Below, piece after piece: positions 1 to 64,000 of a stretch of DNA of 64,000 bases; position 1 is the first letter of the stretch; the number at the start of each line of letters is the position of its first letter. This DNA comes from Desulfobacteraceae bacterium. Its GTDB lineage: Bacteria; Desulfobacterota; Desulfobacteria; Desulfobacterales; UBA5616. Location: contig VMSV01000196.1 of the NCBI GenBank assembly GCA_013791935.1, positions 1-64,000 on the forward strand, given 5' to 3'. Below the pieces are notes generated by a model. It searched no databases and was not told where the DNA came from. It saw nothing but the letters and a program-made list of their open reading frames with translations. A program made the position numbers and the translations under genes.

Positions 1-306
1 ACCGGGAAAATCGGGATTCGAATGCCCCAACATCCCGTGGCAAAAGCCCTTTGCAGGGCAACGGGAACACCCATTACGGCCACCAGCGCCAACCTTTCGG
101 GTGATTCTGGATATGAATCCATAAACCTCATGCCCCCTTCCCTGGTCAGTCAGGTGGATGTGATTCTGGATGCCGGAACCCTTGCCGGTGGCCTGGGTTC
201 CACGGTGGTGGATGTAACCCTGGACCCTCCCCGAATCTTAAGGGAGGGCAATACCCATAGCGAAAGGATATGGGCCGCCTTGGGAAAACCCTCTGCAAGA
301 CCCTGA
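1..306 (+). CDS. tsaC: Sua5/YrdC/TsaC threonylcarbamoyl-AMP synthase, C-terminal part
   Basis: The frame is open from base 1, so the gene begins outside the window. The residues GKIGIRMPQHPVAKAL and then TPITATSANLSG match the C-terminal half of the Sua5/YrdC fold. The SAN-LSG segment is the family's nucleotide and threonine binding signature. The family makes threonylcarbamoyl-AMP from threonine, bicarbonate and ATP, which is used for the t6A37 modification of ANN-decoding tRNAs. The protein stops soon after the YrdC domain, so it is the short TsaC type without the extra Sua5 domain. The symbol is a family-level choice. The ATG at base 22 is internal and not the start. Confidence 0.9.
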   Translation, partial: TGKIGIRMPQHPVAKALCRATGTPITATSANLSGDSGYESINLMPPSLVSQVDVILDAGTLAGGLGSTVVDVTLDPPRILREGNTHSERIWAALGKPSARP

Positions 307-337
307 AATATCGGTTCTCAGGATGAGGAATCTTTTA

Positions 338-366
338 TTGACAACATCCGGTTTTTTGCCTATAAA
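338..366 (+). promoter_or_regulatory. Promoter of tRNA-Leu
   Basis: A consensus -35 (TTGACA, 338-343) and a -10 (TATAAA, 361-366) are separated by exactly 17 bases. The predicted start of transcription is a few bases before the mature tRNA 5' end at 379. This is the clearest sigma70-type promoter in the window. Confidence 0.85.
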
Positions 367-378
367 ACTCACATTTTC

Positions 379-465
379 GCCGGGGTGGTGAAATTGGTAG
401 ACGCAGAGGACTCAAAATCCTCCGGGCGCAAGCCCATGGGAGTTCGATTCTCCCCCTCGGCACCA
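379..465 (+). tRNA. tRNA-Leu(CAA)
   Basis: The 87-base gene folds as a class II tRNA. The acceptor arms GCCGGGG and CCTCGGC pair, and the CCA is encoded. The anticodon stem GAGGA/TCCTC encloses the loop CTCAAAA, so the anticodon is CAA and it reads UUG. The long variable arm is a GGGC/GCCC stem with a GCAA loop. The T loop is TTCGATT. It serves as the integration target of the element that follows: its last 60 bases recur at 19252-19311. Because the element rebuilds the 3' end when it inserts, the 3' half seen here was probably supplied by the element. Confidence 0.97.
406..465 (+). repeat. attL core: 3' part of tRNA-Leu
   Basis: These 60 bases, from the anticodon stem to the CCA end, match 19252-19311 at 58 positions. 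The two differences fall at paired positions of the variable arm (GGGC/GCCC here, GGGG/CCCC at attR), so pairing is kept in both copies. Confidence 0.92.
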
Positions 466-476
466 CAATAAAATCA

Positions 477-510
477 ATGGGTTATGCACAGATGCATAGC
501 CCATTTTTTG
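477..510 (+). terminator. Rho-independent terminator after tRNA-Leu
   Basis: A 12-base stem (477-488 with 493-504, one G-T pair) has a four-base loop and is followed by six T residues. It lies 11 bases after the tRNA. It belongs to the element's left end, because a second tRNA-type terminator follows attR at 19323. Confidence 0.85.
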
Positions 511-536
511 TTTAGAACTCCATCTCGTTTTACAAA

Positions 537-556
537 AAACCACCAAAAAACCACCA
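537..556 (+). promoter_or_regulatory. Candidate integrase or excisionase arm sites, left end
   Basis: The nine-base word AAACCACCA occurs twice (537-545 and 548-556) at an 11-base period, about one helical turn. The same word, also with an 11-base spaced partner (GCCACCA), is found inside the right end at 19118-19135. Inverted variants are at 18887-18897 and 19008-19016. Repeats placed symmetrically inside both attachment sites are what arm-type binding sites look like. Binding is inferred. Confidence 0.5.
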
Positions 557-598
557 TTATTATTTTTATGAATGATGAATGGCTCTATTTTTTGGTCT

Positions 599-640
599 AT
601 CACGCCGGTAACACGGGTTCGAATCCCGTTGGGATCACCA
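599..640 (+). pseudogene. Orphan 3' half of a tRNA-Glu-like gene
   Basis: The segment runs from the 3' side of an anticodon arm (CACGCCGG) through a perfect T arm (ACGGG, loop TTCGAAT, CCCGT) to an acceptor strand and ACCA. No 5' half precedes it. The order and the GGTAACA variable loop resemble tRNA-Glu. Such orphan 3' halves are usual scars of an older tRNA-targeted insertion. The identity as Glu is likely but not certain. Confidence 0.7.
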
Positions 641-1425
641 AACAATAAATTCAATATGTTATAACCATTTTAAGCGTTAGTTTCAAACCATCATTTTTTT
701 GATACCCAACAATATACCCAACACCCTCGACCATATCTGTTCCTTCAAAGCCCAAAGCTATAGGCCCAGAACTGTCTTTTTCGTTATCGTTCTGGGCAAA
801 TTATATTAACATAAAAAAATATTGGTCTGGAACTCAAGATCTCTGGTTCGATTCCTACCGAGCGTATCATTAAATCAAATAGATTGGCCAATTGTATGCA
901 TTCATATTTTTCAAAGAGGATTTTTCAATTTTTTAAGTTTGAAAGCACCTAATCACATCTTTTTAACCTATGAATTGTGTTTTATCGACCCTAATCACAA
1001 GATTTGGGCAAAAAATGCCACCCACAAGATATAGGGTTCTGCCCTCATAATATTTTCGCCGTAATATCCTTTCGTCTAAGTTTTATATTAATTTCTGAAA
1101 GCACAGAATTTCTCGTAAAGAAAAACCAGGACAAAACGGTTAAAAAATCATCAATTAAATAGAGGCGATTAATTGAACCATGAAATTAACTATATTTTGT
1201 CTTGAAGTGCGATAATTAGCATATAAAGCGGCATTTTCAGCTTGTTTTGATTGGTTGTGGCTTTATTTTTTAAAATGATTATAAATGATATCTAATTATT
1301 TTAGAGTTTTAATTTGAATAATTAGTTAACATTTGGTACCTATTGGCAAAATAATTTCAAAATTGGCTTTTTGTGCACAAAACGACAGGGTCTGTATAAT
1401 AACTAAAGTTGGACCAGAGAGCAAA
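641..1425. other. AT-rich stretch without a clear gene
   Basis: I see no convincing coding region here. There is a 9-bp hairpin at 764-797 (GCCCAGAAC and GTTCTGGGC) with no T run after it. A short stretch at 828-862 resembles the end of a tRNA, but its T stem does not pair. The in-frame codons from 1333 (a TTG) upstream of the kinase start are treated as leader. Confidence 0.5.
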
Positions 1426-2634
1426 ATGGATTCTAAAGCTATAACCAGGATAGAATGGCAAAAGTCGAAGACAAGACTTTTCACTTATGACGTCACTGAA
1501 TTCGAAGATAGCGGTCCTTTGGACGATAATGTCGTGTGGAGAGGGGAGGAGTGGCTCAGAGAGTATACAGCTTACCCGGATGGTAGCGGCATAGAACCGG
1601 CGAACTTAACTCTTCTGCATTTCCTTCTCGAGCAATATAACATACCGACTGATATTCTCCCCATTGAGTCCGTTAGGCATATGTCTCCAGAGAAACTAGA
1701 ATCTTTACAGGAGCAAATTTCCGCCCTTGGAGGTCCGGATCGCTTTAAAGCCATAATATCAAAAATCGAACAGCATGGTTTCAAAATACAGGGGTACCTT
1801 GGTGCAGGTGGCTGGGGGATTGTATTTCACATGCTCCGCTCTACTGATCATGCCACGGTCGCACTTAAAATACTCAAGCCCCCATATAGCGAGGAGTGGC
1901 GCAAGCGTTTCCTTCGGGAGGTCGAAATCTTGAGCCTTCTTGCCAACGATCTCAGGTTAGGGGGGCTGCTTGGAGCCCCATTTGATGTGGACGGACTGAT
2001 GTGCCTTCCAATTCGATTTATCAGCGGGCGACCTCTGTCAGAGCTCGCTCTCCCCATCAATACACGTGATGCCCTAGAGATCGTGTGCGATGTGCTGTCC
2101 GTCCTTGACACCTTTCACAAGAAAGGCGTCATCCATCGTGATCTTCATCTTGGTAACGTAATTCTGGGTTCCGATGGGGCACTTGTCGTTGTGGATTTTG
2201 GTGTTGCTCGTCAAGAACAGGTTACAGATTACACCTACACATTTAGACCCGTCGGGGCGATGTCACATTGCGCGCCGGAAAAATGGACGGATCCATCTAC
2301 AGTAGGTGCACCTTCAGACGTCTTCTCTGTCGGTGTCATGTTGTATCGCCTTCTTACTTCTAAGTTCCCTTTCTGGGCTGAAAGCTACATTAGACTATAT
2401 GAGCAAATCAGAAACGGCCGGTTCACTGATGTCAGCGAGGCCAATCCGAACGTTCCGCCTTTCATAAATATCGTGTTGAAGTCGTTGTTGGAACCAGACC
2501 GCCAACAAAGACCAGGGAAAGCCTCAGAGGCTCTCACTATGGTGGGTCATGCCAAAGCACTAGTCGACTTGGACGAAAGACAAAGAAGGAGACGGCATTC
2601 ACCCCAACAATCTGCTCGACGCGGACGCACATAA
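1426..2634 (+). CDS. Hanks-type Ser/Thr protein kinase
   Basis: This is a complete eukaryotic-like kinase of about 402 residues, expected to be cytosolic because no membrane segment is seen. Numbered from the ATG at 1426, it shows the glycine loop GAGGWGIVF near 125-133, the VALKIL lysine near 147, the HRDLHLGN catalytic loop near 236, DFG near 258, and CAPEKW. All catalytic residues are present, so it should be active. About 115 residues of unrecognised sequence come first, perhaps a sensor or substrate-binding part. The tail is rich in Arg. The frame extends back to a TTG at 1333, but the ATG at 1426 has a GAGAG site before it and is preferred. An integron attC site begins 105 bases downstream, so the gene may be a cassette. 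Its target is unknown; stand-alone kinases in mobile elements are sometimes defence genes. Confidence 0.88.
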   Translation: MDSKAITRIEWQKSKTRLFTYDVTEFEDSGPLDDNVVWRGEEWLREYTAYPDGSGIEPANLTLLHFLLEQYNIPTDILPIESVRHMSPEKLESLQEQISALGGPDRFKAIISKIEQHGFKIQGYLGAGGWGIVFHMLRSTDHATVALKILKPPYSEEWRKRFLREVEILSLLANDLRLGGLLGAPFDVDGLMCLPIRFISGRPLSELALPINTRDALEIVCDVLSVLDTFHKKGVIHRDLHLGNVILGSDGALVVVDFGVARQEQVTDYTYTFRPVGAMSHCAPEKWTDPSTVGAPSDVFSVGVMLYRLLTSKFPFWAESYIRLYEQIRNGRFTDVSEANPNVPPFINIVLKSLLEPDRQQRPGKASEALTMVGHAKALVDLDERQRRRRHSPQQSARRGRT

Positions 2635-2738
2635 GGTGGGGAAAGTGGGACGCTCGTAAAAAAGTAAATAATGAGGGAATAATATCTTGCACAAGGTGGC
2701 AGTGCACCATTGACAAAGGGCAGAAGTAAATAATAAAG

Positions 2739-2794
2739 GCCCAACAAAGGCAATACAGCCGATCGCTGCGCTCCGGCTGATTTTTTCGTTAGCA
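2739..2794 (+). other. Integron attC recombination site (intact)
   Basis: An inverse core GCCCAAC (2739-2745) fits RYYYAAC exactly. It is followed after a short spacer by the inverted arms CAGCCG and CGGCTG around a short loop, and ends in a GTTAGCA core (2788-2794). Length (56 bases), order and imperfect hairpin are those of short attC sites such as the aadA type. No intI gene is in the window. A cluster of attC sites without the integrase is known as a CALIN. Confidence 0.72.
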
Positions 2795-2809
2795 TAAAAT
2801 GAGGAAATA

Positions 2810-3397
2810 ATGACATTCGAAACAGCAAAAATTATAGCTGCTTTTGGTGGTTTTGGACTCGGGATACTAAATTTGGGTATTTCAATTTACAAAGAATTTA
2901 TAAAGAGACCCAAGTTAGAACTGGAAATTGTAATGTCCAATGTTTTTTACGTGAATGAAGGGGAATACAATTTTCAAATAAATATTTCATTAATTTCAAA
3001 AAATGGCCCCTGTTATTTAAAGGATATTTTTATAAAGCATCCTACAAACTGTATTGGCGGATACTCATCTTCAAATATTGTTAATTTCAATAAAGCTATC
3101 CAATATACATCAGCAGACCTTTTAGATAATTCTCAGGAAGAATTTAAAGATAATCTTTTAAAATTATTCAAAAATTCTATCTCCATGAGGGATTTAAAGA
3201 TTGATGACAACTCCAGGAAATCGATGACTTTTGCTGATCGATTAATTACAAGACGTGAAATGGACGGCTATGAAGATTTCCCTCTGAAAAATTGGATCAT
3301 TGTTATTGATTACGGGGATAAAACAATAACCAAATCTTTAACTTGGAATATTCATTCTAAAAGTAAAAAAGAAGGTTGCTGGGATAATCATCTATGA
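2810..3397 (+). CDS. Unknown membrane-anchored protein (cassette gene)
   Basis: The 195-residue product is not recognised. An N-terminal hydrophobic helix (about residues 7-27) is followed by a soluble, beta-rich, strongly charged part that looks like a small extracytoplasmic or membrane-facing domain. The ATG lies 15 bases after the attC core at 2788-2794 and has a GAGGAAATA ribosome site. The stop is 10 bases before the next (split) attC site. That spacing is the classic layout of a single-gene integron cassette. Codon use is AT-rich compared with the chromosome. Confidence 0.75.
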   Translation: MTFETAKIIAAFGGFGLGILNLGISIYKEFIKRPKLELEIVMSNVFYVNEGEYNFQINISLISKNGPCYLKDIFIKHPTNCIGGYSSSNIVNFNKAIQYTSADLLDNSQEEFKDNLLKLFKNSISMRDLKIDDNSRKSMTFADRLITRREMDGYEDFPLKNWIIVIDYGDKTITKSLTWNIHSKSKKEGCWDNHL

Positions 3398-3412
3398 AAT
3401 TATAAAATGCTA

Positions 3413-4116
3413 ATCGGGTAGCCGGGGGTTATTAACCCCCAGCCCCCACACCACCCGGCATTCGGGTCCGCACCGGGCGGTTCGCGAAGATACCGGGCCA
3501 TAGCCGGGTAATGACCTAAAACAGTTCTTTGAAAAACTGACGGCAACTGCTTTTGATCATCAGAAGCACCTTGTCCCATGACGCGCCTGTTTAGTTGCTC
3601 CCCCGTTCGGGTTCATCGCATTTCAGAGCTCATGGGGTATGCCACTGTTCTTCGCGTTTGGCCCTTCAGTGGGGTGAGACCTCCGCCGCCTCCGCATATG
3701 CGGGTCGCAGCTCGTTTCCGCTTGTCATTCCGCCAATAACAATGTCCGCACCTACTATGGCCTCTGCTGACTTCTGCCTGATCACCCTGCATGTTGCCAT
3801 GCAAAGCGCTGTCTTTCGACCGCATGTCAGGCAGATCTCCCCGGATAAGAACGTGAATTTCACTACACAACCGCAGCATTTACCCTATCTCCTGAATCCC
3901 GGGCTTCGTCATGTTGTGCTGACTTACCCGGAGACTGGGCCTTTTATGCTATTTCTGATCGTCGGTTCATAGTTTTGCGCTCGGGCTTCCTTCAGACCTT
4001 TCCTCGCCGAAACGCCCTTGCCGTCGGCTAATGTTTGTGTCAATGTCTTTCGACATTGACAGGATTCACACATAGGGGACTTACACCCCATTAATTCACG
4101 CCCATGCCGGGCGTAC
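3413..4116 (-). mobile_element. ORF-less group II intron relic inserted in attC
   Basis: Read on the minus strand, the segment begins GTACGCCCGGCATGGGCGTG, close to the GTGCG start of group II introns. It ends in a domain V-like hairpin (about 3450-3483: CGCCCGG and CCGGGTGG arms, GACC tetraloop), a domain VI-like hairpin (about 3421-3440) and the terminal CTACCCGAT. At 704 bases it is far shorter than a full intron of over 2 kb. Domain IV keeps only what may be the first codons of a reverse transcriptase (a minus-strand ATG near 3580), so the maturase is deleted. Removing the segment restores an attC inverse core, TGCTAAC. Insertion after minus-strand ATTGT in an attC hairpin is the known habit of class C-attC introns. 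The small ORFs inside are not genes. Confidence 0.72.
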
Positions 4117-4173
4117 ACAATGCTTTTTCAGCGGAGCGCAAAAAACAGCGCCCGCTGAAAAGCGGCGTTATAT
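4117..4173 (+). other. Integron attC site split by the intron (right part)
   Basis: Joined to TGCTA at 3408-3412, this segment gives an inverse core TGCTAAC and spacer AATGC. Long arms follow: TTTTCAGCGG pairs fully with CCGCTGAAAA, and GCGC with GCGC. One A is unpaired, as expected for the extrahelical base of attC. The core GTTATAT is at 4167-4173. The intron at 3413-4116 separates the two parts. Confidence 0.7.
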
Positions 4174-4184
4174 TTGGGAATAAA

Positions 4185-4259
4185 ATGGGAGAATACCTGT
4201 TTATAGCTATCGTTTCAGTTTTTTTAATTGAGGCTATAGGATTTGGAACTTGGTATTAA
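4185..4259 (+). CDS. 24-residue single-helix membrane peptide
   Basis: The frame encodes a 24-residue peptide, nearly all hydrophobic (IAIVSVFLIEAIGF) with one central Glu. The ATG follows the attC core by 11 bases and has GGGAATAAA before it. The next gene starts nine bases after the stop with its own AAGGAGAAAT site. Position between attC and a four-helix membrane gene suggests a real cassette-borne leader or partner peptide. No homologue is recognised. Confidence 0.45.
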   Translation: MGEYLFIAIVSVFLIEAIGFGTWY

Positions 4260-4268
4260 GGAGAAATA

Positions 4269-4844
4269 ATGACTGGAACTCTTGACTCAGAGGAAAAAAG
4301 AAAACTACATTCCGAAATTAATCAGTTAGTAAATCAAAGATTTGTGTTAAATGGCGCCGCGATCACTCTTTTTGGCGTTATCACAGCTTGGGCCATCCCC
4401 AAAAATCAGTCACTACCAGACCCGAATGCTGCAAAACTGGCCTTTACCGCATCTATATTATTAATAATATTGTTATTTGCCCTTTACCTTGTTAGTCACC
4501 TTGCGAGACTTACCACACGAACACTCACAACTTATTTGATTGTACGTGGCGAATCACAATGGGAGTGTGATTGGAAAAATTATCGTGATAAAAAGAGCTA
4601 CATTGCATACACAAAAAGTCAAACGTTACTTTTCTTAGTGCTTGGCTTTTTATCCACAATTGCACCATTAATTTTCCTATCCATATTTAAAATCACTCTC
4701 AATCCAAAAGAAGCGCTTTATGCTTTAGTGCTTTTTGAGCTTTTGTACACAGTTTTTGTTGCAGGGATGGGGTTCGGCAACTGGTTTTATCCGGAGCAAG
4801 ATATTGAAAACCGATGGAATGAAGTGTTGAATAATAATCGGTGA
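4269..4844 (+). CDS. Unknown four-helix membrane protein
   Basis: The 191-residue protein has a charged N-terminal helix and four hydrophobic segments (about residues 28-46, 66-90, 118-140 and 146-168). It ends in a short charged tail. No family is recognised. A strong AAGGAG site lies before the ATG. It is followed 38 bases later by another four-helix protein and then by a radical SAM gene on the same strand, so the three may be co-transcribed. Pairs of small multi-helix proteins are common as membrane effectors in defence cargo, but nothing here proves that. Confidence 0.75.
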   Translation: MTGTLDSEEKRKLHSEINQLVNQRFVLNGAAITLFGVITAWAIPKNQSLPDPNAAKLAFTASILLIILLFALYLVSHLARLTTRTLTTYLIVRGESQWECDWKNYRDKKSYIAYTKSQTLLFLVLGFLSTIAPLIFLSIFKITLNPKEALYALVLFELLYTVFVAGMGFGNWFYPEQDIENRWNEVLNNNR

Positions 4845-4882
4845 CACATGATACTCATTCAAACAACTTTTAGGACTTTGAT

Positions 4883-5536
4883 ATGGATTTATTCAATAAG
4901 ATTACTATCTCCAATTTAATTTGGTATATCGTTCCTGGACTGGGAATGATTTTTTTTGTTTTATTTCCAATATTAGCCTTAAACCCTCACATTGTGAAAT
5001 TATTTTATGAGCAAATTGGTGAAATTGGCTTATTAATTTTAGGAACCATTCTTGGGTTTCTATTTGAAGGTTTGCGCTTATATAGGTTCAGGCCAGGTTA
5101 TTCGACAATAAAAAAGGGATTCTTTGATGAACTTACGAAAACTATTGGAACTGATTTGAATCCTTACTTTGTCCAATCGCATGTGGATGATTTTGCTAGA
5201 ACAAAAAATTATGTGGGTCTAAGCTTGCATCATGCAATTTGGATAATGTTAGGTCAATTTACCATATTGTTTTTATTCGAGGCCCTTTTTTGGGGAATAA
5301 TGGCCATATATAATTATTATTATATCACTCAATACTATTCTCTATTCGGTTTGAATATATCAAGAATAGAATACATAACATATTGCGGAGCATTCTCGGT
5401 CACTTTTTTATCAATTGGTTTGCGGTTAATGGTGACCTCAACTCAAGATCAGAAAAATACAAATAATATGTTTTTAAATTTTGCAAAACAGTATCGACAT
5501 GACCTTCAAAAATTACTTAATATGGAGGTAGATTGA
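4883..5536 (+). CDS. Unknown four-helix membrane protein
   Basis: The 217-residue protein has hydrophobic segments at about 12-33, 46-66, 118-148 and 163-185. A charged loop lies between the second and third, and a Lys/Arg/His-rich tail follows. I do not recognise the family. It shares layout but no obvious sequence with the preceding membrane protein. It lies between that gene and the radical SAM gene, with 59 bases to the latter. GC is very low, as in the rest of the cargo block. Confidence 0.75.
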   Translation: MDLFNKITISNLIWYIVPGLGMIFFVLFPILALNPHIVKLFYEQIGEIGLLILGTILGFLFEGLRLYRFRPGYSTIKKGFFDELTKTIGTDLNPYFVQSHVDDFARTKNYVGLSLHHAIWIMLGQFTILFLFEALFWGIMAIYNYYYITQYYSLFGLNISRIEYITYCGAFSVTFLSIGLRLMVTSTQDQKNTNNMFLNFAKQYRHDLQKLLNMEVD

Positions 5537-5595
5537 TAAAATGTTTGTAGGTTATGAATAAATTATATTAACCAGATTATCATAGACTAAATATT

Positions 5596-6492
5596 ATGCC
5601 GGAAATTAAACAACATTTTTTTTATTTTGAAGGTAAAACAGCCGATTTTTTCCCATCAGTAGGATTAAAACTATCGGGAAATTGCAGATTCAAATGCCCC
5701 TTTTGTTGTGAGCCAAATCGAACTCAACAAGTATATCCCTTGAATAATTTTATTTCCATAGCAAACATTCTTAAAAAATTGGGCACAAGACGATTATGTT
5801 TTACGGGGGGCGACCCGCTATCACATAAAGATATAGGGGCCTTGCTGCAGTACACCAAGTCTTTAGATTTTTTTAATTTGTTATTAACAACAGATGCCAA
5901 GGCTCTAAAAGAAAAGCAAAGAGAGGTGATACCATTTGTTAGTGCCGTGCGTTTTAGTGTTCATGCAATTGGTTCAGAACATGATAATATAGTTGGCTGT
6001 CGTGGCTCTTTTAGAGCTACAGAAAAAATGATTGATGTCTTGCACGCAGAAAAGATTCCCTGCTACGTCACAACAGTTATAACTACAAAAAATATTATGT
6101 TCGTTAAAAATATTTTAGAATGGTGCGTTAAAAATGGAATTCAATCATATTTTATATTCGGTCTCATGCGAAGCGGTTTAGGCAATGACTTTATAAGAAA
6201 GTATGGGCAAGTTTCAGAACAAGAAATTTCAAATATTATTTCTATACTAAGAAATAAATATTCTCCTGAAGATATCGAAATTATATATTATGACTACTAT
6301 AAACAGGCTGATTGTGTATTGGTATATGGTGATGGAAAAATTATAATTGATCCATATCCAAAGCCGCCTACTTTTCAACTAGAAATTGGAAATATTTTCT
6401 CAGATACTCGAGAAGACATTTTGAAGTTTTTTTCACACGATCCAAAGAATTACGATGGTTATGTTAATCACTTTTTGAAGCACAAGAAATAA
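5596..6492 (+). CDS. Radical SAM enzyme, function unknown
   Basis: The 298-residue protein has the radical SAM cluster CRFKCPFC (Cys30, Cys34, Cys37; spacing CX3CX2C). FTGGDPL near residues 72-78 is the SAM-binding GGE-like motif. The family cleaves S-adenosylmethionine reductively to a 5'-deoxyadenosyl radical. No C-terminal SPASM cysteine cluster is present, so it is a minimal single-cluster enzyme of the general MoaA/PqqE shape. Prokaryotic viperins are of similar size, but the CNYxCxFCF context is not seen here, so I do not call it one. It is convergent with the methyltransferase operon (38-base gap). The substrate cannot be told from sequence. Confidence 0.85.
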   Translation: MPEIKQHFFYFEGKTADFFPSVGLKLSGNCRFKCPFCCEPNRTQQVYPLNNFISIANILKKLGTRRLCFTGGDPLSHKDIGALLQYTKSLDFFNLLLTTDAKALKEKQREVIPFVSAVRFSVHAIGSEHDNIVGCRGSFRATEKMIDVLHAEKIPCYVTTVITTKNIMFVKNILEWCVKNGIQSYFIFGLMRSGLGNDFIRKYGQVSEQEISNIISILRNKYSPEDIEIIYYDYYKQADCVLVYGDGKIIIDPYPKPPTFQLEIGNIFSDTREDILKFFSHDPKNYDGYVNHFLKHKK

Positions 6493-6530
6493 GAGCTTTT
6501 TTGTATACACCTATAATACCGAATTATTTA

Positions 6531-8390
6531 TTAAGGTTTCTTTGGGCTTAAAATTATTAAATATTCCATAACATTTTTTTGGGCGGTTCCGCCATGTGAT
6601 TTATGAACAAATTTCGCAGAATATGAGATAACTTCACAGCCTGTTTTCTGATAGACGCGTTCAACCACCTCACATATATCGGCTTGACCATTATCAGAGT
6701 AGCTCCAAGCGCAATGCCAACCTCTATTCAATATCTTTATAATAATATCTATTATTGTAGCTGTGGGCCTGCTGTTAGTTTTTGTGAAGAATTCAGATCG
6801 GAACCTATCGTTAGGTTTTGGAGTCAGGCCTATACCACTACAAGAAGGATATCTATATTCCACGAGAGTCTCTAAAACGTGATAAAAACGGCTATATTCT
6901 TCTCTTTTGTAAGGAGCATCAAGGTAAACTATAACTGGCACATTATATATCAGCGTATCTAAAGTACATAATGCACTTTCCCAAGGGCCAGGAATCGTTT
7001 CAATTTGATTTTTTGTAGAATGGCTTATTTCTGATAGATTGAGTAACCTGGCTGTAAATTCATGAGTTATTGATTGTGACCTTTTATATAAAATATCAGA
7101 TATATTGTTTTCGTTTAGAGCTAAATAATTTCTTATTGGAGGTTGAGCAAAATGCCCACCATAAGTTGTCCCCAAGAAGCTTGTAGTAGTAATCAAAGCT
7201 CCTAAAGCCCACATTCTCTCTTTCTTTTCTTTTATTATGTCAATTGCATAACGCAAACTATCAATTTCCAAACATTGTCTGAGCCCAAAAAATACATTGG
7301 CAAAATATGTTGTAAATAGACAATAAGGGTAAATTGAATTGTCTTTCCTTCTAATTTGAACCTCTGAGGTTGGGGACCAATCTTTTGTATTACTTGGTTT
7401 GCACAAAACTGGGAACTCGCGGACAAATCTTTTATAATCTTCAAGCAAAGAATCGTCTATCTCTCTACAAAAAACATCCTCTTCGTTTTCAATTTCATCG
7501 GCTAATAATGATTGTAACTCGATAAAATGTTTTTTTGCAATTGGCAAAATTCGCGATAGAAGATCTTTTGCTCCATTCCGGCTAAAACCTCCGCCATGAA
7601 CTACTGACAATATTCTGCAAAACTCTTGAGCATCGGACGAGTACGTTTTCCATATTTTATTAGTGGCACCCGAGACAATTCCAGAACCACACATTAAATC
7701 GACTACTACTCCAGACTCTGGGAGCACGGAAGCGATAGCTTCAACAATAAAACCACATAATGCTCTTTTTGATCCCATGTAGTAGGCTGACCGGGCAAAT
7801 TTGTTGATTTCGGTATTATCGATTATTTTTGCGCGATTTAACTGCGCTTTCACATACTCAATCACTTTGGGGTTAAGAGTGGCGATTGAAGCTTCTGATA
7901 AGTATTTACATTTATTTTTATTTATAAGATTATTTTCAGTCGATATCAGTTTATTATGTGATGATATTAAATTTTTTGTTGCTGAATAAAATAATGGATC
8001 TGTTATAGAATCTTTATTCAATAAATCTATTATCGTATGAGGGTTTATTCGGATAGTATCTTGTTCAAACAATTTCTGAGATCTAGGTTTTTCATCATTT
8101 TTATCACCACACAAAATGATTGAGTCTATCAAGGCTCTTACATCTTTCTTTAATACGAATGAGTGCTTCTCAAACTGATAGGTGGGAAGAATACCTACCT
8201 CTAATATATATTTTAGCTTTTCAGGATCGATGTCCTTTCCTAATTCATTTTGGAGGAAGTCTCTAATGCATTTCTCATTAATAAAAAGGTCCATTTTAGG
8301 AGAATTGGCTGATTTGTTCGGCAAATCAATATCGTCTTTATAAGTATGAACATGAAAAGAAATATTTGTTTTTGTCAATTTATCTTCCAT
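6531..8390 (-). CDS. Large D12-class adenine DNA methyltransferase (DAPY variant)
   Basis: The 619-residue protein carries the D12 order: a GSK motif (YMGSKRALCG near 205), SAM motif I (DLMCGSG, 231-237), and motif IV as DAPY (491-494) in place of DPPY. The words after motif IV (EYSRFYHVLETL) resemble those of the upstream methyltransferase (RSYGHYYHLPETI), so both probably modify adenine N6. About 200 N-terminal residues precede the enzyme and contain a small helical, possibly DNA-binding part. The Pro to Ala change in motif IV is unusual but may be tolerated. It is last in a three-gene leftward operon, five bases after the HAD gene. No restriction endonuclease is recognisable nearby. Confidence 0.85.
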   Translation of the reverse strand: MEDKLTKTNISFHVHTYKDDIDLPNKSANSPKMDLFINEKCIRDFLQNELGKDIDPEKLKYILEVGILPTYQFEKHSFVLKKDVRALIDSIILCGDKNDEKPRSQKLFEQDTIRINPHTIIDLLNKDSITDPLFYSATKNLISSHNKLISTENNLINKNKCKYLSEASIATLNPKVIEYVKAQLNRAKIIDNTEINKFARSAYYMGSKRALCGFIVEAIASVLPESGVVVDLMCGSGIVSGATNKIWKTYSSDAQEFCRILSVVHGGGFSRNGAKDLLSRILPIAKKHFIELQSLLADEIENEEDVFCREIDDSLLEDYKRFVREFPVLCKPSNTKDWSPTSEVQIRRKDNSIYPYCLFTTYFANVFFGLRQCLEIDSLRYAIDIIKEKKERMWALGALITTTSFLGTTYGGHFAQPPIRNYLALNENNISDILYKRSQSITHEFTARLLNLSEISHSTKNQIETIPGPWESALCTLDTLIYNVPVIVYLDAPYKREEYSRFYHVLETLVEYRYPSCSGIGLTPKPNDRFRSEFFTKTNSRPTATIIDIIIKILNRGWHCAWSYSDNGQADICEVVERVYQKTGCEVISYSAKFVHKSHGGTAQKNVMEYLIILSPKKP

Positions 8391-8395
8391 CTATA

Positions 8396-9337
8396 TCACA
8401 ACTTATTCAATTCTTCTTTATATCTTCGTGCGTGAATAACAGTTTTCAACGCCTCAATAGCGCCATCAAGTACACCCCTTCTAGCTACGTAATCACTACA
8501 TTTTTTTGCTTCTTCTGAGGCCGTTTCAACAGAGACACCAATTCCTGACCATGATAGCATTTCAGCATCGTTGTCATTATCCCCAATTCCAAGAATTTGC
8601 TCTCGTGTAAGTCCAAGGATATTGGCAACAATTTTCAAAGCCTCACCTTTATTGCAATTTATAGGTTTTACTTCAATATAAGTACTGCCATGCGTAAATG
8701 AGATATCAGCTATCCCCTTCAAGCTCTTACTTATATCAGCCATTACCTGCGTATTGCCCAAGGTGTGAATTACAACTGCAGATGGGCTTATTGATTTATC
8801 AATTTCAGACCATTCCAGCCATTTAACAGGCATGAAATTATATTCCTTATAAGGTTTATCAACAGATGACCACCCGATAGCGTGCTCTTCAAAATCATCT
8901 TCTCCAAACCATTTACAGCAGTATGCGATAACTTTCACTCGAAATTTTGAAGAAATTTGAACTACCCGAATCATCGACTCATTTGATATTTTTTCTTGAT
9001 GAATAGGCTTATACTTTTTTAAGATTTGACAATCTTTACCATATTTGTACTTTTTTTTAATTATGACACTCCCGTTGTATAATATTATCGGAGTTCCATT
9101 TTTAATCGGGAGCTTCGCAATCAAATGCTCTGCTCCTGACAGTGTGCGGCCTGTCGCTATGATTATCTTAATGTTAGAATTTTTAAATTTATTGGCGAAA
9201 CTTAATATTTTTTCTGGAAGTTCAGATTCATTAGATTCTAGTAACGTCCCATCAAGATCTACGGCAATAAGCCTAATCTTCGAGAAGGGTCTATACAATT
9301 CTAAATTATCTATTGAACTAGGTAATAAATTAGCCAT
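8396..9337 (-). CDS. Cof-type HAD-family phosphatase
   Basis: The 313-residue enzyme has HAD motif I DLDGTL (Asp27 and Asp29), motif II around ATGRT, a conserved Lys in KGEAL and the motif IV run GDNDNDAEML. The long insert between motifs II and III is the C2b cap of the Cof/sucrose-phosphatase subfamily. These enzymes act on small sugar or nucleotide phosphates. The gene overlaps the end of the preceding methyltransferase by eight bases and lies five bases before the next, so it is translationally locked between two DNA methyltransferases. That placement is not one I know. A role in nucleotide or modified-base metabolism is an inference. Confidence 0.9.
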   Translation of the reverse strand: MANLLPSSIDNLELYRPFSKIRLIAVDLDGTLLESNESELPEKILSFANKFKNSNIKIIIATGRTLSGAEHLIAKLPIKNGTPIILYNGSVIIKKKYKYGKDCQILKKYKPIHQEKISNESMIRVVQISSKFRVKVIAYCCKWFGEDDFEEHAIGWSSVDKPYKEYNFMPVKWLEWSEIDKSISPSAVVIHTLGNTQVMADISKSLKGIADISFTHGSTYIEVKPINCNKGEALKIVANILGLTREQILGIGDNDNDAEMLSWSGIGVSVETASEEAKKCSDYVARRGVLDGAIEALKTVIHARRYKEELNKL

Positions 9338-10328
9338 TTTTAACTATATATAGATGGTGCCTTGTTTTAATTGGAGATATTTTGGTTCTATATCCCTTAC
9401 AATCAATGATAAAATCATTAATTTTTCCAAATGGAGAAAGGATTTCTTCAATATTTTTTGAAGGAATGATACCATTATCAGCATAATGAAAAACCAACAA
9501 TTTAAACTTTGCGTTATTTAGAACATCCAATAAAGCTTGCTTTGATTCTATCTTGTTATTAAATTTTGATTTAGTGTTAATTTTAATTGGGATGCCTGAT
9601 TGACCATGCACTACAGGAGTCCCTTCTAAGGCTATTGTCTCAGGCAAATGATAATAGTGACCATATGAACGTTGATTGTAGGGGGGATCAAGATACAGAA
9701 TATCAAAATCGCGTCTTTTAACAAGTTCTTCTGCGGTTTCATTAAAACAATGGCCTTTTCCGTTTAAAGAAGCAGGCATTATAAATTGGAAACGGAATTG
9801 GTTCAAAGCCTTTCGGTGCCATTTTTTTAAAAATGCATAATAAGTGCCTGCTGTATTCGCGACTTTATCTAGACTGTTTATAAGAGAGGCGAGCATTACA
9901 GCTTTTTCTTCCCCATTAATCCAGCCTTTTGCCGACCAAAATGCAATTGCCCTTCTACATGATTGAATCTTTTTTGCGTTATAATTTGTAAAATACTGTC
10001 TATTTTCAGAATATTCCCTTACAAACCAACCATTCTTTGGAGGTAGCGAGTTCATAAAGGTTTCCAAATCTGTTAGGTTATTAAGGTTCAGTTTGTTAAT
10101 AATTTTCTTAAAAGATAGTGGCTTTTCATATTTTAGTCGTGCTTTTTGGAATAGAAAAGGAAATTTCAAAATATCTCCACTCCAAACATCATAACCCATC
10201 GATTTAAAATGTGATGCAACTGAGCCTAAGCCCCCAAAAGGATCGCAAAAGGAACCTATTGGTATTTGCCTTGAAACCAATTCATATATATTATTTATTG
10301 TAGATATTTTAGAACCTATATATCTCAT
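9330..10328 (-). CDS. D12-class adenine DNA methyltransferase
   Basis: The 332-residue protein opens with RYIGSK (motif X of D12 enzymes). It continues with CDPFGGLGSV (SAM motif I, about residues 28-37) and has a canonical DPPY at 214-217 followed by NQRSYGHYYHL. This is the Dam/FokI-type alpha order, indicating N6-adenine methylation. It is the first gene of the methyltransferase-HAD-methyltransferase operon, which is transcribed leftward from the AT-rich region at 10329-11085. The target site cannot be read from the sequence. All catalytic motifs are intact, unlike the DAPY partner. Confidence 0.9.
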   Translation of the reverse strand: MRYIGSKISTINNIYELVSRQIPIGSFCDPFGGLGSVASHFKSMGYDVWSGDILKFPFLFQKARLKYEKPLSFKKIINKLNLNNLTDLETFMNSLPPKNGWFVREYSENRQYFTNYNAKKIQSCRRAIAFWSAKGWINGEEKAVMLASLINSLDKVANTAGTYYAFLKKWHRKALNQFRFQFIMPASLNGKGHCFNETAEELVKRRDFDILYLDPPYNQRSYGHYYHLPETIALEGTPVVHGQSGIPIKINTKSKFNNKIESKQALLDVLNNAKFKLLVFHYADNGIIPSKNIEEILSPFGKINDFIIDCKGYRTKISPIKTRHHLYIVKNG

Positions 10329-11085
10329 TTAATTATCAATATTATTATTATATTTAATGTTCTAAACGATGAAACAATATGCATCACATACACAAAACAA
10401 CGATATTTTGGAATATTAAATCAATACAAAATTATGCAGAACCTTTGCTAATAAGTAAATGGAATTTTAGGTTACGCAATGAAAGACATTCCCTATAGAA
10501 TATGAGTACCTCAAATTTTTTCTTAAGCCAATCACAATTCATTCATTCATATTTACATGATAATTATAGCAGGGGTTTTTTATCGGCAAATTAATAAAAT
10601 GGAACAATTATTTTTTATGAAGGATTACACATTGATTTGGTGTTGATAACATTATTTATTATTAACATATTGATCAATTAATTAAAAGCCTCAGCTTACT
10701 CGAATAGTTATCATATGAATTAAGAATTTATTCCTATTCTTTTTCATAATAAATATTATTTGTTTATTATGAAATAAATTTAACCCCCCCCACCTGCTGG
10801 TAATTCACAGTCATTAAAAAGAGTATGGGGTTTTGTGAAGCCCAATCATCAACCACTTTTCCAAATAATGAATGCATATTTGAAACATCAAGCATATCAA
10901 AATTCTCAGAACAAATTTCTTTTTCTCCCATTATTTTTTCACCTTCTGATTTTTGATATTTTCAGCGCAGCTAAGCCTGACTCCGTCTATTTAGCCTTCA
11001 GAATATTCAAGTGTGTACTGGTAGGCCCTTAAACCACGTTGTTTTTTACATCGGTAAAACCTTTAAAATAAAAACTTTGTTCAGG
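10329..11085. other. Very AT-rich intergenic region
   Basis: This 757-base stretch separates the cargo operons from the phage-like block. It presumably holds the leftward promoter of the methyltransferase operon. I see no convincing gene; a 65-codon frame at 10835-11032 has no ribosome site or recognisable product. A run of nine C residues (about 10783-10791) stands out in the AT-rich context. Confidence 0.5.
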
Positions 11086-11913
11086 TTAGGCTTTGCCATT
11101 GGAAGGGGTTTTAAAAATTTCCTCAACAACCCCTTCAAAAGATGAAACCGTGTCCGCCAACCCTATTTGAACTGCCTCTCCACCGCTAAAAAGGCCAGCC
11201 ATGGTGTCATTAACCATTTTTTGATCAAGTTTCCGGTTTCTGGCCACTGCCTCCACAAGAATCTGATAGGCGTAATCAACCTGTTTCTGAATAGCCTCCC
11301 TGCCCCGATCCGATAAGGGGGCATCCGATGACCTTTCATTTACTTTTTCACCGGCATATACAGTGGTATATTTTACTCCAAATTTTTCATTGTAGCTGGA
11401 TAGATCCTCATGAACCGCAATAATTCCGATAGACCCAACTATCGCAGTCCTGGAAAGAAATATTTTATCCGTTGCCGAGGCAATCAGATACCCTGCTGAA
11501 AGGGCCTTTTCGTTTGCCATGGCATAGATAGGTTTAATTTCCCTGGAGTTGTATATTTCATCTGCAAAATCGAAAACACCGGCAATGTCTCCCCCTGGTG
11601 TGTCCAGGTCAAATAGGATGGCCTTGACATCCGGGTTTTTTATAGCCGAACGAAAATCTTTCCGAAGATCCATGTAAGAGGTGCGCCAACTCCATCCGGA
11701 TCTCTTATAAACCATCCCACCGTTTACAGAAATCACGGCAAGGCCGTCAGAAACCTCCAGGCAGCTTGTAGAGTCTTCAAACATGGACACGGAGGTTTCG
11801 GTATTTTGATTGTTTAATGCGACAAGGATTTCTCTTGCAGCCTCGATAGAAACCGCCAAAGGTTTTTGGATCAGGTGAAAGGGAGAAAAATGGTTTTCAT
11901 TCATTTTAAACAT
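11086..11913 (-). CDS. S49-family (SppA/phage head protease-like) serine peptidase
   Basis: The 275-residue protein contains the ClpP-like S49 fold: DTPGGDIAG, a nucleophile Ser139 in KALSAGYLIAS, and a Lys190 in YAGEKVNE that fits the second member of the Ser-Lys dyad. No signal peptide is visible, which argues against a periplasmic SppA and for the phage type that matures capsids. It is the last gene of the leftward phage-like block, 132 bases after the coiled-coil protein. In a satellite it could process helper capsid proteins; that is inference. A second in-frame ATG lies three codons in. Confidence 0.82.
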   Translation of the reverse strand: MFKMNENHFSPFHLIQKPLAVSIEAAREILVALNNQNTETSVSMFEDSTSCLEVSDGLAVISVNGGMVYKRSGWSWRTSYMDLRKDFRSAIKNPDVKAILFDLDTPGGDIAGVFDFADEIYNSREIKPIYAMANEKALSAGYLIASATDKIFLSRTAIVGSIGIIAVHEDLSSYNEKFGVKYTTVYAGEKVNERSSDAPLSDRGREAIQKQVDYAYQILVEAVARNRKLDQKMVNDTMAGLFSGGEAVQIGLADTVSSFEGVVEEIFKTPSNGKA

Positions 11914-12045
11914 CAGCGTTTCCTTTTATGGATTCTTTATGAAATCCCGGTCCGGCAAGGTGAACATGGAAGGTTTGGGGAGACACCTTGCCGGTCCATG
12001 GCCCCCGGGATTGCCATTTAACATGGAGCTTTCTCCCCAAAGCAA

Positions 12046-12795
12046 TTACCCGGTCATCACACAGGGGTCAGTTCTGCATGAAGAACATTGGGCTTTACCC
12101 GTATCTTCGATTGCAAGGCAATTCGAGAACGTGTTCAGCCCGGCCTTTTCCAGAATCCTTTGGATCTCGGTTTCCGGGTCATAATTTTCAAGGGATTTTT
12201 CAAGACCGGCTTTTTCCTTTGACAGTCTGTTCAATTTCATTTTCATCGAAGTCCCATCTGTAGTTGATTTTCTTTCCTTTTCAACCTGCCGTTTAAAATA
12301 TTCGTAATCCTGGCCCAATAGCGTTGACCGGTTTATGTTCAACTCAGGGCCTGTTTTCATAAGCCCTGTGCTGGGTGTGTAAGAGTATCTTTCGCCTTCA
12401 ATTTGTTCAAAATAAACCTGACATTTAGCCGCCATAGAGAGGAATTCGTTTAGGCTTTCTTGCTTAATTCGTGACAGATTGGTGCATTCTTGTTTGATCT
12501 CATCAGCCCGCCTTTTAAAAGTAACAGGGATAGAATCGGCCAATTTGCCTTTTAGCTTTTTCAAATAAAGAGAGCAGGCGTCAATTTTCGACTTGGTATC
12601 GGCAAACACCCTCTTTTCCTGTTCAAGCAGTTCTCCGACCTCCTGGTTCATAAAGGCTTTTAATTGCAAATCAGTGACACGCTCATTTGCAGCGTTGTAT
12701 TGCGCTCTTAAATCATTTTGAAATTGAACGACCTCAACAAAATTTTGGGCCAATTCTTCCAAGCTTGCGTTTTCTTTCGACAGTTTTGAAAACAT
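12046..12795 (-). CDS. Coiled-coil protein with C-terminal cysteine cluster, unknown
   Basis: The 249-residue product is mostly charged alpha helix with heptad-like patterns, interrupted around residue 140-160. It ends in a small CSSCRTDPC cluster that could bind metal. An AAGGATATCCC ribosome site precedes the ATG. No family is recognised. It sits between a 72-residue unknown protein and the S49 protease, where phages often place scaffold or head-associated proteins. A scaffold-like role is a guess from position and composition only. Confidence 0.7.
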   Translation of the reverse strand: MFSKLSKENASLEELAQNFVEVVQFQNDLRAQYNAANERVTDLQLKAFMNQEVGELLEQEKRVFADTKSKIDACSLYLKKLKGKLADSIPVTFKRRADEIKQECTNLSRIKQESLNEFLSMAAKCQVYFEQIEGERYSYTPSTGLMKTGPELNINRSTLLGQDYEYFKRQVEKERKSTTDGTSMKMKLNRLSKEKAGLEKSLENYDPETEIQRILEKAGLNTFSNCLAIEDTGKAQCSSCRTDPCVMTG

Positions 12796-12834
12796 TGGGA
12801 TATCCTTTCTTGGTTTAAAGAGAATCAGGTATTC

Positions 12835-13053
12835 TTACATAGTACTTTGATGCGTTTTATCTTCCCGGAAGCCTTTGGCCCTGGCTTGTGCGTTTTCAAT
12901 TAAATGATTGCCCTGGCCGCTTGCCGGAAAGCCTGATTCTGACTTTTCAATTAATGTATCATTTCTTTTTTTTGCATCAGCAATCAAGGGATTGCCGGTT
13001 GATGAAATGATTCCCCGATTTTCTGGCTTGTTTGATTGTATGGTGCTTAGCAT
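12835..13053 (-). CDS. Small hydrophilic protein, unknown
   Basis: The 72-residue product is polar, with two similar short stretches (GNPLIADAKKR and GNHLIENAQAR) that suggest a short internal repeat. The ATG has a strong AAAGGAAAGAG site and overlaps the end of the preceding gene by seven bases. This supports co-translation. No family is recognised. Confidence 0.6.
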   Translation of the reverse strand: MLSTIQSNKPENRGIISSTGNPLIADAKKRNDTLIEKSESGFPASGQGNHLIENAQARAKGFREDKTHQSTM

Positions 13054-13337
13054 GGCTCTTTCCTTTCTTTGGGTTTGGTATGGTTTTTAAAATCGACCTT
13101 AATCACTTTGTTCCCTATGGGTCGCTTGGTAAAGGCTTCCACGTGTCTGTCTATTTCCTGGACCGTATGAAACATGGGTTTGGACTGCTCAAACAGCGTC
13201 ATCATGGCTTGGACCCCAAACGGACTTTTAAAGGAGTACTTGTCATTCAGATCCAGGCTCTTTTTAACGATGTCGGTAATGTCGTTGGCCAGGTGTTTTA
13301 ATTTCTTAATTTCCTCTAAATTTTCGCGTCTCATCAT
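13047..13337 (-). CDS. Small charged protein of the replication block, unknown
   Basis: The product has 96 residues from the ATG at 13337; a TTG at 13376 would add 13. It is basic and largely helical. It lies directly beside the putative origin and overlaps the start of the next small gene by seven bases, so the two are likely co-translated. No family is recognised. Neither start has a strong ribosome site. Confidence 0.55.
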   Translation of the reverse strand: MMRRENLEEIKKLKHLANDITDIVKKSLDLNDKYSFKSPFGVQAMMTLFEQSKPMFHTVQEIDRHVEAFTKRPIGNKVIKVDFKNHTKPKERKEPC

Positions 13338-13430
13338 AAGAATGTTTTTCGTCCGTTCCCCGCAAAACCAATCCAAGGAGAGGAATGGTCCTGTGGTCTT
13401 TTGGTTAAAGGTTCCGACCGTTTTTTAAAT

Positions 13431-13626
13431 GGTCACCGTTTAGGTGACAATCCGGTGACTATCCAGGTGAGGGTCGACCATCAGCAAACCCGTTTCGGTT
13501 CTATCTTTGGTGACTATGGTGACTATTTTTCTAGCAAATATTAAATATTAAAAAATAAAATATTAATAATAATAAAGTTATGTAAAAAAGCGTGTAAAAG
13601 TCACCTAAGGTCACCAAAGGTCACCG
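13431..13626. other. Putative replication origin of the satellite
   Basis: Hexamers GGTGAC stand at 13443, 13454, 13509 and 13518, with a GGTGAG at 13466. The reverse form GTCACC stands at 13432, 13600, 13610 and 13620. They flank a very AT-rich core (about 13524-13598). The block lies just downstream of the primase-helicase gene. P4 alpha protein, the relative of that enzyme, binds GGTGAACA-type iterons at its origin. Similarity of repeat, layout and neighbour makes an origin likely; function is inferred. Confidence 0.65.
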
Positions 13627-13629
13627 GAA

Positions 13630-15303
13630 TCAGATTTCAAGTTTAAGCCCAATTCCATAATATCGATAAACACCCGAGACCCTTCTTTTCTCAAAGCGCT
13701 TGGTCATCATGGACCCAAAGGCCTTCATTTTTGGCACCCGTTTTGAAATGTTCAGTTCAAACCATTCCTCGAAGGCCTCGTATAATTCTTTTGCCCCGGC
13801 GGTCGCATCCGGGTTGATGATGCAGCAGTCATCCAGAAAATCAGCCAGCATGTCAGAATCCCTTTTGAATTCTGCGGTTGCTTCCACAACTTTAAGAGGC
13901 GGGCAAAGGCCTTGCTTTTGATACAGATGGCACCCCCGGATCAGCCAAGCCAGTATTTCGGGTGCCTCATCCTTCATTTTCTCAAACAAATGCTTATCAG
14001 CCCGCCGCTCATTGTCTGCCTGGGGCTCACGATTGACAAAGGACACCTCAAAACGCACTCTTAAGCACCTCTCCCAAAAAGCGAAGTCGTCCGCCGGTGC
14101 ATTCGGGATATGGTTTGTGGATAGGATAAGGGTGTGGGTCGGTTCAAATTTGGTGAACATCTTATCGTGGGGAAGGCGTGCGATCACGGTATCGTCACTT
14201 GACAACCACTTGACCCTGGCCGGTGAAATCTTTTGATGAGGGTCCGTTTCCGACGCAATGGCAAGGTTAACCCGGTAAAGCATCATCAGATCCGGTGAAG
14301 GCCCGGAGGAATTTTTAAACCGTCCCTGGTCGAGAAGCATCTCGCTTGGAATGACGGTTGCCATTGGACCCAGGATGAACAGCAATATTTTGATCAGAAG
14401 GCTTTTGCCGTTTCTGCCCTGGCCTTCAAAAATGATAAATATGTGATCCTTGTTTTTTCGAAGAAGGGTCATGCCAAGCAGCCGCTGGAGGAACAAAACC
14501 ATTTCCGGATCACCGTTCATGGTTTCATACAGAAACTTGAGGAATCTCTTTGGGGTACCATACCAATCAGCCAATGGATGAGGGATGCATTGGGATTTCA
14601 GATCTTCCGGGAGACCTGGCCGGACAAGGCTTGAAACAAGGTTGTAAATATTTTTCTCGCAATGGGAAAAGCAAATTTCATTGGGCTCCGTGTCGAACTC
14701 TTCATTTAAAACGCCAAGGCCATTATAAGTGGTATGGGCGAAAAACACACACTCGTTCCGGCCTTTGTTTGTCCGGAGCCATCTCGCCAGTTTCAGGCAC
14801 CCCTTCATGGTTTTTTTCAGCCTGAATATTTTCGGGCTTTCCGGATCAAGTTCTTTGATCTCCTTGTCAATGTCAAAGGCCTCTTCCAAGAGCCATTCCA
14901 CGATGCCCTCAATAGCTGCCAGATACTGCCCTTTTTGATCAATTTGCCAGTTCGGCCCTTTGTCGTAGAACTCCCATTGACTGGTGGTTTTGTTGTGCAA
15001 AAAACATTTTCTATATCTGAACTTATAGAGTTCTGAGACGCCAACAGCCCCGGTATCGTAGTACCCGGTATCCCGGATTAAGGCCTTTGCGCTTTCCCTT
15101 GATGGCTGGATACTTGTGGACCCAGATCCACCGTCATCCAGATCCGGTCCGGATTCTTCGGAAACCCTTAGCTTGACCACATCGGCGATCTGCCTATCGG
15201 TTTGCTGTAGAATAAAAGAATCAAGGCATGATACCGGGAAGCCCGGATCTTCGTCCGCCTCACCGTGTCCTGAGACCCTATATTCAATATTATCATCAGG
15301 CAT
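13630..15303 (-). CDS. D5/P4-type primase-helicase (SF3 ATPase)
   Basis: The 557-residue protein has the phage/plasmid primase C-terminal architecture: a D5_N-like region, then the SF3 helicase with Walker A GQGRNGKS near residues 293-300, a Walker B-like stretch ending ASETD, and a sensor motif in LILSTNHIPN. The N-terminal part has no obvious archaeo-eukaryotic primase motif, so it may act as helicase with a reduced or separate priming function. In P4 the related alpha protein binds iterons and unwinds the origin; the GGTGAC array starts four bases after this gene. The zinc-ribbon HTH gene lies 15 bases upstream, so the two are probably one operon. Confidence 0.88.
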   Translation of the reverse strand: MPDDNIEYRVSGHGEADEDPGFPVSCLDSFILQQTDRQIADVVKLRVSEESGPDLDDGGSGSTSIQPSRESAKALIRDTGYYDTGAVGVSELYKFRYRKCFLHNKTTSQWEFYDKGPNWQIDQKGQYLAAIEGIVEWLLEEAFDIDKEIKELDPESPKIFRLKKTMKGCLKLARWLRTNKGRNECVFFAHTTYNGLGVLNEEFDTEPNEICFSHCEKNIYNLVSSLVRPGLPEDLKSQCIPHPLADWYGTPKRFLKFLYETMNGDPEMVLFLQRLLGMTLLRKNKDHIFIIFEGQGRNGKSLLIKILLFILGPMATVIPSEMLLDQGRFKNSSGPSPDLMMLYRVNLAIASETDPHQKISPARVKWLSSDDTVIARLPHDKMFTKFEPTHTLILSTNHIPNAPADDFAFWERCLRVRFEVSFVNREPQADNERRADKHLFEKMKDEAPEILAWLIRGCHLYQKQGLCPPLKVVEATAEFKRDSDMLADFLDDCCIINPDATAGAKELYEAFEEWFELNISKRVPKMKAFGSMMTKRFEKRRVSGVYRYYGIGLKLEI

Positions 15304-15318
15304 ATGCAGGAGAGCCTT

Positions 15319-15705
15319 TTACCGGTTTACGAGGAGTTGTTCGGCTATCTTTTCCCGCCAGCGTCTCACGGTGGATGCATTGGCTTTGATCGCTTTGGCG
15401 ATTTCTACATCCTTCCACCCGAGTTTAAAAAGAAGGCAGCACAAAAAAATGGCGGAAAAAGGGACCTTGTTATGTGAAAAAATAGTGTCGGTGATGGCAA
15501 AAAACTTTTCCTTGCAGACCATGCAGAAGCATTGCTGGTTTGACCAGAACCTTTCCGGCAGCTGGCCATATTCAGCGCCACAATGTGGGCAGGCCGGAGA
15601 CTTATGGATCTTCCTGATAAAATAATCCTCGCACCGCTCTTCATTGAAAAGATTTGGCGAAATGTCATTGAATACATCATTTATGAAGTCTATTCCCATG
15701 AACAT
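15319..15705 (-). CDS. Zinc-ribbon helix-turn-helix protein
   Basis: The product has about 128 residues from the ATG at 15705. It has a zinc ribbon (CPHCG, then CMVC about 25 residues later) like the N-terminal part of IS1595-type transposases. A helix-turn-helix near the C-terminus follows (DVEIAKAIKANASTVRRWR). No catalytic transposase domain follows, so it is likely a regulator or an origin-associated DNA-binding protein of the element. An AAAGGAATTTG site precedes the start. It is the first gene of the leftward replication run. Confidence 0.75.
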   Translation of the reverse strand: MFMGIDFINDVFNDISPNLFNEERCEDYFIRKIHKSPACPHCGAEYGQLPERFWSNQQCFCMVCKEKFFAITDTIFSHNKVPFSAIFLCCLLFKLGWKDVEIAKAIKANASTVRRWREKIAEQLLVNR

Positions 15706-16111
15706 CAAATTCCTTTCATTGATTGTGATTTAACTCCCAGTTCATTTTCCATTCCATTTCTAAATTTCAAATGTAACCGAAACCCGCGCCTCTGTGACCC
15801 GTATAGAAAAAAAGTTCCGGGAAGGACCCGCAGGCCTCGGGCATTGCCTGAGCCCGTTTGACCTTTGGCCTGTTTGGTTTTGGTGGGTGGTCCGGAGGGA
15901 GATAAAACCGGCTTTTTTTGACCAGAAAATCGATAAATAAGAAATAAATATAGTCTGTAAAAAGTATAAAATAAAAAGATGGATAGAGATAATTTTAAAT
16001 GAGTAGAGAGAGTGTTTCATTTTTCGATTCCGCTTCGGACCAATATATTCCGCAAATTGCCTAAATTTATCCGGATAGAAAGAAGGGTGGAATTATATTA
16101 TTTGTGATTAT
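15706..16111. other. Intergenic region of the satellite
   Basis: About 400 bases without a convincing gene. The centre is GC-rich, and both sides are AT-rich. An 86-codon frame on the minus strand (15760-16020) lacks a ribosome site and shows no protein-like pattern. It probably carries the promoter for the leftward replication genes. Confidence 0.45.
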
Positions 16112-16357
16112 TCAACATTTGGTTCTTGAATTTAACCATCCAACAAGATGGGTTCTCAAGACCGCTGGGGATCGCCCCACATGAAAAATCTTAGAGGCGA
16201 TCGCTTCATCACGGGTTTTGCCAGTAACCATATTTCGAAAGCCACCACGTGAATAAGGAAACCCAGGCAGTCTATCTTTATCAGCTTCTTTAAGTAAAAT
16301 AGGATTAGGCCAACCATTTTCCTCTGCGATACCTTCCCAAAGTTTATTGTCTTCCAT
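16112..16357 (-). CDS. AlpA-like DNA-binding protein (regulator or excisionase)
   Basis: The 81-residue protein carries LPGFPYSRGGFRN, a spaced helix, then a basic segment ending VLRTHLVGWLNSRTK. This layout resembles the AlpA/excisionase class of winged-helix proteins in P4-like satellites. There AlpA activates the integrase or acts as excisionase. An AAAAGGGTATT ribosome site precedes the ATG. The TTGCAA array lies 75 bases upstream of its start, a natural place for its own operator or that of a partner. Confidence 0.65.
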   Translation of the reverse strand: MEDNKLWEGIAEENGWPNPILLKEADKDRLPGFPYSRGGFRNMVTGKTRDEAIASKIFHVGRSPAVLRTHLVGWLNSRTKC

Positions 16358-16432
16358 TTTTAATACCCTTTCTTAAAAAAAAATTATATTTAACTGTACG
16401 ATCTGACGCAAAAATACATTGTGCATCAATAA

Positions 16433-16510
16433 TTGCAATACGTGCAAATGGCTTATTTTTGCAAACCCAAGAGTTGCAAATTAATAGGTTTGCAATCCAA
16501 AGGATTGCAA
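16433..16510. promoter_or_regulatory. Five-copy TTGCAA operator array
   Basis: The palindrome TTGCAA occurs at 16433, 16459, 16474, 16490 and 16505. The last four are 15 to 16 bases apart, about one and a half helical turns. Flanking bases are partly shared. The array lies between the AlpA-like gene and the 302-residue unknown gene, both read leftward. A regular array of short palindromes is typical of a phage-type operator or a partition or replication control site. Confidence 0.65.
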
Positions 16511-16596
16511 ATTTGGATAGTTGGTTCTTATGCAGAAAAATAAGGGGCGGATTAAATCAATTCACTTTAGGTGACAAAAGAATGATCATTTGAAGA

Positions 16597-17505
16597 CTAA
16601 AGCAAACCTTCTTCTTGAAGGTCTCTTCTTATAGTTGCGGTGGTTACTATCATTTCACTAACCATTTTTTTTAAGCTATTTATTTCTTCTGTTGTAGCGG
16701 CACTCTGAAGCAATTTCATTAATGCATCAATTTCTTTCTTTTTAATCCCAGGTTTCAACAAAGCCGACTCAACTATCCTATATTTCAAAACTGCACCAAT
16801 AAGTCGATCTCTAACCATTGCAGATTTATTTAAACGCACATCCTCGAACTGTTTCTCATGAAATGCGCTTGCCACTAATGTCTTTCTTTCACGTTTACGA
16901 GTCGAAATTATTTTTATGCCTTTTTTACTTTTGTCGGAATTCGGACCTTTTATCGAGCCCGAAAGTATGGTTTCGCTTAAGGCTTTATGAATAATTCTTT
17001 CTGTTGGTAAACTCAGTAGGAATAACGAGGTAAAGTTTATTTTGTCCAAATTACTTTCAAGCCATACATAGAAAAATATTAAGACTTCCAAATGAACAAA
17101 AAACAGATCTTCGTCATCAGGTGGGAAGTAATATGGGCTAAGCATATCTTCAAAAAAATCTGTTATCAAATAATAATCAGGTTCGTGAAAAAAATCATAC
17201 TTAAAATTGCTTACTTTAATAAGGCTTTGGTCTTTTTCGGGAAATCTAGGTCTTATGCCAAAATCCTTTTTCCCCCTAAGCTCTTTATATAACTTATCAA
17301 GTGTCTCGTGATAATATTTATTTTCACTTTTAGACGCAACAAGAGCCTTACGGGATATATGGTACCGAAAGGCCAACTTTCTGAGGAAAAAAGATTGTTG
17401 AGAAATTACTTGAAAAATTAATATGTTATCTATTCGATTCTCCGACGCTATCAATTGACTGATAAAGTATTTGTCTAATTTATCATTTTCTGTTTTCTCA
17501 TTCAT
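16597..17505 (-). CDS. Unknown 302-residue protein next to the integrase
   Basis: The product is not recognised. It is largely helical, with charged N-terminal and C-terminal parts and a more hydrophobic middle (about residues 145-170). The end (residues about 286-302) contains TATIRRDLQEEGLL, which resembles the recognition helix of a DeoR/winged-helix domain. It could be a regulator of the element. It lies between the TTGCAA array and the integrase, read in the same direction as both. Confidence 0.65.
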   Translation of the reverse strand: MNEKTENDKLDKYFISQLIASENRIDNILIFQVISQQSFFLRKLAFRYHISRKALVASKSENKYYHETLDKLYKELRGKKDFGIRPRFPEKDQSLIKVSNFKYDFFHEPDYYLITDFFEDMLSPYYFPPDDEDLFFVHLEVLIFFYVWLESNLDKINFTSLFLLSLPTERIIHKALSETILSGSIKGPNSDKSKKGIKIISTRKRERKTLVASAFHEKQFEDVRLNKSAMVRDRLIGAVLKYRIVESALLKPGIKKKEIDALMKLLQSAATTEEINSLKKMVSEMIVTTATIRRDLQEEGLL

Positions 17506-17593
17506 GCCTTCTGCAATTCCTTCTTAGATGACCCGGCAATGCTTGCAAGGGTAGTAAACTCTTCGATTCATCAACCTATGCCGGGTCAGATAA

Positions 17594-18841
17594 TCATGCC
17601 TTTTCAGTCCTTTTCAAATCATAAAATTCCGAAATCTTTTGTTGACTTTTTTCCAGCCGTTTAACAGCAGCTTTAAAGGTGTCCGGCTGCAAATGCGCAT
17701 AACGCCGGACCATCGCAAAAGAACTATGACCCATCAATCCTTGCAATATATATAGATCGGTGCCAGCCGCCGCATGCCAACTTGCAAACGAATGCCGGCA
17801 ACTGTAAAAAACCAGTTTATGCCTTCTGTCAGTGATTCCGTCATTAAAACCTTTTTGATCAACCACCTCCTGGAACAGACGCGGTGTTTCAAGATATGGC
17901 CTTTTCCCGGATCTCATGAAAATCAATGTATCTGGCTTGGCGTCTTGGGACTTTGAATGACGATCGACCAGAACTTGCTTTAAATCATCGGTCATGAATG
18001 CATGTCTGTTTTTGGAGTTCTTGGTATCCAGAATTTGAATTTGTTCGTTTCCAAAATCTATTACTCCCCAGGTCAATTTTAAAATTTCACTGGATCTCAG
18101 ACCGCACCGGAAAGCCAACAAAACCATTGTATATGTGTCCAGGTCTTTGGTTTTTAATTCAGATAGGAGATTGTCGGCTTCATCCCGAGAAAAAAAGCTT
18201 AACCGACTGTTATCCGCTTCCGGAGGCTTAACCTGGGAAACAGGATTCTTCCCATAAAAAATGTCATTGCGAATCGCATAATTAAAAACCTGCCGTGCAA
18301 CAGCAAGAGCATATTTAATGGTACGGGGAGTAAGATGCAAGTCACCCATGTTTTTTTTGATCATTTCAAAATGAAAAGGTGCTATTTTCCCGATCGGAAG
18401 GTTTCCGATCACGGGCGCTAAATATCTCTCAAAGAGTGGGACCTCGCGTTTCCATCCTTTTCGGGTTCTTTTGGTGGCTTTGTTAATTTCTAAATATTTA
18501 CCCCACACATCGGAAAATTTAATGTTTTTTCGCTCTATTTCTTCGTCAGCCTTTTTTTGGGCCTTCTCATCTTTATTTTGCTTAAGTCTTTTAGCCTTTA
18601 AAGTAGTCGGTCCTGTACCATGGGTTTTGTTCTCTTTGAGCTCGTGAACTTTGCTTATGGCTTTTTCAAGGGTCATACCATCAAAGAGCCAGCCAAATCC
18701 TTCCTCAAGCCTCGTCTCACCAACAGTGTGGCGATATTGGTAAAATACATCGCGCTGGGTTTTTATCCCCTTTTTTCGGGTTCTGGTAGGGTGGTAGCGG
18801 AACCTTAATCCCTTAACTGATGTTTGGTGCCATGTGAACAT
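17594..18841 (-). CDS. Tyrosine recombinase (integrase) of the tRNA-Leu element
   Basis: The 415-residue protein has the parts of a phage integrase: an N-terminal arm-binding domain, a core-binding SAM-like domain, and the catalytic domain. Visible are box I (FRCGLRSSEILKLTW, catalytic Arg), a YSCRHSF box II in which the usual His of HxxR is Tyr, LMGHSS, and the nucleophile in RRYAHL. It reads leftward and starts 410 bases inside attR. The Tyr for His change occurs in some active integrases. It is the obvious enzyme for insertion into tRNA-Leu. Confidence 0.93.
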   Translation of the reverse strand: MFTWHQTSVKGLRFRYHPTRTRKKGIKTQRDVFYQYRHTVGETRLEEGFGWLFDGMTLEKAISKVHELKENKTHGTGPTTLKAKRLKQNKDEKAQKKADEEIERKNIKFSDVWGKYLEINKATKRTRKGWKREVPLFERYLAPVIGNLPIGKIAPFHFEMIKKNMGDLHLTPRTIKYALAVARQVFNYAIRNDIFYGKNPVSQVKPPEADNSRLSFFSRDEADNLLSELKTKDLDTYTMVLLAFRCGLRSSEILKLTWGVIDFGNEQIQILDTKNSKNRHAFMTDDLKQVLVDRHSKSQDAKPDTLIFMRSGKRPYLETPRLFQEVVDQKGFNDGITDRRHKLVFYSCRHSFASWHAAAGTDLYILQGLMGHSSFAMVRRYAHLQPDTFKAAVKRLEKSQQKISEFYDLKRTEKA

Positions 18842-19251
18842 TTATTCCCCCGGTATTTTGCCAATTTTAAATGGTGGCTAAGCATGGGTGGTGGTTAAAT
18901 TAATAATCATTTAATAATAAATAGTTACGTTTAATCAACTCTCTTTTTATACTTGATCTAAGGCTTTCTTTTCAGGGAAATCCTCCGGGTTAAAAAACGG
19001 TGGCGAAGTGGTGGTTTCTCCATAAAGCCTTGCTCTGTAAGGCCTTACGGGAAGCGCCTTGGGCGATTTTTAAAAAAATAATTCATTTTGATTTTGATAA
19101 ATTCCTCCGTAAATTTCGCCACCAAAAAACCACCATTTAATTATGATTTTGGATGATTTTAGATTTTGAAGGATGAAGCACACATTAGATGTATATAAAT
19201 GATATGTCAACAAAAAATGACAGAATGTTGAAATACGTGATGGTCAATTTT
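18842..19251. promoter_or_regulatory. Integrase leader and right-end arm region
   Basis: The 410 bases between the integrase start and attR contain no gene. AACCACC-type words stand at 18887-18897 and 19008-19016 (inverted) and at 19118-19135 (direct, 11-base period). They match those just inside the left end at 537-556. The region likely holds the integrase promoter and the right arm sites used with attR. Confidence 0.55.
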
Positions 19252-19311
19252 GAGGACTCAAAATCCTCCGGGGGCAACCCCATGGGAGTTCGATTCTCCC
19301 CCTCGGCACCA
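19252..19311 (+). repeat. attR: 3' copy of tRNA-Leu
   Basis: These 60 bases match 406-465 with two differences in the variable arm. There is no 5' half, so it is not a working tRNA. Under the usual model of insertion into a tRNA 3' end, this is the original host 3' half, displaced by the element. The tRNA-type terminator that follows at 19323 supports that. Confidence 0.92.
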
Positions 19312-19322
19312 TTATAAAATCA

Positions 19323-19355
19323 AGGGGTTAGCCTTTTTGGGTTAACCCCTTTTTT
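19323..19355 (+). terminator. Displaced original tRNA-Leu terminator
   Basis: An AAGGGGTTA/TAACCCCTT hairpin with a short loop is followed by a run of T. It lies 12 bases after attR, the same spacing that the tRNA-Leu terminator has after the intact gene. Confidence 0.8.
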
Positions 19356-19567
19356 GTGCCGAAATCGCGGATTGTGCCCGAAATTGTGTCCATGAGTGAT
19401 TTTAGGTAGGCCTCCTGGCGCTGTTCGGCAAGTATTAGATCCGCATCATTGACGATATTGTATCGGTCAAATACGGCACGCGTTTTATGGCCTGAAATCA
19501 TCATTGCCACTCTTTCGGGGATGCCGGACCGGATCATGTTCCGGACCGCGGTTCTGCGGAAATCATG
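19328..19567 (-). pseudogene. C-terminal stump of another tyrosine recombinase
   Basis: The minus frame reads [17 protein letters not shown], then [17 protein letters not shown]. These are the HxxR box, the GH(K/T) box and the catalytic Tyr box of a phage integrase. The reading ends just at attR. Upstream of the HDFRR box the similarity stops abruptly near 19567, so the N-terminal two thirds are gone. It is not part of the 415-residue integrase and must come from an earlier element at the same tRNA. Confidence 0.85.
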
Positions 19568-19759
19568 CTCTCAATATTGTAATAAGAAAGCGGTCAAATC
19601 ATCGAGGTCTCCAGCCTCGCCCAAAAGGCGGGAGGGAAATTTCATGTTTCGTCTAAAATAAGAAAAAAAGTTGCAATGTGGCTTATTATGATTTAATTTA
19701 GACTCAAAGGTGACAATTTGGCACCAAAAAAACCGCTATTAGATTGGAAAGGCAAAAAT

Positions 19760-20044
19760 ATGTTGGCCAATAATAAAAAAATAGAACGCATCACTGCAAG
19801 GGTGTCTGAGGATATCAGAAACAGACTTGCTGAAGCGGCAGCCTTTTCCGGGGCCACATTGAATCAGTTTTTGGTTCAGGCAGGCGTGGAGAAGGCAGAG
19901 TCCATTATCGAAAAAGAACGTATCGTCAACCTGTCATACAAGGATGCCGAAGTCTTTTTCAGTGCCATTGAAAGTCCGCCAAGGCCAAATTCAAAATTAA
20001 AGAAAGCCGCAAAAAAATTCAAGGCTTCCGGACTGAATGAATAA
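19760..20044 (+). CDS. tacA: TacA-type antitoxin (DUF1778, ribbon-helix-helix)
   Basis: From the ATG at 19760 the product has 94 residues. The N-terminal part RITARVSEDIRNRLAEAAAFSGATLNQ is the ribbon-helix-helix DNA-binding motif of DUF1778 antitoxins. The C-terminal tail is the toxin-neutralising arm. It overlaps the GNAT toxin gene by eight bases, as usual for tacAT. The complex is expected to repress its own promoter. Confidence 0.9.
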   Translation: MLANNKKIERITARVSEDIRNRLAEAAAFSGATLNQFLVQAGVEKAESIIEKERIVNLSYKDAEVFFSAIESPPRPNSKLKKAAKKFKASGLNE

Positions 20045-20543
20045 TTATAAAATAGAGCCTTTAAGCAAACATCATAATCGGAAAGATTTTGACTGCGGTG
20101 AAGAAGCGTTAAATCAATATCTACTGGCGGTGGCTTCTCAACACGCGAAAAAGAGCGTTTCAAGAACCTTTGTTCTAATTGAAGTTGATCGTCCTGAAAA
20201 GATTTTAGGATTTGTTACATTAACAGCTTGTGAAATCAGGGCAGAATTCCTGCCTGATCCATATCCCAAAAAATTCCCTTCGAAAGTGTCAGGGGCTAAA
20301 ATCGGAAGATTAGCCATTGATAAAGCCCACCAACAAAAAGGTTTCGGAAGTCAACTTATGGTTTTTGCCATGAGCCAGGCCCTTATTGTCCATGGAAGCA
20401 TTGGACTGGTTGGTATGATGGTTGATGCCAAAAACGATGAAGCAAAAGCGTATTACAGGCATTACGGATTTATACCACTTCCGGATAATTCATTGACGTT
20501 GTTCCTTCCAATCAAAACCATCCAGGAAGCGGTTGAAGATTAA
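20037..20543 (+). CDS. tacT: TacT-type GNAT toxin
   Basis: The 168-residue GNAT acetyltransferase has FDCGEEALNQYLL near the start, IGRLAIDKAHQQKGFGSQLM as the acetyl-CoA binding P-loop region, and YYRHYGFIPL near the end. All are hallmarks of TacT. Such toxins acetylate aminoacyl-tRNA and stop translation. The stop overlaps a minus-strand gene remnant that ends inside it. Confidence 0.92.
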   Translation: MNNYKIEPLSKHHNRKDFDCGEEALNQYLLAVASQHAKKSVSRTFVLIEVDRPEKILGFVTLTACEIRAEFLPDPYPKKFPSKVSGAKIGRLAIDKAHQQKGFGSQLMVFAMSQALIVHGSIGLVGMMVDAKNDEAKAYYRHYGFIPLPDNSLTLFLPIKTIQEAVED

Positions 20544-20712
20544 TAAGGATCTCGATGTTTCCCCCTTTGCCGTGCACTTCAAACCTATCTTTCAGTTGAC
20601 CGAAGTAAGGACCTTTAAAAAGGCCCTTTAGCTGCCCCTGCCCGATGTGATTAGCTTCGGAAATGTTAAGCACCTTTTTCAGGTCCTGTTTCAGAACAGG
20701 CCCGAGTGCACC
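20512..20712 (-). pseudogene. Possible remnant of an unknown gene
   Basis: The minus frame from 20712 to the stop at 20512 encodes 66 residues with a protein-like pattern (VLNISEANHIGQ, then FGQLKDRFEVHGKGGN). It has no start codon with a ribosome site, and an in-frame stop lies just upstream. It overlaps the end of tacT. It may be the C-terminal end of a larger gene cut off by an insertion. I do not recognise the family. Confidence 0.35.
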
Positions 20713-20770
20713 CTATATGCACCCCCAATAAAAAAAAGGTGTCGAAATGTATCGTAACCCATTGAAAATA

Positions 20771-20816
20771 TGGTGCAGAGGGACAGAATTGAACTGCCGA
20801 CACGGGGGTTTTCAGT
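20771..20816 (-). pseudogene. Orphan 3' half of tRNA-Phe(GAA)
   Basis: Read on the minus strand: ACTGAAAA with the GAA anticodon, the 3' strand of the anticodon stem (CCCCC), GTGTC, a pairing T arm (GGCAG, loop TTCAATT, CTGTC), the acceptor strand CCTCTGC, then ACCA. No 5' half follows upstream. It is an attachment-site scar of an element that used tRNA-Phe, or a fragment carried in with one. No integrase for it is seen in the window. Confidence 0.75.
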
Positions 20817-21104
20817 AGGCAATTAGCTGATTGATTCAGATCTTTACAATAGATTATGGCAAGATATCTGAAATTTGATGAAAGTGCGGCTTTCAAAGTG
20901 TAATCACAAGATAATCGCCTTGTCCCAGTTTCTAAATTATGTTTCCAGATAGCTTTTCTTAAACCCATCTTTTGAAGCCCAAAAAGATATGGCTAAGAGG
21001 TTTTTAAGCCAATAATTAAAGCCTTTTGTAAATTAATTCAGAATATTGATTTGGTCCGACAAGGTTTCATTACGGGTCAATTTATGTGCGAGAATGGTTG
21101 CGTA

Positions 21105-21152
21105 TTGACACTTGAGGATATTTGGTATACTTTATCCGGCATACCGTATACC
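21105..21152 (+). promoter_or_regulatory. Promoter and operator of the AbrB/PIN module
   Basis: TTGACA (21105-21110) and TATACT (21126-21131) form a -35/-10 pair with a short 15-base spacer. The inverted repeat GGTATAC (21124-21130) and GTATACC (21146-21152) overlaps the -10, so autorepression by the antitoxin complex is likely. The ATG at 21170 follows an AGGAGTAACC site. Confidence 0.65.
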
Positions 21153-21169
21153 ATAAATTAGGAGTAACC

Positions 21170-21403
21170 ATGAGCAAGGTAACCGCTAAATTCCAAATCA
21201 CCATCCCATCTGAGGTGCGAACGGAAATGAACATCATGCCGGGTGTGGAGATGGGGTTTAAAAAAGAGAAAAATCGCTATTATCTGACCAAGAACCCAAG
21301 AGTTAACCCCATTGAAAAATGGCGTGGGGCAATTAAAGGCAAGATGCGTTCAGATGAAATGATGAAAAACATGAGGGGGTATGGCATTGAAAGTATCGAT
21401 TGA
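21170..21403 (+). CDS. AbrB/SpoVT-type antitoxin
   Basis: From the ATG at 21170 (ribosome site AGGAG) the product has 77 residues. The N-terminal half (SKVTAKFQITIPSEVR) is the swapped-hairpin AbrB fold used for DNA binding by MazE/VapB antitoxins. The C-terminal helical tail would wrap the toxin. It overlaps the PIN gene by 23 bases. The inverted repeat upstream is the likely autoregulation site. Confidence 0.88.
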   Translation: MSKVTAKFQITIPSEVRTEMNIMPGVEMGFKKEKNRYYLTKNPRVNPIEKWRGAIKGKMRSDEMMKNMRGYGIESID

Positions 21404-21845
21404 TACATGTATATTACTGGATCTTCTTTTCGACGACAATATTGAAAGTATTAACAAGATTCAGAAATGCCATGAAGATCACGAGGAGTTGGTTATCTGC
21501 GGGGTTGTATATGGAGAACTATGCCCGGCTTTCATAAAGGACGGCAAGGACATCGATCTTTTCCTCTCTGAAATGGATATAATGGTTTCGTTTTGTAACT
21601 TATCGGATTATCGGTATGCAGGAGAAAAATGGAACGAATATATTCGCAGGAGACGATTCATCTGCCCTGCCTGTGGTGGAACCATTGAATTAAAATGCGA
21701 TAAATGTGGGGAAGAGATCAAGTTCCGACAGCATATACCATCTGATTTTCTGATAGGTGCGTTTTCTGCGAACCAGTGTGATAGTCTGTTGACCCGCGAT
21801 TACGGATATTACAGAACCTATTTCCCGGGGCTCCGACTTTTTTGA
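21381..21845 (+). CDS. VapC-like PIN-domain toxin with zinc-ribbon insert
   Basis: The 154-residue protein shows the PIN acidic residues in VSIDTCILLDLLF (Asp near 8), a conserved Glu in YGELC near 48, and IPSDFLIGAFS and LTRDYGYYRTYFP near the end. These are the signatures of VapC RNases. Between them lies CPACGGTIELKCDKCGEE, a four-cysteine zinc ribbon not found in typical VapC. It may help recognise the RNA target. Translation is coupled to the antitoxin. Confidence 0.88.
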   Translation: MALKVSIDTCILLDLLFDDNIESINKIQKCHEDHEELVICGVVYGELCPAFIKDGKDIDLFLSEMDIMVSFCNLSDYRYAGEKWNEYIRRRRFICPACGGTIELKCDKCGEEIKFRQHIPSDFLIGAFSANQCDSLLTRDYGYYRTYFPGLRLF

Positions 21846-21867
21846 TAATGGGTTGGGTGAAAGCATT

Positions 21868-22113
21868 TTAAAGACCTGTCGAAACAGTTTTTTCAAGCTT
21901 TTCAGCAATCCATACTTTGATCAGGGATTGCCGGGGGACTCCCAAACGTTTTGCTTCCTTATCCAAAAGCTGAATCATCCAGGTGGGGAAGTCTACATTT
22001 ACCCGTTTTTGTTCTTGTCCGGGTCTGGTTGCCTTTGAAATATCAAAGTGTTCGAGAACGTTTTTGCCTTCATCAAAATTTTTATCTAATGTTTTAGCTT
22101 TCATAAATTTCAA
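21868..22113 (-). CDS. brnA: BrnA-type antitoxin
   Basis: The 81-residue protein ends with RVNVDFPTWMIQLLDKEAKR and RQSLIKVWIAEKL. This is the ribbon-helix-helix of the BrnA/CopG class used for DNA binding and autoregulation. It overlaps the toxin gene by 20 bases and follows it, the usual brnT-brnA order. A second ATG three codons in is an equal start candidate. Confidence 0.88.
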   Translation of the reverse strand: MKFMKAKTLDKNFDEGKNVLEHFDISKATRPGQEQKRVNVDFPTWMIQLLDKEAKRLGVPRQSLIKVWIAEKLEKTVSTGL

Positions 22114-22354
22114 TTTCCTCAGTGCGAGAACTTCGCACAGAAATTAGTCTTATGTTTTCGCCTCTATAAGTGAATATTGCCGACCAATATCTGTTGTTGA
22201 TTTTGCCTATCATCATAAAACGGGGCTCATCAACGTCTCTTGCCGGAATTTGTACTCGATCAGGATCAGTCCAGAGCAACTGGGTATCCTCAAAGTTTAT
22301 GCCATGCTTTAATTCATTCGAATCGCTTTTTCTCTTGTCATACTCAAAGTCCAT
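22094..22354 (-). CDS. brnT: BrnT-type toxin
   Basis: The 86-residue protein reads FEYDKRKSDSNELKHGINFEDTQLLW, then WSAIFTYRGENIRLISVRSSRTEE. These are the BrnT signatures of this RelE-like RNase fold, with the conserved Arg and the final ISxR..R..E block. It is the first gene of the module. Two direct repeats of AAAGGTATATA overlap its promoter. Confidence 0.9.
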   Translation of the reverse strand: MDFEYDKRKSDSNELKHGINFEDTQLLWTDPDRVQIPARDVDEPRFMMIGKINNRYWSAIFTYRGENIRLISVRSSRTEEIEIYES

Positions 22355-22366
22355 ATTGATATAATA

Positions 22367-22394
22367 TATATACCTTTTATATACCTTTTGTCAA
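22367..22394 (-). promoter_or_regulatory. brnTA promoter with repeated operator
   Basis: On the minus strand TTGACA (22394-22389) is followed by AAAGGTATATA twice in tandem, the second copy providing a TATATA -10. The repeats lie just before the brnT ATG at 22354. They are the likely BrnA binding site. Confidence 0.55.
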
Positions 22395-22462
22395 TTGTGC
22401 AGGCATAATATGAATAAGTTTATAGTATAAATTAGTTTATAAAAATATACCAAGGAGGCAAA

Positions 22463-22861
22463 ATGGGAAAGGTAACCGATAGTCAGATTGAAAAACTGAT
22501 GGAGGATATTTCCTTAATAAAATCGGCCATCAGCCGGAACAAAAATGTGACTCGAATGATATTGCTGCCAGCCCATTTTAAATTTATGTACTTGGTTTCG
22601 GGTATCAGCATAATCGGTTTTTCACTGTTATTCTATTTGTTACTGTCACATTACGGCAATTACTCTGCAATCCCCGGCAATTTTAAAACCCTTGTAATCG
22701 GTATCATTGTGCTGGTTTGGGTTTTGGTGGTTTTTATCAAATATTATAAATGGAGCAACTTGATGTCGAAGATCGATGAACGATACGACCTGGGATATGG
22801 TTTTGAAAGAATGTTCTCTTTTCCGATTGGCTGGATTCCCCAAGCGTCGAAAGGGGAATAA
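22463..22861 (+). CDS. Small two-helix membrane protein, unknown
   Basis: The 132-residue protein has a short helical N-terminal region, two membrane helices (about residues 42-62 and 72-93) and a basic then mixed tail. A CAAGGAGGC ribosome site precedes the ATG. The winged-helix gene starts four bases after its stop, so the two form an operon. Such pairs of a membrane protein and a PadR/MarR-like regulator are common, but I do not recognise this family. Confidence 0.78.
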   Translation: MGKVTDSQIEKLMEDISLIKSAISRNKNVTRMILLPAHFKFMYLVSGISIIGFSLLFYLLLSHYGNYSAIPGNFKTLVIGIIVLVWVLVVFIKYYKWSNLMSKIDERYDLGYGFERMFSFPIGWIPQASKGE

Positions 22862-22865
22862 AAAA

Positions 22866-23162
22866 GTGGCAGCTATAGATAAGATCATTCATGAACCCGC
22901 CCGTCTGCTTATATTGACCTACTTGGTCGGCAATGAAAAAGATGAGATTAGCTTTAGCGAGCTTTTGGAGAATCTGGAGCTGACTTCAGGCAACTTGTCG
23001 ATCCAGTTGAAAAAACTAAAGGAGGCCAAATACTTGGAAATGAGCAAAACGTTTAAGGACAACAGGCCATACACTACGGTTTCAATTACCCCACATGGCA
23101 TAGCTGCCCTTGAACGTTATGTTGAAGGCATGAATACCATAATCAAATCGCTAAAAAAATAA
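22866..23162 (+). CDS. Winged-helix transcriptional regulator
   Basis: From the GTG at 22866, with an AAAGGGG site, the product has 98 residues. LLENLELTSGNLSIQLKKLKEAKYLEM followed by a beta wing and a final ALERYVEGMNTI helix is the winged-helix fold of the ArsR/MarR-like stand-alone class. A longer frame back to 22776 overlaps the membrane protein and is not preferred. It probably regulates its own operon. Confidence 0.85.
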   Translation: MAAIDKIIHEPARLLILTYLVGNEKDEISFSELLENLELTSGNLSIQLKKLKEAKYLEMSKTFKDNRPYTTVSITPHGIAALERYVEGMNTIIKSLKK

Positions 23163-23225
23163 GCTCTTTCAGACGGTATTTTTTCAAAGTGCTCTCCGAT
23201 AATCTGATGAAAGGGGGAAAATGAC

Positions 23226-24080
23226 ATGAATTTTATCAATTCAGAGCGAATAACTGAGGAGTTGGTAACAATGCCAGAATTCGATCAAAAAAGTCTCTGT
23301 CCGTCCTGCAGAAAGATAATTCTACTTCCCACACCCATTGGTGTCCAGGGAATTGTCTGCCCCCATTGCCAGGCTTTATATCCAAAGACTGAAGGCTTTC
23401 TTGATTTTTTGCCGCCTGCGCCTACTGGCCAAAGCGTGGCCCAAAAATTTATGGACCGGCCCCGCTTCATCAGTGCTTATGAGGGGAAATATTGGCGAAA
23501 AAGTATTTTTTTCGCTTTTATAGCCGGCATTTCTTTTTCCCATGAGTTTGATTTGATAACTAAAGCGGCTGATTTAAGCGGGACGGAGGTAATATTAGAC
23601 CTGTCCTGCGGTCCCGGCATCTACACTAGACCCTGGGCAAAGAAGCTGGCCCAAGGATTTGCCGTTGGATTGGATATTTCCAAGCCTATGCTGTCGTATG
23701 CCGTGGCCAAGGCAGAAGAAGAGAAGATAAAAAACATTCTCTTTGTTCATGCGTCTGCCCTCAGTATACCGTTTCCGGACGGCGCATTTGATCGGGTCAA
23801 CTTCTGTGGCGCATTGCATCTGTTTCCTCATGTTGAAAAGGTGTTGGGTGAAATCCATCGAGTAATGAAACCCGGGGGAATTTTAACCACCGCATCAGCC
23901 CGGAACTGGCTGCCCGGGAAGCTTTCCGACCGGATTTTCGCCTGGTATAAAAAATTGGGCGTAACACATTTTCGGCATCATGAATTGGTGGCGTATTTCA
24001 AGGAAGCAGGGTTCGAAGAGATTAATACGCTGCATGCCAAACACTGTTTGTTTATTATAACTGCCGCCAAGTCCTCATAA
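23226..24080 (+). CDS. Zinc-ribbon class I SAM methyltransferase
   Basis: The 284-residue protein has an N-terminal zinc ribbon (CPSC at about 25-28 and CPHC at about 44-47), then a Methyltransf_11 domain. It shows SAM motif I DLSCGPGIYTRPW near 118, an acidic residue in GLDIS, and a post-motif region ending in VMKPGGIL. The architecture matches the RlmA/UbiE-like group annotated as small-molecule or rRNA methyltransferases. The substrate is unknown. An AAGGGGGAAAATGAC site precedes the first ATG; an ATG 15 codons in is a less likely start. Confidence 0.87.
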   Translation: MNFINSERITEELVTMPEFDQKSLCPSCRKIILLPTPIGVQGIVCPHCQALYPKTEGFLDFLPPAPTGQSVAQKFMDRPRFISAYEGKYWRKSIFFAFIAGISFSHEFDLITKAADLSGTEVILDLSCGPGIYTRPWAKKLAQGFAVGLDISKPMLSYAVAKAEEEKIKNILFVHASALSIPFPDGAFDRVNFCGALHLFPHVEKVLGEIHRVMKPGGILTTASARNWLPGKLSDRIFAWYKKLGVTHFRHHELVAYFKEAGFEEINTLHAKHCLFIITAAKSS

Positions 24081-24089
24081 GGGTACGAG

Positions 24090-24206
24090 ATGTCCAGCCA
24101 TGATCATGATTCTTTCGACTCAAAATTGAATTGGATAAAAATTTTGGGGTGTCTTCATATAACCATAATTGTCCTATTGTTAAATTTGGACCGATCGGAA
24201 TATTGA
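24090..24206 (+). CDS. Possible 38-residue membrane peptide
   Basis: A short frame starts nine bases after the methyltransferase stop, with AAGGG eight bases before the ATG. The product has a His/Asp-rich start (SSHDHD) and one hydrophobic helix (LHITIIVLLLNL). Placement and ribosome site make it plausible. No homologue is known to me. Confidence 0.35.
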   Translation: MSSHDHDSFDSKLNWIKILGCLHITIIVLLLNLDRSEY

Positions 24207-24526
24207 AGGGATACTGAATGCAAACAACACCCCGAGTTTTTAATAAGGTTTCATCTATAAATTAAGGCCATTTTCTTTGCTGGTGGTCATTTAAGCAGCT
24301 TGCTAAAATATCGATAGTTATTAAATTTTCTTCCCAATTGTTATCGCGTGTTTTAGCCTTTTGGGGTCTCTGCGTTGATCAATGAGAGCCTCCATGGCAG
24401 ATGAGAGCATCTTATTTTCATTCAAATTTTTTCCAGAGTTCTTTCTTGAAATACCCCTGAATTTTAACTATATTTCTAAATATAAATGTATTTATATCAG
24501 AATGTATCCTAACATAACGAAAGAAA
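24207..24526. other. Intergenic region before the TPR gene
   Basis: About 320 AT-rich bases without a recognisable gene. It probably contains the promoter for the TPR gene and the jet operon. I find no clear repeat or terminator in it. Confidence 0.4.
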
Positions 24527-25510
24527 GTGTTTCCAGTGATAAAAAAATGCCCCCTTTGTGGCAAAACAAAAGGCAAGCGAGGATGCCGACTGCATGACAT
24601 GAAATTGATATGCCCGCGATGTTGTGCCGGTATTCGAAACGCGGAATGCGATCCCTGTTCACATCATCACTCTGCTGAGAATTACCAGGCTGATAAATAT
24701 CAAAAGTCGGGTGGCCGAGGGTTTGTGATTGAGTTGGATGAAACGATCGAGAAACAGGTGGACAAGGCGTTGGGAGAAATTGAAAGGGAACGTTTTACCG
24801 AAGCCCGGGAAATATTATCGCCCCTTTTTCAGTCGCATCCGCACAACCATTATATTCACTACGGTATGGGCGTTTTTTTTGCCTTTAAGGGCGAAAATCA
24901 GAAAGCGATCGTGCATTTTCAAAAGGCCGTTGAAATATTCCCCTATTTTGTGGAAGCGCATTATAATTTGGGCATTGCCTACAAGGAAGAGGTGAACATT
25001 GCCGGAATGGGGAGGGCTTTTCGAAAGGTGGTCAGATTGGGGGAACCGGATGATTCCGTTTGCCACGAAGCAAAAAAAATGCTGGCGGTACTGGAGAAGT
25101 CGGTCAGAGAAGTGAATGGAACGGATCTGGACACCTTTATCAGGGCACAGGATTTTTTTGAAAAAGGAATGTCGTTGATGGAAAAAGGTGAATGGATGAG
25201 GGCCATCGATGCGTATAAGGAAAGCCTGACCCTCAATGCCAGTACCCCGCAGGCATATGGCAACATGGGGCTTTGTTACGCAAGGTTGGGAAAGAAAGAG
25301 GCCGCCATGGAAGCCTTTGATAAAGCCTTGGCCATCGATCCTGATTACGAAGTCGCCATTGCCAATAAATTGGTCGCCGAAAAACTGGCGCCCGGGGAGG
25401 CGTTGGAAACACCGATACAAATCGTTGAGTACTATAAAGATTATAAAAAAGAAGGACGATCGTATCTTGAAGAGCGGGCGCAAGAATTAAAAAACCAACC
25501 TGAAATTTGA
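24527..25510 (+). CDS. Zinc-cluster TPR protein
   Basis: The 327-residue protein starts with a GTG (24527; a second GTG is three codons in). The first 50 residues hold eight Cys and several His (CPLCG, CPRCC, CDPCSHHH), likely a double zinc site. They are followed by at least five TPR-type helical pairs in two blocks (about 85-165 and 205-275), such as GNMGLCYARLGKKEAAMEAF. It is an adaptor-type protein. Its end overlaps an upstream TTG of jetA by a few bases, so co-expression with the jet operon is possible. A functional link is not shown. Confidence 0.8.
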   Translation: MFPVIKKCPLCGKTKGKRGCRLHDMKLICPRCCAGIRNAECDPCSHHHSAENYQADKYQKSGGRGFVIELDETIEKQVDKALGEIERERFTEAREILSPLFQSHPHNHYIHYGMGVFFAFKGENQKAIVHFQKAVEIFPYFVEAHYNLGIAYKEEVNIAGMGRAFRKVVRLGEPDDSVCHEAKKMLAVLEKSVREVNGTDLDTFIRAQDFFEKGMSLMEKGEWMRAIDAYKESLTLNASTPQAYGNMGLCYARLGKKEAAMEAFDKALAIDPDYEVAIANKLVAEKLAPGEALETPIQIVEYYKDYKKEGRSYLEERAQELKNQPEI

Positions 25511-25539
25511 CGCTCAAATTTAACGAAAAGGCATCCTCC

Positions 25540-26790
25540 GTGTCCATCACCACTTTCCAAGGATTTTTAGCCACAGCAAACCTGCACCAAGGGCTGCTGG
25601 TGGACCTGTGCGCCGAGCCGGGGGTGATCAGCCGTGCCAAGCTGCTCACCTATATGGAGCGGCACGGGATTTCGCCCGCAGATAAGGACCGACTCATCGA
25701 GCGCTACTGTCGAACGTCCATTCTATATGAAGAGGCGGATTTCGAATACAGCGTTAATCCGGTGGTGGTCGGCCTGGTCAATTTTTATGAGCGACGGGGA
25801 CGGCTGACCCATGCGGGATTTCTGAGGGATCAGATCTTCGAGATCGGAAAACTCACTGACACCCTGCAACAGCTGCTTTTTGCTGAATTACCGGAAATGG
25901 ATGGGATCATCGATACGGTGGACAAAATCTATCTGGTGGTTCGGGAAGTGCGGGAAAGTGGCTACCAGCACTACCAGGCCTGTATGCGCGCTTTCGGGGA
26001 CATGAAGCGAAATAGTGGGGAACGGCCCATCGATGTGAGAATCGAGGAGCTAAAAACCGTGCACCGGCGGTATATCGAACCGCTCAGGGAACTCATCGAC
26101 CCCAACGCAGAGCCGGTCCGGAAGATGGCATTACTTCGCCGCCGCATGGCCGATCTCGGGGTCGATGCCGGACTTCTTTCCGAATCCGTTGAACTCGATA
26201 TCCGGCGGGCCCGGCTTGCCATCGATATCCAGTACATCGACCATGTCCTGATCCGGCATTTTGAAACCCTGATCGATACCAGCCGGGCGCTACTGAACTC
26301 ACTTTTAGAGGAAAAAAGCATTAAGGATGCGCTGGCCGCCTGTCTCGGCGACCTCGGCGGAATCTGGGAAAACCTGACAGCAGATACCATCGTACTCACC
26401 GGTTTTCAGGCCAGCCAGACGGCAGGCATGGACAGACAGGGGGCTTTTTTCAATGACGTGATCCACGGAAAATTCATCCCTCGACCTCGGCCTCTTTCCA
26501 TCACACTGCCAAAAGAGGAACGGGCCGACCACCTACTTCTTTTCGATGATCTTCTTCTTTCGCGGATGGAGAAGGATCGTCGCATTGACAGCTGGCCGGG
26601 GTTTGTGATTCGGGAATATGTCGCCTACCCCCCTGATGAGCGGCTAAAAGCCATTGCCTTGCCGCTAATCATGGCGAATCCCCCGTTTGTCGTTCGGATG
26701 AGCGAGCAGACGTTTTCAGGGGATTTGAAGGAGTATACAGTGGAGTTGACCGATTTCGATATTGTCTGGGAGGGTGACAATGGGCGATGA
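25540..26790 (+). CDS. jetA: Wadjet-like JetA (MksF/kleisin-type subunit)
   Basis: The product has about 416 residues from the GTG at 25540, with AAAAGG upstream; a TTG at 25507 would add 11 residues. It is helical with a winged-helix-like N-terminus, as expected for the kleisin of an Mks condensin. Assignment rests mainly on the operon: it is followed by a small JetB-like, a large SMC-like JetC and a TOPRIM JetD, in the canonical order. Wadjet recognises and cleaves small circular plasmid DNA by loop extrusion. Its end overlaps jetB by 11 bases. Confidence 0.82.
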   Translation: MSITTFQGFLATANLHQGLLVDLCAEPGVISRAKLLTYMERHGISPADKDRLIERYCRTSILYEEADFEYSVNPVVVGLVNFYERRGRLTHAGFLRDQIFEIGKLTDTLQQLLFAELPEMDGIIDTVDKIYLVVREVRESGYQHYQACMRAFGDMKRNSGERPIDVRIEELKTVHRRYIEPLRELIDPNAEPVRKMALLRRRMADLGVDAGLLSESVELDIRRARLAIDIQYIDHVLIRHFETLIDTSRALLNSLLEEKSIKDALAACLGDLGGIWENLTADTIVLTGFQASQTAGMDRQGAFFNDVIHGKFIPRPRPLSITLPKEERADHLLLFDDLLLSRMEKDRRIDSWPGFVIREYVAYPPDERLKAIALPLIMANPPFVVRMSEQTFSGDLKEYTVELTDFDIVWEGDNGR

Positions 26791-27364
26791 CACGCCGGAA
26801 GAGACCGCCAGAATCATTCAGATCCTGCTGCGGGGCTACCAGTTCAGCGATGCCGATCTGTTCAAACCCGGCTATGACCGCTGGTACAATATCCTGGACC
26901 GTCATTTCGACTGGTTCCGGGAGCATCTGAGTTTAAGCGGATTTTCGCTACGCCGGGACCATTCAGTGATTTTCCTTGAAAAGGAAAACAAGCTCCTGAG
27001 CCAGGAGGAAAAGCAGATTGTGGTCGTGCTTTTTCTACTGACCGATCTGTGGTTGGAAAAGGGGAAGAGTTTCGGTGATCTGTTCCAGCTCAGCGTTTCC
27101 TGGACGGAGCTGGACTGGTTCCGGGACGGCTATGGCCGCGAGTATCTGGGCCAGGTGGGCATTGAAATGGGTGACGACGGTGAAATGGAACAGCTTTTCA
27201 GACGGCTTTCAAATAAAGGGTTTTTAGAATACAGCACAGCGTCGCGGACCCTGACCCTTCGAAGACCTGCAGAACGGTTGATCAATATGGCCCGTCGGTT
27301 GCACCGGCAGATCCAGGCCGCAGGGGTCGATGCCCGGAAGGAGGAAGCCCGGAACCATGAGTGA
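26780..27364 (+). CDS. jetB: Wadjet-like JetB (MksE/KITE-type subunit)
   Basis: From the ATG at 26780, with a GGGAGGGTGAC site, the product has 194 residues. It consists of winged-helix-like elements typical of KITE subunits that bind the kleisin. A TTG at 26762 is a weaker start. It overlaps both neighbours (11 bases with jetA, 8 with jetC), so the operon is translationally coupled. Confidence 0.82.
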   Translation: MGDDTPEETARIIQILLRGYQFSDADLFKPGYDRWYNILDRHFDWFREHLSLSGFSLRRDHSVIFLEKENKLLSQEEKQIVVVLFLLTDLWLEKGKSFGDLFQLSVSWTELDWFRDGYGREYLGQVGIEMGDDGEMEQLFRRLSNKGFLEYSTASRTLTLRRPAERLINMARRLHRQIQAAGVDARKEEARNHE

Positions 27365-30092
27365 TTATACCGCAAGCATCCGCCGGATCGGCCTCATCAA
27401 CAGCGGCATGTTCGATACCCTGTCTCTCAATTTCGACGTCAAAGCCATTCACCTGGTCGGGGCCAACAACGTTGGGAAAACGAGTCTGATCGCCGTGATT
27501 CAGTTCCTGTTTTTCCCGAATTTCAACGAAATGACCTTCATCAAATCATCCGGTGAGTCCATGGGGTTTTATTTCCGGCCCGAGGGCTCCTACATTTTGT
27601 TTGAAGTGCGCACCATCACCGGAAGCATCCGGACAGTCGGTATTTACGGCACCGGCGAGTCGGACGGCCGGGTCAATTTCGTGTTCAATGGCGGGTTTGA
27701 TCTTAATGAATTTTTGAGCGAAGAGAGCACGCCAAAGCCGCTTCAGGAGCTTCAAGCCGTATTTTTCAGCCGGAACTTCCATCGGTTCGACCGGTTCGAG
27801 CGTTATGAGGAGGCGCTTCTGGGCCTTCACACCCACGGCGAATACAATGTACCCATGTTCGATCTTTCCAAGACCAATTTCAGGCTGCTTCGAAAGCTCA
27901 TGCAGGGCCTGCTTCGGCTCGATCGCATCGATGCGGCGGAGGTCCAGGATCTTCTGGTACGGATTGTGGAGAGGGGGGCGGTGAAAACCCGTTTCAACAT
28001 GCTCCAGGATTTCGAGCAGAAGTACCGTCATATCAATCAGGTCCGGATTGAGCTTCGGGAACTGGAGGCACTGAAGCCAGTGGTGGCCCGGTACCAGAAG
28101 ATACGCGCCCGCATAGGCGAGACAGAGGAAAAGAGAAGATCTCATTCCGAGCGGCTGTTTCATCTCTCTTCGGTTTACATGGCCAGGCTTGAAAAAGAAA
28201 AAGAGACCCTTGCCCGGGAATTCAAAACCCAGGAAACGCAGCATGAAACCCTCGGCGAACAGATCAAGGCCCGGATGAAGCGCATCGGTGATGCGGAGTC
28301 CGCCTTAGCTTCGGTCAAAGAAGCAAAGGAGCGATTGGAGGCCTTGACGGAAATCTGCAGGCAGCATTCGGAATCTCTCATCCGTCGGGAGCGGGACGAA
28401 CGAGCTCATGCCAAGGTGGTGCTTGAAAACGCCCTGTCCACCGCCAGGCCCCAAAACATTCCGGACCTCAAACGTCAGCTGATGTCGATCCGCCGGGAAC
28501 TTGCGGGGGCAAGAAGGCGGATGGAAGCCAAAACCCTGCAACAGGTCTGGGTGGATGCCGGTTTCGATGAGATGCACCGGGCTCTTCTTTCATTTCTGGT
28601 GTCCAATGATCTGTCCAGCCTTTCGGCCTCCGATTGTATGCAGAACCGGCAGGCGTTTGTCGATGCCTCGTTGCAAGCGGCGGACTATCTGGATGCAGAG
28701 GGCAACTTCAAGGGGTTTGGCCTGAACGTTCCACGGTCGCTCTGGTTTGTTCCAGAAATGGAACAAGAACCACTTATGGCCCAGTGTGACCGGCTTGAAG
28801 AGAATATGGCGAAAATTCATGGCGAGATCGATATCGCAGAAAATCAGGAAAAGAAACGACAGGAACTCTCGTCCCTGACAGCGGAGATTCAAGCCAGGGA
28901 CACCCTGCTTGGCCGGTTTACCGAACTTGCCAACCTCAGCGAAAGATGGGAAAGCCCGGAAAATATCGAAACCAAACACGCTCAACAGGCCGATGAATTA
29001 AAACAGCTCGGTGATGCCGTTGATACCATGGAGGCGGAGGCCCGGTCCTTACGCCAGACCCAACACCGGACCCACAGCGCTCTTGAAGCGGCAGAAGCGC
29101 GGTGGCGGCAAGTCTGCCGGGAGCATGAATCGCTAACGGCGTTTACGTCCGTTCTACCGGAAATATTGGATGCGCTTACCCTGGAAGCATTACGGGATGA
29201 ATACACCCTGGTCCGCGGGAATCTCTCCGAGATCGTGAAATCACTGGATAGGTACCAGATGGAGCTTGACGAACCGAGGGTAGAGCTGGAAGCCCGGTAT
29301 GAAAAGTCAGGGGCGGATGTCGGCTTCGAAAAATGGCTGGTGCTAAAAACGAACCTTGCGGGAGAAATTACGGGGCTGGAAGCGCAGCTGACGCGGGAGT
29401 ACGAGGGGATTTTTACCGTGGTCCGGGCAAAACTCTCCAAAATCACCCAGGCCTATGAGAGCGTGGAGGCCGAGGTGGCGGCGCTCAACAAGGGTATTCG
29501 AAACGTTCGGATTTCCAATATCGAACAGATCGGAATCGCCCTGGAAAAAACCAGCCTGCTGGATGCCATCGACCTGAGCGTTCCCGGCCAGTTGGATCTG
29601 TTTGCCACCCGGTCCGGCGGTGGTTCCCTGGAGGAAGCCCACGCTCAAGTGGAGGACTATTTCAACCATATCAAGCAGTACGGCAACGAAATCAATCTGA
29701 AGGACATGTTCCGGATCAAGTTTTCCGTAAAGTTCAACCATCAGGCTCAGCCGGTGGAGCGATACGAGATACATCGGTTCGAGTCCAACGGTACAGAGAC
29801 GGGGGTGAAAATCGTAATTTATCTCGGACTGATCGGACTTCTTCAGGAGCGAAAAAATGTTGTCGCAACCAGAATCCCGTTTTTCCTGGACGAGGTCGGC
29901 AGCATCGATTCGGAGAACTTGAATCAACTCATAGCCTACTGCAGCCTCAACAACTTCCTACCGATTTTCGCCAGTCCGGAAATTCGCAAGGATATTTCTT
30001 GCAACTATCTTTTCAGACGAAACGGAAGCCGAAGCTTATTGGCGTCCGTGGTTAAAATCTCTGAAAGGAAACCTTCGGCAGGTAGCACATGA
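27357..30092 (+). CDS. jetC: Wadjet-like JetC (MksB/SMC ATPase)
   Basis: The 911-residue SMC-type ATPase starts at the ATG at 27357 (GGAGGAAGCC upstream). Walker A is GANNVGKTSLI near residue 34. Two long coiled-coil arms (roughly 225-380 and 480-760) flank a central region with hinge-like character. Near the C-terminus FFLDEVGSIDSENL is the Walker B/D-loop region. This is the motor that extrudes DNA loops in Wadjet. It is somewhat short for the family, which suggests one of the shorter-armed Jet types; I do not assign the subtype. Confidence 0.9.
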   Translation: MSDYTASIRRIGLINSGMFDTLSLNFDVKAIHLVGANNVGKTSLIAVIQFLFFPNFNEMTFIKSSGESMGFYFRPEGSYILFEVRTITGSIRTVGIYGTGESDGRVNFVFNGGFDLNEFLSEESTPKPLQELQAVFFSRNFHRFDRFERYEEALLGLHTHGEYNVPMFDLSKTNFRLLRKLMQGLLRLDRIDAAEVQDLLVRIVERGAVKTRFNMLQDFEQKYRHINQVRIELRELEALKPVVARYQKIRARIGETEEKRRSHSERLFHLSSVYMARLEKEKETLAREFKTQETQHETLGEQIKARMKRIGDAESALASVKEAKERLEALTEICRQHSESLIRRERDERAHAKVVLENALSTARPQNIPDLKRQLMSIRRELAGARRRMEAKTLQQVWVDAGFDEMHRALLSFLVSNDLSSLSASDCMQNRQAFVDASLQAADYLDAEGNFKGFGLNVPRSLWFVPEMEQEPLMAQCDRLEENMAKIHGEIDIAENQEKKRQELSSLTAEIQARDTLLGRFTELANLSERWESPENIETKHAQQADELKQLGDAVDTMEAEARSLRQTQHRTHSALEAAEARWRQVCREHESLTAFTSVLPEILDALTLEALRDEYTLVRGNLSEIVKSLDRYQMELDEPRVELEARYEKSGADVGFEKWLVLKTNLAGEITGLEAQLTREYEGIFTVVRAKLSKITQAYESVEAEVAALNKGIRNVRISNIEQIGIALEKTSLLDAIDLSVPGQLDLFATRSGGGSLEEAHAQVEDYFNHIKQYGNEINLKDMFRIKFSVKFNHQAQPVERYEIHRFESNGTETGVKIVIYLGLIGLLQERKNVVATRIPFFLDEVGSIDSENLNQLIAYCSLNNFLPIFASPEIRKDISCNYLFRRNGSRSLLASVVKISERKPSAGST

Positions 30093-30916
30093 ATCTTCCG
30101 TCCTGGCTCACCACACTGGTGAATAGGGGGGTGGTGGCACACTCGGCCGCGAACCCGAAAATACTGGCCGAATTGATTACCCTGGGAATCGTGGCCATCA
30201 AAACAGCCGGCATCCGCCGAACAGTCGTTGAAGCCAAACCGGAACAGCTCCGCATATGGCTTGATGCCCGGTATCCGGATCACGGCAGGATCCCGAATGC
30301 GGCCCGTATCCGGGAGGGGAACATTCTACGCAGCGGCGGCAGCAAAGCCGGAAGCAGCGCCCACGGGGTGCTCTCGTTTCAGTTCAAGTGGTTCGGCAAG
30401 GAGGATGATTTATGGACACAAATGACCAGAACGTATGGGGTGGCGGCGGTTCTGACCGACCGGTTGGCGGTTCTCACGCTGTCGGCCAGGTGGCGCCTTT
30501 TAACCATTGAAAACTGGGAGCCTTTTTTCCGGGCGGATTATTCCGGAGCACCGGTTCCGGTCATGGTGGCCTACCTGGGCGGGAATGCACCCGGGAGCGT
30601 GATGGATGCGCTGAAAACATTTCCAACCCCGCCTGTATCGGTTCTTCATTTCGGAGATTACGATTGGGAGGGGCTGTATATCTTTCAGCGCCTGCAGAAG
30701 GTTCTGCCACAGGCCAGGCTTTATATCCCGGACAATATCGAGACACTTTTCAAACAGTTCGGCAAGCTGAATTTGATCGAAAATCAGAGGCGTAAAGCCT
30801 TGTTTGATGAAAATAACATGGAATGCCTTCCAGTGATAAAACTCATCGAGCAGCACAACGCCGGTCTGGAGCAGGAAATCGTCGGATTGCCGGGGACGGC
30901 ACATATCTCATCCTAA
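30089..30916 (+). CDS. jetD: Wadjet-like JetD (TOPRIM nuclease)
   Basis: The 275-residue protein starts with an ATGA overlap on jetC. It ends in a TOPRIM-like region, HFGDYDWEGLYIFQRL, giving the DxD metal motif near residue 190. JetD is the nuclease that cuts the plasmid trapped by JetABC. Two oddities: at 275 residues it looks shorter than most JetD proteins, and the strand before the DxD (PVMVAYLGGN) lacks an obvious catalytic Glu. Either the metal site is built differently or cutting is impaired. Confidence 0.85.
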   Translation: MNLPSWLTTLVNRGVVAHSAANPKILAELITLGIVAIKTAGIRRTVVEAKPEQLRIWLDARYPDHGRIPNAARIREGNILRSGGSKAGSSAHGVLSFQFKWFGKEDDLWTQMTRTYGVAAVLTDRLAVLTLSARWRLLTIENWEPFFRADYSGAPVPVMVAYLGGNAPGSVMDALKTFPTPPVSVLHFGDYDWEGLYIFQRLQKVLPQARLYIPDNIETLFKQFGKLNLIENQRRKALFDENNMECLPVIKLIEQHNAGLEQEIVGLPGTAHISS

Positions 30917-31103
30917 AACATGAAAATGGCGCTGCGGAGTGTAGCGCCCCAGGCCTTGGTCCATGACCGGATCATGCCCTTCAGAGACATAAATTCCACG
31001 GAAAACAGGATCTGCGGAGGTTCACCCCCCGGGTCTTTTGTACCTAAATTGTGCCCATGAGCTATTTCAGAAGGGTGAGAACTACACCCGCGAAGGAAAG
31101 TGA

Positions 31104-32588
31104 ATGCATCCATTTGTTATCGAAGAAGCAACGATTGCCCAAGTACATCAGCGCATGAAAGACGGCACCTTGACGTGCCGTAAGCTCGTAGAAAATTATT
31201 TAGCCCGGATTGAAGCCTATGATCAACAAGGGCCCAAACTGAATTCAGTGATTTCTATCAATCCGAAAGCCTTGGATGAAGCAGAGGCCTTGGATCGGAA
31301 TTGTATCGCGCGGGGTCTATCCGGTCCTTTGCACGGGATTCCGGTCTTGCTCAAAGACAATATCAATACCCATGATATGCCGACAACCGGAGGGTCGTTG
31401 AGCTTGGAGGGCTTTACTCCGGAGCAGGATGCCTTTATCACACGCAAGTTTAGAGAGTCCGGCGCTTTAATCTTAGCCAAAGCAAACCTCCATGAATTTG
31501 CCATCTGGGGCGAGACCATCAGTTCCATTTTGGGACAAACATTGAATCCTTACGATCAGACCCGCACACCCGGCGGCTCCAGCGGCGGAACCGGAGCTGC
31601 CATAGCCGCGAACTTCGGCCTGGTCGGCATCGGAACAGATACGGTCAATTCCATTCGTTCGCCTGCATCCGCGAATAATCTGGTGGGGATTCGTCCAACC
31701 ATCGGGCTGGTGAGCCGTGATGGCATCCTTCCTTATTCCTTTACCCAGGACACGGCCGGACCCATTTGCAGAACGGTTGAAGATGCGGTGCGCGTGCTGG
31801 ACGTGATTGCGGGCTATGATCCGGCCGATGACCAAACCGCCTGGTCGATCGGCCGCAAGCCGACATCTTATGGTGCGTTTTTAAAAGAGAGTGGGCTCAA
31901 AGACAAGCGCCTTGGGGTACTGGAAAGCTTTTTTGGCACAGACGCCATCCATAATGAAACGAATAAAGCTGTAAAAAGAAGCATTGAAGCCATGAAAGAC
32001 CAAGGCGCAGAGATCGTATCTTTAAATGAAACGATTGATTCCGGCTATCTTGTAGATGAAGTCAGTGTTCACACGCATGAGCTTAAAGATCATTTGAACG
32101 TCTATCTGGGAGCTCTTCCGGATCATGCTTCCGTCCATTCTGTCGAAGAAGTTCTGGCCTCAGGTAAATACCATCCGGGCATCGAAGAAAACCTGAAGCA
32201 GGCAATGGCCTTAAGCACAGGGACCCCGGAATACAACCAACGGCTGGCCGAAAGAAGCAGGCTTCAAACCCGGATTATGAAACTGATGGCCGATGGCCGG
32301 CTGGATGCACTGGTTTATCCCCATCAAAAGCAGCTGGTCTGTGGAGTGGGGAGGAGCCAAAAGGAACGCAATGGGGTTTTGGGATCCGTGACGGGATTTC
32401 CCGCAATCTGCGTTCAAGCTGGCTTTTCAACGCCTACCGCAACGGCACCAATCGGGGTACCCATCGGCATGGAGATCTTGGGGCGGCCTTTCAGCGAGGC
32501 CACGCTGATCGAAATTGCCTATGGTTTTGAACAGGCAACCCATCACCGCAAGCCGCCGTTCAGCGCTCCGCCGCTTAGGGTTTACTAA
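31104..32588 (+). CDS. Amidase-signature family enzyme
   Basis: The 494-residue protein has the Lys-Ser-cisSer triad of the amidase signature family: VLLKDN near 85, PGGSSGG near 154, and TDTVNSIRSPAS near 175, where the usual GGS is VNS but the nucleophile Ser remains. It hydrolyses C-N bonds of amides. It lacks GatB/GatC partners nearby, so it is not the tRNA amidotransferase subunit. A GAAGGAAAGTG site precedes the ATG. It is a single gene at the border between the accessory region and the sugar cluster. Confidence 0.88.
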   Translation: MHPFVIEEATIAQVHQRMKDGTLTCRKLVENYLARIEAYDQQGPKLNSVISINPKALDEAEALDRNCIARGLSGPLHGIPVLLKDNINTHDMPTTGGSLSLEGFTPEQDAFITRKFRESGALILAKANLHEFAIWGETISSILGQTLNPYDQTRTPGGSSGGTGAAIAANFGLVGIGTDTVNSIRSPASANNLVGIRPTIGLVSRDGILPYSFTQDTAGPICRTVEDAVRVLDVIAGYDPADDQTAWSIGRKPTSYGAFLKESGLKDKRLGVLESFFGTDAIHNETNKAVKRSIEAMKDQGAEIVSLNETIDSGYLVDEVSVHTHELKDHLNVYLGALPDHASVHSVEEVLASGKYHPGIEENLKQAMALSTGTPEYNQRLAERSRLQTRIMKLMADGRLDALVYPHQKQLVCGVGRSQKERNGVLGSVTGFPAICVQAGFSTPTATAPIGVPIGMEILGRPFSEATLIEIAYGFEQATHHRKPPFSAPPLRVY

Positions 32589-32713
32589 AAGATAAATTCA
32601 CAATTTTAGACATTGCGGCACCCGGCCGGAAAGGCGCGAAAACGAAGGGATATGGGGATATTCCGAGCTTTCGAGATATAGGGGAAAAAGCACGTAAGAA
32701 AATTACAGAATGA

Positions 32714-33487
32714 TCATTTTTGATTGTGATACAACCAGCCATCCTGCTCAGCTTTTCTTCGATATTTAAATCCATTCTTCAATAGCTTTAGACTTAGTGC
32801 TTGGTAAAACCTATTCCTTAAGGAGTTGTTTTTATTTGGGGGTAATGTGCTCTTGTGAACGAGACTTTCGACCTCAGGAGTCATCTGAAGTTCGCCAGAA
32901 AACTGATGGACAATATCAGCAAAGGCAATGGCTTCTTGGTCCAAGTCATGAAAAATTCCAACTCTTTTGTTATTATCAAAGTAATCTAAATTTCCGCCTG
33001 GCACTTCCCCGAACATAGTAAATCCAGTCAAAAATAGTTTTTCCAATGGAAAAAGCCTTAATATAGTATACAAAGCGTATGTCCCCGTCGTGAACCATCT
33101 CGTCCTAATACCTGATGTAATGCCAAAAATATCAGGCGCCAAAGAAATCACGTAAGGAATATCACCAATCCATTCTTTTAATTTACCAAGGTCAAGATCT
33201 CTTTTGGGTTGTACAAAGACAACAATACATTTTGGCTGCAATGCTTCTGATGGAAGGGGGGACCTTTCAATACAGTTAATGTCATTTGAAAATAACACAT
33301 CGGTTTTACTGCCTATATTTTCTTCAAATCCTTTTGTGTAGGCTCTATTAAAGCGAACCACCATATCGTGGGAGTCAATTGTCCGACCGTTATTCCAAGA
33401 GGTGATCGAGGAAGAATTTCCGACAAAGGCAGCAGAACGAACATGCGAAAACATGTCACGAAAATCAAAAATATCTATTTTCTCCAT
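32714..33487 (-). CDS. GT29 sialyltransferase-like glycosyltransferase
   Basis: The 257-residue protein has both sialylmotif-like blocks of GT29. The first is AAFVGNSSSITSW through IDSHDMVVRFNRAY and IGSKTDV (motif L). The second is FTTGTYALYTILRLF with LFLTGFTMFG (motif S). GT29 enzymes transfer sialic acid from CMP-sialate and are mainly eukaryotic, with rare bacterial relatives. No membrane anchor is seen, so it is probably cytosolic. It is last in a leftward cluster with a CMP-sialate-synthetase-like gene, a strong contextual match. Confidence 0.75.
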   Translation of the reverse strand: MEKIDIFDFRDMFSHVRSAAFVGNSSSITSWNNGRTIDSHDMVVRFNRAYTKGFEENIGSKTDVLFSNDINCIERSPLPSEALQPKCIVVFVQPKRDLDLGKLKEWIGDIPYVISLAPDIFGITSGIRTRWFTTGTYALYTILRLFPLEKLFLTGFTMFGEVPGGNLDYFDNNKRVGIFHDLDQEAIAFADIVHQFSGELQMTPEVESLVHKSTLPPNKNNSLRNRFYQALSLKLLKNGFKYRRKAEQDGWLYHNQK

Positions 33488-33562
33488 TATTAGCTTTCAT
33501 CTTTTAAAAACAGTTCTTGTCTGCAAATGTGGTTTTAAGTGACTGCTCTTTTGTTGTCCCCT

Positions 33563-34261
33563 CTAACAACTGACTGTTATGGGTCTGAGTTCGGGGAGAC
33601 CGTCCATGATTGCATATTTCAAAATAAAGTCAAAACGATCGACATCTGTACAAAAATCAAAATCCGCCTCCGATGCCCAGTGGATATCAGAATCAAAAAA
33701 TTTTTTGGCATCCGGTGAAATACGGAGTCTTGCCCTGATTTCGACCCGACTCATGCGCTCTCCGTTGAGCGCCCGGCATATATATTCGGCACACAGTGTA
33801 TCCTCATCTGAAGGGCGTATATCTCTGTGGCCCATACACATCAGAGAAACACTATCCGGGTTCTGTTTCTGGATATAGCGGACAATTGCCCCTGCATTGC
33901 AGAAACTACCACTAACAAGCTCTGATGCTCCGACTGCTGCCTGAAAACCCTGCGTACCGGCACTGGTCGTGAAAACAACCGTTCTGCCCTTAAGGTCCAG
34001 TTCTATCGCCTTTGAAGGTGAATTGCCAAAATCCGCTTCAGGTAGTTTTTCTCCAGCCCGCTCTCCTGCAAAAAAGAAATCGGGATTGTGTTGTTTTAGA
34101 TCATACGCTTTTCCTGCATCTGCCAATGGAATCAATCTTTTTGCACCTCTCTCAATAAAGCAGCAAGCTGTTGTGAAAGCTCGAAACACATCAATAATCA
34201 CCGTCAAACCCTCAGCCTTCACTCCCTCCCGGCTCTGCTGCAAGATGCGAATATCAAACAT
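33563..34261 (-). CDS. ComB-like 2-phosphosulfolactate phosphatase family protein
   Basis: The 232-residue protein carries VIIDVFRAFTTACCFIERGA, then FFAGERAGEKLPEADFGNSP and TTSAGTQGFQ. These match the ComB family, Mg-dependent phosphatases that hydrolyse 2-phospho-3-sulfolactate in coenzyme M synthesis. No ComA/ComC partner is here. In this cluster it may instead remove a phosphate from a nonulosonate or related acid before CMP activation. Its ATG overlaps the end of the TIM-barrel gene by eight bases. Confidence 0.8.
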   Translation of the reverse strand: MFDIRILQQSREGVKAEGLTVIIDVFRAFTTACCFIERGAKRLIPLADAGKAYDLKQHNPDFFFAGERAGEKLPEADFGNSPSKAIELDLKGRTVVFTTSAGTQGFQAAVGASELVSGSFCNAGAIVRYIQKQNPDSVSLMCMGHRDIRPSDEDTLCAEYICRALNGERMSRVEIRARLRISPDAKKFFDSDIHWASEADFDFCTDVDRFDFILKYAIMDGLPELRPITVSC

Positions 34262-35138
34262 GCGTTGTCTGCCTCAGCTCTGGGGCATAACGGCTGATGG
34301 TCTCTAGAACACAAACCATTTGCCTGACACGTTCCTCGATCTCATTCTGACTCGGGAGATGATTCTGATGACCTTGTGAAACTGCACCACATTTGAGATA
34401 TACCGGAGCACATAGACGGATAATCTCCGGAATTTGTGGTGTACGAATCATGCCACCTGCATCAGCAGCAGTATCCGAGAAGATATCCAGTGTGCAGGAC
34501 ACCGCTTGTCTAACAGCCGACAGCATCGGTAACTCCAGATCTGGAACCAGATTAATGCTGTCCGCCCCCACCTCTGAAAACAGGGCCGCCGCAGCCGGAT
34601 TAGCACAACCGCTATGCACTGAAAGTTTGAGCCGGATGTCCCCGGGAAGCTCACCCTTATTTCTCAGTTTGCTGATCACTGAAAGCAGTCCTTCATCATA
34701 AACTAGAAAATCCCTAACCCCGAGTTCCACCCCCTTGATCACATCATCCAGAGCGTACATAACGTTATCCATGCCCCTGAGCCGGTAACCCACCCGAACA
34801 CCGTTCTTGGCTCTTACGAAGCCACCCGTGTCATAAACCGCACGGGGGCCAATGGAGAACACCGGTGCAATGTTCCGCTCGCGACAAAGCACTACCATTT
34901 CAGAAATTTCTTTTTCCGGGAGTCGGAAAATTCCGCGGCACTCATCTACTCGATTAACGCGTACCCCTGCGGCATCCGTCAAAGTCAACACAGTTTCAAG
35001 TATCTTTAAATTATTGATACTTGAAAGCTCTATACCAAAAGCGCCCCCGTCCGGAAAGCTAAGTTGTGAAGATGGCAACCCGTAATTATCTCGACCTGGC
35101 AGAGATATCGTTTCCAACAATTCATGTGATCGCAGCAT
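34254..35138 (-). CDS. TIM-barrel protein, U32-peptidase-like
   Basis: The product has about 294 residues from the ATG at 35138; an ATG at 35159 would overlap the previous gene further. Alternating strand/helix units end in GVRDFLVYDEG, LKLSVHSGCANP, GADSINLVPDLE and APVYLKCGAVSQGH. The pattern is that of a (beta/alpha)8 barrel, closest in look to U32-family proteins. The conserved cysteines could hold a metal or cluster. The role in the cytidylyltransferase-ComB-GT29 cluster is unknown; a carbon-carbon lyase/synthase or an oxygen-independent hydroxylase are possibilities by analogy. Confidence 0.6.
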   Translation of the reverse strand: MLRSHELLETISLPGRDNYGLPSSQLSFPDGGAFGIELSSINNLKILETVLTLTDAAGVRVNRVDECRGIFRLPEKEISEMVVLCRERNIAPVFSIGPRAVYDTGGFVRAKNGVRVGYRLRGMDNVMYALDDVIKGVELGVRDFLVYDEGLLSVISKLRNKGELPGDIRLKLSVHSGCANPAAAALFSEVGADSINLVPDLELPMLSAVRQAVSCTLDIFSDTAADAGGMIRTPQIPEIIRLCAPVYLKCGAVSQGHQNHLPSQNEIEERVRQMVCVLETISRYAPELRQTTHV

Positions 35139-35853
35139 GCTCCAATTCCTTCCATCCAATTTTCTTGAGAAGATACTCGGTCATACAGATGTCCTCAAGG
35201 GAGTGCACATCCCCGCCAGAAACATTCTCAATATACAGAATCTTGTTCCCAAGGTAGGAAAACGGTGGTTGTCCGTTGGGCGGGAAACAATGGTTGTAAC
35301 GTATTACCCTTACTGCGCCGTCCAAAACAAAACAGGGCTCCAGATTTTGCCTGTTGGTAGATGTGTTTTCTGGCATCTCCAGCCAAGTGGATAGTGTGCC
35401 GTTGGATGTGATTTTCTTGGTCCGGTACGGGTGGATGGAATGATCAATATAGCCGCTCACACAAGAATCTGCTTCTGGCGCACCAGCGAGTTTCTCTATC
35501 GCTTCATCGACTATGCCCTGCCTGTGCACTCCGCAATTGCAGTGCATGGTGATCAAAAAATTAATCTCGCAACCGATACTCTCAACCGCATGATTAATCG
35601 CATCAACAAGTTCTGAGCTGTCCTGAGCCAGAGCATGAGGGCGGTCAATAATACATACACCCATTTCTCGGGCTACACGTTTTATATCCTCACAATCCGT
35701 GGAAACATAAACATCATCAATAAGCGTCGCCTCTTTTGCAGCATGCATGGCGTAGTAGACAAGAGGCCGCCCCAAGACCGGATAAACATTCTTGCCTTTC
35801 ACAGATTTGCTTCCACCTCTTCCGGTAAGCAACACAATATTTTTTCCACTCAT
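35122..35853 (-). CDS. CMP-sialate-synthetase-like cytidylyltransferase
   Basis: The 243-residue protein begins NIVLLTGRGGSKSVKGKN, then LGRPLVYYAMHAA and DDVYVSTDCEDIKRVAREMG. This is the signature of the NeuA/KdsB nucleotidyltransferases that couple CTP with an acidic sugar. It is first in the leftward four-gene cluster. The activated substrate is unknown; a nonulosonic acid is the obvious idea, given a GT29 enzyme downstream. No NeuB condensing enzyme is in the window, which is the main gap in that story. Confidence 0.85.
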   Translation of the reverse strand: MSGKNIVLLTGRGGSKSVKGKNVYPVLGRPLVYYAMHAAKEATLIDDVYVSTDCEDIKRVAREMGVCIIDRPHALAQDSSELVDAINHAVESIGCEINFLITMHCNCGVHRQGIVDEAIEKLAGAPEADSCVSGYIDHSIHPYRTKKITSNGTLSTWLEMPENTSTNRQNLEPCFVLDGAVRVIRYNHCFPPNGQPPFSYLGNKILYIENVSGGDVHSLEDICMTEYLLKKIGWKELEHAAIT

Positions 35854-36466
35854 ATTTAATCACTCCATTCTTATTACAGCGAGGTAATGCGGCTCTAATC
35901 ATCGCATGGTCAGCACCCTTATCCTTGGTCCATATATGCCGGCCTGGCTTAATGACGCGGACCTTTAAAAAGCAGTCCGTGATGTGTTCAGCCAGGCAGC
36001 TCGGGAGTGATTTTCAAACATGCTGATGCCAGCTGTCTTCCAGCCTGTGAACAGCTTTCTCTCTTCGCACAGCGCTTGTTCTACTTGTCTCCGTTATTGC
36101 TTTTACAAGTCATCTCAAAAATAATATCATCACCCCATGGCGGGGTTGTGACCCTTTTCCAAAGACTCAGGATGGTTTTTTTATGATTACCTGATTCTTT
36201 AGGAAAATCCAACCTATTTTAGTGGCCATCCTGAATGGGGAGAAAAGCGAGAGCCTCTATGATTTAACTCTGCGCTGAACTTTCTTCACCCAATCCAATA
36301 TCCCAACTTCGCTTTGCCTGGCACGTGTCCATAAAATAATTTAAAAATAATTGATTTGTTGAGGAAAAATGGTGTAAAAACAGAATCAACTCACTTCAAA
36401 ATCGACCTGTCAAGAAGTAGTCATAAAGGACGCTCAACAACCGATTGTTCTTAAGGACGCCTCAAT
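35854..36466. other. Intergenic region with a fragment of a repeat
   Basis: About 610 bases without a recognisable gene; it must hold the promoters for the leftward sugar cluster and the rightward GIY-YIG operon. At about 36110-36130 the words ACAAGTCATCTCAAAA match the arm of the 145-base palindromic element at 51491-51635, suggesting a decayed copy. Confidence 0.5.
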
Positions 36467-36835
36467 ATGAATAAAAACGAATTGAAAAAACAATATGCCC
36501 AAACCGTCCAACCCATGGGGGTTTACCAGGTCATCAACAAGGCCAATGGAAAAGTGTTCATAGACAGCAGCCTGGGTATTCAAGGGAAAATGAACCGGTG
36601 CAAGTTCCAGCTTGCCCATGGGTCCCATATGAACAAGACCCTCCAGAAGGATTTTAATCTGAGCGGCCTGGAAAATTTTTCATTTGAGGTATTGGACCTT
36701 CTGGAACCTGAAAAAGATTTGAAAACGGATTACAGAGAGGATCTGAAAATGCTTGAAGCCATGTGGATTGAGAAAATCCAGCCCTTTGATGAAAAAGGAT
36801 ACAATGACCGAAAACAAATGAAGCTGAAACCATGA
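36467..36835 (+). CDS. GIY-YIG domain protein
   Basis: The 122-residue protein begins with GVYQVINKANGKVFIDSS, a GIY-YIG fold in which the second block is changed (VFIDSS for YIG). A later Glu in LEAMWIEKI fits the catalytic position. Such small proteins are annotated as nucleases or structural adaptors. Its stop overlaps the ATG of the oxidoreductase gene (ATGA), so it leads an operon with genes of a different kind. Activity is uncertain. Confidence 0.75.
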   Translation: MNKNELKKQYAQTVQPMGVYQVINKANGKVFIDSSLGIQGKMNRCKFQLAHGSHMNKTLQKDFNLSGLENFSFEVLDLLEPEKDLKTDYREDLKMLEAMWIEKIQPFDEKGYNDRKQMKLKP

Positions 36836-37422
36836 AAATATCCGTGATTTTGGCCCATCCCGATCCTGGGAGCTTCAACCATGCCATGGCAGTTGCGGCT
36901 TTAGAAACATTGCATCACAACCGGCATGAGGTTTTATTTCATGATTTGTATGCTGAAAAATTTGATCCCCTGCTTCCGGTTTGGGAAATCTCCAAGGACG
37001 CTTCCCTGCCGCCGTCAATTGCCCGGCATTGCCAAGAGATTTCCGAGGTGGACGGAATTATTATCATTCATCCCAACTGGTGGGGACAGCCTCCGGCCAT
37101 TTTAAAAGGTTGGGTGGACCGGGTGATTCGACCGGGCGTGGCCTATGAATTCCTGGAAGAGGACAACGGAGAAGGGGTCCCCAACGGGTTGTTGAAAGCA
37201 AAAGCAGCCCTGGTTTTCAACACCTCCAATACGGAAGCCCGAAGGGAAAAGGAGGTTTTTGGTGATCCCCTGGAAACCCTTTGGAAAAACTGCATCTTCG
37301 GCCTGTGCGGGATTCCTGCCTTTCATCGAACCATGTTCGGGGTTATGGTCGTTAGCTCTGATCAGCAGCGCAAAGCGTGGCTGGAGCAAGTCCGGCAAAC
37401 CGTGCAGGACCATTTCCCGTAA
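36832..37422 (+). CDS. NAD(P)H dehydrogenase (quinone), flavodoxin-like
   Basis: The 196-residue protein has the flavodoxin-2 pattern: a first strand with AHPDPGSFNHA for FMN/FAD phosphate, IIIIHPNWWGQPPAILKGWVDR, and a C-terminal GIPAFHRTMFG. The family (MdaB/KefF/NQO-type) reduces quinones by two electrons with NAD(P)H. It lies between a GIY-YIG gene (overlap) and an acyl-CoA dehydrogenase gene (20-base gap). Confidence 0.88.
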   Translation: MKISVILAHPDPGSFNHAMAVAALETLHHNRHEVLFHDLYAEKFDPLLPVWEISKDASLPPSIARHCQEISEVDGIIIIHPNWWGQPPAILKGWVDRVIRPGVAYEFLEEDNGEGVPNGLLKAKAALVFNTSNTEARREKEVFGDPLETLWKNCIFGLCGIPAFHRTMFGVMVVSSDQQRKAWLEQVRQTVQDHFP

Positions 37423-37442
37423 TAAAGAAAGGAATCTTCCCC

Positions 37443-38693
37443 ATGTTTGATTTTATGATGACCGAGGACCAGAAAAAGCTTCGGGATGAGGCCAGGGCCT
37501 TTACCAACTGGGTGCCCCGTGAATTGATTTTGGACATGGATGCGGAAAAGATCCAGTTCCCCCATGAATATCTTAAGGAAGCCGGAAAAAGAAATCTCCT
37601 GGGCCTGCGAATTCCAAAAGCGTATGGGGGCAGGGGGCTGGGCTGGGTTGAAAATGGCATTGCCGCGGAAGAAATCGGAGTGGCGAGCTATTCCCTGGCC
37701 TGTCTCTGGGGGGTGGGGGCGGATATTGTCTGCGATGCTATTGTTCAGTTTGGTACCGAGGAATTGAAGCAAGAAATCGTGGTGCCTCTGCTGAAGGGAG
37801 AAGTCTACGCCGCCGAGGGGTTGACCGAACCCAGAGGCGGGTCGGATTTTTTCGGTACCACCACCCGAGCGGTGAAATCCGGGGACGATTGGGTGTTGAA
37901 CGGGCAAAAACGGTTTATTGTGGGAGCGGAAGGGGCCGACTGGTTTTTGATCTATGCGGCAACCCGCCCGGATGGTCCCCCCCATGAGCGGCTTTCCGCT
38001 TTCATGGTGCCCAGAACGGCCAAGGGACTTGAAACCAAATATATCTATGGCCTTATGGGAGTCCGGGGCGGGGGAGCGGGACGTTTATTGTTAACGGATG
38101 TGCACGTGCCGGAGCGGTTTGTTTTAAACGGCATCCATGGCGGAGCCGAGGTGTTCCAGCGCATGATGATTCCCGAGCGGCTGGGAACCGCGGCCATGAC
38201 CCTGGGATCCGTAAGACCCGCAGTGGAGATTGCCACCCGGTATGCCTCCCGGCGAAAAGCCTTTGGGCAAAAGATCATGAATTTCCAGGCCGTGGGGTTT
38301 AAAATTGCGGATTGCGTCACCCTGATGGACACGGCCCGGTCCCTGGTTTACAGCACCTGTCTTGCCATTGACTCCGGAACCGTGGATGCCGGCAGGATTC
38401 GAAGAATGATTTCCCAGTCCAAGAAAGTATCCAGCGAGGCCGCCTGGGAGGTGATCAATAAATGCATGCAGGTGGTGGGAGGCATCGGATATACCAATGT
38501 TTATCCCCTGGAACGCATCCTTCGGGATATCCGCCTTTCCATGATCTGGGTGGGAACCAATGAGATCATGCAGGTGATCATTCAAGCGGAATGGGTCAAG
38601 GAATACGAAAAAGTCCATGCCAAGGCCCCTGTCCGGGATGTTGAAAATGATGCTCCCAATGCGTATGAAATTGAGGAAAAAATATATGAATAA
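37443..38693 (+). CDS. Acyl-CoA dehydrogenase (helix-G catalytic Glu type)
   Basis: The product has 416 residues from the ATG at 37443, preceded by AAAGGA; the longer frame to 37377 is not supported. FAD-binding ACAD features are present: YAAEGLTEPRGGSD, GQKRFIVGAEGA and the C-terminal ILRDIRLSMIWVGTNEIM. The classic base Glu of the xYEGT motif is Val here (WVGT), but a Glu in IPERLG, in the helix used by isovaleryl-CoA dehydrogenase, may be the base. That suggests a branched- or long-chain type. The end overlaps the sensor kinase start by eight bases. Confidence 0.85.
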   Translation: MFDFMMTEDQKKLRDEARAFTNWVPRELILDMDAEKIQFPHEYLKEAGKRNLLGLRIPKAYGGRGLGWVENGIAAEEIGVASYSLACLWGVGADIVCDAIVQFGTEELKQEIVVPLLKGEVYAAEGLTEPRGGSDFFGTTTRAVKSGDDWVLNGQKRFIVGAEGADWFLIYAATRPDGPPHERLSAFMVPRTAKGLETKYIYGLMGVRGGGAGRLLLTDVHVPERFVLNGIHGGAEVFQRMMIPERLGTAAMTLGSVRPAVEIATRYASRRKAFGQKIMNFQAVGFKIADCVTLMDTARSLVYSTCLAIDSGTVDAGRIRRMISQSKKVSSEAAWEVINKCMQVVGGIGYTNVYPLERILRDIRLSMIWVGTNEIMQVIIQAEWVKEYEKVHAKAPVRDVENDAPNAYEIEEKIYE

Positions 38694-41600
38694 AAAGTAT
38701 CGCCCCTTTGGTCTTTTCCATCTGCGACTTCTTGTTTTTATAACCCTTGGGGTGGCGATGATTTCCGAGCCGGTTTTTGCACGAGAGGAAAGCCTTGATC
38801 CCGGGGCTGGAACTATCCGGTCCGCCTCCGAAATCGACTACCCTCCATTCTGCCTGGTGGACGCAAACGGTGAGGCCGACGGGTTTTCCGTGGAACTGCT
38901 CAGGGCATCCCTTAAGGCCATGGGCCGTGACGTGACCTTTAAAACCGGCACCTGGAATGAGGTGAAAGGCTGGCTGGAAAAAGGGGAAATCCAGGCCCTG
39001 CCCCTGGTGGGGCGGACCCCGGAGCGGGAATACATCTATGATTTCACTTTTCCGTATATGACGCTTCACGGCGCCATTGTGGTTCGAAAGGGGACCAATG
39101 ACATCCTGAACCTGGAAGATCTAAGGGGGCGGACTGTTTCGGTCATGAAGGGGGACAATGCAGAAGAATTTTTAAGACGGGAAGACCGGGAAATTCTGAT
39201 TCATACGACAGATACTTTTGAAAAAGCCCTGAAGGATCTTTCCCGAGGCCTTTGTGAGGCCGTGGTGGTTCAGAGGCTTGTGGCCGTCAGATTGATCAGT
39301 AACAAAGGGCTTGAAAATCTCGAAATCGTAAACCGGCCCATCGAAGGTTTTCGCCAGGATTTCTGCTTCGCCGTCAAGGAAGGAGATCGGGAGACCCTGG
39401 CCCTGCTCAATGAAGGTCTTGCTCTGGCCATGGCGGACGGCACTTACAGTCACTTCCACTCCAAATGGTTCGCAGACCTGGAGCTTCCGACCAACAAGCA
39501 TATCGTGATCGGTGGGGATGAGAACTATCCGCCCTATGAATACCTGGATGAGAGCGGGCATCCGGCTGGCTATAATGTGGATCTCACCCGGGCTATAGCC
39601 CTTGTCACAGGCCTGGACATTGAAATTCGTTTGGGACCCTGGCCGAGCATACGGGATGCCCTGGCAAAGGGTGAAATAGACGCTCTCCAAGGGATGTTTT
39701 ACTCCCCAGAAAGGGATCTGACCTTTGATTTCACCCCTCCCCACATTGTCAACCATTGCGTTGGAGTTGTTCGAAAAGGCGAAGGAAAACCACCGGCCAG
39801 CCTGTCGGATCTGAGAAAGAAACGCATCGTGGTTCAGGCTGGCGACATCATGCAGGAGTTTGCAGTGGAAAACGGCTTGAAGGAGCAGCTTGCCGTGGTG
39901 GACTCCCAGGCGGATGCCATCCGGGGCGTATCGGAAGGGCGGTATGATTGCGCACTGGTTTCCAGGTTAACCGCTCTGTACTGGATCAAAAAGATAGGAC
40001 TGAACAATCTTGCCGTTGGAGAAAAATCGTTTCTCTCCCCCGACTACTGCTATGCTGTCCCCCAAAATCATAAGGCCCTCCTTGCCCAACTTGGAGAAGG
40101 CCTGAAAATGGTTGCCGACTCCGGAGAATTCTATCGTATTAATCAAAAATGGATGGGCGTTTACGAGGAACCCCCGCGGGATATGATGGGGATTCTGCGT
40201 GATGGGGCCAAGATCATTGTCCCTCTGGGATCCCTTCTGCTGGTTTTTTTCCTCTGGTCCTGGTCCCTTCGCAGGCAGGTTGCGATTCGAACGGAGGAAT
40301 TGGGAAAAAGCGAAGAACAATACCGGCTGCTGGCCGAAAACACCATAGATGTCATTTGGACCATGAATCTCGATCTCGAGCTAACCTATGTCAATCCCGC
40401 CTGTCTCGATGTATTCGGTTTCACGGCGGAAGAATTGACCGGCATGCCGTTATCTCAATATCTGGACAAGAAAAATCTGGCCAGGACAGCCCGGCTAATC
40501 AATGATGAAATATCCAGAGGATCGGAAGCCAAGGGCTTTATTTTCGAAACCGATATCATCCGGAAAGACGGTCAAACCCTCCCCATGGAAGTTCACAGCA
40601 AGGTGATTTACGATGACCAAGGAAAGGTGGCAGGTTTCCAGGGGGTTACCCGGGATATTTCCGAACGGAAGAAGGCGGAAGCGGTATTGCATCATCAGGA
40701 GGTTCTCCTTCGGGAAATGGGTTCCATGGCCAAAATAGGCGGATGGGAAATTGATACGGCAACCGGCAAGGGAACACGAACCGAGGAAACGGCCCGCATC
40801 CATGACCTGGACCCTCAAATAGAAACCCGATTGGGAATTGGGTTGAACCTTTATCTCGAGGAATCCAGGGAAAAACTGAAAAAGGCTGTTCTTGAAGCCG
40901 CTGAACAAAGCAAATCCTTTGATCTGGAGTTGGAAATCATCACAGCCAAAGGGGTTCACAAATGGATCAGGGCCATGGGGAAGCCGAGGATTGAAAATGG
41001 GAAAGTCGTCAGCGTCCGGGGCTCTTTCCAGGACATCACCGAACGGATGCAATACCGCCAGCGCATCGAGCACCTGAACCAAGTGCTTCGTGCCATCAGA
41101 GATGTGAACCACCTGATCGTGCATGAACGGAATCCCCAGCACCTCATCCAGGAGGGGTGCCGCCTTCTGGTGGACAACCGGGGGTATTTAACCGCGCTGA
41201 TTATTTTGACCAATGAAAAAGGCCAGCCCGAAACCTGGGCCCAGGCCGGAATGGGGCATAAATTTGAGGAGATGTCCGATCAGCTCCGGAGCGCGGAAAT
41301 GCCGGTGTGTTGTGGTTTTGTAATGCATACCGAGAAGGTGTTCCTCATTCAGGACAAGCTTGGGATCTGCAGCCAATGCCCTTTGGGTGAACTGAATGCA
41401 GACCTGGACGCCTTCTGCATTCGTTTAAGCCATGGACAAACCGTTTTCGGTTATCTGATTGCATCAACGGCCAAGGGGCTTGCCGGCGATCTCGAAGAGC
41501 AGAGTCTTTTTTCCGAAATAGCCGGGGACTTTGCGTATGCCCTCTTTGTCCTGCGCTCGGAAAAAACTCACAAAGATATGGAAGACCAGAAGAAAATTCT

Positions 41601-42753
41601 GGAAGATCAGCTCATTCAAGCTCAAAAAATGGAATCCGTGGGACGACTGGCCGGAGGCGTGGCCCATGATTTCAACAACATGCTCAGCGTTATCCTGGGG
41701 TATACGGAAATCGCCATCGAAAAGACTCTGCCGGATGGGCCCATCCTCCAGGATTTACACGAGATCCAGAACGCTGCGGTTCGGTCCGCGGACATTACCC
41801 GCCAATTGCTGGCCTTTGCCCGCCAGCAGACCATAGCCCCCAAGATCCTGGATCTTAACGAAACCGTGGAGAGCATGCTCAAAATGCTTCGGCGGCTCAT
41901 GGGGGAAGACATTGACCTGGCTTGGATGCCGGGGTTGGATTTGTGGCCGGTGAACATGGACCCGACCCAGGTGGACCAGATCCTGGCGAACCTGGTCATC
42001 AATGCCAGAGATTCCATCTCCGGGGTGGGAAAGGTCACCATTGAAACGGAAAACATCCGGCTGGATGAAGCCTATTGTAAGGATCATCCAGGGTTTGTTC
42101 CCGGAGAATTCGTCATGCTCGGGGTGAGCGACGATGGTTGCGGCATGGACCGGGAAATCCAAAAAAAGGTTTTCGAACCCTTTTTCACCACCAAAGGCAT
42201 CGGCAAGGGAACCGGTCTGGGGCTTGCCACGGTTTACGGCATTGTCAAACAGAACAACGGGTTCATCAACGTCTACAGTGAGCCGGGAGCCTGGGCTACG
42301 TTTAAGATTTATCTTCCGAGATTCTTGGACCAGACCCTTTCAAGCCTTGATGGGGTCGAGGAAAAGGCCATTCTTCCCGGGGGCCATGAAACCGTGTTTC
42401 TGGTGGAAGATGAAGATGCCATTCTTAAGATGGGAAAAAGGATGCTGGAAAGTCTGGGATACAGGGTGATGGCATCGGCTTCACCCGTGGAGGCCCTGGA
42501 AATGGCGCAAAAGCATTCGGAGGGTCTCGACCTGCTGATCACCGATGTGGTGATGCCGGAAATGAACGGGCGGGATTTGTCCCGTCAGCTGCAGCAAATT
42601 CATCCCGGGCTTAGATCGCTTTTCATGTCCGGATACACCGCCAATGTCATCGCCCACCGGGGGGTGTTGGATGCCGGGGTTCATTTCATTCAAAAACCCT
42701 TTTCAAAAAAGGATCTGGCCATGAAGGTGAGGTCTATTCTGGACAATGAATAA
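38686..42753 (+). CDS. Hybrid histidine kinase with two solute-binding domains, PAS, GAF-like and receiver
   Basis: The 1355-residue protein has an N-terminal signal/anchor (about 1-30). Two tandem SBP_bac_3 periplasmic binding domains follow (about 40-265 and 275-495), then a membrane helix (about 505-525). The cytosolic part has PAS (about 545-660), a second PAS-type (about 665-790), a GAF-like region with cysteines (CGFVMH, CSQCPLG), HisKA with the phospho-acceptor in [11 protein letters not shown], HATPase with [15 protein letters not shown], and a receiver with [11 protein letters not shown]. It is expected to sense an amino-acid-like or small acidic ligand. Translation is coupled to the acyl-CoA dehydrogenase. 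Confidence 0.92.
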
Positions 42754-42788
42754 CGGGGCAACAGGCTTTGAATCACCCGGACCCGGCC

Positions 42789-44144
42789 TTAAGCAAGATT
42801 CAGAATGAATTTCGCCAGGTAGAAATAGATGAGAAGACCGGTGGCATCCACCAGGGTGGCCAGAAGGGGGCTGCTGATCACCGCCGGATCAAGACGAAAA
42901 TGACTCAGGAGAATGGGCAGAAGGCTGCCCAGCAGATTGGACCACATGATCACGGCGATCATGGACAGACCGATGACCAGTCCCACTTCCAGGCCCCCCT
43001 GCCAGAAATAGCTCCTTAAGAAGAGGGTGACGCCCAGGGTGATTCCAAGCATGGCTCCGATGATCAGCTCTTTCTTCACCACATCCCACCACCGGGCCAG
43101 ATTAAGATCCCCTACGGCAATGGCGCGAATGATCAGGGTGGAGGACTGGGAAGCCGTATTCCCGCCGCTGCCGATCAAAACCGGAATAAAAAAGGCCAGC
43201 ACAATCACCGATTGCAGAGCATCATGGAAGTGGGCGATGATATTGGAGGACAAAAACCCCGAAACCAGCAGGAGCATGAGCCATCCCACCCTTTTTTTGT
43301 ACAACAAGACCACCGAAGCCATGGCATAGGATTCCTCCACCGGGACAATGGCGGCAACCTTATGGAAATCTTCCGAGACTTCTTCTTCCAGAACATCAAT
43401 GATGTCGTCGATGGTGACAATCCCCAGGAGAATACCATTGGAATCCACCACGGGAAGGATGTTGAGGTTGTATTTTTTCATGTGTGAAACAGCCAGTTCC
43501 TGATCATCGTAAGCCGTTATGGACACACATTTGCTGTCCATAATGGTCTCCACGGTCTCCGTATTGCCGGCCAGGATGAATTTCCGGATGGGAATATCGC
43601 CCTTCAACTTCCATTCTTTATCCACCACGTAGACAATATTGATGGTTTCGGCAACCTTATCCCTTCGGCGAATATGGGCCCTGGCCTGTTCAATATCCCA
43701 GTTCTGCCTCACCGCCACGTAATCCGGCGTCATGAGCCTGCCCACGCTTTCCTCGGGGTATCCCAGAAGGCCCAGGGCTTCTTTTCTTTCATCCAGGGGA
43801 AGCAGGTTCAGAATTTTCTGGGTCAATTCACCGGGGATTTCTTCAAAAATATCGGTTCTGTCATCCGGCGGCAATTGAAGCATTAATTCCTTCAATTCCT
43901 GGTTCGCAATGGACCGGATGATGGTTTCCTGGCGGTTGGGCTCCACTTCGCTGAAAACAAGGGAGGCCCGGTCCGTGGGCAACAGTCTGAAAACGATCAC
44001 GGAATCTTTTTCATCCAGGCTGTTCAACAGATCTGCAATGTCCGGTTCAAGCCATTCCTTGAAAACCTCTTTGAGATCCTTCCAGTTGCTTTCCCGAACC
44101 AATTCGAGAATTTCCGGCTGCAAAAGTTTGGAAACCATCACCAT
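42789..44144 (-). CDS. mgtE: MgtE-type magnesium transporter
   Basis: The 451-residue protein has the MgtE N domain (LPPDDRTDIFEEIPGE), two CBS domains (about 135-255, including ILPVVDSNGILLGIVTIDDIID) and a C-terminal five-helix channel with PVLIGSGGNTASQS, the Mg2+ pore signature. The domains gate the inner-membrane channel by cytosolic Mg2+. An AGGACC site precedes the ATG. It is a single gene, reading leftward toward the sensor kinase end. Confidence 0.96.
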   Translation of the reverse strand: MVMVSKLLQPEILELVRESNWKDLKEVFKEWLEPDIADLLNSLDEKDSVIVFRLLPTDRASLVFSEVEPNRQETIIRSIANQELKELMLQLPPDDRTDIFEEIPGELTQKILNLLPLDERKEALGLLGYPEESVGRLMTPDYVAVRQNWDIEQARAHIRRRDKVAETINIVYVVDKEWKLKGDIPIRKFILAGNTETVETIMDSKCVSITAYDDQELAVSHMKKYNLNILPVVDSNGILLGIVTIDDIIDVLEEEVSEDFHKVAAIVPVEESYAMASVVLLYKKRVGWLMLLLVSGFLSSNIIAHFHDALQSVIVLAFFIPVLIGSGGNTASQSSTLIIRAIAVGDLNLARWWDVVKKELIIGAMLGITLGVTLFLRSYFWQGGLEVGLVIGLSMIAVIMWSNLLGSLLPILLSHFRLDPAVISSPLLATLVDATGLLIYFYLAKFILNLA

Positions 44145-44183
44145 AAGATTGGTCCTAATTGAAGTTGTGAATGGATGAAACCG

Positions 44184-44942
44184 TTATTCTTCATCCGGAG
44201 ATTCCTCATCATTTTCCATTCCCTCCGGAGCAAAGGGGTTGCCCATGGTTTCGGTTTTCACCCCCGGGGGTAATTTGAAAAGAGACCCGTCAATGGATTG
44301 ATTCAGAGTCACCTCGGTGACCACGGATTCTGTTTTGGAACCGGGCATTTTTATGCTTTGCCCCATCATGGTCATGGTTTGGCCGGGAATCGTCACAATG
44401 CTTTTCATGGGAAACTGTTTTTCGTTCCACACCCATTCCCGGACATTGCTGGTGATATTGGCCATGGTGCTTGCGTATTCCTTGATGGTGCATGCTTTCC
44501 CGTTGATGGTTTCGGTACCAACGGTTTTTGCGGCTTTGCGGTTTTCCGCTGCCTGCTTAAAGGAATCGCTGCTTAATAGTCCGGAAGACATGCTCTTCAT
44601 CATGGCATTCATGACCATGGCGGTTTTTTTTGCAGGGTCATAGAGGTATTGCTGTTTTCCATCGTCGATGATGATTTGGGTTTCACCTGTGGCCTCATCC
44701 TGGATTTCCATTCGCACCTGGTTGCCTGAGATCCAGAATTTCTGGGTGGATTTTTGAATCTTTCCGTTTCCATCTTCCTGGGTGGTTTTAGAGATCCACC
44801 GGGCGGTTTCAAAATCAAAGCCCGAGGCTTTCATGGCTTCGGCCATGTTGGTGGGATCTTGGGCAAGGGCCGGAGAAAGGTTTAAGATTGCCATCAGGCT
44901 GGCCAGGGCAGTGATCATGAGAAGTTTTTTCGCTGAAGTCAT
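44184..44942 (-). CDS. Secreted DUF4412-like protein
   Basis: The 252-residue protein has a clear Sec signal peptide ending near ALA-Q (residue about 28). It then has a mostly beta-stranded domain with WISGNQVRMEI, IIDDGKQQYLYDP and MKSIVTIPG, the layout of DUF4412/outer-membrane-lipoprotein-sorting-like proteins, which are often all-beta and periplasmic. The C-terminal tail is acidic. It lies upstream of mgtE on the same strand (39-base gap). Confidence 0.7.
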   Translation of the reverse strand: MTSAKKLLMITALASLMAILNLSPALAQDPTNMAEAMKASGFDFETARWISKTTQEDGNGKIQKSTQKFWISGNQVRMEIQDEATGETQIIIDDGKQQYLYDPAKKTAMVMNAMMKSMSSGLLSSDSFKQAAENRKAAKTVGTETINGKACTIKEYASTMANITSNVREWVWNEKQFPMKSIVTIPGQTMTMMGQSIKMPGSKTESVVTEVTLNQSIDGSLFKLPPGVKTETMGNPFAPEGMENDEESPDEE

Positions 44943-45263
44943 GCTGATCCTCCTTCAAATGGTTTTAGATCTTTGGGCTTGGGTTTTCTTGTTCATTCCA
45001 GGGTTTTTTTCATACGGTCTTTTTATGTGGCCGTTTTCGAATCGTAGGACATTATAGATCCAACCCGAAGATCCGGCAAGCATAAGATGATCGGGGGGCG
45101 TGAAATAAATGTTTGTTAACCGGGCCATCCTTAAAATGGTGCTTGCAAAATAAAAGGAATCCATTTATGAAATAAAAAACGTAAATAATATTTACATTCA
45201 CATCAAAATCCCCCTGTTAGCGACCATCTATCCTAACATATGATTAAGGAAAGGAAATTTACC

Positions 45264-46559
45264 GTGTCTGAACCGATTCAAATGCCAATCCCCTCCAAAC
45301 CGTTTTACGGCTGGATCAATGTGCTTTTGCTGACCTTTATTTATATGGCCACCACCGGCCTGGTTTTCTATGCTTTTTCCGTCATTTTTCCGGTGATGCT
45401 TAAGGCCACCGGCTGGAGCCGCGGGGATGCCTCCATCGCCATATCCGTCAACATGCTGGCCGGTGGATTTCTGATCCCTTTTGCAGCCAAATTTCTGAAC
45501 AAATACGGCAGCCGGAAAGTGATCATCGTGGGGCTGGCTATTCTGTTTCTGAGCCTGCTGCTCCTGTCCACCGCCACCACGAAACTCTGGCATTGGATCG
45601 CCATCTGGGGTGCGATCATTCCCATCGGGCGGGTGCTTTGCGGACTTTTGCCGTCCCAGGTGAACATCATGATGTGGTTCAGCCGCAAGCGAGCCATGGC
45701 CATAGGACTATTAATGACCGGTGCGCCCATTGGAGGAATTTTCGCGCCACCGGTCTACACCTGGTTTATGAATTATATGGGGGGCTGGCGATCCGGATGG
45801 TTTCTATCCACCGGCGTGGTGTTGATGGCGTTGGTCATGAGTTTCTGGGTCAAAAGCAAACCCTCGGACATGGGGCAGCATCCTGACGGCATCGTCCCGG
45901 GCTCGGTGCAGGCAAACGGCCAAGTCACTCCGCACGGCTCTCGGACTTATCGAACCACCGTCGTGTGGACCCTTCGGGAGGTGCTGAAAACCCGGGTTTT
46001 CTGGCTCATCACCGTGGTCAACATCACCCAGGGAATGGGACTGGGTCTGATCGTCTACCATGGCGTGCTCCACATGACGGATGTGGGGTATTCGGCCATG
46101 AATGCTGCGTATATTCTTTCCATGATCATGGGAAGCAGTGGCGTGGTGCGTTTCCCCATCGGCTGGCTGGGGGACCGGGTGGAGCCCCGTTGGATTATCT
46201 TCAGCGCTCTTATCATCATGATCATTGGTTTTATCGGCATCTGGCAAGCCCCGAGTTTTGGCCTTCTCATGATTTTGGGACCCATCTACGGCATTTCCTA
46301 CGGAATCATGCTCACCATCATGCCCACCATCACAGGCAACTATTTCGGGCCTGAAGTTTACGCCAACATCAACGGAGCTGTGGGACCTGTTTTAACCGTC
46401 ATCGGCGCTGCGGTTCCCACCATCGCCGGGTATGCCGTGGAAAAAACGGGCAGCTACAACGAGGTTTTTCTGGTGATTACGAGTCTTATTGTTATAGGAT
46501 TGGTTTGCAGCGCATTCCTGGCCCCGCCCCATAAAAAAGAGGTGTCATCGTATTCTTAA
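45264..46559 (+). CDS. OFA-family MFS transporter, copy 1
   Basis: The product has 431 residues from the GTG at 45264, which has a GGAAAGGAAATTTACC site; the ATG at 45240 has none. Twelve hydrophobic segments and the MFS loops (SRGDASIAIS, GWLGDRVEPRWI) place it in the oxalate/formate antiporter-like major facilitator group for small carboxylates. The substrate is unknown. It is followed after 30 bases by a close paralogue of the same length, so the pair arose by tandem duplication. Confidence 0.88.
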   Translation: MSEPIQMPIPSKPFYGWINVLLLTFIYMATTGLVFYAFSVIFPVMLKATGWSRGDASIAISVNMLAGGFLIPFAAKFLNKYGSRKVIIVGLAILFLSLLLLSTATTKLWHWIAIWGAIIPIGRVLCGLLPSQVNIMMWFSRKRAMAIGLLMTGAPIGGIFAPPVYTWFMNYMGGWRSGWFLSTGVVLMALVMSFWVKSKPSDMGQHPDGIVPGSVQANGQVTPHGSRTYRTTVVWTLREVLKTRVFWLITVVNITQGMGLGLIVYHGVLHMTDVGYSAMNAAYILSMIMGSSGVVRFPIGWLGDRVEPRWIIFSALIIMIIGFIGIWQAPSFGLLMILGPIYGISYGIMLTIMPTITGNYFGPEVYANINGAVGPVLTVIGAAVPTIAGYAVEKTGSYNEVFLVITSLIVIGLVCSAFLAPPHKKEVSSYS

Positions 46560-46589
46560 ATCAAAACCTAAATCGAAAGGAACTGAGCC

Positions 46590-47885
46590 TTGATTGATAT
46601 TACCGGAGCCATGCCGGCCAAACAACCTTTTTATGGATGGAAAAACGCTTTTTTACTTTCTTTTATTTATCTTGCCACGTCGGGAATGGTGTTTTACGCC
46701 TTTTCAGTGATTTTCCCGTTTATGCTAAAGGAAACCGGATGGAACCGGGGGGATGCTTCCATCGCGATTACGATCGCAACCCTGGCCGGAGGCTTTCTGA
46801 TTCCTCTTGCCGCGAAACTTCTCAATAAATACGGAAGCCGCAAGCTGATCATCATCGGCTTGGCCATCTCGTGCGTCAATCTTCTGCTGCTCGGCACGGT
46901 GGTCACCAAGCTCTGGCACTGGATCGCCATTTGGGGTCTTCTTCTCCCCTTGGGTCGCCTGCTTAGCGGACTTTTGCCTTCCCAGGTCAACATCATGCTC
47001 TGGTTCAACCGGAAACGGGCCACGGCCATGGGGCTATTGATGACCGGCGCCCCCATCGGAGGGGCTCTGGCTCCCCCGGTATTTACGTGGTTTATTGCCC
47101 ACATGGGGGGATCACGCTATGGATGGTATCTGTCCGCCGGGGTAACCTTTCTCGCCCTGATCGCAAGTTTCTGGGTGGTCAGCAAACCTTCGGATCTGGG
47201 CCAGTATCCGGACGGCATCGCTCCGGGAACGCTTGCGCCGGGTGAACAGGCCGGGGTAGCGTTTAAAGACCGGACCTTCCGGTCCAGCTCGGTCTGGACC
47301 CTCCGTGAGGTCTTGAAATCCAGAACCCTTTGGCTGTATACCTTGGCAGGCTTGGCCCAGAGTCTTACGTTGGGAATCGTCGTCTACCACGGTGTCCTGC
47401 ATCTCACGGACATCGGAATCAGCAAAATGAATGCCGCCATGGTTTTGTCCTCGGTAACCATCAGCAGCGGAATCGTGCGCTTTCCCATCGGCTGGCTGGG
47501 AGACCGGGTGGAGCCCCGGTGGATTTATTTCACAGCCCTGATTTTTAGCCTCATCGGGTTTGTAGGCATCTGGAAGGCCCCGAGCATTCCCTTGCTTATG
47601 GTTTTAGGATCCATTTACGGCATTGGCTACGGCTCCATTCTCAGCATCGGCTCCACCTTGCTCGGAAATTATTACGGGCCTGAAGTCTTCCCCAGCATCC
47701 GGGGAGCTTTAGGGCCTTTTCTCACGCTGTTTGGCGCCGGTGTTCCCACCATCGCCGGGTATGCCATGGAAATACAGGGCAATTACAATTCGGTTTTTTT
47801 CTGGTTGGCCGTTTTTCTGGGAGTGGGCATCCTCTGCAGCGCATTTTTAACACCGCCACAAAAACCGGCCCAAGAAGCTGTTTAG
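46590..47885 (+). CDS. OFA-family MFS transporter, copy 2
   Basis: This 431-residue paralogue of the preceding gene is close to it throughout, including KPFYGW/QPFYGW near the start and the shared GWLGDRVEPRWI loop. It starts at a TTG with a GAAAGGAACTGAG site. Twelve membrane segments are expected. Differences cluster in the periplasmic and central loops, so substrate preference may differ. A 9-bp hairpin follows at 47889. Confidence 0.88.
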   Translation: MIDITGAMPAKQPFYGWKNAFLLSFIYLATSGMVFYAFSVIFPFMLKETGWNRGDASIAITIATLAGGFLIPLAAKLLNKYGSRKLIIIGLAISCVNLLLLGTVVTKLWHWIAIWGLLLPLGRLLSGLLPSQVNIMLWFNRKRATAMGLLMTGAPIGGALAPPVFTWFIAHMGGSRYGWYLSAGVTFLALIASFWVVSKPSDLGQYPDGIAPGTLAPGEQAGVAFKDRTFRSSSVWTLREVLKSRTLWLYTLAGLAQSLTLGIVVYHGVLHLTDIGISKMNAAMVLSSVTISSGIVRFPIGWLGDRVEPRWIYFTALIFSLIGFVGIWKAPSIPLLMVLGSIYGIGYGSILSIGSTLLGNYYGPEVFPSIRGALGPFLTLFGAGVPTIAGYAMEIQGNYNSVFFWLAVFLGVGILCSAFLTPPQKPAQEAV

Positions 47886-47888
47886 AAT

Positions 47889-47918
47889 AGCAAGGGCGGG
47901 CTAACGCCTGCCCTTGCT
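47889..47918 (+). terminator. Hairpin after the MFS pair
   Basis: AGCAAGGGC and GCCCTTGCT form a 9-bp stem just after the second transporter. No T run follows, so it may slow or protect transcripts but is not a textbook terminator. Confidence 0.45.
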
Positions 47919-48064
47919 CTCCATCCTCCTCATTCAATTCCAAGACCTTTGTGGTTTGACCTTTGGAAATAAAAAGGTTAGAAGGCCTGGAATAAAATTT
48001 CTCCGAGATCATTTTCATCGACAACCCTGAAATTCTATAAGGATAAATTTAATAAGTTACAGTC

Positions 48065-49126
48065 ATGTTTGAAAATATATCAGTTCTTGCCGGCAGCAGT
48101 GCCCTCCGGATGATTCGTGAAGAGGGGCTCAACTTAAACCGGGTGAAAGTCCTTGCCGGGGCTTCCGGAGCAGCCAAGTTTCTCGTACTGACGGGCATCG
48201 ATAGGGTATTGATGTCCTTGTTCAAGGATCGAAAGGACCCCCTTTTCCTCATCGGCACCTCCATTGGCGCTTTCCGGATGGCAGCCTATTGCCAGAAAGA
48301 CCCCATTGCCGCTCTGAACAACCTGGAAAGGGAATATATTGCCCAGCATTATGATACAAAGCCCTCGCGCCAGGAAATCACAAAGGAATCCTGGCGGATT
48401 CTCAATGCCTATATTGAGGATTCTGAAATAGAACCCATGCTCCATCACCCTTTCATGAGGATGACCTTTCTTGCCAATCAATGCCGGGGTCTGATGAAAT
48501 CGGAAAATCTGTTTTTTCAATCCCTGGGCATTGCCGCGGCTGGTTTGGGGAATTTGATCCACAGGAGCACCCTGGGCTGTTTTTTTGAGAGGGCCCTGTT
48601 CTGTGCACCGGGAAGCCCTCCTCCCTTTGCCGGCATGAACCAGTTCCCCTTGAAGCGCCATGATCTCAATGCGTCCAATTTTAAAACCGCTCTCCTGGCA
48701 TCGGGTTCCATTCCCTTTGCAATGGAAGGGGTATCCAATATTTCCGGAGTACCGGGAATATTCCGGGACGGAGGCATTCTGGATTATCACCTGGACATTC
48801 CTTTTCTTCCTGAAGAGGATGGCCTTGTTTTATACCCCCATTTCTATGACTACATCATTCCCGGCTGGTTTGATAAAAACCTCCGGCGAAAGCCCGACCC
48901 GGAAAACCTGAAAAATGTCGTGCTTCTATCTCCCTCCAAAAAGTTTGTCGATGCCCTGCCCATGGGAAGAATACCGGACAGAAAGGATTTTAAAATCTTT
49001 TTCAAAAAAGATGCGGAAAGAATAAAACTCTGGAAAGCGTCTGCTGAAAAAAACGCAGTCCTCGGAGAAGAATTCCTTGAAGCCATGGAATCGGGTAGAA
49101 TACGGGACAGGGTGAAGCCTCTCTAA
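48065..49126 (+). CDS. Patatin-like phospholipase
   Basis: The 353-residue protein has the patatin Ser-Asp dyad: GTSIG near 64-68 (nucleophile Ser66) and RDGGILDYH near 237 (Asp in DGG). The usual oxyanion stretch is loose. It lacks a signal peptide and membrane helices, so it is probably cytosolic or peripheral. Patatin-like proteins release fatty acids from lipids. It stands alone with no operon partner. Confidence 0.85.
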   Translation: MFENISVLAGSSALRMIREEGLNLNRVKVLAGASGAAKFLVLTGIDRVLMSLFKDRKDPLFLIGTSIGAFRMAAYCQKDPIAALNNLEREYIAQHYDTKPSRQEITKESWRILNAYIEDSEIEPMLHHPFMRMTFLANQCRGLMKSENLFFQSLGIAAAGLGNLIHRSTLGCFFERALFCAPGSPPPFAGMNQFPLKRHDLNASNFKTALLASGSIPFAMEGVSNISGVPGIFRDGGILDYHLDIPFLPEEDGLVLYPHFYDYIIPGWFDKNLRRKPDPENLKNVVLLSPSKKFVDALPMGRIPDRKDFKIFFKKDAERIKLWKASAEKNAVLGEEFLEAMESGRIRDRVKPL

Positions 49127-49413
49127 AACGGTTTCCATTTTCATTCTTTTATGATAATTGTTATCATATTAGTTCATGAATTCAAAAAGTAACAAATATT
49201 ATAGAGAACTATTACCTTTATTTCATAATTTCAGTTTTTGGAACCATGCGGTCCGGAGAGCCGAGGTGTGATCCTTTTCGATGGGTTGAGAATTAATGCA
49301 ATAACATCATATAGTTGCTATCAACATTCTTTTTAAGGGTTTGTGAAAAGTGTATTGGCATTTATATTGCTAATACAAAGGCCACGAATCAAAAAACAGA
49401 GGAATGGAAAATA

Positions 49414-49932
49414 ATGAACTCATATTCAGCACTTAGCAGCGATTTTATGGAAAAAACCAATGAGGCTTTTCAGCGTTTTCAAACGGAAAAAGTTCCTTTT
49501 TCTGCTTTACGATTGGCCATTCCCGGTGATTATGCAAATGATGCGGCTTTTGATCAGGTAGTAAAAAAACATCTCAGGGAAACAGACAAAGTTCTCGGAA
49601 ACCAAGACGACTTCTATGCTATTTTAATGGAAGGGACATCCTTTGACGCTGCGGTATCCGCCTCCAAGCGGCTTGCCGGAAGCCTTTTACAGCTTCACAA
49701 AACAAGACCGAGAAGTTCAAGCCGCAAGGACCTGCAAGCCTCCTTTGAAATTATCGGGTGCAAAACGGGGTCCGATCATCTTTGCAGAACCTATCTTGAT
49801 TTGAACAGTCCTTGGAAAACAACCGTTGGGATGAAACCGATTCCAAGGGAAGTTCAGGTCTATCTTGATGCTTCCCAACCCATGAGCAGAAAATCAGGCA
49901 ACCATGATGGAATGGTGAATATAAAGGTATAA
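49414..49932 (+). CDS. Degenerate GGDEF-like protein
   Basis: The product has 172 residues from the ATG at 49414, preceded by AGAGGAATGGAAA. The segment LRETDKVLGNQDDFYAILME matches the diguanylate-cyclase core in shape, but the GGDEF motif is NQDDF (residues 63-67), so it cannot make c-di-GMP by the normal mechanism. The domain is also truncated at both sides. It could bind nucleotide or act as a protein-binding relic. It is followed 11 bases later by a small helical protein. Confidence 0.6.
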   Translation: MNSYSALSSDFMEKTNEAFQRFQTEKVPFSALRLAIPGDYANDAAFDQVVKKHLRETDKVLGNQDDFYAILMEGTSFDAAVSASKRLAGSLLQLHKTRPRSSSRKDLQASFEIIGCKTGSDHLCRTYLDLNSPWKTTVGMKPIPREVQVYLDASQPMSRKSGNHDGMVNIKV

Positions 49933-49943
49933 AGGGCATTCCT

Positions 49944-50258
49944 ATGAACCAGCATGACAGCAGATCATTCAATAAAAACCAGGACAGGCTGAGCGAAATC
50001 AAAAAACCATCCGGGACGGAGGATGTGAATATGGAAGAAAAATACCGAAGAGAAATTGACCGGTTGCTGGAATTGCGTCCTGAAATGGCTGATTTTCAGA
50101 GAGAAATCGAAAGACGGCTTTCCCATGCCGGAACTTTTGAAAATAGAATGGCGGTTCTGGGGATCATGATGGAGGATAAGCTCTGTCAGCTTAAATATCA
50201 TTTGTCCATACTGGCGGAAAAAGTTAATTCCTGGGAGGCCATGGCCAACCGAAGGTAA
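49944..50258 (+). CDS. Small helical protein, unknown
   Basis: The 104-residue hydrophilic protein is mostly charged alpha helix (about residues 30-98) with a disordered start. It is co-directional with the degenerate GGDEF gene, 11 bases apart, and probably in one transcript. No family is recognised. A hairpin with 12-bp arms (50273-50301) follows, without a T run on the coding strand. Confidence 0.6.
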   Translation: MNQHDSRSFNKNQDRLSEIKKPSGTEDVNMEEKYRREIDRLLELRPEMADFQREIERRLSHAGTFENRMAVLGIMMEDKLCQLKYHLSILAEKVNSWEAMANRR

Positions 50259-50272
50259 GCCATCAGATGGGA

Positions 50273-50301
50273 AATGCCCTGATTCAGGCAATCAGGGCAT
50301 T
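50273..50301. terminator. Hairpin between convergent genes
   Basis: AATGCCCTGATT and AATCAGGGCATT form a perfect 12-bp stem with a five-base loop, between the small helical gene and the leftward lipocalin gene. No T run lies on the right side for either, so termination is likely but not certain. Confidence 0.4.
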
Positions 50302-50361
50302 AAAAAATCGTTATGCCCTTGAAAAATCCGATCCCATTTGTGCGGTATGGAGAATCTGAGT

Positions 50362-50889
50362 TTAGAATTGTCCGGCTTCATGCTGCACATGAATCAGTTT
50401 TTTTGTGTCAAAACCCAGTTCCCCGGCTTTTTGAATCAGGTCTGTTTTAAGGGATTCGGGCATATCGGGCCTTCTGGCAAGGAGCCAGAAATAGGATCTG
50501 TTCGGACCGCAGACCATGGCGTACGAATACTGGTCCTGATCCAGATCAATGATGTTGTACGCCCCGTAAAAAGGTCCGAAGAAAGACACTTTCAATCTGC
50601 CCACATGGGGGTCTTTCACAGAATAGGCTTTTCCTTCGGCTTGTTTCCATTTGCCGGTTTTTGGATTAAATCCCCGATTGATTACACGAATGCCGCCGTC
50701 CGATCTTATACTGTACTCTGCGGAAACCGAGTCAAGATCTTTTTCAAAGGAATGGTCCAGTCGGACGATCTCATACCAGGTTCCGAGATAACGTTGAAGT
50801 TCAAATCCCTTCACCGGGCTGATTCCTTTGGGGATCCCCACACATCCAGGCAGGAAAATAAACATGAGAAAAAGAAAAATGTTTTTCAT
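50362..50889 (-). CDS. blc: Blc-type outer-membrane lipocalin
   Basis: The 175-residue protein has a lipoprotein signal peptide with lipobox LPGC (Cys about 16) and the lipocalin GTWYEIVRLDHSFEK motif. YSYAMVCGPNRSYFWLLARRP closes the barrel. Blc lipocalins are anchored to the outer membrane and bind hydrophobic ligands such as lysophospholipid. The gene starts in front of its own leader, without operon partners. Confidence 0.92.
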   Translation of the reverse strand: MKNIFLFLMFIFLPGCVGIPKGISPVKGFELQRYLGTWYEIVRLDHSFEKDLDSVSAEYSIRSDGGIRVINRGFNPKTGKWKQAEGKAYSVKDPHVGRLKVSFFGPFYGAYNIIDLDQDQYSYAMVCGPNRSYFWLLARRPDMPESLKTDLIQKAGELGFDTKKLIHVQHEAGQF

Positions 50890-51063
50890 TTACTTTCTCC
50901 GTATCCGATAGTAATAAAACCAATAGATTTAATAACGTTGGCATACCTTCATGGAAAGGGTATACCCTTTTTAAATCTCATATGCAAATGCAGAACAGCG
51001 CATTTCTAGAACGGCTTTGCTTTTTCCACGGACCACCATCTGTTTTAACAAAGGAGGGAACAT

Positions 51064-51486
51064 ATGTTGCGTAAGTGCCTATTATTTATGTTTGTGATTA
51101 CCATGGGGGCTTTATTCATGGCTTGCGGTGACAAATACGGCGAAGCCGTGGATGTCAACAAGCAGTTTGCAGCCGCCATGGAGGAATACGTCATGGCTCT
51201 GGATAAGGCGGAAAACGCCCAGGCTGTGGCCAATGCCATGGACGATTATACCGCCAAAATGGAAAAGATAGTCCCGAAAATGAAGAGCATTGCCGATAAA
51301 TACCCGGAATTGAAAACCACCACCGAAGTGCCGGAAGAACTGAGAGTCAGCAGGGAAAAAGCCGAGGCCGCAGGTGGAAAAATGGCCGGGGCCATGATGA
51401 AGATGGTTCAATACATGACGGATCCCAAAGTGCTTGAAGCCCAACAAAGGATGCAAAAGGCTATGACCGCATTAACCACAGAATGA
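51064..51486 (+). CDS. Small helical lipoprotein, unknown
   Basis: The 140-residue protein has a signal peptide with lipobox FMAC (Cys about 21), then a soluble, mainly helical domain of about 115 residues rich in Met, Lys and Ala. An AAAGGAGGGAACAT site precedes the ATG. It looks like a periplasmic lipid-anchored helical bundle. No family is recognised. Confidence 0.75.
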   Translation: MLRKCLLFMFVITMGALFMACGDKYGEAVDVNKQFAAAMEEYVMALDKAENAQAVANAMDDYTAKMEKIVPKMKSIADKYPELKTTTEVPEELRVSREKAEAAGGKMAGAMMKMVQYMTDPKVLEAQQRMQKAMTALTTE

Positions 51487-51490
51487 GCCT

Positions 51491-51635
51491 ACAAGTTATC
51501 TCAAAATAATCTTTTGGCCCAAACTCTTCGTTGTCGGCAAATTTTAAATCCTCGAAATACTTAAGTATGTCTCCGGTTTAAAATTTACCTCCGCCTCGAT
51601 TTTGAACCAAAATCTTTATTTTGAGATGGCTTGTA
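51491..51635. repeat. Long palindromic intergenic element (about 145 bases)
   Basis: The outer arms (51491-51524, ACAAGTTATCTCAAAATAAT onward, and about 51602-51635) are imperfect inverted copies. Inside them AAATTTTAAA pairs with TTTAAAATTT, and ATACTTAAGTAT is self-complementary, so the whole block can fold as one long hairpin. A partial match to an arm lies at 36110-36130. This looks like a MITE or REP-type repeat family of the genome. Confidence 0.65.
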
Positions 51636-51651
51636 ACAACAACCCCATGTG

Positions 51652-51690
51652 AAAGGCCGGGATTTTTGCTGAAAAATTCCCGGCCTTTTT
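51652..51690 (+). terminator. Hairpin terminator between the lipoprotein and DapF-like genes
   Basis: GAAAGGCCGGGATTTTT pairs with AAAAATTCCCGGCCTTT around a short loop, followed by a run of T. It can stop transcription from the left. From the right it may serve the dapF-like gene as well, though the T run there is short. Confidence 0.75.
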
Positions 51691-51721
51691 ATTTTTGCGC
51701 GTCCGGGGTGGCCCGGTGTAT

Positions 51722-52561
51722 TCAGGCAAAAATTTCCCCGAAGATTTCCCCTTTGGCCACGCGAGTGACTGGTCCTGTAAGGGTGATGGCATAGTCCTCC
51801 GCGATTTCGATTTCCAGAATGCCGCCCGGCATGTGAACCGTGATTCGATCATCGCAAAGGCCAAGTTTCCGGGCCACGGCGGCGGAAGCACTTGAACTGC
51901 TTCCGGAAGCCAGGGTGTATCCTGCCCCCCTTTCCCAGATTTCAATCCGGATGTTGTTTCGATCCAGCACTTTCATAAACTGCACATTAATGCGATTGGG
52001 AAACCAGCCATGAACTTCCAGTTGGGCCCCCAGTCGACGAACCTCCATGGGTTCGAGATTTTCACAGGGAATTACGCAATGGGGGTTGCCGATGGTGGCG
52101 GCGCAGAAAACCAGATCCTTTCCATCGATGATAATGGTTTCATTGATCACCTCCCGGACAGGGCCTTTCACCGGAATCTCATCGCTTTGAAAGCTGACTT
52201 TGCCCATGTCCACTCGAATGGATTTGGCGCTTTTCGACAATTGGGCCTTCACGACACCGCCCGGGGTGGAAATGGTAAACGGGGCCTCTTTCACCAGGCC
52301 CAGATCCCACAGGTAACGGGCGAAAATTCGAATGCCATTGCCGCTTTTTTCTGCTTCACTGCCGTCTGGGTTGAAAATCCGCAACCCGAAATCACAGTCC
52401 GAAGAATGCATGGGGCCAAGCAGAATGCCGTCCGATCCCACCCCGAAATTTCGGTGGCAGATTCGAATAATCTTTTCTTCATCCAGCACCAAACCCTCCA
52501 GATCATCCGGATGGATCACGATATAATCATTTCCCAGAGCATGGTATTTTGAATACTTCAT
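51722..52561 (-). CDS. DapF-family epimerase homologue with both catalytic Cys replaced by Ser
   Basis: From the ATG at 52561 (AGAAAGGA upstream) the product has 279 residues, and the whole DapF fold is present: KYHALGNDYIVI at the start, FNPDGSEAEK, GNPHCVI and RGAGYTLASG. DapF swaps LL- and meso-diaminopimelate with two cysteines acting as acid and base. Here the first is Ser73 (KSGNG for xCGNG) and the second Ser219 (ASGSSSS for ACGSG). It cannot use the normal two-thiol mechanism, so it is probably not the housekeeping enzyme. A Ser-based isomerase, a dehydratase or a binding protein are options. The gene stands alone. Confidence 0.85.
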   Translation of the reverse strand: MKYSKYHALGNDYIVIHPDDLEGLVLDEEKIIRICHRNFGVGSDGILLGPMHSSDCDFGLRIFNPDGSEAEKSGNGIRIFARYLWDLGLVKEAPFTISTPGGVVKAQLSKSAKSIRVDMGKVSFQSDEIPVKGPVREVINETIIIDGKDLVFCAATIGNPHCVIPCENLEPMEVRRLGAQLEVHGWFPNRINVQFMKVLDRNNIRIEIWERGAGYTLASGSSSSASAAVARKLGLCDDRITVHMPGGILEIEIAEDYAITLTGPVTRVAKGEIFGEIFA

Positions 52562-52945
52562 TTTGAAATCCTTTCTCAAGACCTTTCCATGGCACTGTCT
52601 AAATTCAACTGATCCTACTCCAACGGACAGGGGATATCAAGCCTGTGCAGGTATAAATTTGTGAGTACTTTCCACGGGGAATCCGGTGGAAGTAACATGG
52701 ACCATGAGCACGAAACCCCGGAAATCATGGCCGGTGGATTCTCCATAGGATAAAGATGGCCACCACCGCCTTTCAAAACAAGAAAATGGATTCAAAAAAG
52801 ATTTGAGTTCTGTCCATTCTGACCGATAAGATCAATTATATCCAGCTACATTTTTGCATTTCTTCCCCTGTGGAAAAGAGAATGAAAAAAGGTTGAGAAA
52901 GTTGGCGAATCGGGGAAACAACTATTTTAACAAAAGGGAAAAAAT
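52562..52945. other. Intergenic region before the chemotaxis gene
   Basis: About 380 bases between divergent genes. I see no gene. Parts (about 52670-52760) are GC-rich with short inverted words such as CCGGTGGA/TCCACCGG variants, but I cannot match a known riboswitch. An AAAAGGGAAAAAAT site precedes the MCP start. Confidence 0.45.
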
Positions 52946-54604
52946 ATGTTCAATGATGCGAAATTAGGCACGAAATTGATGGCGGGTTTTTCTGCAGTGG
53001 CGTTGATCACCTTAATTTTAGGCTTATCGGGTTATTATGGTGCAGTCAAGAACGGAGATTCGGTAAGTGCAATCGGGCGAGTGAAGCTTCCCGGCGTGAA
53101 AAGCCTGCTGACCATGAGCCAGTCGCAGACGGCGGTTGTGGTAGGGGAAAGTGGACTCATCAACCGGCGAATGATGGACCATGAAATCCGGCAATCCAAT
53201 TACCGGTATATAGATGAGGCGTTTGCGAGGGCGCAGGAGGCATGGCGTATCTATGAAACCCTGCCTAAAACCACGGAAGAAGAGGAAGTGTTCAAGCGGT
53301 TTGTTCCGGAATGGGAAAAATGGAAGAATGCTCACGGGGTGGTCCGAAGCTTGTCCGAGGACAAAGACCGTATGATTGCTTCCGGCATTCCTCAAAGCGA
53401 TCCCAAGATTGATGAAATCGACAAGAAAAATTTCGGTGAAATGCTTAAGGCCAGGGAGTCTTTTTTGTCTTCCGAGGCCCTGCTTAACAAACTCGTACAA
53501 ATCAACAGCGAAAGTGCCCAAAGTGTGGCAACCCAAGCCCTGGAACAAAGTGCATCCCTGAAAATTTTTACCCTTATCTCGTCCATTGCCGGGGTGCTGC
53601 TGGCCATTGTTTTAGGGCTTCTCATCACCCGCTCCATCACTAGACCCATCCATAGAATTATCGCAGGCCTCAGCTCCGGAGCAGGCAAGGTGGCCTCGGC
53701 TTCCGAACAGGTTTCTTCAGCCAGCCAGTCCCTGGCCCAAGGCGCCAGTGAACAGGCCGCATCCATTGAAGAAACAGCTGCATCTCTGGAGGAAATGGCT
53801 GCCATGACCAAGCAGAATGAGGATAGCGCAAGGCAGGCGGATATATTGATGGGTGAAAGCAAGGAAGTGGTTTCCAGGGCAAATGCATCCATGGAGTCCT
53901 TGACAGGGTCCATGAATGAGATCTCCAAAGCCAGTGAAGAGACCTCAAAAATTGTAAAGACCATCGACGAGATTGCATTTCAGACCAATCTTCTGGCGTT
54001 GAATGCGGCGGTTGAGGCGGCAAGAGCCGGAGAGGCTGGAGCCGGGTTCGCCGTGGTGGCCGACGAAGTCAGGAATCTTGCCATGCGCGCGGCTGAAGCG
54101 GCGAAGAATACAGCTGCGCTGATCGAAGGAACCGTTAGAAAAGTCAAGGATGGCTCGGGGTTGGTGAGCATGACCAATGAGGCTTTTCATCAGGTCGCTG
54201 AAAGCTCATTAAAAGTGGCCGGGTTGGTGGGAGATATTGCCGCCGCATCCAAAGAACAGACCCATGGCATTGAAGAGGTCAACACTGCGGTGATCGAGAT
54301 GGACAAGGTGACCCAGGAAAATGCGTCCAATGCCGAAGAATCCGCATCCGCCTCAGAGGAATTGAGCGCCCAGGCCCTGAAGATGCAGACCATGGTGAAT
54401 AAACTCATGGCCATGACGGGTACTTTCATTATTGGGAGCGTGCAAAAGGAGAAAAAACCAGCGGCCGTACCCGGGACTGTGAAAGCCCTCGCCCCGAAGG
54501 GAAAGAACAGGATGAAGGTTCCAAGGCTTCCGGCCATCCAAAAGAATGGAAATTCGCCGGAGCAGGTCATCCCCTTTGATGAAGATGACCTCGCCGGTTT
54601 TTAA
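52946..54604 (+). CDS. Methyl-accepting chemotaxis protein
   Basis: The 552-residue protein has an N-terminal membrane helix (about 10-31), a periplasmic four-helix-type sensor (about 35-195), and a second helix (about 207-229). A short linker leads to the cytosolic coiled coil, whose tip [20 protein letters not shown] (about 345-365) is the universal CheA/CheW contact. The HAMP segment is short or atypical. The tail is basic and ends in an acidic peptide. It is a transmembrane chemoreceptor; its ligand is unknown. Confidence 0.95.
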
Positions 54605-54676
54605 TTCGGTTTAAGCAACCCCCGTCATCGGGAAATCAAGGGCCGCCCGGATAGGTGGCCCTTTTTCTTTCCGCGC

Positions 54677-55087
54677 CTATGCCAGTTTCTTCCCGGCGCC
54701 CGGTCCGGGGGATACTCCGAAAATCTCCTCAATTTTCAAAATCACAGCGCCCTTGGACTTTAAGGGAAAACCCGCCTTATTGCCCATCTCTTCAATCCAT
54801 TTGGCGGTTTCTTCATAGCGTTTTCCGGTGGTTTCAATGGTTACCGTGCCTTTGATCTGATACCCCTCATGACCTTCCCAGAAGGTGACGGCCACCTTGG
54901 GATTGGCTTTGATGTTGGCCAGGGTTTTGTTCAAAAACTGATCTGAAATAAGGATGGTTTCGCTATCGATGATTTTTTTTGCTCCCACGGGAACCGCATT
55001 GGGGGTTCCGTCGGCTGTTGCCGTGACAAGCACCGCAGCAGGGACCTTATTCAATAATTCCATCATTCTTTCCGTCATTTGTGCCAT
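54677..55087 (-). CDS. FMN-binding pyridoxamine-phosphate-oxidase-like protein
   Basis: The 136-residue protein has the split barrel of PNPOx-like flavoproteins: VPAAVLVTATADGTPNAVPVG near the start, KVAVTFW, and YQIKGTVTIET. Family members bind FMN or F420 and act as small-molecule reductases or oxidases. The gene starts 18 bases after the acyl-CoA dehydrogenase stop on the same strand, so they are co-transcribed and possibly linked in electron transfer. Confidence 0.85.
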   Translation of the reverse strand: MAQMTERMMELLNKVPAAVLVTATADGTPNAVPVGAKKIIDSETILISDQFLNKTLANIKANPKVAVTFWEGHEGYQIKGTVTIETTGKRYEETAKWIEEMGNKAGFPLKSKGAVILKIEEIFGVSPGPGAGKKLA

Positions 55088-55105
55088 TTTTCCGTCCTCC
55101 TTTTT

Positions 55106-56365
55106 TTAAGACCATTCAAAATCATAATACCCCAAAGCCGTATCCAGCATGGCCCTGTGGGGTCCGCCCAGCCACAGGCTGAGTATTTTAACATCCCTTA
55201 AATATTTTTCAATATGGTAGTCAAATGCATACCCGTAAGATCCCATGAGTTCCATGGCATGATGGGTCACCCATTCGGTGGCTGCGCAGGCATAGGCCTT
55301 GGCCGACGAGCATTTGGACAACAATACGGGCTCCCCCGAGCTTCCGAATTTGCCGGAGCCCACCATCTTCCCCACCTGTTGGGCATAGGCTCTGGCGGAT
55401 TCGATCTTCTGGGCCATCTCCCCCAGAATGGAGGCATGCAAGGACCGGGACCGAACAGGGCGCCCTGCGATTTCCCTGGTTTTGGTCCATTTCAGAACGA
55501 TTTCAAAGCAAGCCTGGGCCGCTCCCAGAGCCATGTGGCAGGTACCCAGACGACCCATGCCCACGATATCGTGAAGGATTTTGGCATCCTTGCCTGGCCC
55601 GGCCACCCGGTATTTCTTCGGAACCCGGACATGGTCAAAAAAGATTTCCGTATTCACATCCGTATAACACATGCCCATTTTTTCATAGGGCTTGCTGAAG
55701 GTCATGCCCGGGGCATCCGGCGGCACATAAATCAGGGCCACCCCGTCATCCCCTGTTCCGGGATCCGTGCTGCACACCACACAATAGGCGATATCGGCCT
55801 TGCTGGCACCGCTGGGCCATATTTTGTGCCCGTTGATCACCCAATGATCCCCGTCTTCCTCGGCCAGGGTATGAATGGTTCTGCCGTGCTGGGTGGGGTC
55901 TTCCGCGTTGGTTCCACCGGTAGGTTCGGTGATGGCCATGCAGCAGCCGTGGGGCCGATCATCACAAATCTTGGGCACAAACTCCTGCAAAAGGTCCATT
56001 CTTCTGCCCCGCATGGCCCCGGACATGGCCCAGTTGATGATGGACATGTGGGTAGCAAGTCCCACATCCCCCCGTGCAATTTCCTCGATGATCATGTTGT
56101 AAACCGTACCGCTGACCCCCAGACCCCCGAGCTTTTCCGGCCACGTGGCCCGTTGAACGCCTAAATCCACCAGCCCCTGCTGAATTTTATGAAATGTCTT
56201 CCCGGCGAGTTCTTCGTCCCGGTGCCATCCCCCTTCCAAATCCTGGCGCCGGGGCATGATTTCACCATCCACAAATTCGCGGACGGCCCCGACAATCCGC
56301 AGATCATCATCTGTGATATCCAGAGCGCCCAGATATTGTTTTCTTAGATCAAGCAGTGATGCCAT
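55106..56365 (-). CDS. Acyl-CoA dehydrogenase with unusual active-site residues
   Basis: The 419-residue protein has the ACAD fold: CCMAITEPTGGTNAED, DHWVINGHKIWPSG and YLRDVKILSLWLGGPHRAM. The base Glu of the YEGT motif is replaced (LWLGG). The alternative Glu of the isovaleryl type is also missing (VGMGRLG). So the catalytic base is not at either known place; an Asp could serve, as in some alicyclic acyl-CoA dehydrogenases. It heads an operon with the FMN protein. Confidence 0.85.
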   Translation of the reverse strand: MASLLDLRKQYLGALDITDDDLRIVGAVREFVDGEIMPRRQDLEGGWHRDEELAGKTFHKIQQGLVDLGVQRATWPEKLGGLGVSGTVYNMIIEEIARGDVGLATHMSIINWAMSGAMRGRRMDLLQEFVPKICDDRPHGCCMAITEPTGGTNAEDPTQHGRTIHTLAEEDGDHWVINGHKIWPSGASKADIAYCVVCSTDPGTGDDGVALIYVPPDAPGMTFSKPYEKMGMCYTDVNTEIFFDHVRVPKKYRVAGPGKDAKILHDIVGMGRLGTCHMALGAAQACFEIVLKWTKTREIAGRPVRSRSLHASILGEMAQKIESARAYAQQVGKMVGSGKFGSSGEPVLLSKCSSAKAYACAATEWVTHHAMELMGSYGYAFDYHIEKYLRDVKILSLWLGGPHRAMLDTALGYYDFEWS

Positions 56366-56503
56366 AGGGTATTTTCCTTCCGTTCAGGTCCATTTGTGGT
56401 TGGAGATCTATTGGAACAGGAACAACCTTAGCGTGAAAAGCCTATAAAATAAAGCACCATCAACGGCATTTAACGCCTGTTTTGCGTCATTCCGTGGGAA
56501 GGA

Positions 56504-56914
56504 CTACTCCTCAATGGGCCCATAAACCTTCAATTTATATTTAATATTGTCCGGCTGAATGAGCATTTCTTTTATTTTTGAGGCTTTCACGGAATCAATG
56601 CCAGGGATCTGAATCAGGATTCTTATGCTTCCCTTCTGTCGAACCGTGGCACCCGGAATATCGAGGCCTTGGACCCGTGCCTGATATTCTATCAAGGTTT
56701 TCTCCATGGCCAGTTTTATTTCCTCTTTGGTGAGCTCTTCAACCATTATTTTTACAATAAACCCTGTTCCTTTAATGCGTTCATCGGGCATGGTTCTATC
56801 AATCCGGTTTTCAAAGGCAAAATAAAAACCAAGCCCGCAGAGGGCGATCACCATCAAACTTCTCCAGTTCATGATCTTTATAAATTGCATATTAACCATC
56901 CAAATTGAGGTCAT
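56504..56914 (-). CDS. Small membrane-anchored SecD-P1-like protein
   Basis: The 136-residue product has one N-terminal membrane helix (about 17-35). It then has a beta/alpha domain with VRQKGSIRILIQIPGIDSV and IKYKLKVYGP that resembles the periplasmic P1 head of SecD. The ATG overlaps the ferredoxin stop by four bases. It is last in the oxidoreductase operon. That a SecD fragment belongs to such an operon is odd; it might help fold or export the complex, or simply be an unrelated fold of similar sequence pattern. Confidence 0.6.
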   Translation of the reverse strand: MTSIWMVNMQFIKIMNWRSLMVIALCGLGFYFAFENRIDRTMPDERIKGTGFIVKIMVEELTKEEIKLAMEKTLIEYQARVQGLDIPGATVRQKGSIRILIQIPGIDSVKASKIKEMLIQPDNIKYKLKVYGPIEE

Positions 56915-57471
56915 CCTGCTTTTTTAGGTTTGAAGATCACAGCAGGTTTTGTTCGGGCAGAATAGGTGAACCCTTCGGCCTCCGTGATCTCCCCGTATTT
57001 TGCTTTCAAATCATCCCATGATCCTGTGTCAAAGGCGCGGGTTGGGCAGGCTTCTACGCAAACAGGCAGCTTTCCTTCCATCCATCGTTCCAGGCAGAAA
57101 TCACATTTGGTCATCTTGGCTTCCGGTTCCGGCCCGAACTGGGGGGCATCATAGGGACAGGCTTTTAAACATTTACTTCCGCAGCCCTCTTTGCCCATGC
57201 AGGCTTCCTGGTCTACCACCACAATGCCGTCTTCCGGTCTTTTTTGAATGGCGTCTACTGGGCAGGCCGGAACGCACACCGGGGAAATGCAGTGATAGCA
57301 GGGAACAGCCAGATATCCCACAAAAAGCGCCGGAAATTGTCCTTTTTCCGTGTAAACCAGCCGCATCCACTTTTCCGGCCCCGGCGCGATGTCGTTCCAG
57401 TCCTTGCAGGCCACCATGCAGGCGCTGCATCCCGTGCATCTTGTCTGGTCAAAATAAAATCCCGTTTGCAT
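56911..57471 (-). CDS. Four-cluster ferredoxin subunit of a molybdopterin oxidoreductase
   Basis: The 186-residue protein has four [4Fe-4S] motifs: CTGCSACMVAC, CYHCISPVCVPACP, CMGKEGCGSKCLKACP and CDFC with a distant CVEACP. This is the DmsB/PhsB-type electron transfer subunit. It starts 16 bases after the catalytic subunit and shares its operon. No membrane anchor subunit follows; the next gene is a SecD-like small protein. Confidence 0.93.
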   Translation of the reverse strand: MQTGFYFDQTRCTGCSACMVACKDWNDIAPGPEKWMRLVYTEKGQFPALFVGYLAVPCYHCISPVCVPACPVDAIQKRPEDGIVVVDQEACMGKEGCGSKCLKACPYDAPQFGPEPEAKMTKCDFCLERWMEGKLPVCVEACPTRAFDTGSWDDLKAKYGEITEAEGFTYSARTKPAVIFKPKKAG

Positions 57472-57487
57472 GTGCTTTGCCCTCCTG

Positions 57488-59713
57488 TTATATTTTTTTT
57501 ACTTCAACCAGCACGGTTTTTAAGGCTGAGGCTCCCGCCGGCGAATAATCATCCAGGGTAAGGGTGTTGGCGCAGCCCCCCTGATCCACACCGTCCTCAT
57601 CCGGAGCATACCAGGCCCCTTCGGTGACGGCAATCACTCCGGGAATGATCCTTCGGGTCACCCAGGCCTCGATGGCGAGGGTCCCCCGGTCATTAAACAC
57701 ATGCATACGATCCCCGGTTTGAATGCCCCTTTGATCGGCATCCACGGGATTGATCCAGGCCCGGTGGGGTTCCACCTCAGCGAGCCATTCCACTTTATAC
57801 ATGGTGGAATGGGTTCGGCTCCGGGGATGGGGAGACATCATCTGAAGGGGATATTTTTCAATCAAAGGATCAAACCGGTCTTCCCGGACCCTTCGGTATT
57901 TGGGAATGGGTGGTACATTTTCAGGATCATGGAGGTCTGCGGCCCGTTGGGAGAAGATTTCGATCCTGCCTGAAGGGGTTTGGAACGGGTTGTTCTCAAT
58001 ATCGTCGATCTGGTCTTTGAAAGCAACGATGGGGGTTTTGAGTTCTACCCGGTGAACCCCTTGTTTTTTGAAGGTGTCATAATCCGGGATCCCTTTTCCG
58101 GTTTCCGGATTATTTTCAATGAACATGCGAAGGTATTCATCATCGGTCAAGGGTTTGAAATCTTTTATGCCTAATTTCTCCGCCAGCTCAGCTGCGATGG
58201 TAAGGTCGGACTTGCATTCACCCAGGGGTTCAATGGCCTGGTTCATGAAAAGATAATAAGGCCCGGAAGGCCAGGGCCGTACGGTGTCGGTCCTTTCCGC
58301 AGAAGAGGTTACGGGAAGGATAATGTCCGCATAACGGGCCGTGGGGGTCATGAACAGGTCATTGACCACCATGAAGTCCAAGCCTTCATAGGCTTTGGCC
58401 GCCTTGTTGGCATTGCCCAGCTGATTTAAATGATTGCAGCCGATGGTGAAGACGAATTTGATATCAAATGGATAACCGCCTGCCTTGCCCTTCAGCATGG
58501 CGTCATGCATCACATTGGTATGGACCCGCTTTATCAGCCGCAGGTTCAAATCCAGGGTGCCCCGAATGGACGGGCCGCCGGCTTCCACCGGGTTTTTTCC
58601 TGCTGGAATGGCGGACCCGAAGAACATGTGTCCCAGGGGAATACCCATGAGACCCCCGGCAGCCGAGCCGCCGTGTTTCCCCGTGTTCCCCGTCATGTTG
58701 GTTAGCGTCATGGCAAACCGGTTATACTGCTCCCCGATGGCGGATCGGGCAGGCCCCTGGCAGTCCATGAGGCAAGCCGGTTGGGTGAGGGCGTATTCCC
58801 TGGCAATCCGTTCAATGGTTGCTGCCGGAACACCCGTGATGGCCTCGGCCCAGGCCGGGGTTTTGGCAATGCCGTCTTCATCTCCCATCACGTAATCCTT
58901 GAACTTTTCAAAACCCGTGGTGTATTTGTCCAGAAAGCCTTGGTCCTGAAGATTCTCCCGGATCATCACATGGGCCATGGCCGCCATCATGGCCGTGTCC
59001 GTGCCGGGGTAGATGGGAATCCACTCATCCGCCACCACCGCAGCCGTGTCTGAATATCGGGGGTCAATGGCCACGACCCGAGCTCCGTTTTCCTTGGCCT
59101 TGATGAGATGATACATGGTATTGGTGCCGGAGATCATGCGGGCCGGGTCCCAGCCCCAGAGGAGAATGAGTTTTGAATTCATCATGTCTTCCCGGCTGTG
59201 CCCCACCATCACCGACCCGTAATGGGTCAGGCAAGCCCACACGGCCCCTTCGGAGGATACATTGCCGTAATGAGAGGAATATCCTCCCAGGTGATTGAGC
59301 AGCCTTGCAAAAGCCGATCCTCCGCCGTGCAGGGACGCCTGATAACCGCCGCCGGTGTTGAGAAAAACGCTGGAATTCCCATAGGTATCGATGGAGTGTT
59401 TTAGCTTCTCAATAATGGTTCCGTAAGCCTCATCCCATGTGATGCGGGTGAACTCCCCCTTGCCCTTGGGACCGGTTCTTTTCATGGGATAAAGGAGCCG
59501 TTCGGGATGGTAAATGTACTTCCGCAGGGCCCGGCATCTTAGGCAGGTCCGTAACTGATCCTCAGGGCCTGCCGTGTCGTCACCCTCCACCCGGACGATC
59601 TTGCCTTCTTTTACATGCAGCCGTAAAGGACATCTCCCGCCGCAGTCAAAGGCGGCGCAGGTTCGAACAATGCTTTCCTCATCATTATCGGGATTGATTT
59701 TTATGGTATCCAT
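57488..59713 (-). CDS. Molybdopterin oxidoreductase catalytic subunit (DMSO-reductase family)
   Basis: The product has 741 residues from the ATG at 59713, preceded by CAGGAGGATC; a longer frame overlaps the esterase. An N-terminal Fe-S region (CAAFDCGGRC, and a further Cys in LRTCLRCR) is followed by the molybdopterin domain (LILLWGWDPARM), the NVSSEG region and a C-terminal molydopterin-binding part (ADQRGIQTGDRM). It resembles DmsA/PhsA and gallol transhydroxylase-type enzymes. No twin-Arg signal is seen, so it should act in the cytoplasm. The substrate is unknown. Confidence 0.92.
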   Translation of the reverse strand: MDTIKINPDNDEESIVRTCAAFDCGGRCPLRLHVKEGKIVRVEGDDTAGPEDQLRTCLRCRALRKYIYHPERLLYPMKRTGPKGKGEFTRITWDEAYGTIIEKLKHSIDTYGNSSVFLNTGGGYQASLHGGGSAFARLLNHLGGYSSHYGNVSSEGAVWACLTHYGSVMVGHSREDMMNSKLILLWGWDPARMISGTNTMYHLIKAKENGARVVAIDPRYSDTAAVVADEWIPIYPGTDTAMMAAMAHVMIRENLQDQGFLDKYTTGFEKFKDYVMGDEDGIAKTPAWAEAITGVPAATIERIAREYALTQPACLMDCQGPARSAIGEQYNRFAMTLTNMTGNTGKHGGSAAGGLMGIPLGHMFFGSAIPAGKNPVEAGGPSIRGTLDLNLRLIKRVHTNVMHDAMLKGKAGGYPFDIKFVFTIGCNHLNQLGNANKAAKAYEGLDFMVVNDLFMTPTARYADIILPVTSSAERTDTVRPWPSGPYYLFMNQAIEPLGECKSDLTIAAELAEKLGIKDFKPLTDDEYLRMFIENNPETGKGIPDYDTFKKQGVHRVELKTPIVAFKDQIDDIENNPFQTPSGRIEIFSQRAADLHDPENVPPIPKYRRVREDRFDPLIEKYPLQMMSPHPRSRTHSTMYKVEWLAEVEPHRAWINPVDADQRGIQTGDRMHVFNDRGTLAIEAWVTRRIIPGVIAVTEGAWYAPDEDGVDQGGCANTLTLDDYSPAGASALKTVLVEVKKI

Positions 59714-59732
59714 TTGATCCTCCTGGTGAGGG

Positions 59733-61286
59733 TTATCTTTCGATGATATCAAACCAAACCGTTCGTTCTTCCTCAAAGGGCGCAGACACCTGCCTTGTTT
59801 CCTTCCCGAAAATCATGGTTTTCCGGGATGCCGTGTCATAGGGGTCCCAGGTTCCGATGCCGCCATGGGAAGGATTGCCGGTTTTAGCAAAAGCCGCCCA
59901 GGCATCCATCATCTCCAGGGAGAGTTTTTCAACCCCTGGCCCGGTTCCGGCGAATTTATCCTGTCCCGGAACCAAATAGGTGCCGAAAACAAAGGGCAAA
60001 TCCAGGGCATGACAGGCTCCCAAGGCCCCCCTTCGGGCCGGAGATTCCCAGGTAAACAAATAACAAAACACGTTGGGCTGATGCTTCACCTGGGCCTCCA
60101 GAAGCTTCATGCCGGGAATCCGGAATTTGGAGTCCCCACCGATGGCATCCAGTATGGCATTGTTGTCAAAACCCAACCCCATTTTCTGCCGGGAGGCTTT
60201 ATACATGCGGATCATCTTTACAACCCTGTCCGGCGCCACTTTTCCTTCTCCATCCTTGTCCCGAATGGTTTCTGGAATCTGCTCCATCACCTTTTGAATC
60301 AGGGTTCCATCCTCCATGGGCGGCGGATCGGGAACCAGCATTCGGGTGAAGAGTTTTTCTTCATCCCGATTGTTCCCCACAATCAGTGGAATGTCGGAGG
60401 ATGACCCGTTCAAAATAGCGTCAATGGGCCGAAGGGGCAGGGAGGGCGTTTCATACACCGGCACATATCGAAGGCCCGGGCCGGAGGATCTGGCCCCGCC
60501 GGTTACTTTGGCCTGAAGATCCACGATCTTTTCAGCAGAAAGGTCCCACAGGGCGTCAATGGTGTCCACCCCTGCAGTTTTCATAAAAGCCAAGGCCAGG
60601 TCATCGGCTTGGGCTTTGGACAGGGCGTTATTGGCTCCCCCGCTCTGGCAGATGGCTTTTTTGAAAAGGCCTTTGGCGTCGGGCATGGCAAGGAGGGTGG
60701 CCACAGCCATGCTCCCTGCGGATTCTCCGAAAATTGTTACATCATCCGGATTTCCCCCGAAAGCCGCAATATTTTTCCGGACCCATTGAAGTGCTGCGAT
60801 CTGGTCCAGTTGCCCGCAATTGGCAATCGCTCCTCGTTTTTCGCCACCGATGCCGGAAAGGTCTAAATAACCCAGGGCTCCGAGCCGGTAGTTGATGGTC
60901 ACCAGAACCACATCGTGCCGGGAAAGCAGAGGCCCGCCGTGATACATGGGGGTGGTTCCGGAGCCGCCGACAAAGGCTCCTCCGTGAATCCAGAACATCA
61001 CCGTGCGTTTTTTATCGTCTGCCCCGGGAGTATAGACATTCAGATACAGGCAGTCTTCATGGAAGGGGCCTGACGGGGTCATGCCGGGAAGACCCCGGGA
61101 CTGGGGGGCCGAAGGCCCGTATTTTGAAGCCTCGTAAACCCCGCTCCAGGCGTCACAGGGTTGGGGGGCGCAGAATCGCAAGGGCCCCACAGGGGGTTTT
61201 GCAAAGGGAATCCCCAGAAATTCAACATGCCCTGGTTTATCAACGCCTGCGATTTGTCCTTTGTCCGTGGATACGATCACTGCCAT
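59733..61286 (-). CDS. Type-B carboxylesterase
   Basis: The 517-residue protein has an alpha/beta hydrolase fold of the carboxylesterase B/para-nitrobenzyl esterase type: EDCLYLNVYTP, IHGGAFVGGSG (oxyanion), FGESAGSMAV (nucleophile Ser189) and CHALDLPFVFG (His). No signal peptide is seen. It is first in the leftward operon with the molybdopterin oxidoreductase and ferredoxin, 19 bases apart, which suggests that an ester product feeds the oxidoreductase. Confidence 0.93.
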   Translation of the reverse strand: MAVIVSTDKGQIAGVDKPGHVEFLGIPFAKPPVGPLRFCAPQPCDAWSGVYEASKYGPSAPQSRGLPGMTPSGPFHEDCLYLNVYTPGADDKKRTVMFWIHGGAFVGGSGTTPMYHGGPLLSRHDVVLVTINYRLGALGYLDLSGIGGEKRGAIANCGQLDQIAALQWVRKNIAAFGGNPDDVTIFGESAGSMAVATLLAMPDAKGLFKKAICQSGGANNALSKAQADDLALAFMKTAGVDTIDALWDLSAEKIVDLQAKVTGGARSSGPGLRYVPVYETPSLPLRPIDAILNGSSSDIPLIVGNNRDEEKLFTRMLVPDPPPMEDGTLIQKVMEQIPETIRDKDGEGKVAPDRVVKMIRMYKASRQKMGLGFDNNAILDAIGGDSKFRIPGMKLLEAQVKHQPNVFCYLFTWESPARRGALGACHALDLPFVFGTYLVPGQDKFAGTGPGVEKLSLEMMDAWAAFAKTGNPSHGGIGTWDPYDTASRKTMIFGKETRQVSAPFEEERTVWFDIIER

Positions 61287-61534
61287 GGCCGGCCTCCTTC
61301 TGATCGAGTTTCAAAGATGTATCTTGTTATTTAGCATGGGGGAATGGACACTGAATTACGATGGTGATTATGGCATCGAATATCCTTTCAGGCAATTAAA
61401 AAAATATCGCCCTAATGTTGCCCGATAGGTTGGCCGATATTAAATCTTAATTACCACTTAACCCTTGATGTAAATCACCTGATGCATTAAGGTTTCTCCC
61501 TTTAAAGAAAAGAAAACCTCTGGAAACGGAATAC

Positions 61535-64000
61535 ATGAAGGCAATCCATAGATCTCAGAAAACCCCGCAGCGTGGCCTGCCTGCCCTGGTTGTTTTGGCA
61601 AGTATTCTCGCTGCTGGCGTTTTTTTCATAGGGTGGGTAGCCGCCCATAAAGATAAGGTGTTAAGGGAGAATTACCTTTTCCAGACACAGCTTATTGGCA
61701 AAGCCATAGACCTGGATATGATTCGCACCCTTTCGGGAAGCCCTACAGATCTTTCTTCCAAACAATACCTCAAGCTTAAGGATCAACTCGCCCGGGCCAA
61801 AACCATCAATGGAGATTGCCGGTTCCTTTATCTCATGGGGAAAAGGGAAAACGGCGAGGTGTTTTTTTTTGCAGACAGCGAACCCCAAGGGTCGGAGGAC
61901 GAATCCCCGGCGGGTCAGATTTACCATGAGGTCTCACCCCAATTTTCAGCCGTGTTAAATCAAAAGATCGCTTTGACAGAAGGCCCTGTCACAGACCACT
62001 GGGGAACATGGATCAGCGCTCTGGTTCCCTTGCTGGATCCTAAAACCCATGACCTGGTGGCGGTTCTGGGGATGGATTTTTCCGCCAGGGATTTCAGGAA
62101 AACCCTTTTCTCAGCCGCACTTCCCCCTTTTCTGGCCACCCTTTTTGCCCTGGTCGTCCTGATTTTCGGCTCATTGCTTATTCACCAATTCGCTCGTCAT
62201 GGCCGTGCATTGGCTTTTTATCCCGGGGATTCCAGGTTGATTTTCATCATCGTGGTGACCGGATTTTTTCTCAGTGGTTCTTCCGCCTGGATTATTCATG
62301 AAAAAGTTGCCCGCTCTCGATGCAATACATTTCAGAAATTGGCCATGGAAAGAACCGAAGCCATTGCCACGGCATTGGACACCCTGCTTGATCTGGAACT
62401 GGAGGCTCTGGCTCGTTTCTATGAAGCCAGTGATTCCGTGAGTCCGGAAGCGTTTTCCAGTTACACGGATTTTATTTTGAAGAATCCTGCAATCCAGGCC
62501 TTGGAGTGGGTTGAACCCGTGACCGATGCCCAAAAGGCAAACTTCCAGGCTCGGCAACGGGCCGAAGGACAGGCCGGGTTTTCCCTGTGGGAAAGGAACG
62601 GGGACGGGGTATCCCGGCCTGCAACGGGAAGAAACCTATACTACCCCGTTGTTCGGATCTCTCCCCGGACGGGCAATGAGGAAATTCTGGGCTTTGACCA
62701 GGGGTCTGATTTTTTGCGGCGAAAGGTCCTGGAAGAATCCATGGAAACCGGGCTTCCCGAATGCAGTGAATTCATACCCCTTATCCAGGAAGAGACTCCC
62801 ACACAAGCCCTTCTGGTTTGTCGGCCTGTTTTCAGTCCGGAATCGGGCTCAAATCTCAAGGGATTTGCCGTGGGCGTTTTGAGGATTGAGTATCTTCTGA
62901 AAATCGCTCTTCAGGATGATGATATGATCTTCAACTTGGTTCCTGAAACCAGGCTTGCGGTATTGCAAGACTCACAAGACAGCGATCTCCCATCCCCTTC
63001 TGAATTTTCCATCCTTCGGCCTGTTTTTATATTTAATAAGGTCTTTTTTCTATCCGCCACGGCCGGACCGGGGTTTAAAAGGCTATATCCAGTACGGGGG
63101 CCTTTCCCGGCGGCTTTCGGAGGAATTGTTTTCACCCTCCTCACAGCAACGATGGCTGGAATGATTCTGCGTAAGCGAGGGCAATTGGAAGAAATGGTCT
63201 TTGAAAGCACCGAAAAGCTCGATGAGGCGGAAAATAGAATTGATCTGGCCATCCATGGCGCGGACCTGGGCATCTGGGATTGGGATATTGAAACCAGCGA
63301 ACTGGTTTTCAATGAACTCTGGGCGGAAAAACTCGGGTACAACGCACAAGAGATTCGGCAGACGCTTTTTGACTGGGAAAAATCCGTTCCACCGGAGGAT
63401 TTGCCCCTTGTGATTCAAGCCATGACCCAATACCTGGAAGGAAACTCGGAATTTTTTGAAATGGAGCATCGGTTGATTCCCAAGTCCGGCTCTTCCGTCT
63501 GGGTTCTGGTCCGGGGGCGCACCATAAAAAAGAACGATCAAGGAAAACCCCTTCGAATCTGCGGAACCTATCTGGATATCACCCAACGCAAACAGGCTGA
63601 AGAAGATCGGGAGAGCCTCCAATCTCAACTGATCCAGGCACAGAAGATGGAGGCTGTGGGCCGTCTGGCCGGCGGGGTTGCCCACGACTTGAACAACATG
63701 CTTTCCCCCATAATCGGTTATGGTGAAATGCTGGTTGAAGATCCTGTCCTGGGGGATGATCAAAAGGAATTTGTAAAAGCCATTCTCAGTGCAGGATTTC
63801 GGGCCAGGGACATGGTTCGCCAGTTGCTGGCCTTTGGGCGGAAACAGACCCTTGAATTCAAGCTCATTAACATGAATAAGACCATTGAAAAATTTGAAAA
63901 GCTTCTCAGGCGTGCCATTGCCGAAAACATCGATCTTCAGATCGTTTTGTCTTCCGTTATTCAGGCTGTGAAAGCAGATCAGGGGCAAATAGAGCAGGTG
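61535..64000 (+). CDS. CHASE/PAS sensor histidine kinase (3' end outside window)
   Basis: A single frame is open from the ATG at 61535 to the edge of the window (822 residues, no stop). Two membrane helices (about 16-34 and 188-214) bound a first sensor; a third (about 230-252) leads into a CHASE domain (about 275-480) and a fourth helix near 520-545. Then come a PAS domain with DLGIWDWDIETS, a PAC ending ICGTYLDITQRKQAEE, and HisKA with the acceptor in GGVAHDLNNML. The HATPase starts at the edge. The HisKA block closely resembles that of the hybrid kinase ending at 42753, so the two are paralogues. Other frames here are shadows. Confidence 0.9.
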   Translation, partial: MKAIHRSQKTPQRGLPALVVLASILAAGVFFIGWVAAHKDKVLRENYLFQTQLIGKAIDLDMIRTLSGSPTDLSSKQYLKLKDQLARAKTINGDCRFLYLMGKRENGEVFFFADSEPQGSEDESPAGQIYHEVSPQFSAVLNQKIALTEGPVTDHWGTWISALVPLLDPKTHDLVAVLGMDFSARDFRKTLFSAALPPFLATLFALVVLIFGSLLIHQFARHGRALAFYPGDSRLIFIIVVTGFFLSGSSAWIIHEKVARSRCNTFQKLAMERTEAIATALDTLLDLELEALARFYEASDSVSPEAFSSYTDFILKNPAIQALEWVEPVTDAQKANFQARQRAEGQAGFSLWERNGDGVSRPATGRNLYYPVVRISPRTGNEEILGFDQGSDFLRRKVLEESMETGLPECSEFIPLIQEETPTQALLVCRPVFSPESGSNLKGFAVGVLRIEYLLKIALQDDDMIFNLVPETRLAVLQDSQDSDLPSPSEFSILRPVFIFNKVFFLSATAGPGFKRLYPVRGPFPAAFGGIVFTLLTATMAGMILRKRGQLEEMVFESTEKLDEAENRIDLAIHGADLGIWDWDIETSELVFNELWAEKLGYNAQEIRQTLFDWEKSVPPEDLPLVIQAMTQYLEGNSEFFEMEHRLIPKSGSSVWVLVRGRTIKKNDQGKPLRICGTYLDITQRKQAEEDRESLQSQLIQAQKMEAVGRLAGGVAHDLNNMLSPIIGYGEMLVEDPVLGDDQKEFVKAILSAGFRARDMVRQLLAFGRKQTLEFKLINMNKTIEKFEKLLRRAIAENIDLQIVLSSVIQAVKADQGQIEQV

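Follow-up and report, generated by a model that had tools for sequence, protein, structure and literature searches.

An ORF-less group IIC-attC intron in a two-attC cassette array within a satellite-like island at a tRNA-Leu gene

Results

A tRNA-Leu island that carries cassettes

The window, i.e. the whole 64 kb stretch of DNA analysed here, contains an island near its left end. An intact tRNA-Leu(CAA) gene (379-465, plus strand; found by ARAGORN and Rfam tRNA) marks the left boundary, and its 3' part belongs to a 79-base att repeat (406-484, plus strand), of which the right copy (19252-19330, plus strand), a direct repeat at 93.7% identity, has lost the 5' half of the tRNA. The two repeats lie about 18.8 kb apart and enclose the cassettes, a head-maturation-protease-like S49 peptidase (11086-11913, minus strand; PHROG 53, 3e-77), a P4-family primase/helicase (13630-15303, minus strand; TIGR01613 at 163 bits, cut-off 108.7; PHROG 1156) and a tyrosine integrase (17594-18841, minus strand) that is not an IntI. 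The tRNA-side cargo includes the cassettes, of which one encodes a defence-like kinase, a radical SAM protein and two adenine methyltransferases of the D12 class, the latter flanking a HAD hydrolase (6531-10328, minus strand). An imperfect direct repeat of 39 bases (85%) lies inside both island ends (540-576 and 19119-19157) and could represent arm sites of the integrase.

With tRNA att repeats accompanied by an integrase, and with a P4-type primase, the island has two of the features that define P4-like satellites, and it looks like such a satellite or like a reduced prophage. The sequence-only reading had the cassettes captured by a tRNA-targeted satellite; they do lie between the tRNA-Leu repeats that also enclose the integrase, the P4-family primase and the head-protease-like gene, but which way and how they would have been captured is conjectural, and the island is a putative satellite. 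A lesser possibility that we take seriously is that the island is a prophage in decay, or was pieced together by several tRNA insertions, and grew up around cassettes that were already chromosomal. It would account for a head-protease-like gene in an island in which no capsid, portal or terminase was recognised among the larger ORFs scanned with Pfam and PHROG, for the lack of close viral relatives (the primase has none in the viral collection), and for two fragments at the island ends. One of these, just inside the island (601-640), is the 3'-terminal part of another tRNA (T arm, acceptor, ...GGGTTCGAATCCCGTTGGGATCACCA) and hints at stacked insertions; the other, a 69-aa ORF just outside the right att repeat (19328-19537, minus strand), looks by eye like the C terminus of a further tyrosine recombinase and would be what is left of an additional island at this tRNA. 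The clean 79-base att repeat, the island's own integrase and the P4-family primase speak against this alternative.

A contig binned with another genome of the collection (G072; JAHIFE010000151.1) matches the window at strain level (99.97% from position 976 on) and differs in the 150 bases left of 976, beside the contig end. A recent transfer of the island between families was considered and rejected because the contig runs into the chromosomal flank of the window at 99.7%. A DNA probe from the flank matches relatives of family f1 and not of f4 (a protein search with the flank was uninformative); given this match and the continuity of the flank, we regard the contig as misbinned and as coming from the same species as the window. 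Outside the island, the window also holds tandem related MFS transporter genes (45240-47885; 69% DNA identity) and a long imperfect inverted repeat downstream of the dapF region (51490-51688).

Two attC sites, one of them interrupted

The gene of cassette 1 (1426-2634, plus strand) encodes a Ser/Thr protein kinase (Pfam Pkinase, 1e-30) similar to the PD-T4-6 phage-defence kinase models of PADLOC (1.2e-45). It is followed by attC1 (2739-2794, plus strand), with inverse core GCCCAAC, L stem CAGCCG/CGGCTG and core GTTAGCA, and, 16 bases after this core, by the start codon of the cassette 2 gene (2810-3397, plus strand; taken from the ORF list), whose 195-aa product matched no family in Pfam, PHROG and PADLOC searches. 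Behind it lies attC2, on the plus strand and in two parts: AATGCTA on the left (3406-3412) and 4117-4173 on the right, ending in the core GTTATAT (4167-4173). TGCTA (3408-3412) and positions 4117-4118 together give the inverse core TGCTAAC. Upstream of cassette 1, AAAGTTGGAC (GTTGGAC; 1408-1414, plus strand), 18 bases before the kinase ATG, agrees in six of seven positions with GTTGGGC, the core expected from the inverse core of attC1; it may weakly be proposed as the core of cassette 1, a match of this kind arising there by chance in about 5% of cases by our own estimate. The genes beyond attC2 (4269-6492, plus strand), which encode 191 aa, 217 aa and a radical SAM protein of 298 aa, are followed by no further attC in that interval according to our model and represent either a last cassette or island cargo. 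The radical SAM protein (5596-6492) weakly resembles prokaryotic viperins (PADLOC pVip, 6e-12, far under the NCBIfam cut-off). A promoter scan of the array gave 20 predictions where 14.5 were expected, no clearer than shuffled sequence.

To locate attC sites, we used a covariance model (R1) built from 10 attCs, six of class 1 integrons and four of this order, none of them from the window. A home-made attC score without covariance model, which separated attCs poorly from background, had been abandoned in favour of R1, and searching by core motifs together with folding energy proved too strict. R1 recovers class 1 sites, all training ones included, and returned exactly two matches on both strands of the window up to E=10, namely attC1 (20.0 bits, E 0.019) and the portion of attC2 to the right of the insert (4117-4168; 16.6 bits, E 0.13). 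As the latter match covers this portion only, the rejoined attC2 is expected to score above 16.6 bits. When the whole genome is searched, the 20 bits of attC1 correspond to an E of just 1.4, so that the call rests on context too.

The core and the inverse core of a single cassette are complementary to each other. The attC1 core GTTAGCA (2788-2794) occurs once in the window; its exact complement TGCTAAC is absent from the intact window and appears once the insert is removed. This complementarity is stronger evidence for the two attCs than the R1 scores. In addition, the bottom strand of the rejoined attC2 folds at -18 kcal/mol (z -4.1 against shuffles). Two attCs around a single-gene cassette, and an inverse core restored by joining the flanks, are what the sequence-only reading had described; both points hold, down to the coordinates, and the attC covariance-model search that it proposed matched both sites, the cut one included.

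We consider it quite improbable that the attC1 hairpin is a terminator or a product of chance, so that the array would consist of a single attC (SALIN) next to island genes. The fold of attC1, taken alone, is no better than that of shuffles (z -0.8), which together with the genome-wide E would suit this explanation. On the other hand, it is one of just two R1 matches in 64 kb, its core is the exact complement of the inverse core of attC2, an ATG follows that core by 16 bases, and it resembles an intron-containing attC in another member of the order (G023).

A cluster of attCs within a few kb and away from any integron integrase counts as a CALIN from two sites upwards, the threshold given in PMC9024848. 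The pair described here is thus a CALIN, and one that holds a IIC-attC intron; both kinds are already known. No IntI is encoded in the window, the sole IntI-like match being the island integrase (50.9 bits to TIGR02249, cut-off 265). The host genome, a metagenome bin of 270 contigs with 5.8% contamination, encodes two full-length IntI proteins (345 aa on contig C23 and 360 aa on contig C266; 430.7 and 385.4 bits, cut-off 265) as well as partial ones, and R1 finds further attC matches on several of its contigs, including three on one (C208) and two on another (C117). The earlier description of attC sites without an integrase is accordingly right for the window and wrong for the genome, and with two IntI elsewhere in the genome the CALIN could be served in trans.

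The insert in attC2 is a group IIC-attC intron

The two parts of attC2 are separated by an ORF-less group IIC-attC intron of 704 nt (3413-4116, minus strand, 5' end at 4116), identified by RF02001 and RF01998 and by ends and target as in relatives. On the minus strand the intron runs GTACGCCCGGCATGGGCGTG...CCCCCGGCTACCCGAT, and after its removal the flanks join as TATAAAATGCTA/ACAATGC, i.e. TGCTA/AC. The target on the bottom strand of attC2 reads ATTGT/TAGCA, and the intron runs antisense to the genes in the cassettes. The boundaries were set by comparison with the RT-bearing intron of the Klebsiella class 1 integron plasmid p1B18064, which splits the arr-2 attC, starts GTACGCCCGACATGGG after TTGT and ends CTACCCGAT before TATGC. 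Its ends (GTACGCCC...CTACCCGAT) recur in the window intron, as does its target phase (GCATA/AC; TTGT/T). IIC-attC introns are known to insert at TTGT/T of attC bottom strands, CALINs included (PMC7923331), and the claim of an insertion after ATTGT in the class C-attC manner is confirmed by this shared phase.

All intron domains lie on the minus strand. Part of domain I (3849-4013) is matched by RF02001 (group-II-D1D4-3; 125.9 bits, cut-off 32) and part of domains II/III (3724-3808) by RF01998 (group-II-D1D4-1; 53.7 bits, cut-off 35). ACAA at intron nt 79-82 (4035-4038), complementary to the IBS1 TTGT, is by its position a putative EBS1. Domain IV is a stub whose DIVa-like hairpin (3576-3635), defined by covariation, surrounds the former RT start codon (ATGAGCTC). 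Domain V (3447-3483) was delimited by an alignment of 27 introns and by folding, and domain VI with the intron 3' end ...CCCCCGGCTACCCGAT (3413-3446) by the same alignment. The intron-model search proposed along with that for attCs thus succeeded for the D1D4 families, and domain V was found by alignment: RF00029 is reached neither by the window intron nor by the RT-bearing copies on C49, a contig of the host genome, and in G142.

With ORFs that reach no more than 88 aa on its own strand and 125 aa on the opposite one, the intron encodes no RT, in agreement with the earlier description of a 704-base ORF-less minus-strand group II intron. The class C intron-encoded reverse transcriptase, absent here, is present in the sister copy on C49, and, since its own RT is missing, we class the window intron as a IIC-attC derivative of the ORF-less kind. 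In domain V the window copy has CGAATG where relatives have CGCATG, and alignment and folding show one distal-stem pair to be broken, so that this copy may no longer splice. A second ORF-less copy in the same genome, on contig C20, has other changes in domain V and also a broken pair; domain V of the C49 copy is intact. The intron had been called a relic. The broken pair agrees with this; its full length, its intact ends, its membership of an ORF-less lineage and its RT-bearing sister do not, and the term is too simple.

An ORF-less lineage in the order

The C20 copy is 85% identical to the window intron (95% over the 3' half), and several fragments were found in the same genome by DNA search. 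Across the order, 77 of 194 genomes match the intron, mostly via shared ribozyme parts. Among complete introns, for which both ends could be read, five are RT-bearing (1924-3830 nt) and more than ten are ORF-less (355-909 nt), the latter in nine genomes and with three copies in one of them (G146). TTGT/T or TGGT/T is found at 18 of 19 distinct related insertions; a clear full attC is present at part of these 19 only, while the remaining sites could be terminator-like hairpins or attCs in decay.

What unites the ORF-less copies is the domain-IV stub, which can be aligned across ten copies from eight genomes; a profile of its middle segment finds the aligned copies and more in five further genomes. 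RT-bearing introns match only the first part of the stub, around the RT start, and its last part resembles the RT C-terminus and is followed by domain V. The stub therefore corresponds to the RT start plus the RT end without the body, i.e. several copies share one ORF deletion with remnants of both RT ends. It is common to copies at unrelated targets in several families of the order and rare beyond it (four weak matches among genomes of the phylum). Deep branches of a tree of the ribozyme parts are poorly supported, which is why the lineage is argued from the shared stub. Between the window intron and the C49 copy, identity is 94% over the first 300 nt and 82% over the last 104 nt, so that recombination with local RT introns is likely; the 5' part is indeed more like the local RT intron than like distant ORF-less copies. 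Such recombination, as read from these identities, may blur the inference of a lineage.

Two ORF-less copies in G251, of 498 and 476 nt on different contigs, have perfect ends and are otherwise 95% identical. A transposing form without domain I was considered for them and rejected, their internal domain I-III deletions being different. Exact domain-V matches on three IMG/VR contigs place some introns in predicted viral or proviral contigs, and RT relatives of these introns also occur in a few viral contigs.

The hairpin around the former start codon (CCATGAGCTCTG...CAGGCGCGTCATGG), which can also form in the RT-bearing sisters, has changed on both sides at 11 of its 18 pairs among 15 introns. 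Covariation in this set is 0.434, compared with 0.226 ± 0.021 after shuffling (0 of 500 shuffles) and at most 0.126 for slid controls; for the ORF-less copies alone it is 0.320, compared with 0.177 ± 0.018 (0 of 500). The slid controls carry more weight than the shuffles because shuffling leaves relatedness in place. In group II introns the RT binds chiefly to DIVa, the subdomain located at the RT start. A hairpin kept despite the loss of the RT would be as expected of an intron that is served in trans.

Relatives with an RT, for which the sequence-only reading had advised a search, do exist. The C49 copy has both intron ends around an intact 446-aa RT (YADD; TIGR04416 at 412 bits), and there are the p1B18064 intron and the five complete RT-bearing introns of the order. 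An RT relative at E <= 1e-60 is present in 6 of 18 genomes with ORF-less copies, several of these RTs being partial or fragments; the remaining genomes yield distant RTs or fragments only, at looser thresholds. Some ORF-less copies are therefore likely orphans, or else the missing RTs fall into assembly gaps.

Given these data, the window intron is most likely, as far as sequence comparison can tell, a member of a non-autonomous IIC-attC lineage moved in trans. A dead relic, left in attC2 by an RT-bearing intron whose ORF disappeared after insertion and with no mobility in trans, appears unlikely to us. The broken domain-V pair, the RT remnants on both sides of the stub, the lack of a close full RT in most genomes with ORF-less copies and the differing internal deletions of the two G251 copies would all be in keeping with decay. 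Against it, the same stub, deletion and covarying hairpin recur at different attC targets in many families, and this genome has two copies and G146 three; one stub common to the copies disfavours independent ORF losses in place. We give hardly any credence to a single insertion whose intron-bearing attC was then copied around by IntI and not by retrotransposition in trans. Cassettes are mobile and the insertions always lie within attC-like sites, as this would predict; yet attC arms and 3' exons differ between copies, which makes the insertion events distinct, and an attC split by 700 nt should serve IntI poorly.

Discussion

Taken together, we propose that the locus is a two-attC CALIN in a P4-satellite-like island at tRNA-Leu, the second cassette of which was locked by a IIC-attC intron of an ORF-less lineage inserted in trans, and we put the probability of this reading at roughly 70%. 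An IntI encoded elsewhere in the genome would probably have brought the cassettes into the island. The intron lineage would have lost the RT body and retained the ribozyme and the domain-IV hairpin, the expected place of RT binding; a sister RT such as that of C49 would most likely have acted in trans on the splicing and insertion of the window intron. Its RNA would have reverse-spliced into the bottom-strand hairpin of attC2 at TTGT/T, antisense to the cassette genes, and excision at attC2 would thereby have been lost, which would lock the cassette with the 195-aa gene.

In its general form we hold the proposal with less assurance, and only somewhat above even odds: a MITE-like, non-autonomous IIC-attC lineage of about 350-900 nt, devoid of an RT and equipped with a conserved RT-binding-type hairpin, would parasitise attCs across many families of one order, be moved in trans by RT-bearing relatives and leave cassettes frozen. 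An attC-specialised lineage, if real, would amount to a retroelement that parasitises a DNA recombination system and can lock or break cassettes without carrying a gene; since they encode no protein, such introns are invisible to annotation. The hairpin kept at the lost start codon offers a way to test how a single RT can act on many intron RNAs. Three layers of dependence would meet at this one locus, namely an intron without RT, a cassette array without integrase and a satellite-like island.

Each separate ingredient is known already: CALINs have been described as holding IIC-attC introns (PMC7923331) and as occurring in phages (PMC9892861), and the mobilisation in trans of introns that lack an ORF is likewise on record (PMC2882425). 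We found no paper on ORF-less IIC-attC introns as a lineage, which is weak evidence of absence because the main IIC-attC literature is not open and lay outside the search.

In comparison with P4-like satellites, the island shares the tRNA-targeted tyrosine integrase, the P4-family primase and the small size; it differs in its head-protease-like gene, and neither capsid-interference genes nor a helper phage were identified. CALINs occur in phages and prophages (PMC9892861, PMC9024848), and the present locus, too, has two attCs in a phage-related element with no intI close by, whereas the element here is a satellite-like island at tRNA-Leu and one attC is split by an intron. With the IIC-attC introns S.ma.I2 and that of p1B18064, the window intron has in common the ends, the TTGT/T phase, the antisense orientation and alignable domains V and VI. 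In contrast to them it lacks an RT, its domain IV is a stub of about 260 nt, and the ORF-less form recurs as a lineage. The closest parallel to such a lineage is the TeI3 group of Thermosynechococcus elongatus, where 17 ORF-less introns derive from one ORF deletion and are mobilised by the RTs of other introns (PMC2882425). A single ORF deletion with N- and C-terminal remnants, many sites and RT-bearing sisters are shared by both cases. The T. elongatus introns are, however, not IIC-attC introns and do not target attCs, while the copies described here are spread over many host families and their mobility is presumed.

Follow-up and report, generated by a model that had tools for sequence, protein, structure and literature searches.

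A trio of genes, coding for two D12-class DNA adenine methyltransferases (M1 and M2) with a HAD phosphatase (HAD) between them, seems to form the constant core of a mobile multigene system that has not been described before. Its most likely role is methylation-coupled anti-phage (anti-invader) signalling; we put the probability of this reading at about 0.55. The trio was first seen in a 64,000-nucleotide stretch of a Desulfobacteraceae contig (the window). Twelve independent loci, belonging to six named phyla and one viral contig, have M1-HAD-M2 in this order, and several of the 12 are metagenome bins. Given that 11 of these loci lie outside the window, the grouping is more than chance, and a chance-looking trio of one satellite becomes a cross-phylum system. 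No description of it was found in the open-access literature and model libraries.

The core operon and its carrier in the window

M1 (9330..10328, minus strand; 332 aa, YLDPPY) matches Pfam PF02086 (MethyltransfD12, E 3e-24) and the PADLOC Type II MTase model (E 5e-64). It overlaps by 8 nt the gene of a Cof-type HAD-IIB phosphatase (8396..9337, minus strand; 313 aa), which matches PF08282 (Hydrolase_3, E 6e-43), scores 93.3 against TIGR01484 (cut-off 41.8) and has its motifs intact (DLDGT, ATGRT, K and GDNDND). After a gap of 5 nt follows M2 (6531..8390, minus strand; 619 aa, YLDAPY), which matches PF02086 in two stretches (E 1e-8) and is 30-46% identical to seven other M2 proteins of the system. 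Motifs I and IV are present in both M1 and M2, for which adenine methylation is predicted from sequence. These ORFs, Pfam matches and motifs bear out the earlier note, which had described three leftward genes, overlapping or 5 bases apart, for a D12 enzyme with DPPY, a Cof-type phosphatase and a large D12 enzyme with DAPY and about 200 extra residues. It had also recognised no endonuclease, and neither a nuclease nor a cognate restriction endonuclease turned up in the window's element or in those related loci that were examined.

The trio had further been placed in the cargo of a satellite, and its carrier is indeed an integrated satellite-like element with a D5-type primase, a head maturation protease and a tyrosine integrase (17594..18841, minus strand; PHROG integrase E 1e-52) adjoining a duplicated tRNA-Leu end. 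The tRNA-Leu lies at 379-465 and its partial copy (79 bp, 94% identical) at the right end of the element (19227-19311). A Ser/Thr kinase encoded in the same element (1333-2634) was considered as part of the system, and no conservation with the core was found. Nor does the window hold the MAD gene set with its MAD6 kinase that marks MADS: the kinase reaches 112 bits against MAD6 (cut-off 460), and no other MAD protein is present among the window genes scanned.

The trio is kept together across phyla

The earlier note would have called the grouping chance if homologues of HAD were not kept beside the methyltransferases in other genomes. When this synteny was checked, HAD was kept in 12 of 12 loci, which removes that objection. 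The HAD motifs and catalytic residues are intact in every one of them, the gene overlaps M1 in nearly all, and in one genome (L023/L030) it is fused to M2. Nearly all operon junctions are overlaps or spacings of 0-2 nt. The 12 system M1s (window and 11 others) formed one clade in a tree, with support 100/98, and M1 relatives outside this clade had no HAD. An adjacent HAD was present in 8 of the 144 scanned M1-family loci, and all 8 also had M2. The carriers include the satellite, a plasmid, prophage-like contigs and integrase-linked loci, and the core is rare: about 0.3-0.7% of the Pseudomonas or Herbaspirillum-family genomes sampled have it, the seed being counted.

Several matches were set aside. 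A 100% copy of the trio in what was labelled another family (G073:C207) was not counted as independent, since its match to the window, at 99.7-99.97% identity, continues across the chromosomal flank, so that it comes from the same organism or from a mis-binned contig. The locus of a D12 paralogue in the same genome (C104) and matches resembling M2 in G025, G075, Dyadobacter and Acinetobacter had no HAD and lay in ordinary methyltransferase contexts. Scanning viral contigs with the single HAD or M2 protein gave no match, and doing so with radical SAM, TM, GGDEF, HAD and M2 profiles returned only the already-known contig or unrelated matches. The E. coli genomes searched held no copy of the system.

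Ten loci encode a GGDEF protein within the operon

In ten loci (variant A), two further genes lie between HAD and M2, one for a GGDEF protein whose tail is thymidylate-synthase-like and one for a small SAM methyltransferase (MT), giving the order M1-HAD-GGDEF-MT-M2. These loci belong to Planctomycetota, Lentisphaerota, Bacillota, Bacteroidota, Pseudomonadota (Herbaspirillum, a Herbaspirillum relative, two Pseudomonas and a Bradyrhizobium plasmid) and a viral contig. First, Pfam GGDEF is matched by 7 of 7 members (E 7e-18), with the metal-binding Asp and GDE kept. Second, the tail is matched in 8 of 8 members (E<=1) by a model of archaeal-type thymidylate synthases, the best match (E 3e-13) lying below the cut-off of the model, and its catalytic Cys is absent. 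Comparing the profile of the tail with two ordinary ThyA proteins gave no match, nor did the tail match any solved structure. Third, a phospholipase gene, separated from the downstream M1 by 12 and 26 nt, starts the operon in L033 and L034, which belong to two phyla (Clostridiales and Bacteroidales); its products score 266 and 241 against NCBIfam CBASS_lipase (NF041079, cut-off 200). The two Pseudomonas copies, L036 (Pseudomonas peradeniyensis) and L191, lie next to a SLATT membrane effector, for which SLATT_4 scores 94 and 90 (cut-off 55). These four loci, L033, L034, L036 and L191, thus have a CBASS Cap effector by the model cut-offs, and recognisable effectors occur in only 4 of the 10 variant-A loci.

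Variant A resembles CBASS with a CapV-type phospholipase or a 2TM/SLATT effector in combining a nucleotide-cyclase-type enzyme with a CBASS_lipase-passing phospholipase or a SLATT protein, and the two share a mobile, patchy distribution. However, its polymerase is a GGDEF protein and not a CD-NTase (the GGDEF proteins match no PADLOC CBASS model), the window variant has no cyclase, and the constant genes are two DNA methyltransferases and a HAD phosphatase, joined by the small methyltransferase in variant A. Panoptes consists of two genes, mCpol/OptS and a SMODS-2TM effector, with an mCpol that has no clear GGDEF motif (PMC12657218, PMC12657230). It likewise pairs a GGDEF/Cas10-type palm polymerase with a membrane effector, but it includes no methyltransferase or HAD, whereas the system described here shows no mCpol match, a true GGDEF domain and another gene set.

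The window carries a cyclase-less variant

The window copy (variant B) encodes neither a GGDEF protein nor a polymerase; in their place it has genes for a radical SAM protein and for a membrane protein of four helices (TM217). The radical SAM gene (5596..6492, plus strand; 298 aa, CxxxCxxC, Pfam Radical_SAM E 6e-14) is convergent with M2 and ends 38 nt from the M2 end, at the distance already reported. It had been regarded as a mere neighbour, a view that we correct here: a second genome of the window's phylum keeps both the radical SAM gene and the adjoining TM217 beside the trio. Contig PHAR01000004 carries M1, HAD fused to M2, a radical SAM protein and a TM protein; in L023, the radical SAM homologue is 44% identical and lies 34 nt upstream of M1, and the TM217 homologue that adjoins it is 35% identical. 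The radical SAM protein matches PADLOC pVip (E 6e-12), with PqqE/MoaA-type models scoring equally well, and it reaches 30.9 bits against the viperin equivalog NF038283 (cut-off 180).

TM217 (4883..5536, plus strand; 217 aa) is a candidate effector with about 4 hydrophobic helices according to hydropathy. It matched no Pfam family, and profile comparison revealed no detectable relation to SLATT proteins. A possible second effector, TM191 (4269..4844, plus strand; 191 aa, 4 hydrophobic helices), has only a sub-threshold match, to PycTM (E 0.098). It was considered as a part of the system, and conservation with the core was not found, L023 having no homologue. At the window's own locus, no CBASS effector scored over its cut-off.

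A signalling model and its alternatives

We propose that M1 and M2 methylate adenines and would in this way signal, or safeguard, the condition of the cell's DNA. A nucleotide-producing module would be switched on when an invader enters or the methylation state is lost; this module would be GGDEF in variant A and might be the viperin-like radical SAM protein in variant B. Its nucleotide product would then open an effector that damages the membrane, such as a phospholipase, SLATT or the four-helix protein of the window, while HAD may destroy or trim the phosphorylated product and so keep the system off in healthy cells. A CBASS-like function is the most likely one for the system and is faintly suggested for the window's variant; since the window copy has no GGDEF, the source of its signal is conjectural. 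The rarity of the core, the metagenome-bin origin of several loci and the recognition of effectors in only 4 of 10 variant-A loci also speak against the model. The earlier note had already thought of base hypermodification or of a methylation-linked defence that makes or destroys a phosphorylated signal. The defence idea is strengthened by GGDEF inside the operon and by a CBASS phospholipase or SLATT beside four loci, which lend it strong circumstantial support in the ten-locus variant, as a prediction made from sequence. It stands only in part because the window lacks a cyclase, hypermodification is a rival and the radical SAM gene, conserved with the trio like TM217, had been taken for a mere neighbour.

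Somewhat short of even odds, we would go further and propose a new class of immunity, in which a pair of adenine methyltransferases and HAD control an exchangeable nucleotide-signal module (GGDEF with its thymidylate-synthase-like domain, or radical SAM) and an exchangeable membrane-killing effector, DNA methylation state or breakdown products being read as a second messenger. To our knowledge, no described system couples DNA adenine methylation with a cyclic-nucleotide-type signal and a CBASS-type effector. Such a coupling, if real, would connect methylation self-marking with second-messenger abortive infection, both of them pillars of bacterial immunity. It would also provide a testable function for the HAD phosphatases of defence loci, which have no known role there, and a reason why such gene sets travel on satellites, prophages and plasmids.

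The main rival is base hypermodification for anti-restriction, which we consider unlikely yet worth serious attention. Here the accessory SAM enzymes (radical SAM, or MT with the thymidylate-synthase-like domain) and HAD would build a modified nucleotide or cofactor that M1 and M2 place on adenines, shielding the DNA of the element from restriction. HAD and radical SAM enzymes work in base-modification pathways, all loci have two D12 enzymes without a nuclease, and the carriers are satellites, a plasmid and prophage-like contigs. The thymidylate-synthase-like tail, present in 8 of 8 members tested, the small methyltransferase and the several SAM enzymes per operon also fit nucleotide or base modification. 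However, neither the phospholipases above the CBASS cut-off nor the SLATT effectors, both next to the core, play any part in base modification, the thymidylate-synthase-like domain has no catalytic Cys, and the catalytic residues of GGDEF are kept.

Less probable still is a methylation-guarded addiction module, toxin-antitoxin-like, in which constant methylation or a constant nucleotide product would restrain a membrane toxin, and the cell would die once the element or the product is lost. The mobile carriers and membrane-active partners agree with it, and so does Panoptes, where a GGDEF-like palm enzyme is able to repress a membrane (2TM) effector (PMC12657218, PMC12657230). Yet effectors were not found in every locus, and our data fit activation and repression alike. 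Finally, the trio could be an ordinary type II-like modification pair, with one methyltransferase for each strand of an asymmetric site and a metabolic phosphatase that hitch-hikes along, but this is very improbable. Known R-M systems do include pairs of D12 methyltransferases, and M2 relatives (25-30% identity) adjoin BglII/BstYI-type endonucleases in Dyadobacter and Acinetobacter plasmids. The synteny contradicts this reading, however (a HAD with intact active site in 12 loci and six phyla, nearly always overlapping M1 and once fused to M2), and no endonuclease is present in any of the 12 loci.

Anti-phage signalling by the trio would also differ from what is known of other defence systems. 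Type II R-M (with two D12 methyltransferases), MADS and BREX likewise have DNA adenine methyltransferases in mobile or defence settings, and BREX also resembles it in having no recognisable nuclease; but the core has no endonuclease, PglX/BrxC or MAD proteins, and neither a HAD nor a GGDEF or radical SAM partner is known in them. DS-9 of DefensePredictor, a validated two-gene anti-phage system of a metallophosphatase and a HAD phosphatase whose role there is not established, resembles it in the HAD and differs in that no DNA methyltransferase is described with it (PMC13092281).

Structural features of M2

The D12 match of M2 begins at residue 204 (Pfam), after an N-terminal extension of ~200 aa. 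The closest structures to the predicted model of M2 are E. coli Dam and T4Dam, and the extension itself bears a weak likeness to Alba-type DNA-binding folds (Foldseek E about 0.2).

An M1-HAD-M2 core recurs in 12 loci

The earlier note had described three leftward genes with an overlap or 5-nt spacing and a convergent radical SAM gene 38 nt away, and the ORF coordinates agree exactly with that description. The first gene encodes M1, a 332-aa DPPY methyltransferase (10328-9330). It is followed by HAD, a 313-aa Cof-type phosphatase (9337-8396; Pfam Hydrolase_3) overlapping M1 by 8 nt, and by M2, a 619-aa DAPY methyltransferase (8390-6531) starting 5 nt after HAD. M1 and M2 both match the Pfam D12 methyltransferase family, and the convergent gene (5596-6492) matches Radical_SAM.

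It had also been stated beforehand that the grouping would be chance if HAD were not kept beside the methyltransferases elsewhere. It is kept there, and the trio recurs, giving 12 loci in total. First, the best plasmid matches of M2 and of HAD both lie on a Bradyrhizobium plasmid (L019), 6 kb apart. The gene order there is M1-HAD-X-[IS1380]-GGDEF-MT-M2, where M2 is split into two pieces and MT is a small SAM methyltransferase. Second, PHAR01000004 (Deltaproteobacteria bacterium HGW-8, G134), from the same phylum as the window, encodes on one strand a membrane protein, a radical SAM protein, M1 and a 945-aa HAD-M2 fusion protein. Third, scanning 85,000 genomes and viral contigs with an M1 profile added M1-HAD-GGDEF-MT-M2 loci (variant A) in six more genomes and in one viral contig, and two further such loci turned up when Pseudomonas and Herbaspirillum-family genomes were sampled. 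Besides the window, PHAR01000004 and the Bradyrhizobium plasmid, the loci belong to Planctomycetota (L031), Lentisphaerota (L032), Clostridiales (L033), Bacteroidales (L034), Herbaspirillum frisingense (L035), Pseudomonas peradeniyensis (L036), a second Pseudomonas (L191), a Herbaspirillum relative (L192) and the viral contig (L110). Several come from metagenome bins, the L034 contig is 9.9 kb long, L033 ends inside M2 and the Bradyrhizobium copy is broken by the IS element. The trio is rare (e.g. 2 of 350 sampled Pseudomonas genomes, counting the seed), and this limits effector statistics.

The sole perfect copy elsewhere (L015, G073:C207) was rejected as independent evidence because its chromosomal flank is nearly identical too. 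Its genome is binned in another family of the same order, and the contig matches the window at 99.7-99.97% identity even over the chromosomal genes, with differences confined to the left of window position 976. One of the two assemblies is probably mis-binned.

The 12 system M1s form a single group (support 100/98) against 45 other M1 relatives, a clustering reached in 0 of 500 shuffles. In two scans, HAD was adjacent in 8 of 144 M1-family loci, and exactly these eight have M2; the sole other HAD match was weak and 7 kb distant. Core genes are joined by overlaps of up to 119 nt or gaps of at most 5 nt, and in the Bacteroidales locus MT is fused to M2. With identities to the window of 35-50% for M1 and 27-44% for HAD, the linkage has survived long divergence. 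All HADs have their four catalytic motifs intact. DPPY is kept in M1, while M2 carries DPPY or DAPY by lineage, indicating that DAPY was inherited as a variant and does not reflect decay.

Two accessory modules accompany the core

In the ten variant-A loci, HAD is followed by a gene whose product, about 830-864 aa long, has a GGDEF domain (7/7 scanned, best E 7e-18) with weak Cas10-palm similarity and retains the metal-binding Asp and the GDE core. According to the Hypr rule, position 348 is Ser in cGAMP makers (PMC6456294). Among the variant-A proteins, the Clostridiales one has Ser there and the others have Asp or Asn, so that the GGDEF product is not predictable in general. The C-terminal 240 residues match an archaeal-type thymidylate synthase model with E≤1 in 8/8 proteins (best 3e-13), all below the curated cut-off, and are devoid of the catalytic cysteine. 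Since comparing the tail with two ordinary ThyA proteins gave no match, we call it thymidylate-synthase-like only tentatively. The next gene encodes MT, a class I SAM methyltransferase.

The Clostridiales and Bacteroidales loci, which represent two phyla, begin with a gene for a patatin phospholipase that exceeds the NCBI CBASS_lipase equivalog cut-off; it lies 12 or 26 nt ahead of M1. Each of the two Pseudomonas loci has, convergent with M2, a gene for a SLATT_4 membrane protein (73% identical between the two). Both families are effector classes of nucleotide-signalling immunity. In the Herbaspirillum relative, a gene convergent with M2 (6876-8234, plus strand) encodes an SH3-containing MBL-fold protein that resembles the defence-associated MBL nucleases LmuA and RTasMBL; it might be another effector type.

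The window and PHAR01000004 have neither GGDEF nor MT (variant B, known from these two loci only). In both, the trio is adjoined by a radical SAM protein, 44% identical between the two loci, and by a membrane protein of about four hydrophobic helices that shares 35% identity (TM217, 217 aa in the window); the relative orientations differ. Retention of both proteins across this divergence speaks for their being part of the system. The window radical SAM protein has an intermediate position with respect to the SkfB, viperin-like and MoaA/PqqE groups, and it scores below the viperin cut-off.

A possible signalling defence system

The sequences establish that the gene set is conserved, that its enzyme motifs are intact, that effector families are present and that the carriers are mobile. 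In a possible mechanism, adenine methylation by M1 and M2 would report or protect the state of the DNA. Upon invasion, the GGDEF protein (variant A) or the radical SAM protein (variant B) would make a nucleotide product, and the phospholipase, SLATT protein or TM217 would attack the membrane. HAD may strip phosphate from the nucleotide product or its breakdown form, keeping the system quiet. AlphaFold models were moderate (mean pLDDT 75 and 72).

Such signalling predicts a fixed M1-HAD-M2 core with swappable signal and effector modules. Part of this pattern would also be expected from a hypermodification pathway whose cofactor chemistry can be exchanged, but the CBASS-type phospholipases and SLATT effectors favour signalling, and it is mainly because of them that we prefer it. 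CBASS and Panoptes are closest in presumed working; however, the trio system belongs to neither, as it lacks the CD-NTase of the former and the mCpol of the latter. Nor is it restriction-modification, since none of the trio loci examined has an endonuclease.

PADLOC 2023 and NCBIfam June 2026 contain no model for the whole GGDEF protein and cover M2 by generic domain models only. No description of the system was found in the open-access papers searched, and an earlier one in subscription papers is possible; the nearest published statement is that HAD phosphatases of unknown function are present in defence systems (PMC13092281). On Dyadobacter and Acinetobacter plasmids (L020, L021), distant M2-like methyltransferases lie beside BglII/BstYI-family endonucleases annotated as DNA adenine methylases, and the catalytic domain of M2 may stem from such methyltransferases.

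Carrier element and neighbouring genes

The window trio is carried by a satellite-like element with an integrase, a D5-type primase and a head maturation protease (11086-18841), inserted at a tRNA-Leu gene (379-465); a duplicate of the 3' part of this gene lies at 19227-19311. Having these three genes between the tRNA and its duplicated end is as in capsid-piracy satellites. Near the element's left end, a Ser/Thr kinase (1333-2634) with an N-terminal domain of about 150 aa resembles PD-T4-6-type defence kinases (E 1e-45) and matched no specific defence system. A kinase gene and a PP2C gene likewise lie near the trio copy in PHAR01000004.

Beyond the element's right end, ORFs for a DUF1778-like RHH and GNAT pair (19718-20543) and an AbrB-like and PIN-like pair (21122-21845) look like two type II toxin-antitoxin modules, with no PADLOC match. 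Further on, four overlapping genes (25507-30916) bear likeness to a very divergent Wadjet (JetABCD) plasmid-defence operon: the first has no match, and the others match JetB (E 5e-5), JetC (E 2e-7) and JetD (E 6e-12).

Follow-up and report, generated by a model that had tools for sequence, protein, structure and literature searches.

Systems that deliver acidic sugars from CMP donors, such as NeuB-NeuA-sialyltransferase and KdsA-KdsC-KdsB-WaaA, follow one logic, with a barrel enzyme, a phosphatase, a CTP-dependent synthetase and a CMP-using transferase. The four-gene run described here follows the same logic with different parts: in contrast to the CMP-nonulosonate and CMP-Kdo systems, its barrel is U32-like rather than NeuB or KdsA, its phosphatase is of the ComB rather than the HAD type, and the acid pocket of its synthetase (CMPS) is different. 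Its transferase shares family GT29 and motifs L, S, III and VS with the bacterial GT29 sialyltransferases, of which 23 sequences have been described, 19 of them alphaproteobacterial (PMC5811610); unlike those, it is joined in operon-like fashion with a CMP-acid synthetase homologue, a U32-like barrel (U32L) and ComB. A ComB-family phosphatase is also found in the coenzyme M/sulfolactate route (ComA-ComB), but here ComA was not found in the genome, and a cytidylyltransferase and GT29 replace ComC/ComDE. In phosphonate activation, PntC likewise couples a small acid to CMP (PMC6697681). However, PntC is LicC-like whereas CMPS belongs to PF02348, and no PEP mutase scored above cut-off in the genome (TIGR02320, 126 bits versus 320). 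Lastly, the run is preceded by a leader that resembles T-box riboswitches in its Stem I hallmarks, AUC (Ile) specifier and stem III, but differs from them in being divergent, in having no canonical UGGN or terminator, in its position ahead of a CMP-acid gene and in a Shine-Dalgarno sequence that complements the specifier region.

The window, which is the whole 64,000-nt stretch of DNA analyzed (contig VMSV01000196.1, Desulfobacteraceae bacterium), was said in a preliminary description to hold a CMP-sialate-synthetase-like enzyme, a U32-like barrel, a ComB-like phosphatase and a GT29 enzyme in one run. Pfam matches bore this out: the run exists, and it is an unusual one. Its parts are:

35853-32714, minus strand: run of four ORFs, transcribed in the order CMPS, U32L, ComB, GT29
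35122..35853, minus strand: CMPS, 243 aa, a CMP-acid synthetase-like cytidylyltransferase with sialic-acid pocket residues replaced (PF02348, 7.2e-13; PDB 6ifd, 3.8e-18)
34254..35138, minus strand: U32L, 294 aa if it starts with the ATG at 35138 (301 aa with a TTG at 35159), a U32-like barrel with the U32 cysteines missing (weak PF01136 match; hhalign)
33563..34261, minus strand: ComB, 232 aa, 2-phosphosulfolactate phosphatase-like (PF04029, 4.9e-45; PDB 1vr0, 3.7e-18)
32714..33487, minus strand: GT29, 257 aa, a sialyltransferase-family transferase with all four sialylmotifs (PF00777, 2.2e-15)

With the ATG at 35138 as its start codon, preceded by an AAGGA box, U32L overlaps CMPS by a few bases. 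Between U32L and ComB the overlap is 8 nt, and a gap of 75 nt separates the ComB stop from the GT29 start. None of the four ORFs is broken, and each has the motifs of its family. The GC content of CMPS, U32L and ComB is 0.47-0.50 and that of GT29 is 0.38, compared with approximately 0.52-0.55 for the flanking genes; because of these differences the islet looks acquired and the origin of GT29 may be separate, making GT29 a possible later arrival in the run. No further glycan genes were seen among the ORFs of the window, which were inspected by eye.

We tentatively favor the reading that the run is a horizontally acquired mini-operon for making and transferring an acidic building block that is activated with CMP and is not Neu5Ac, with confidence somewhat short of even. 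U32L would make or reshape a small phosphorylated hydroxy- or oxo-acid, and ComB, judged by its family, would take the phosphate off. CMPS, which retains its CTP-binding part, would join the free acid to CMP, and the GT29-family enzyme would move it from CMP onto a surface glycan, probably LPS. The mRNA would begin with the divergent T-box leader, with its Stem I reading an isoleucine codon. The preliminary description had also suggested a sequence of making, activating and transferring an acid, and the gene set fits this (a phosphatase, a cytidylyltransferase and a CMP-using GT29, with neither NeuB nor KdsA in the run). As to the acid itself, the pocket residues argue against Neu5Ac and, with no ComA found in the genome, ComB is probably outside the sulfolactate route. 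Points in favor of the reading are the overlaps and common strand of the genes, their family assignments, the four sialylmotifs, the residues kept and replaced in CMPS, the similar pattern and phosphatase neighbour of its top match in G328, the failure to find ComA or an above-threshold PEP mutase, a NeuB that lies elsewhere with its own partner, the evidence for Kdo synthesis from KdsB, and the T-box match. Points against it are the occurrence of the run on two near-identical contigs only, the deviating GC of GT29 and the gap ahead of it, the catabolic look of most loci with U32L relatives (often beside PanB-like genes), the lost Asp211 of CMPS and the lack of further glycan genes among the window's ORFs.

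CMPS scored 49.3 bits against PF02348 (cut-off 22.6), and the RGGSK..KN CTP-binding motif was present in the alignment. The closest solved relatives are CMP-Neu5Ac synthetases (6ifd, 4e-18; 1eyr, 3e-10), and the best scores were obtained with PseF and CMP-Neu5Ac synthetase, although the cut-off of the PseF equivalog was not reached (79.7 versus 205.7). In the Neisseria enzyme (CNS), Gln104, Thr106, Lys142, Asn175 and Tyr179 belong to the pocket, Asp209 and Asp211 serve the metal, and alanine mutants of the metal aspartates are severely impaired (PMC2901514). Pairwise alignment with N. meningitidis CNS, whose numbering is used here, revealed that CMPS retains RGGSK..KN, Arg165, Gln166 and Asp209. 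In the pocket, Gln104 is replaced by His, Thr106 by Asn, Lys142 by Arg, Asn175 by Asp and Tyr179 by Arg; the second metal aspartate, Asp211, is replaced by His, and the QPTSPLR segment of the usual enzymes reads HCNCGVHR. Since sialic-acid pocket residues and one metal aspartate are replaced, Neu5Ac is, as far as the alignment can tell, an unlikely substrate of CMPS; the loss of Asp211 could also mean a weakened enzyme. The top match among 395 genomes of the phylum (G328, 33% identity) has the same Asp/His pattern (GRDIHS) and adjoins a HAD-family phosphatase. A second clade of top matches is characterized by GRKGSKG...CNAATV...LLPQKWMG and has HisC-like aminotransferases, radical SAM proteins and sulfotransferases as neighbours (partly judged by eye).

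NeuB is missing from the window, as the preliminary description reported, but the genome has a single NeuB, identified on another contig (C249) in a cluster of its own. This NeuB adjoins an SpsF-like cytidylyltransferase and thus has its own partner. The genome also carries KdsB on C94, with a partial second copy on C266, which indicates that it makes Kdo, and another CTP_transf_3 on C189. No NeuB or KdsA was found within the four-gene run. A nonulosonate pathway could in principle be scattered over the genome, with the C249 NeuB making the acid, CMPS activating it and GT29 acting as a true sialyltransferase-like enzyme, and the best scores of CMPS, with PseF and CMP-Neu5Ac synthetase, agree with such an arrangement. 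We consider it decidedly improbable, given that C249 already has its SpsF-like enzyme, that the acid pocket of CMPS is not conserved and that ComB and U32L would be left unexplained.

ComB scored 153.8 bits against PF04029 (cut-off 26.4) and retained every invariant column in a six-member alignment. Its score against TIGR00298 was 66.4 with a cut-off of 175, and the thresholds for the named enzyme were missed. ComA (PF02679) was not found in the window's genome or in G466, the genome with the second copy of the run. Because of the missed thresholds and the failure to find ComA, ComB is probably not part of the known ComA sulfolactate route.

Analysis of U32L gave a PF01136 match below the curated cut-off (E 0.0045, 16.7 versus a gathering score of 22.4), and hhalign of the U32L family with a true U32 protein gave 97%, for the barrel core only. 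No cysteine was invariant across the family (11 relatives), so the U32 Fe-S site is absent from U32L. Kinship of the family with ComA, PanB, the PEP-mutase-family protein or NeuB was rejected, as hhalign showed no relation. A profile search of the PDB with U32L returned only a weak class II aldolase match (E 0.03), and the AlphaFold2 models made without an alignment were unusable (pLDDT 40 for U32L and 34 for GT29). Relatives of U32L were present in 33 of 340 genomes of the class; in the loci that were read they were mostly 31-36% identical, and several adjoined PanB-like, IclR, aminotransferase or transporter genes. By their gene content, most of these loci look catabolic.

Two loci with U32L relatives differ in content. 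At locus L079 (G447:C236), a relative with 40% identity has as neighbours a phosphonopyruvate decarboxylase homologue (420 bits, cut-off 312), a C-C lyase (PF15617) and a PrpD-like protein, and no PEP mutase match was found in the G447 genome. An Enterobacter plasmid (NZ_CP097174.1, 6934-16918; locus L025) carries an uncharacterised, biosynthetic-looking cluster that contains an APH kinase, U32L, a 2-hydroxyacid dehydrogenase, an aminotransferase, a haem-oxygenase-like protein, DUF2817, an MFS transporter and NTP_transf_5. From the loci read we infer that U32L substrates are small 2-oxo or 2-hydroxy acids.

These gene neighbourhoods bear on the idea that U32L stands in for ComA, adding an anionic group to PEP or an oxo-acid to give a 3-substituted lactate that is dephosphorylated by ComB. 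It would account for a ComB in a genome in which ComA was not found, and it accords with the phosphonopyruvate decarboxylase homologue without a PEP mutase match in G447 and with the 2-hydroxyacid dehydrogenase and aminotransferase on the plasmid. However, similarity between U32L and ComA is undetectable and most U32L relatives are in catabolic-looking loci, and we regard the idea as very unlikely. More generally, the joint action of barrel and phosphatase proposed in the preliminary description was not supported by the company that U32L keeps, as no ComB or CMPS homologue adjoined any of the U32L relatives examined.

GT29 scored 57.2 bits against PF00777 (cut-off 23). Its sialylmotifs L (FVGNSSSITSWNNGRTIDSHDMVVRFNRAYTKGFEENIGSKTD), S (TTGTYALYTILRLFPLEKLFLTGF), III (YFDNN) and VS (HDLDQE) align with phage and bacterial homologues, and matches to mammalian ST3Gal/ST6Gal structures ranged from 9e-8 to 1e-4. 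Only one other GT29 match, a weak one, was detected in the 395 phylum genomes. In a 484-kb uncultured phage genome (L088; LR756508.1, 321494-330797), four GT29-like stretches lie near one another; sialylmotif L occurs in every one of them, and S, III and VS are also visible. Apart from the present run, tblastn identified no CMPS-like or U32L neighbour at any of the GT29 genes examined from bacteria, plasmids and phages. This result, together with the GC content of 0.38 versus 0.47-0.50 and the 75-nt gap before GT29, would suit a real metabolic operon of CMPS, U32L and ComB whose CMP-acid is used otherwise, with GT29 as an unrelated downstream arrival. We judge this somewhat unlikely, since the GT29 family uses CMP donors and the position of a rare GT29 beside a CMP-acid synthetase homologue would then be a coincidence.

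Directly 5' of CMPS lies a T-box leader that was not mentioned in the preliminary description. The features of this region are:

35823..36106, minus strand: divergent T-box leader (RF00230, 47.7 bits, E 2.6e-9, model positions 1-219 of 219; gathering score 93)
36011-36009, minus strand: specifier AUC (Ile) in the Stem I specifier loop, placed by the TBDB rule
35858..35866, minus strand: CMPS Shine-Dalgarno region GGAGUGAUU, the perfect complement of AAUCACUCC at 36012-36004

In the second copy of the run the T-box scored 49.6 bits (E 4e-9 to 4e-8), likewise under gathering. The hallmarks of Stem I (GA motif, AGUA, AGAGA, GNUG and specifier loop) are all visible; the stem displays a lower GC pair, GGAG/CUCC, the loop ACAAGUA/GAAAAUCA, AGAGA and GCUGGAA, and stem III is CCUGGCUGAA...UUAAGCCAGG. 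The GA motif is intact in the second copy (GCGAUGA) and broken in the window (GCAAUAA). The TBDB rule counts from the end of the specifier bulge and takes bases 2-4 as the specifier; AUC makes up 99% of the Ile specifiers in the table of the same paper (PMC7778990). No canonical UGGN was found in the leader, nor the UGGU that would match the tRNA-Ile discriminator, with AAGGGUGCUGACCAUGCG the nearest sequence by eye, and no terminator was found ahead of the CMPS ATG; because of the latter, control must be translational if the leader still works.

The segment that complements the Shine-Dalgarno region, AAUCACUCC, includes the specifier. A match of at least 9 bp occurred in 0.16% of 5000 dinucleotide shuffles (P = 0.0016, in a test chosen post hoc), and part of the complementarity is due to the normal CUCC of Stem I. 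In the predicted ensemble the Shine-Dalgarno/specifier pairing dominates and the Stem I conformer is approximately 3 kcal/mol higher; the GGAG of the Shine-Dalgarno sequence is largely paired in both predicted conformers, and the leader fold as a whole is not unusually stable (z -1.2). A T-box search at related loci gave none. In one survey, proteobacterial T-boxes occurred before leuA only, in two species (PMC2494555), and a T-box leader ahead of genes such as these is very unusual. The leader may be working, modified or decaying, and it suggests a possible direct specifier/Shine-Dalgarno switch. A fuller scheme, in which a new kind of U32-like barrel and ComB lead to a surface acid that is activated with CMP but belongs with neither the nonulosonates nor Kdo, and in which a T-box of novel design lets uncharged tRNA-Ile on the specifier free the Shine-Dalgarno sequence, is in our estimate highly doubtful.

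A second copy of the four-gene run was identified only on G466:C207, a 99.8% identical contig that appears to be JAHIFE010000151.1 (the coordinates agree). The whole of this 37-kb contig matches window 976-37966 with 99.82% identity, G466 is placed in a different family, and a protein encoded near the window's far end could not be matched in G466. Either mis-binning or a very recent transfer accounts for the presence of the contig in two bins, one of which is probably wrong; the two near-identical contigs therefore represent one independent occurrence of the run. Relatives of CMPS and GT29 were searched for in 395 phylum genomes and relatives of U32L in 340 class genomes, and at all CMPS, U32L and GT29 loci examined other than the two copies a second member of the four was absent. 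The preliminary description had named separation of the four genes elsewhere as a point against its reading, and in these searches the genes were together nowhere beyond the near-identical contig. Among viral contigs no relatives turned up for CMPS, GT29, U32L or a related U32L, and the literature searched gave no account of such a set of genes.

The two copies show 65 differences; the stretch 36086-36316 accounts for 11 of these and the 3.1 kb of coding DNA for 1. So rare a cluster may also be a decaying or chimeric islet of little or no function, its T-box left over from a lost amino-acid gene. The T-box score under gathering, the broken GA motif in the window copy, the lack of a canonical UGGN and a terminator in the leader and the loss of one metal aspartate from CMPS point in this direction. 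We nevertheless hold decay to be unlikely, as the four ORFs are intact with family motifs and a single one of the 65 inter-copy differences falls in coding DNA.

Several other features were observed in the window. An SMC-type gene run resembling Wadjet adjoins the islet (25507-30916), with weak JetB, JetC and JetD matches and a JetD that looks short (275 aa). A radical SAM protein encoded at 5596-6492, in a low-GC stretch, matches prokaryotic viperin models (pVip, 6e-12), and a type II methyltransferase match (6531-8390) and a HAD-like protein are located near it in low-GC DNA. Group II intron domains RF02001 and RF01998 scored above gathering on the minus strand at 3724-4013. Two tRNA-Leu(CAA) genes (379-465 and 19227-19311) flank a stretch with low-GC genes, which may be an integrated element.

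If the preferred reading of a mini-operon for a CMP-activated acid is true, CMP-donor chemistry would reach beyond ulosonic acids, U32-like barrels without Fe-S cysteines would acquire a testable role, and bacterial GT29 would gain a candidate donor that is not sialic acid. Few T-boxes have been reported in Gram-negative bacteria, and the leader would add one ahead of a gene with no known part in amino-acid supply.
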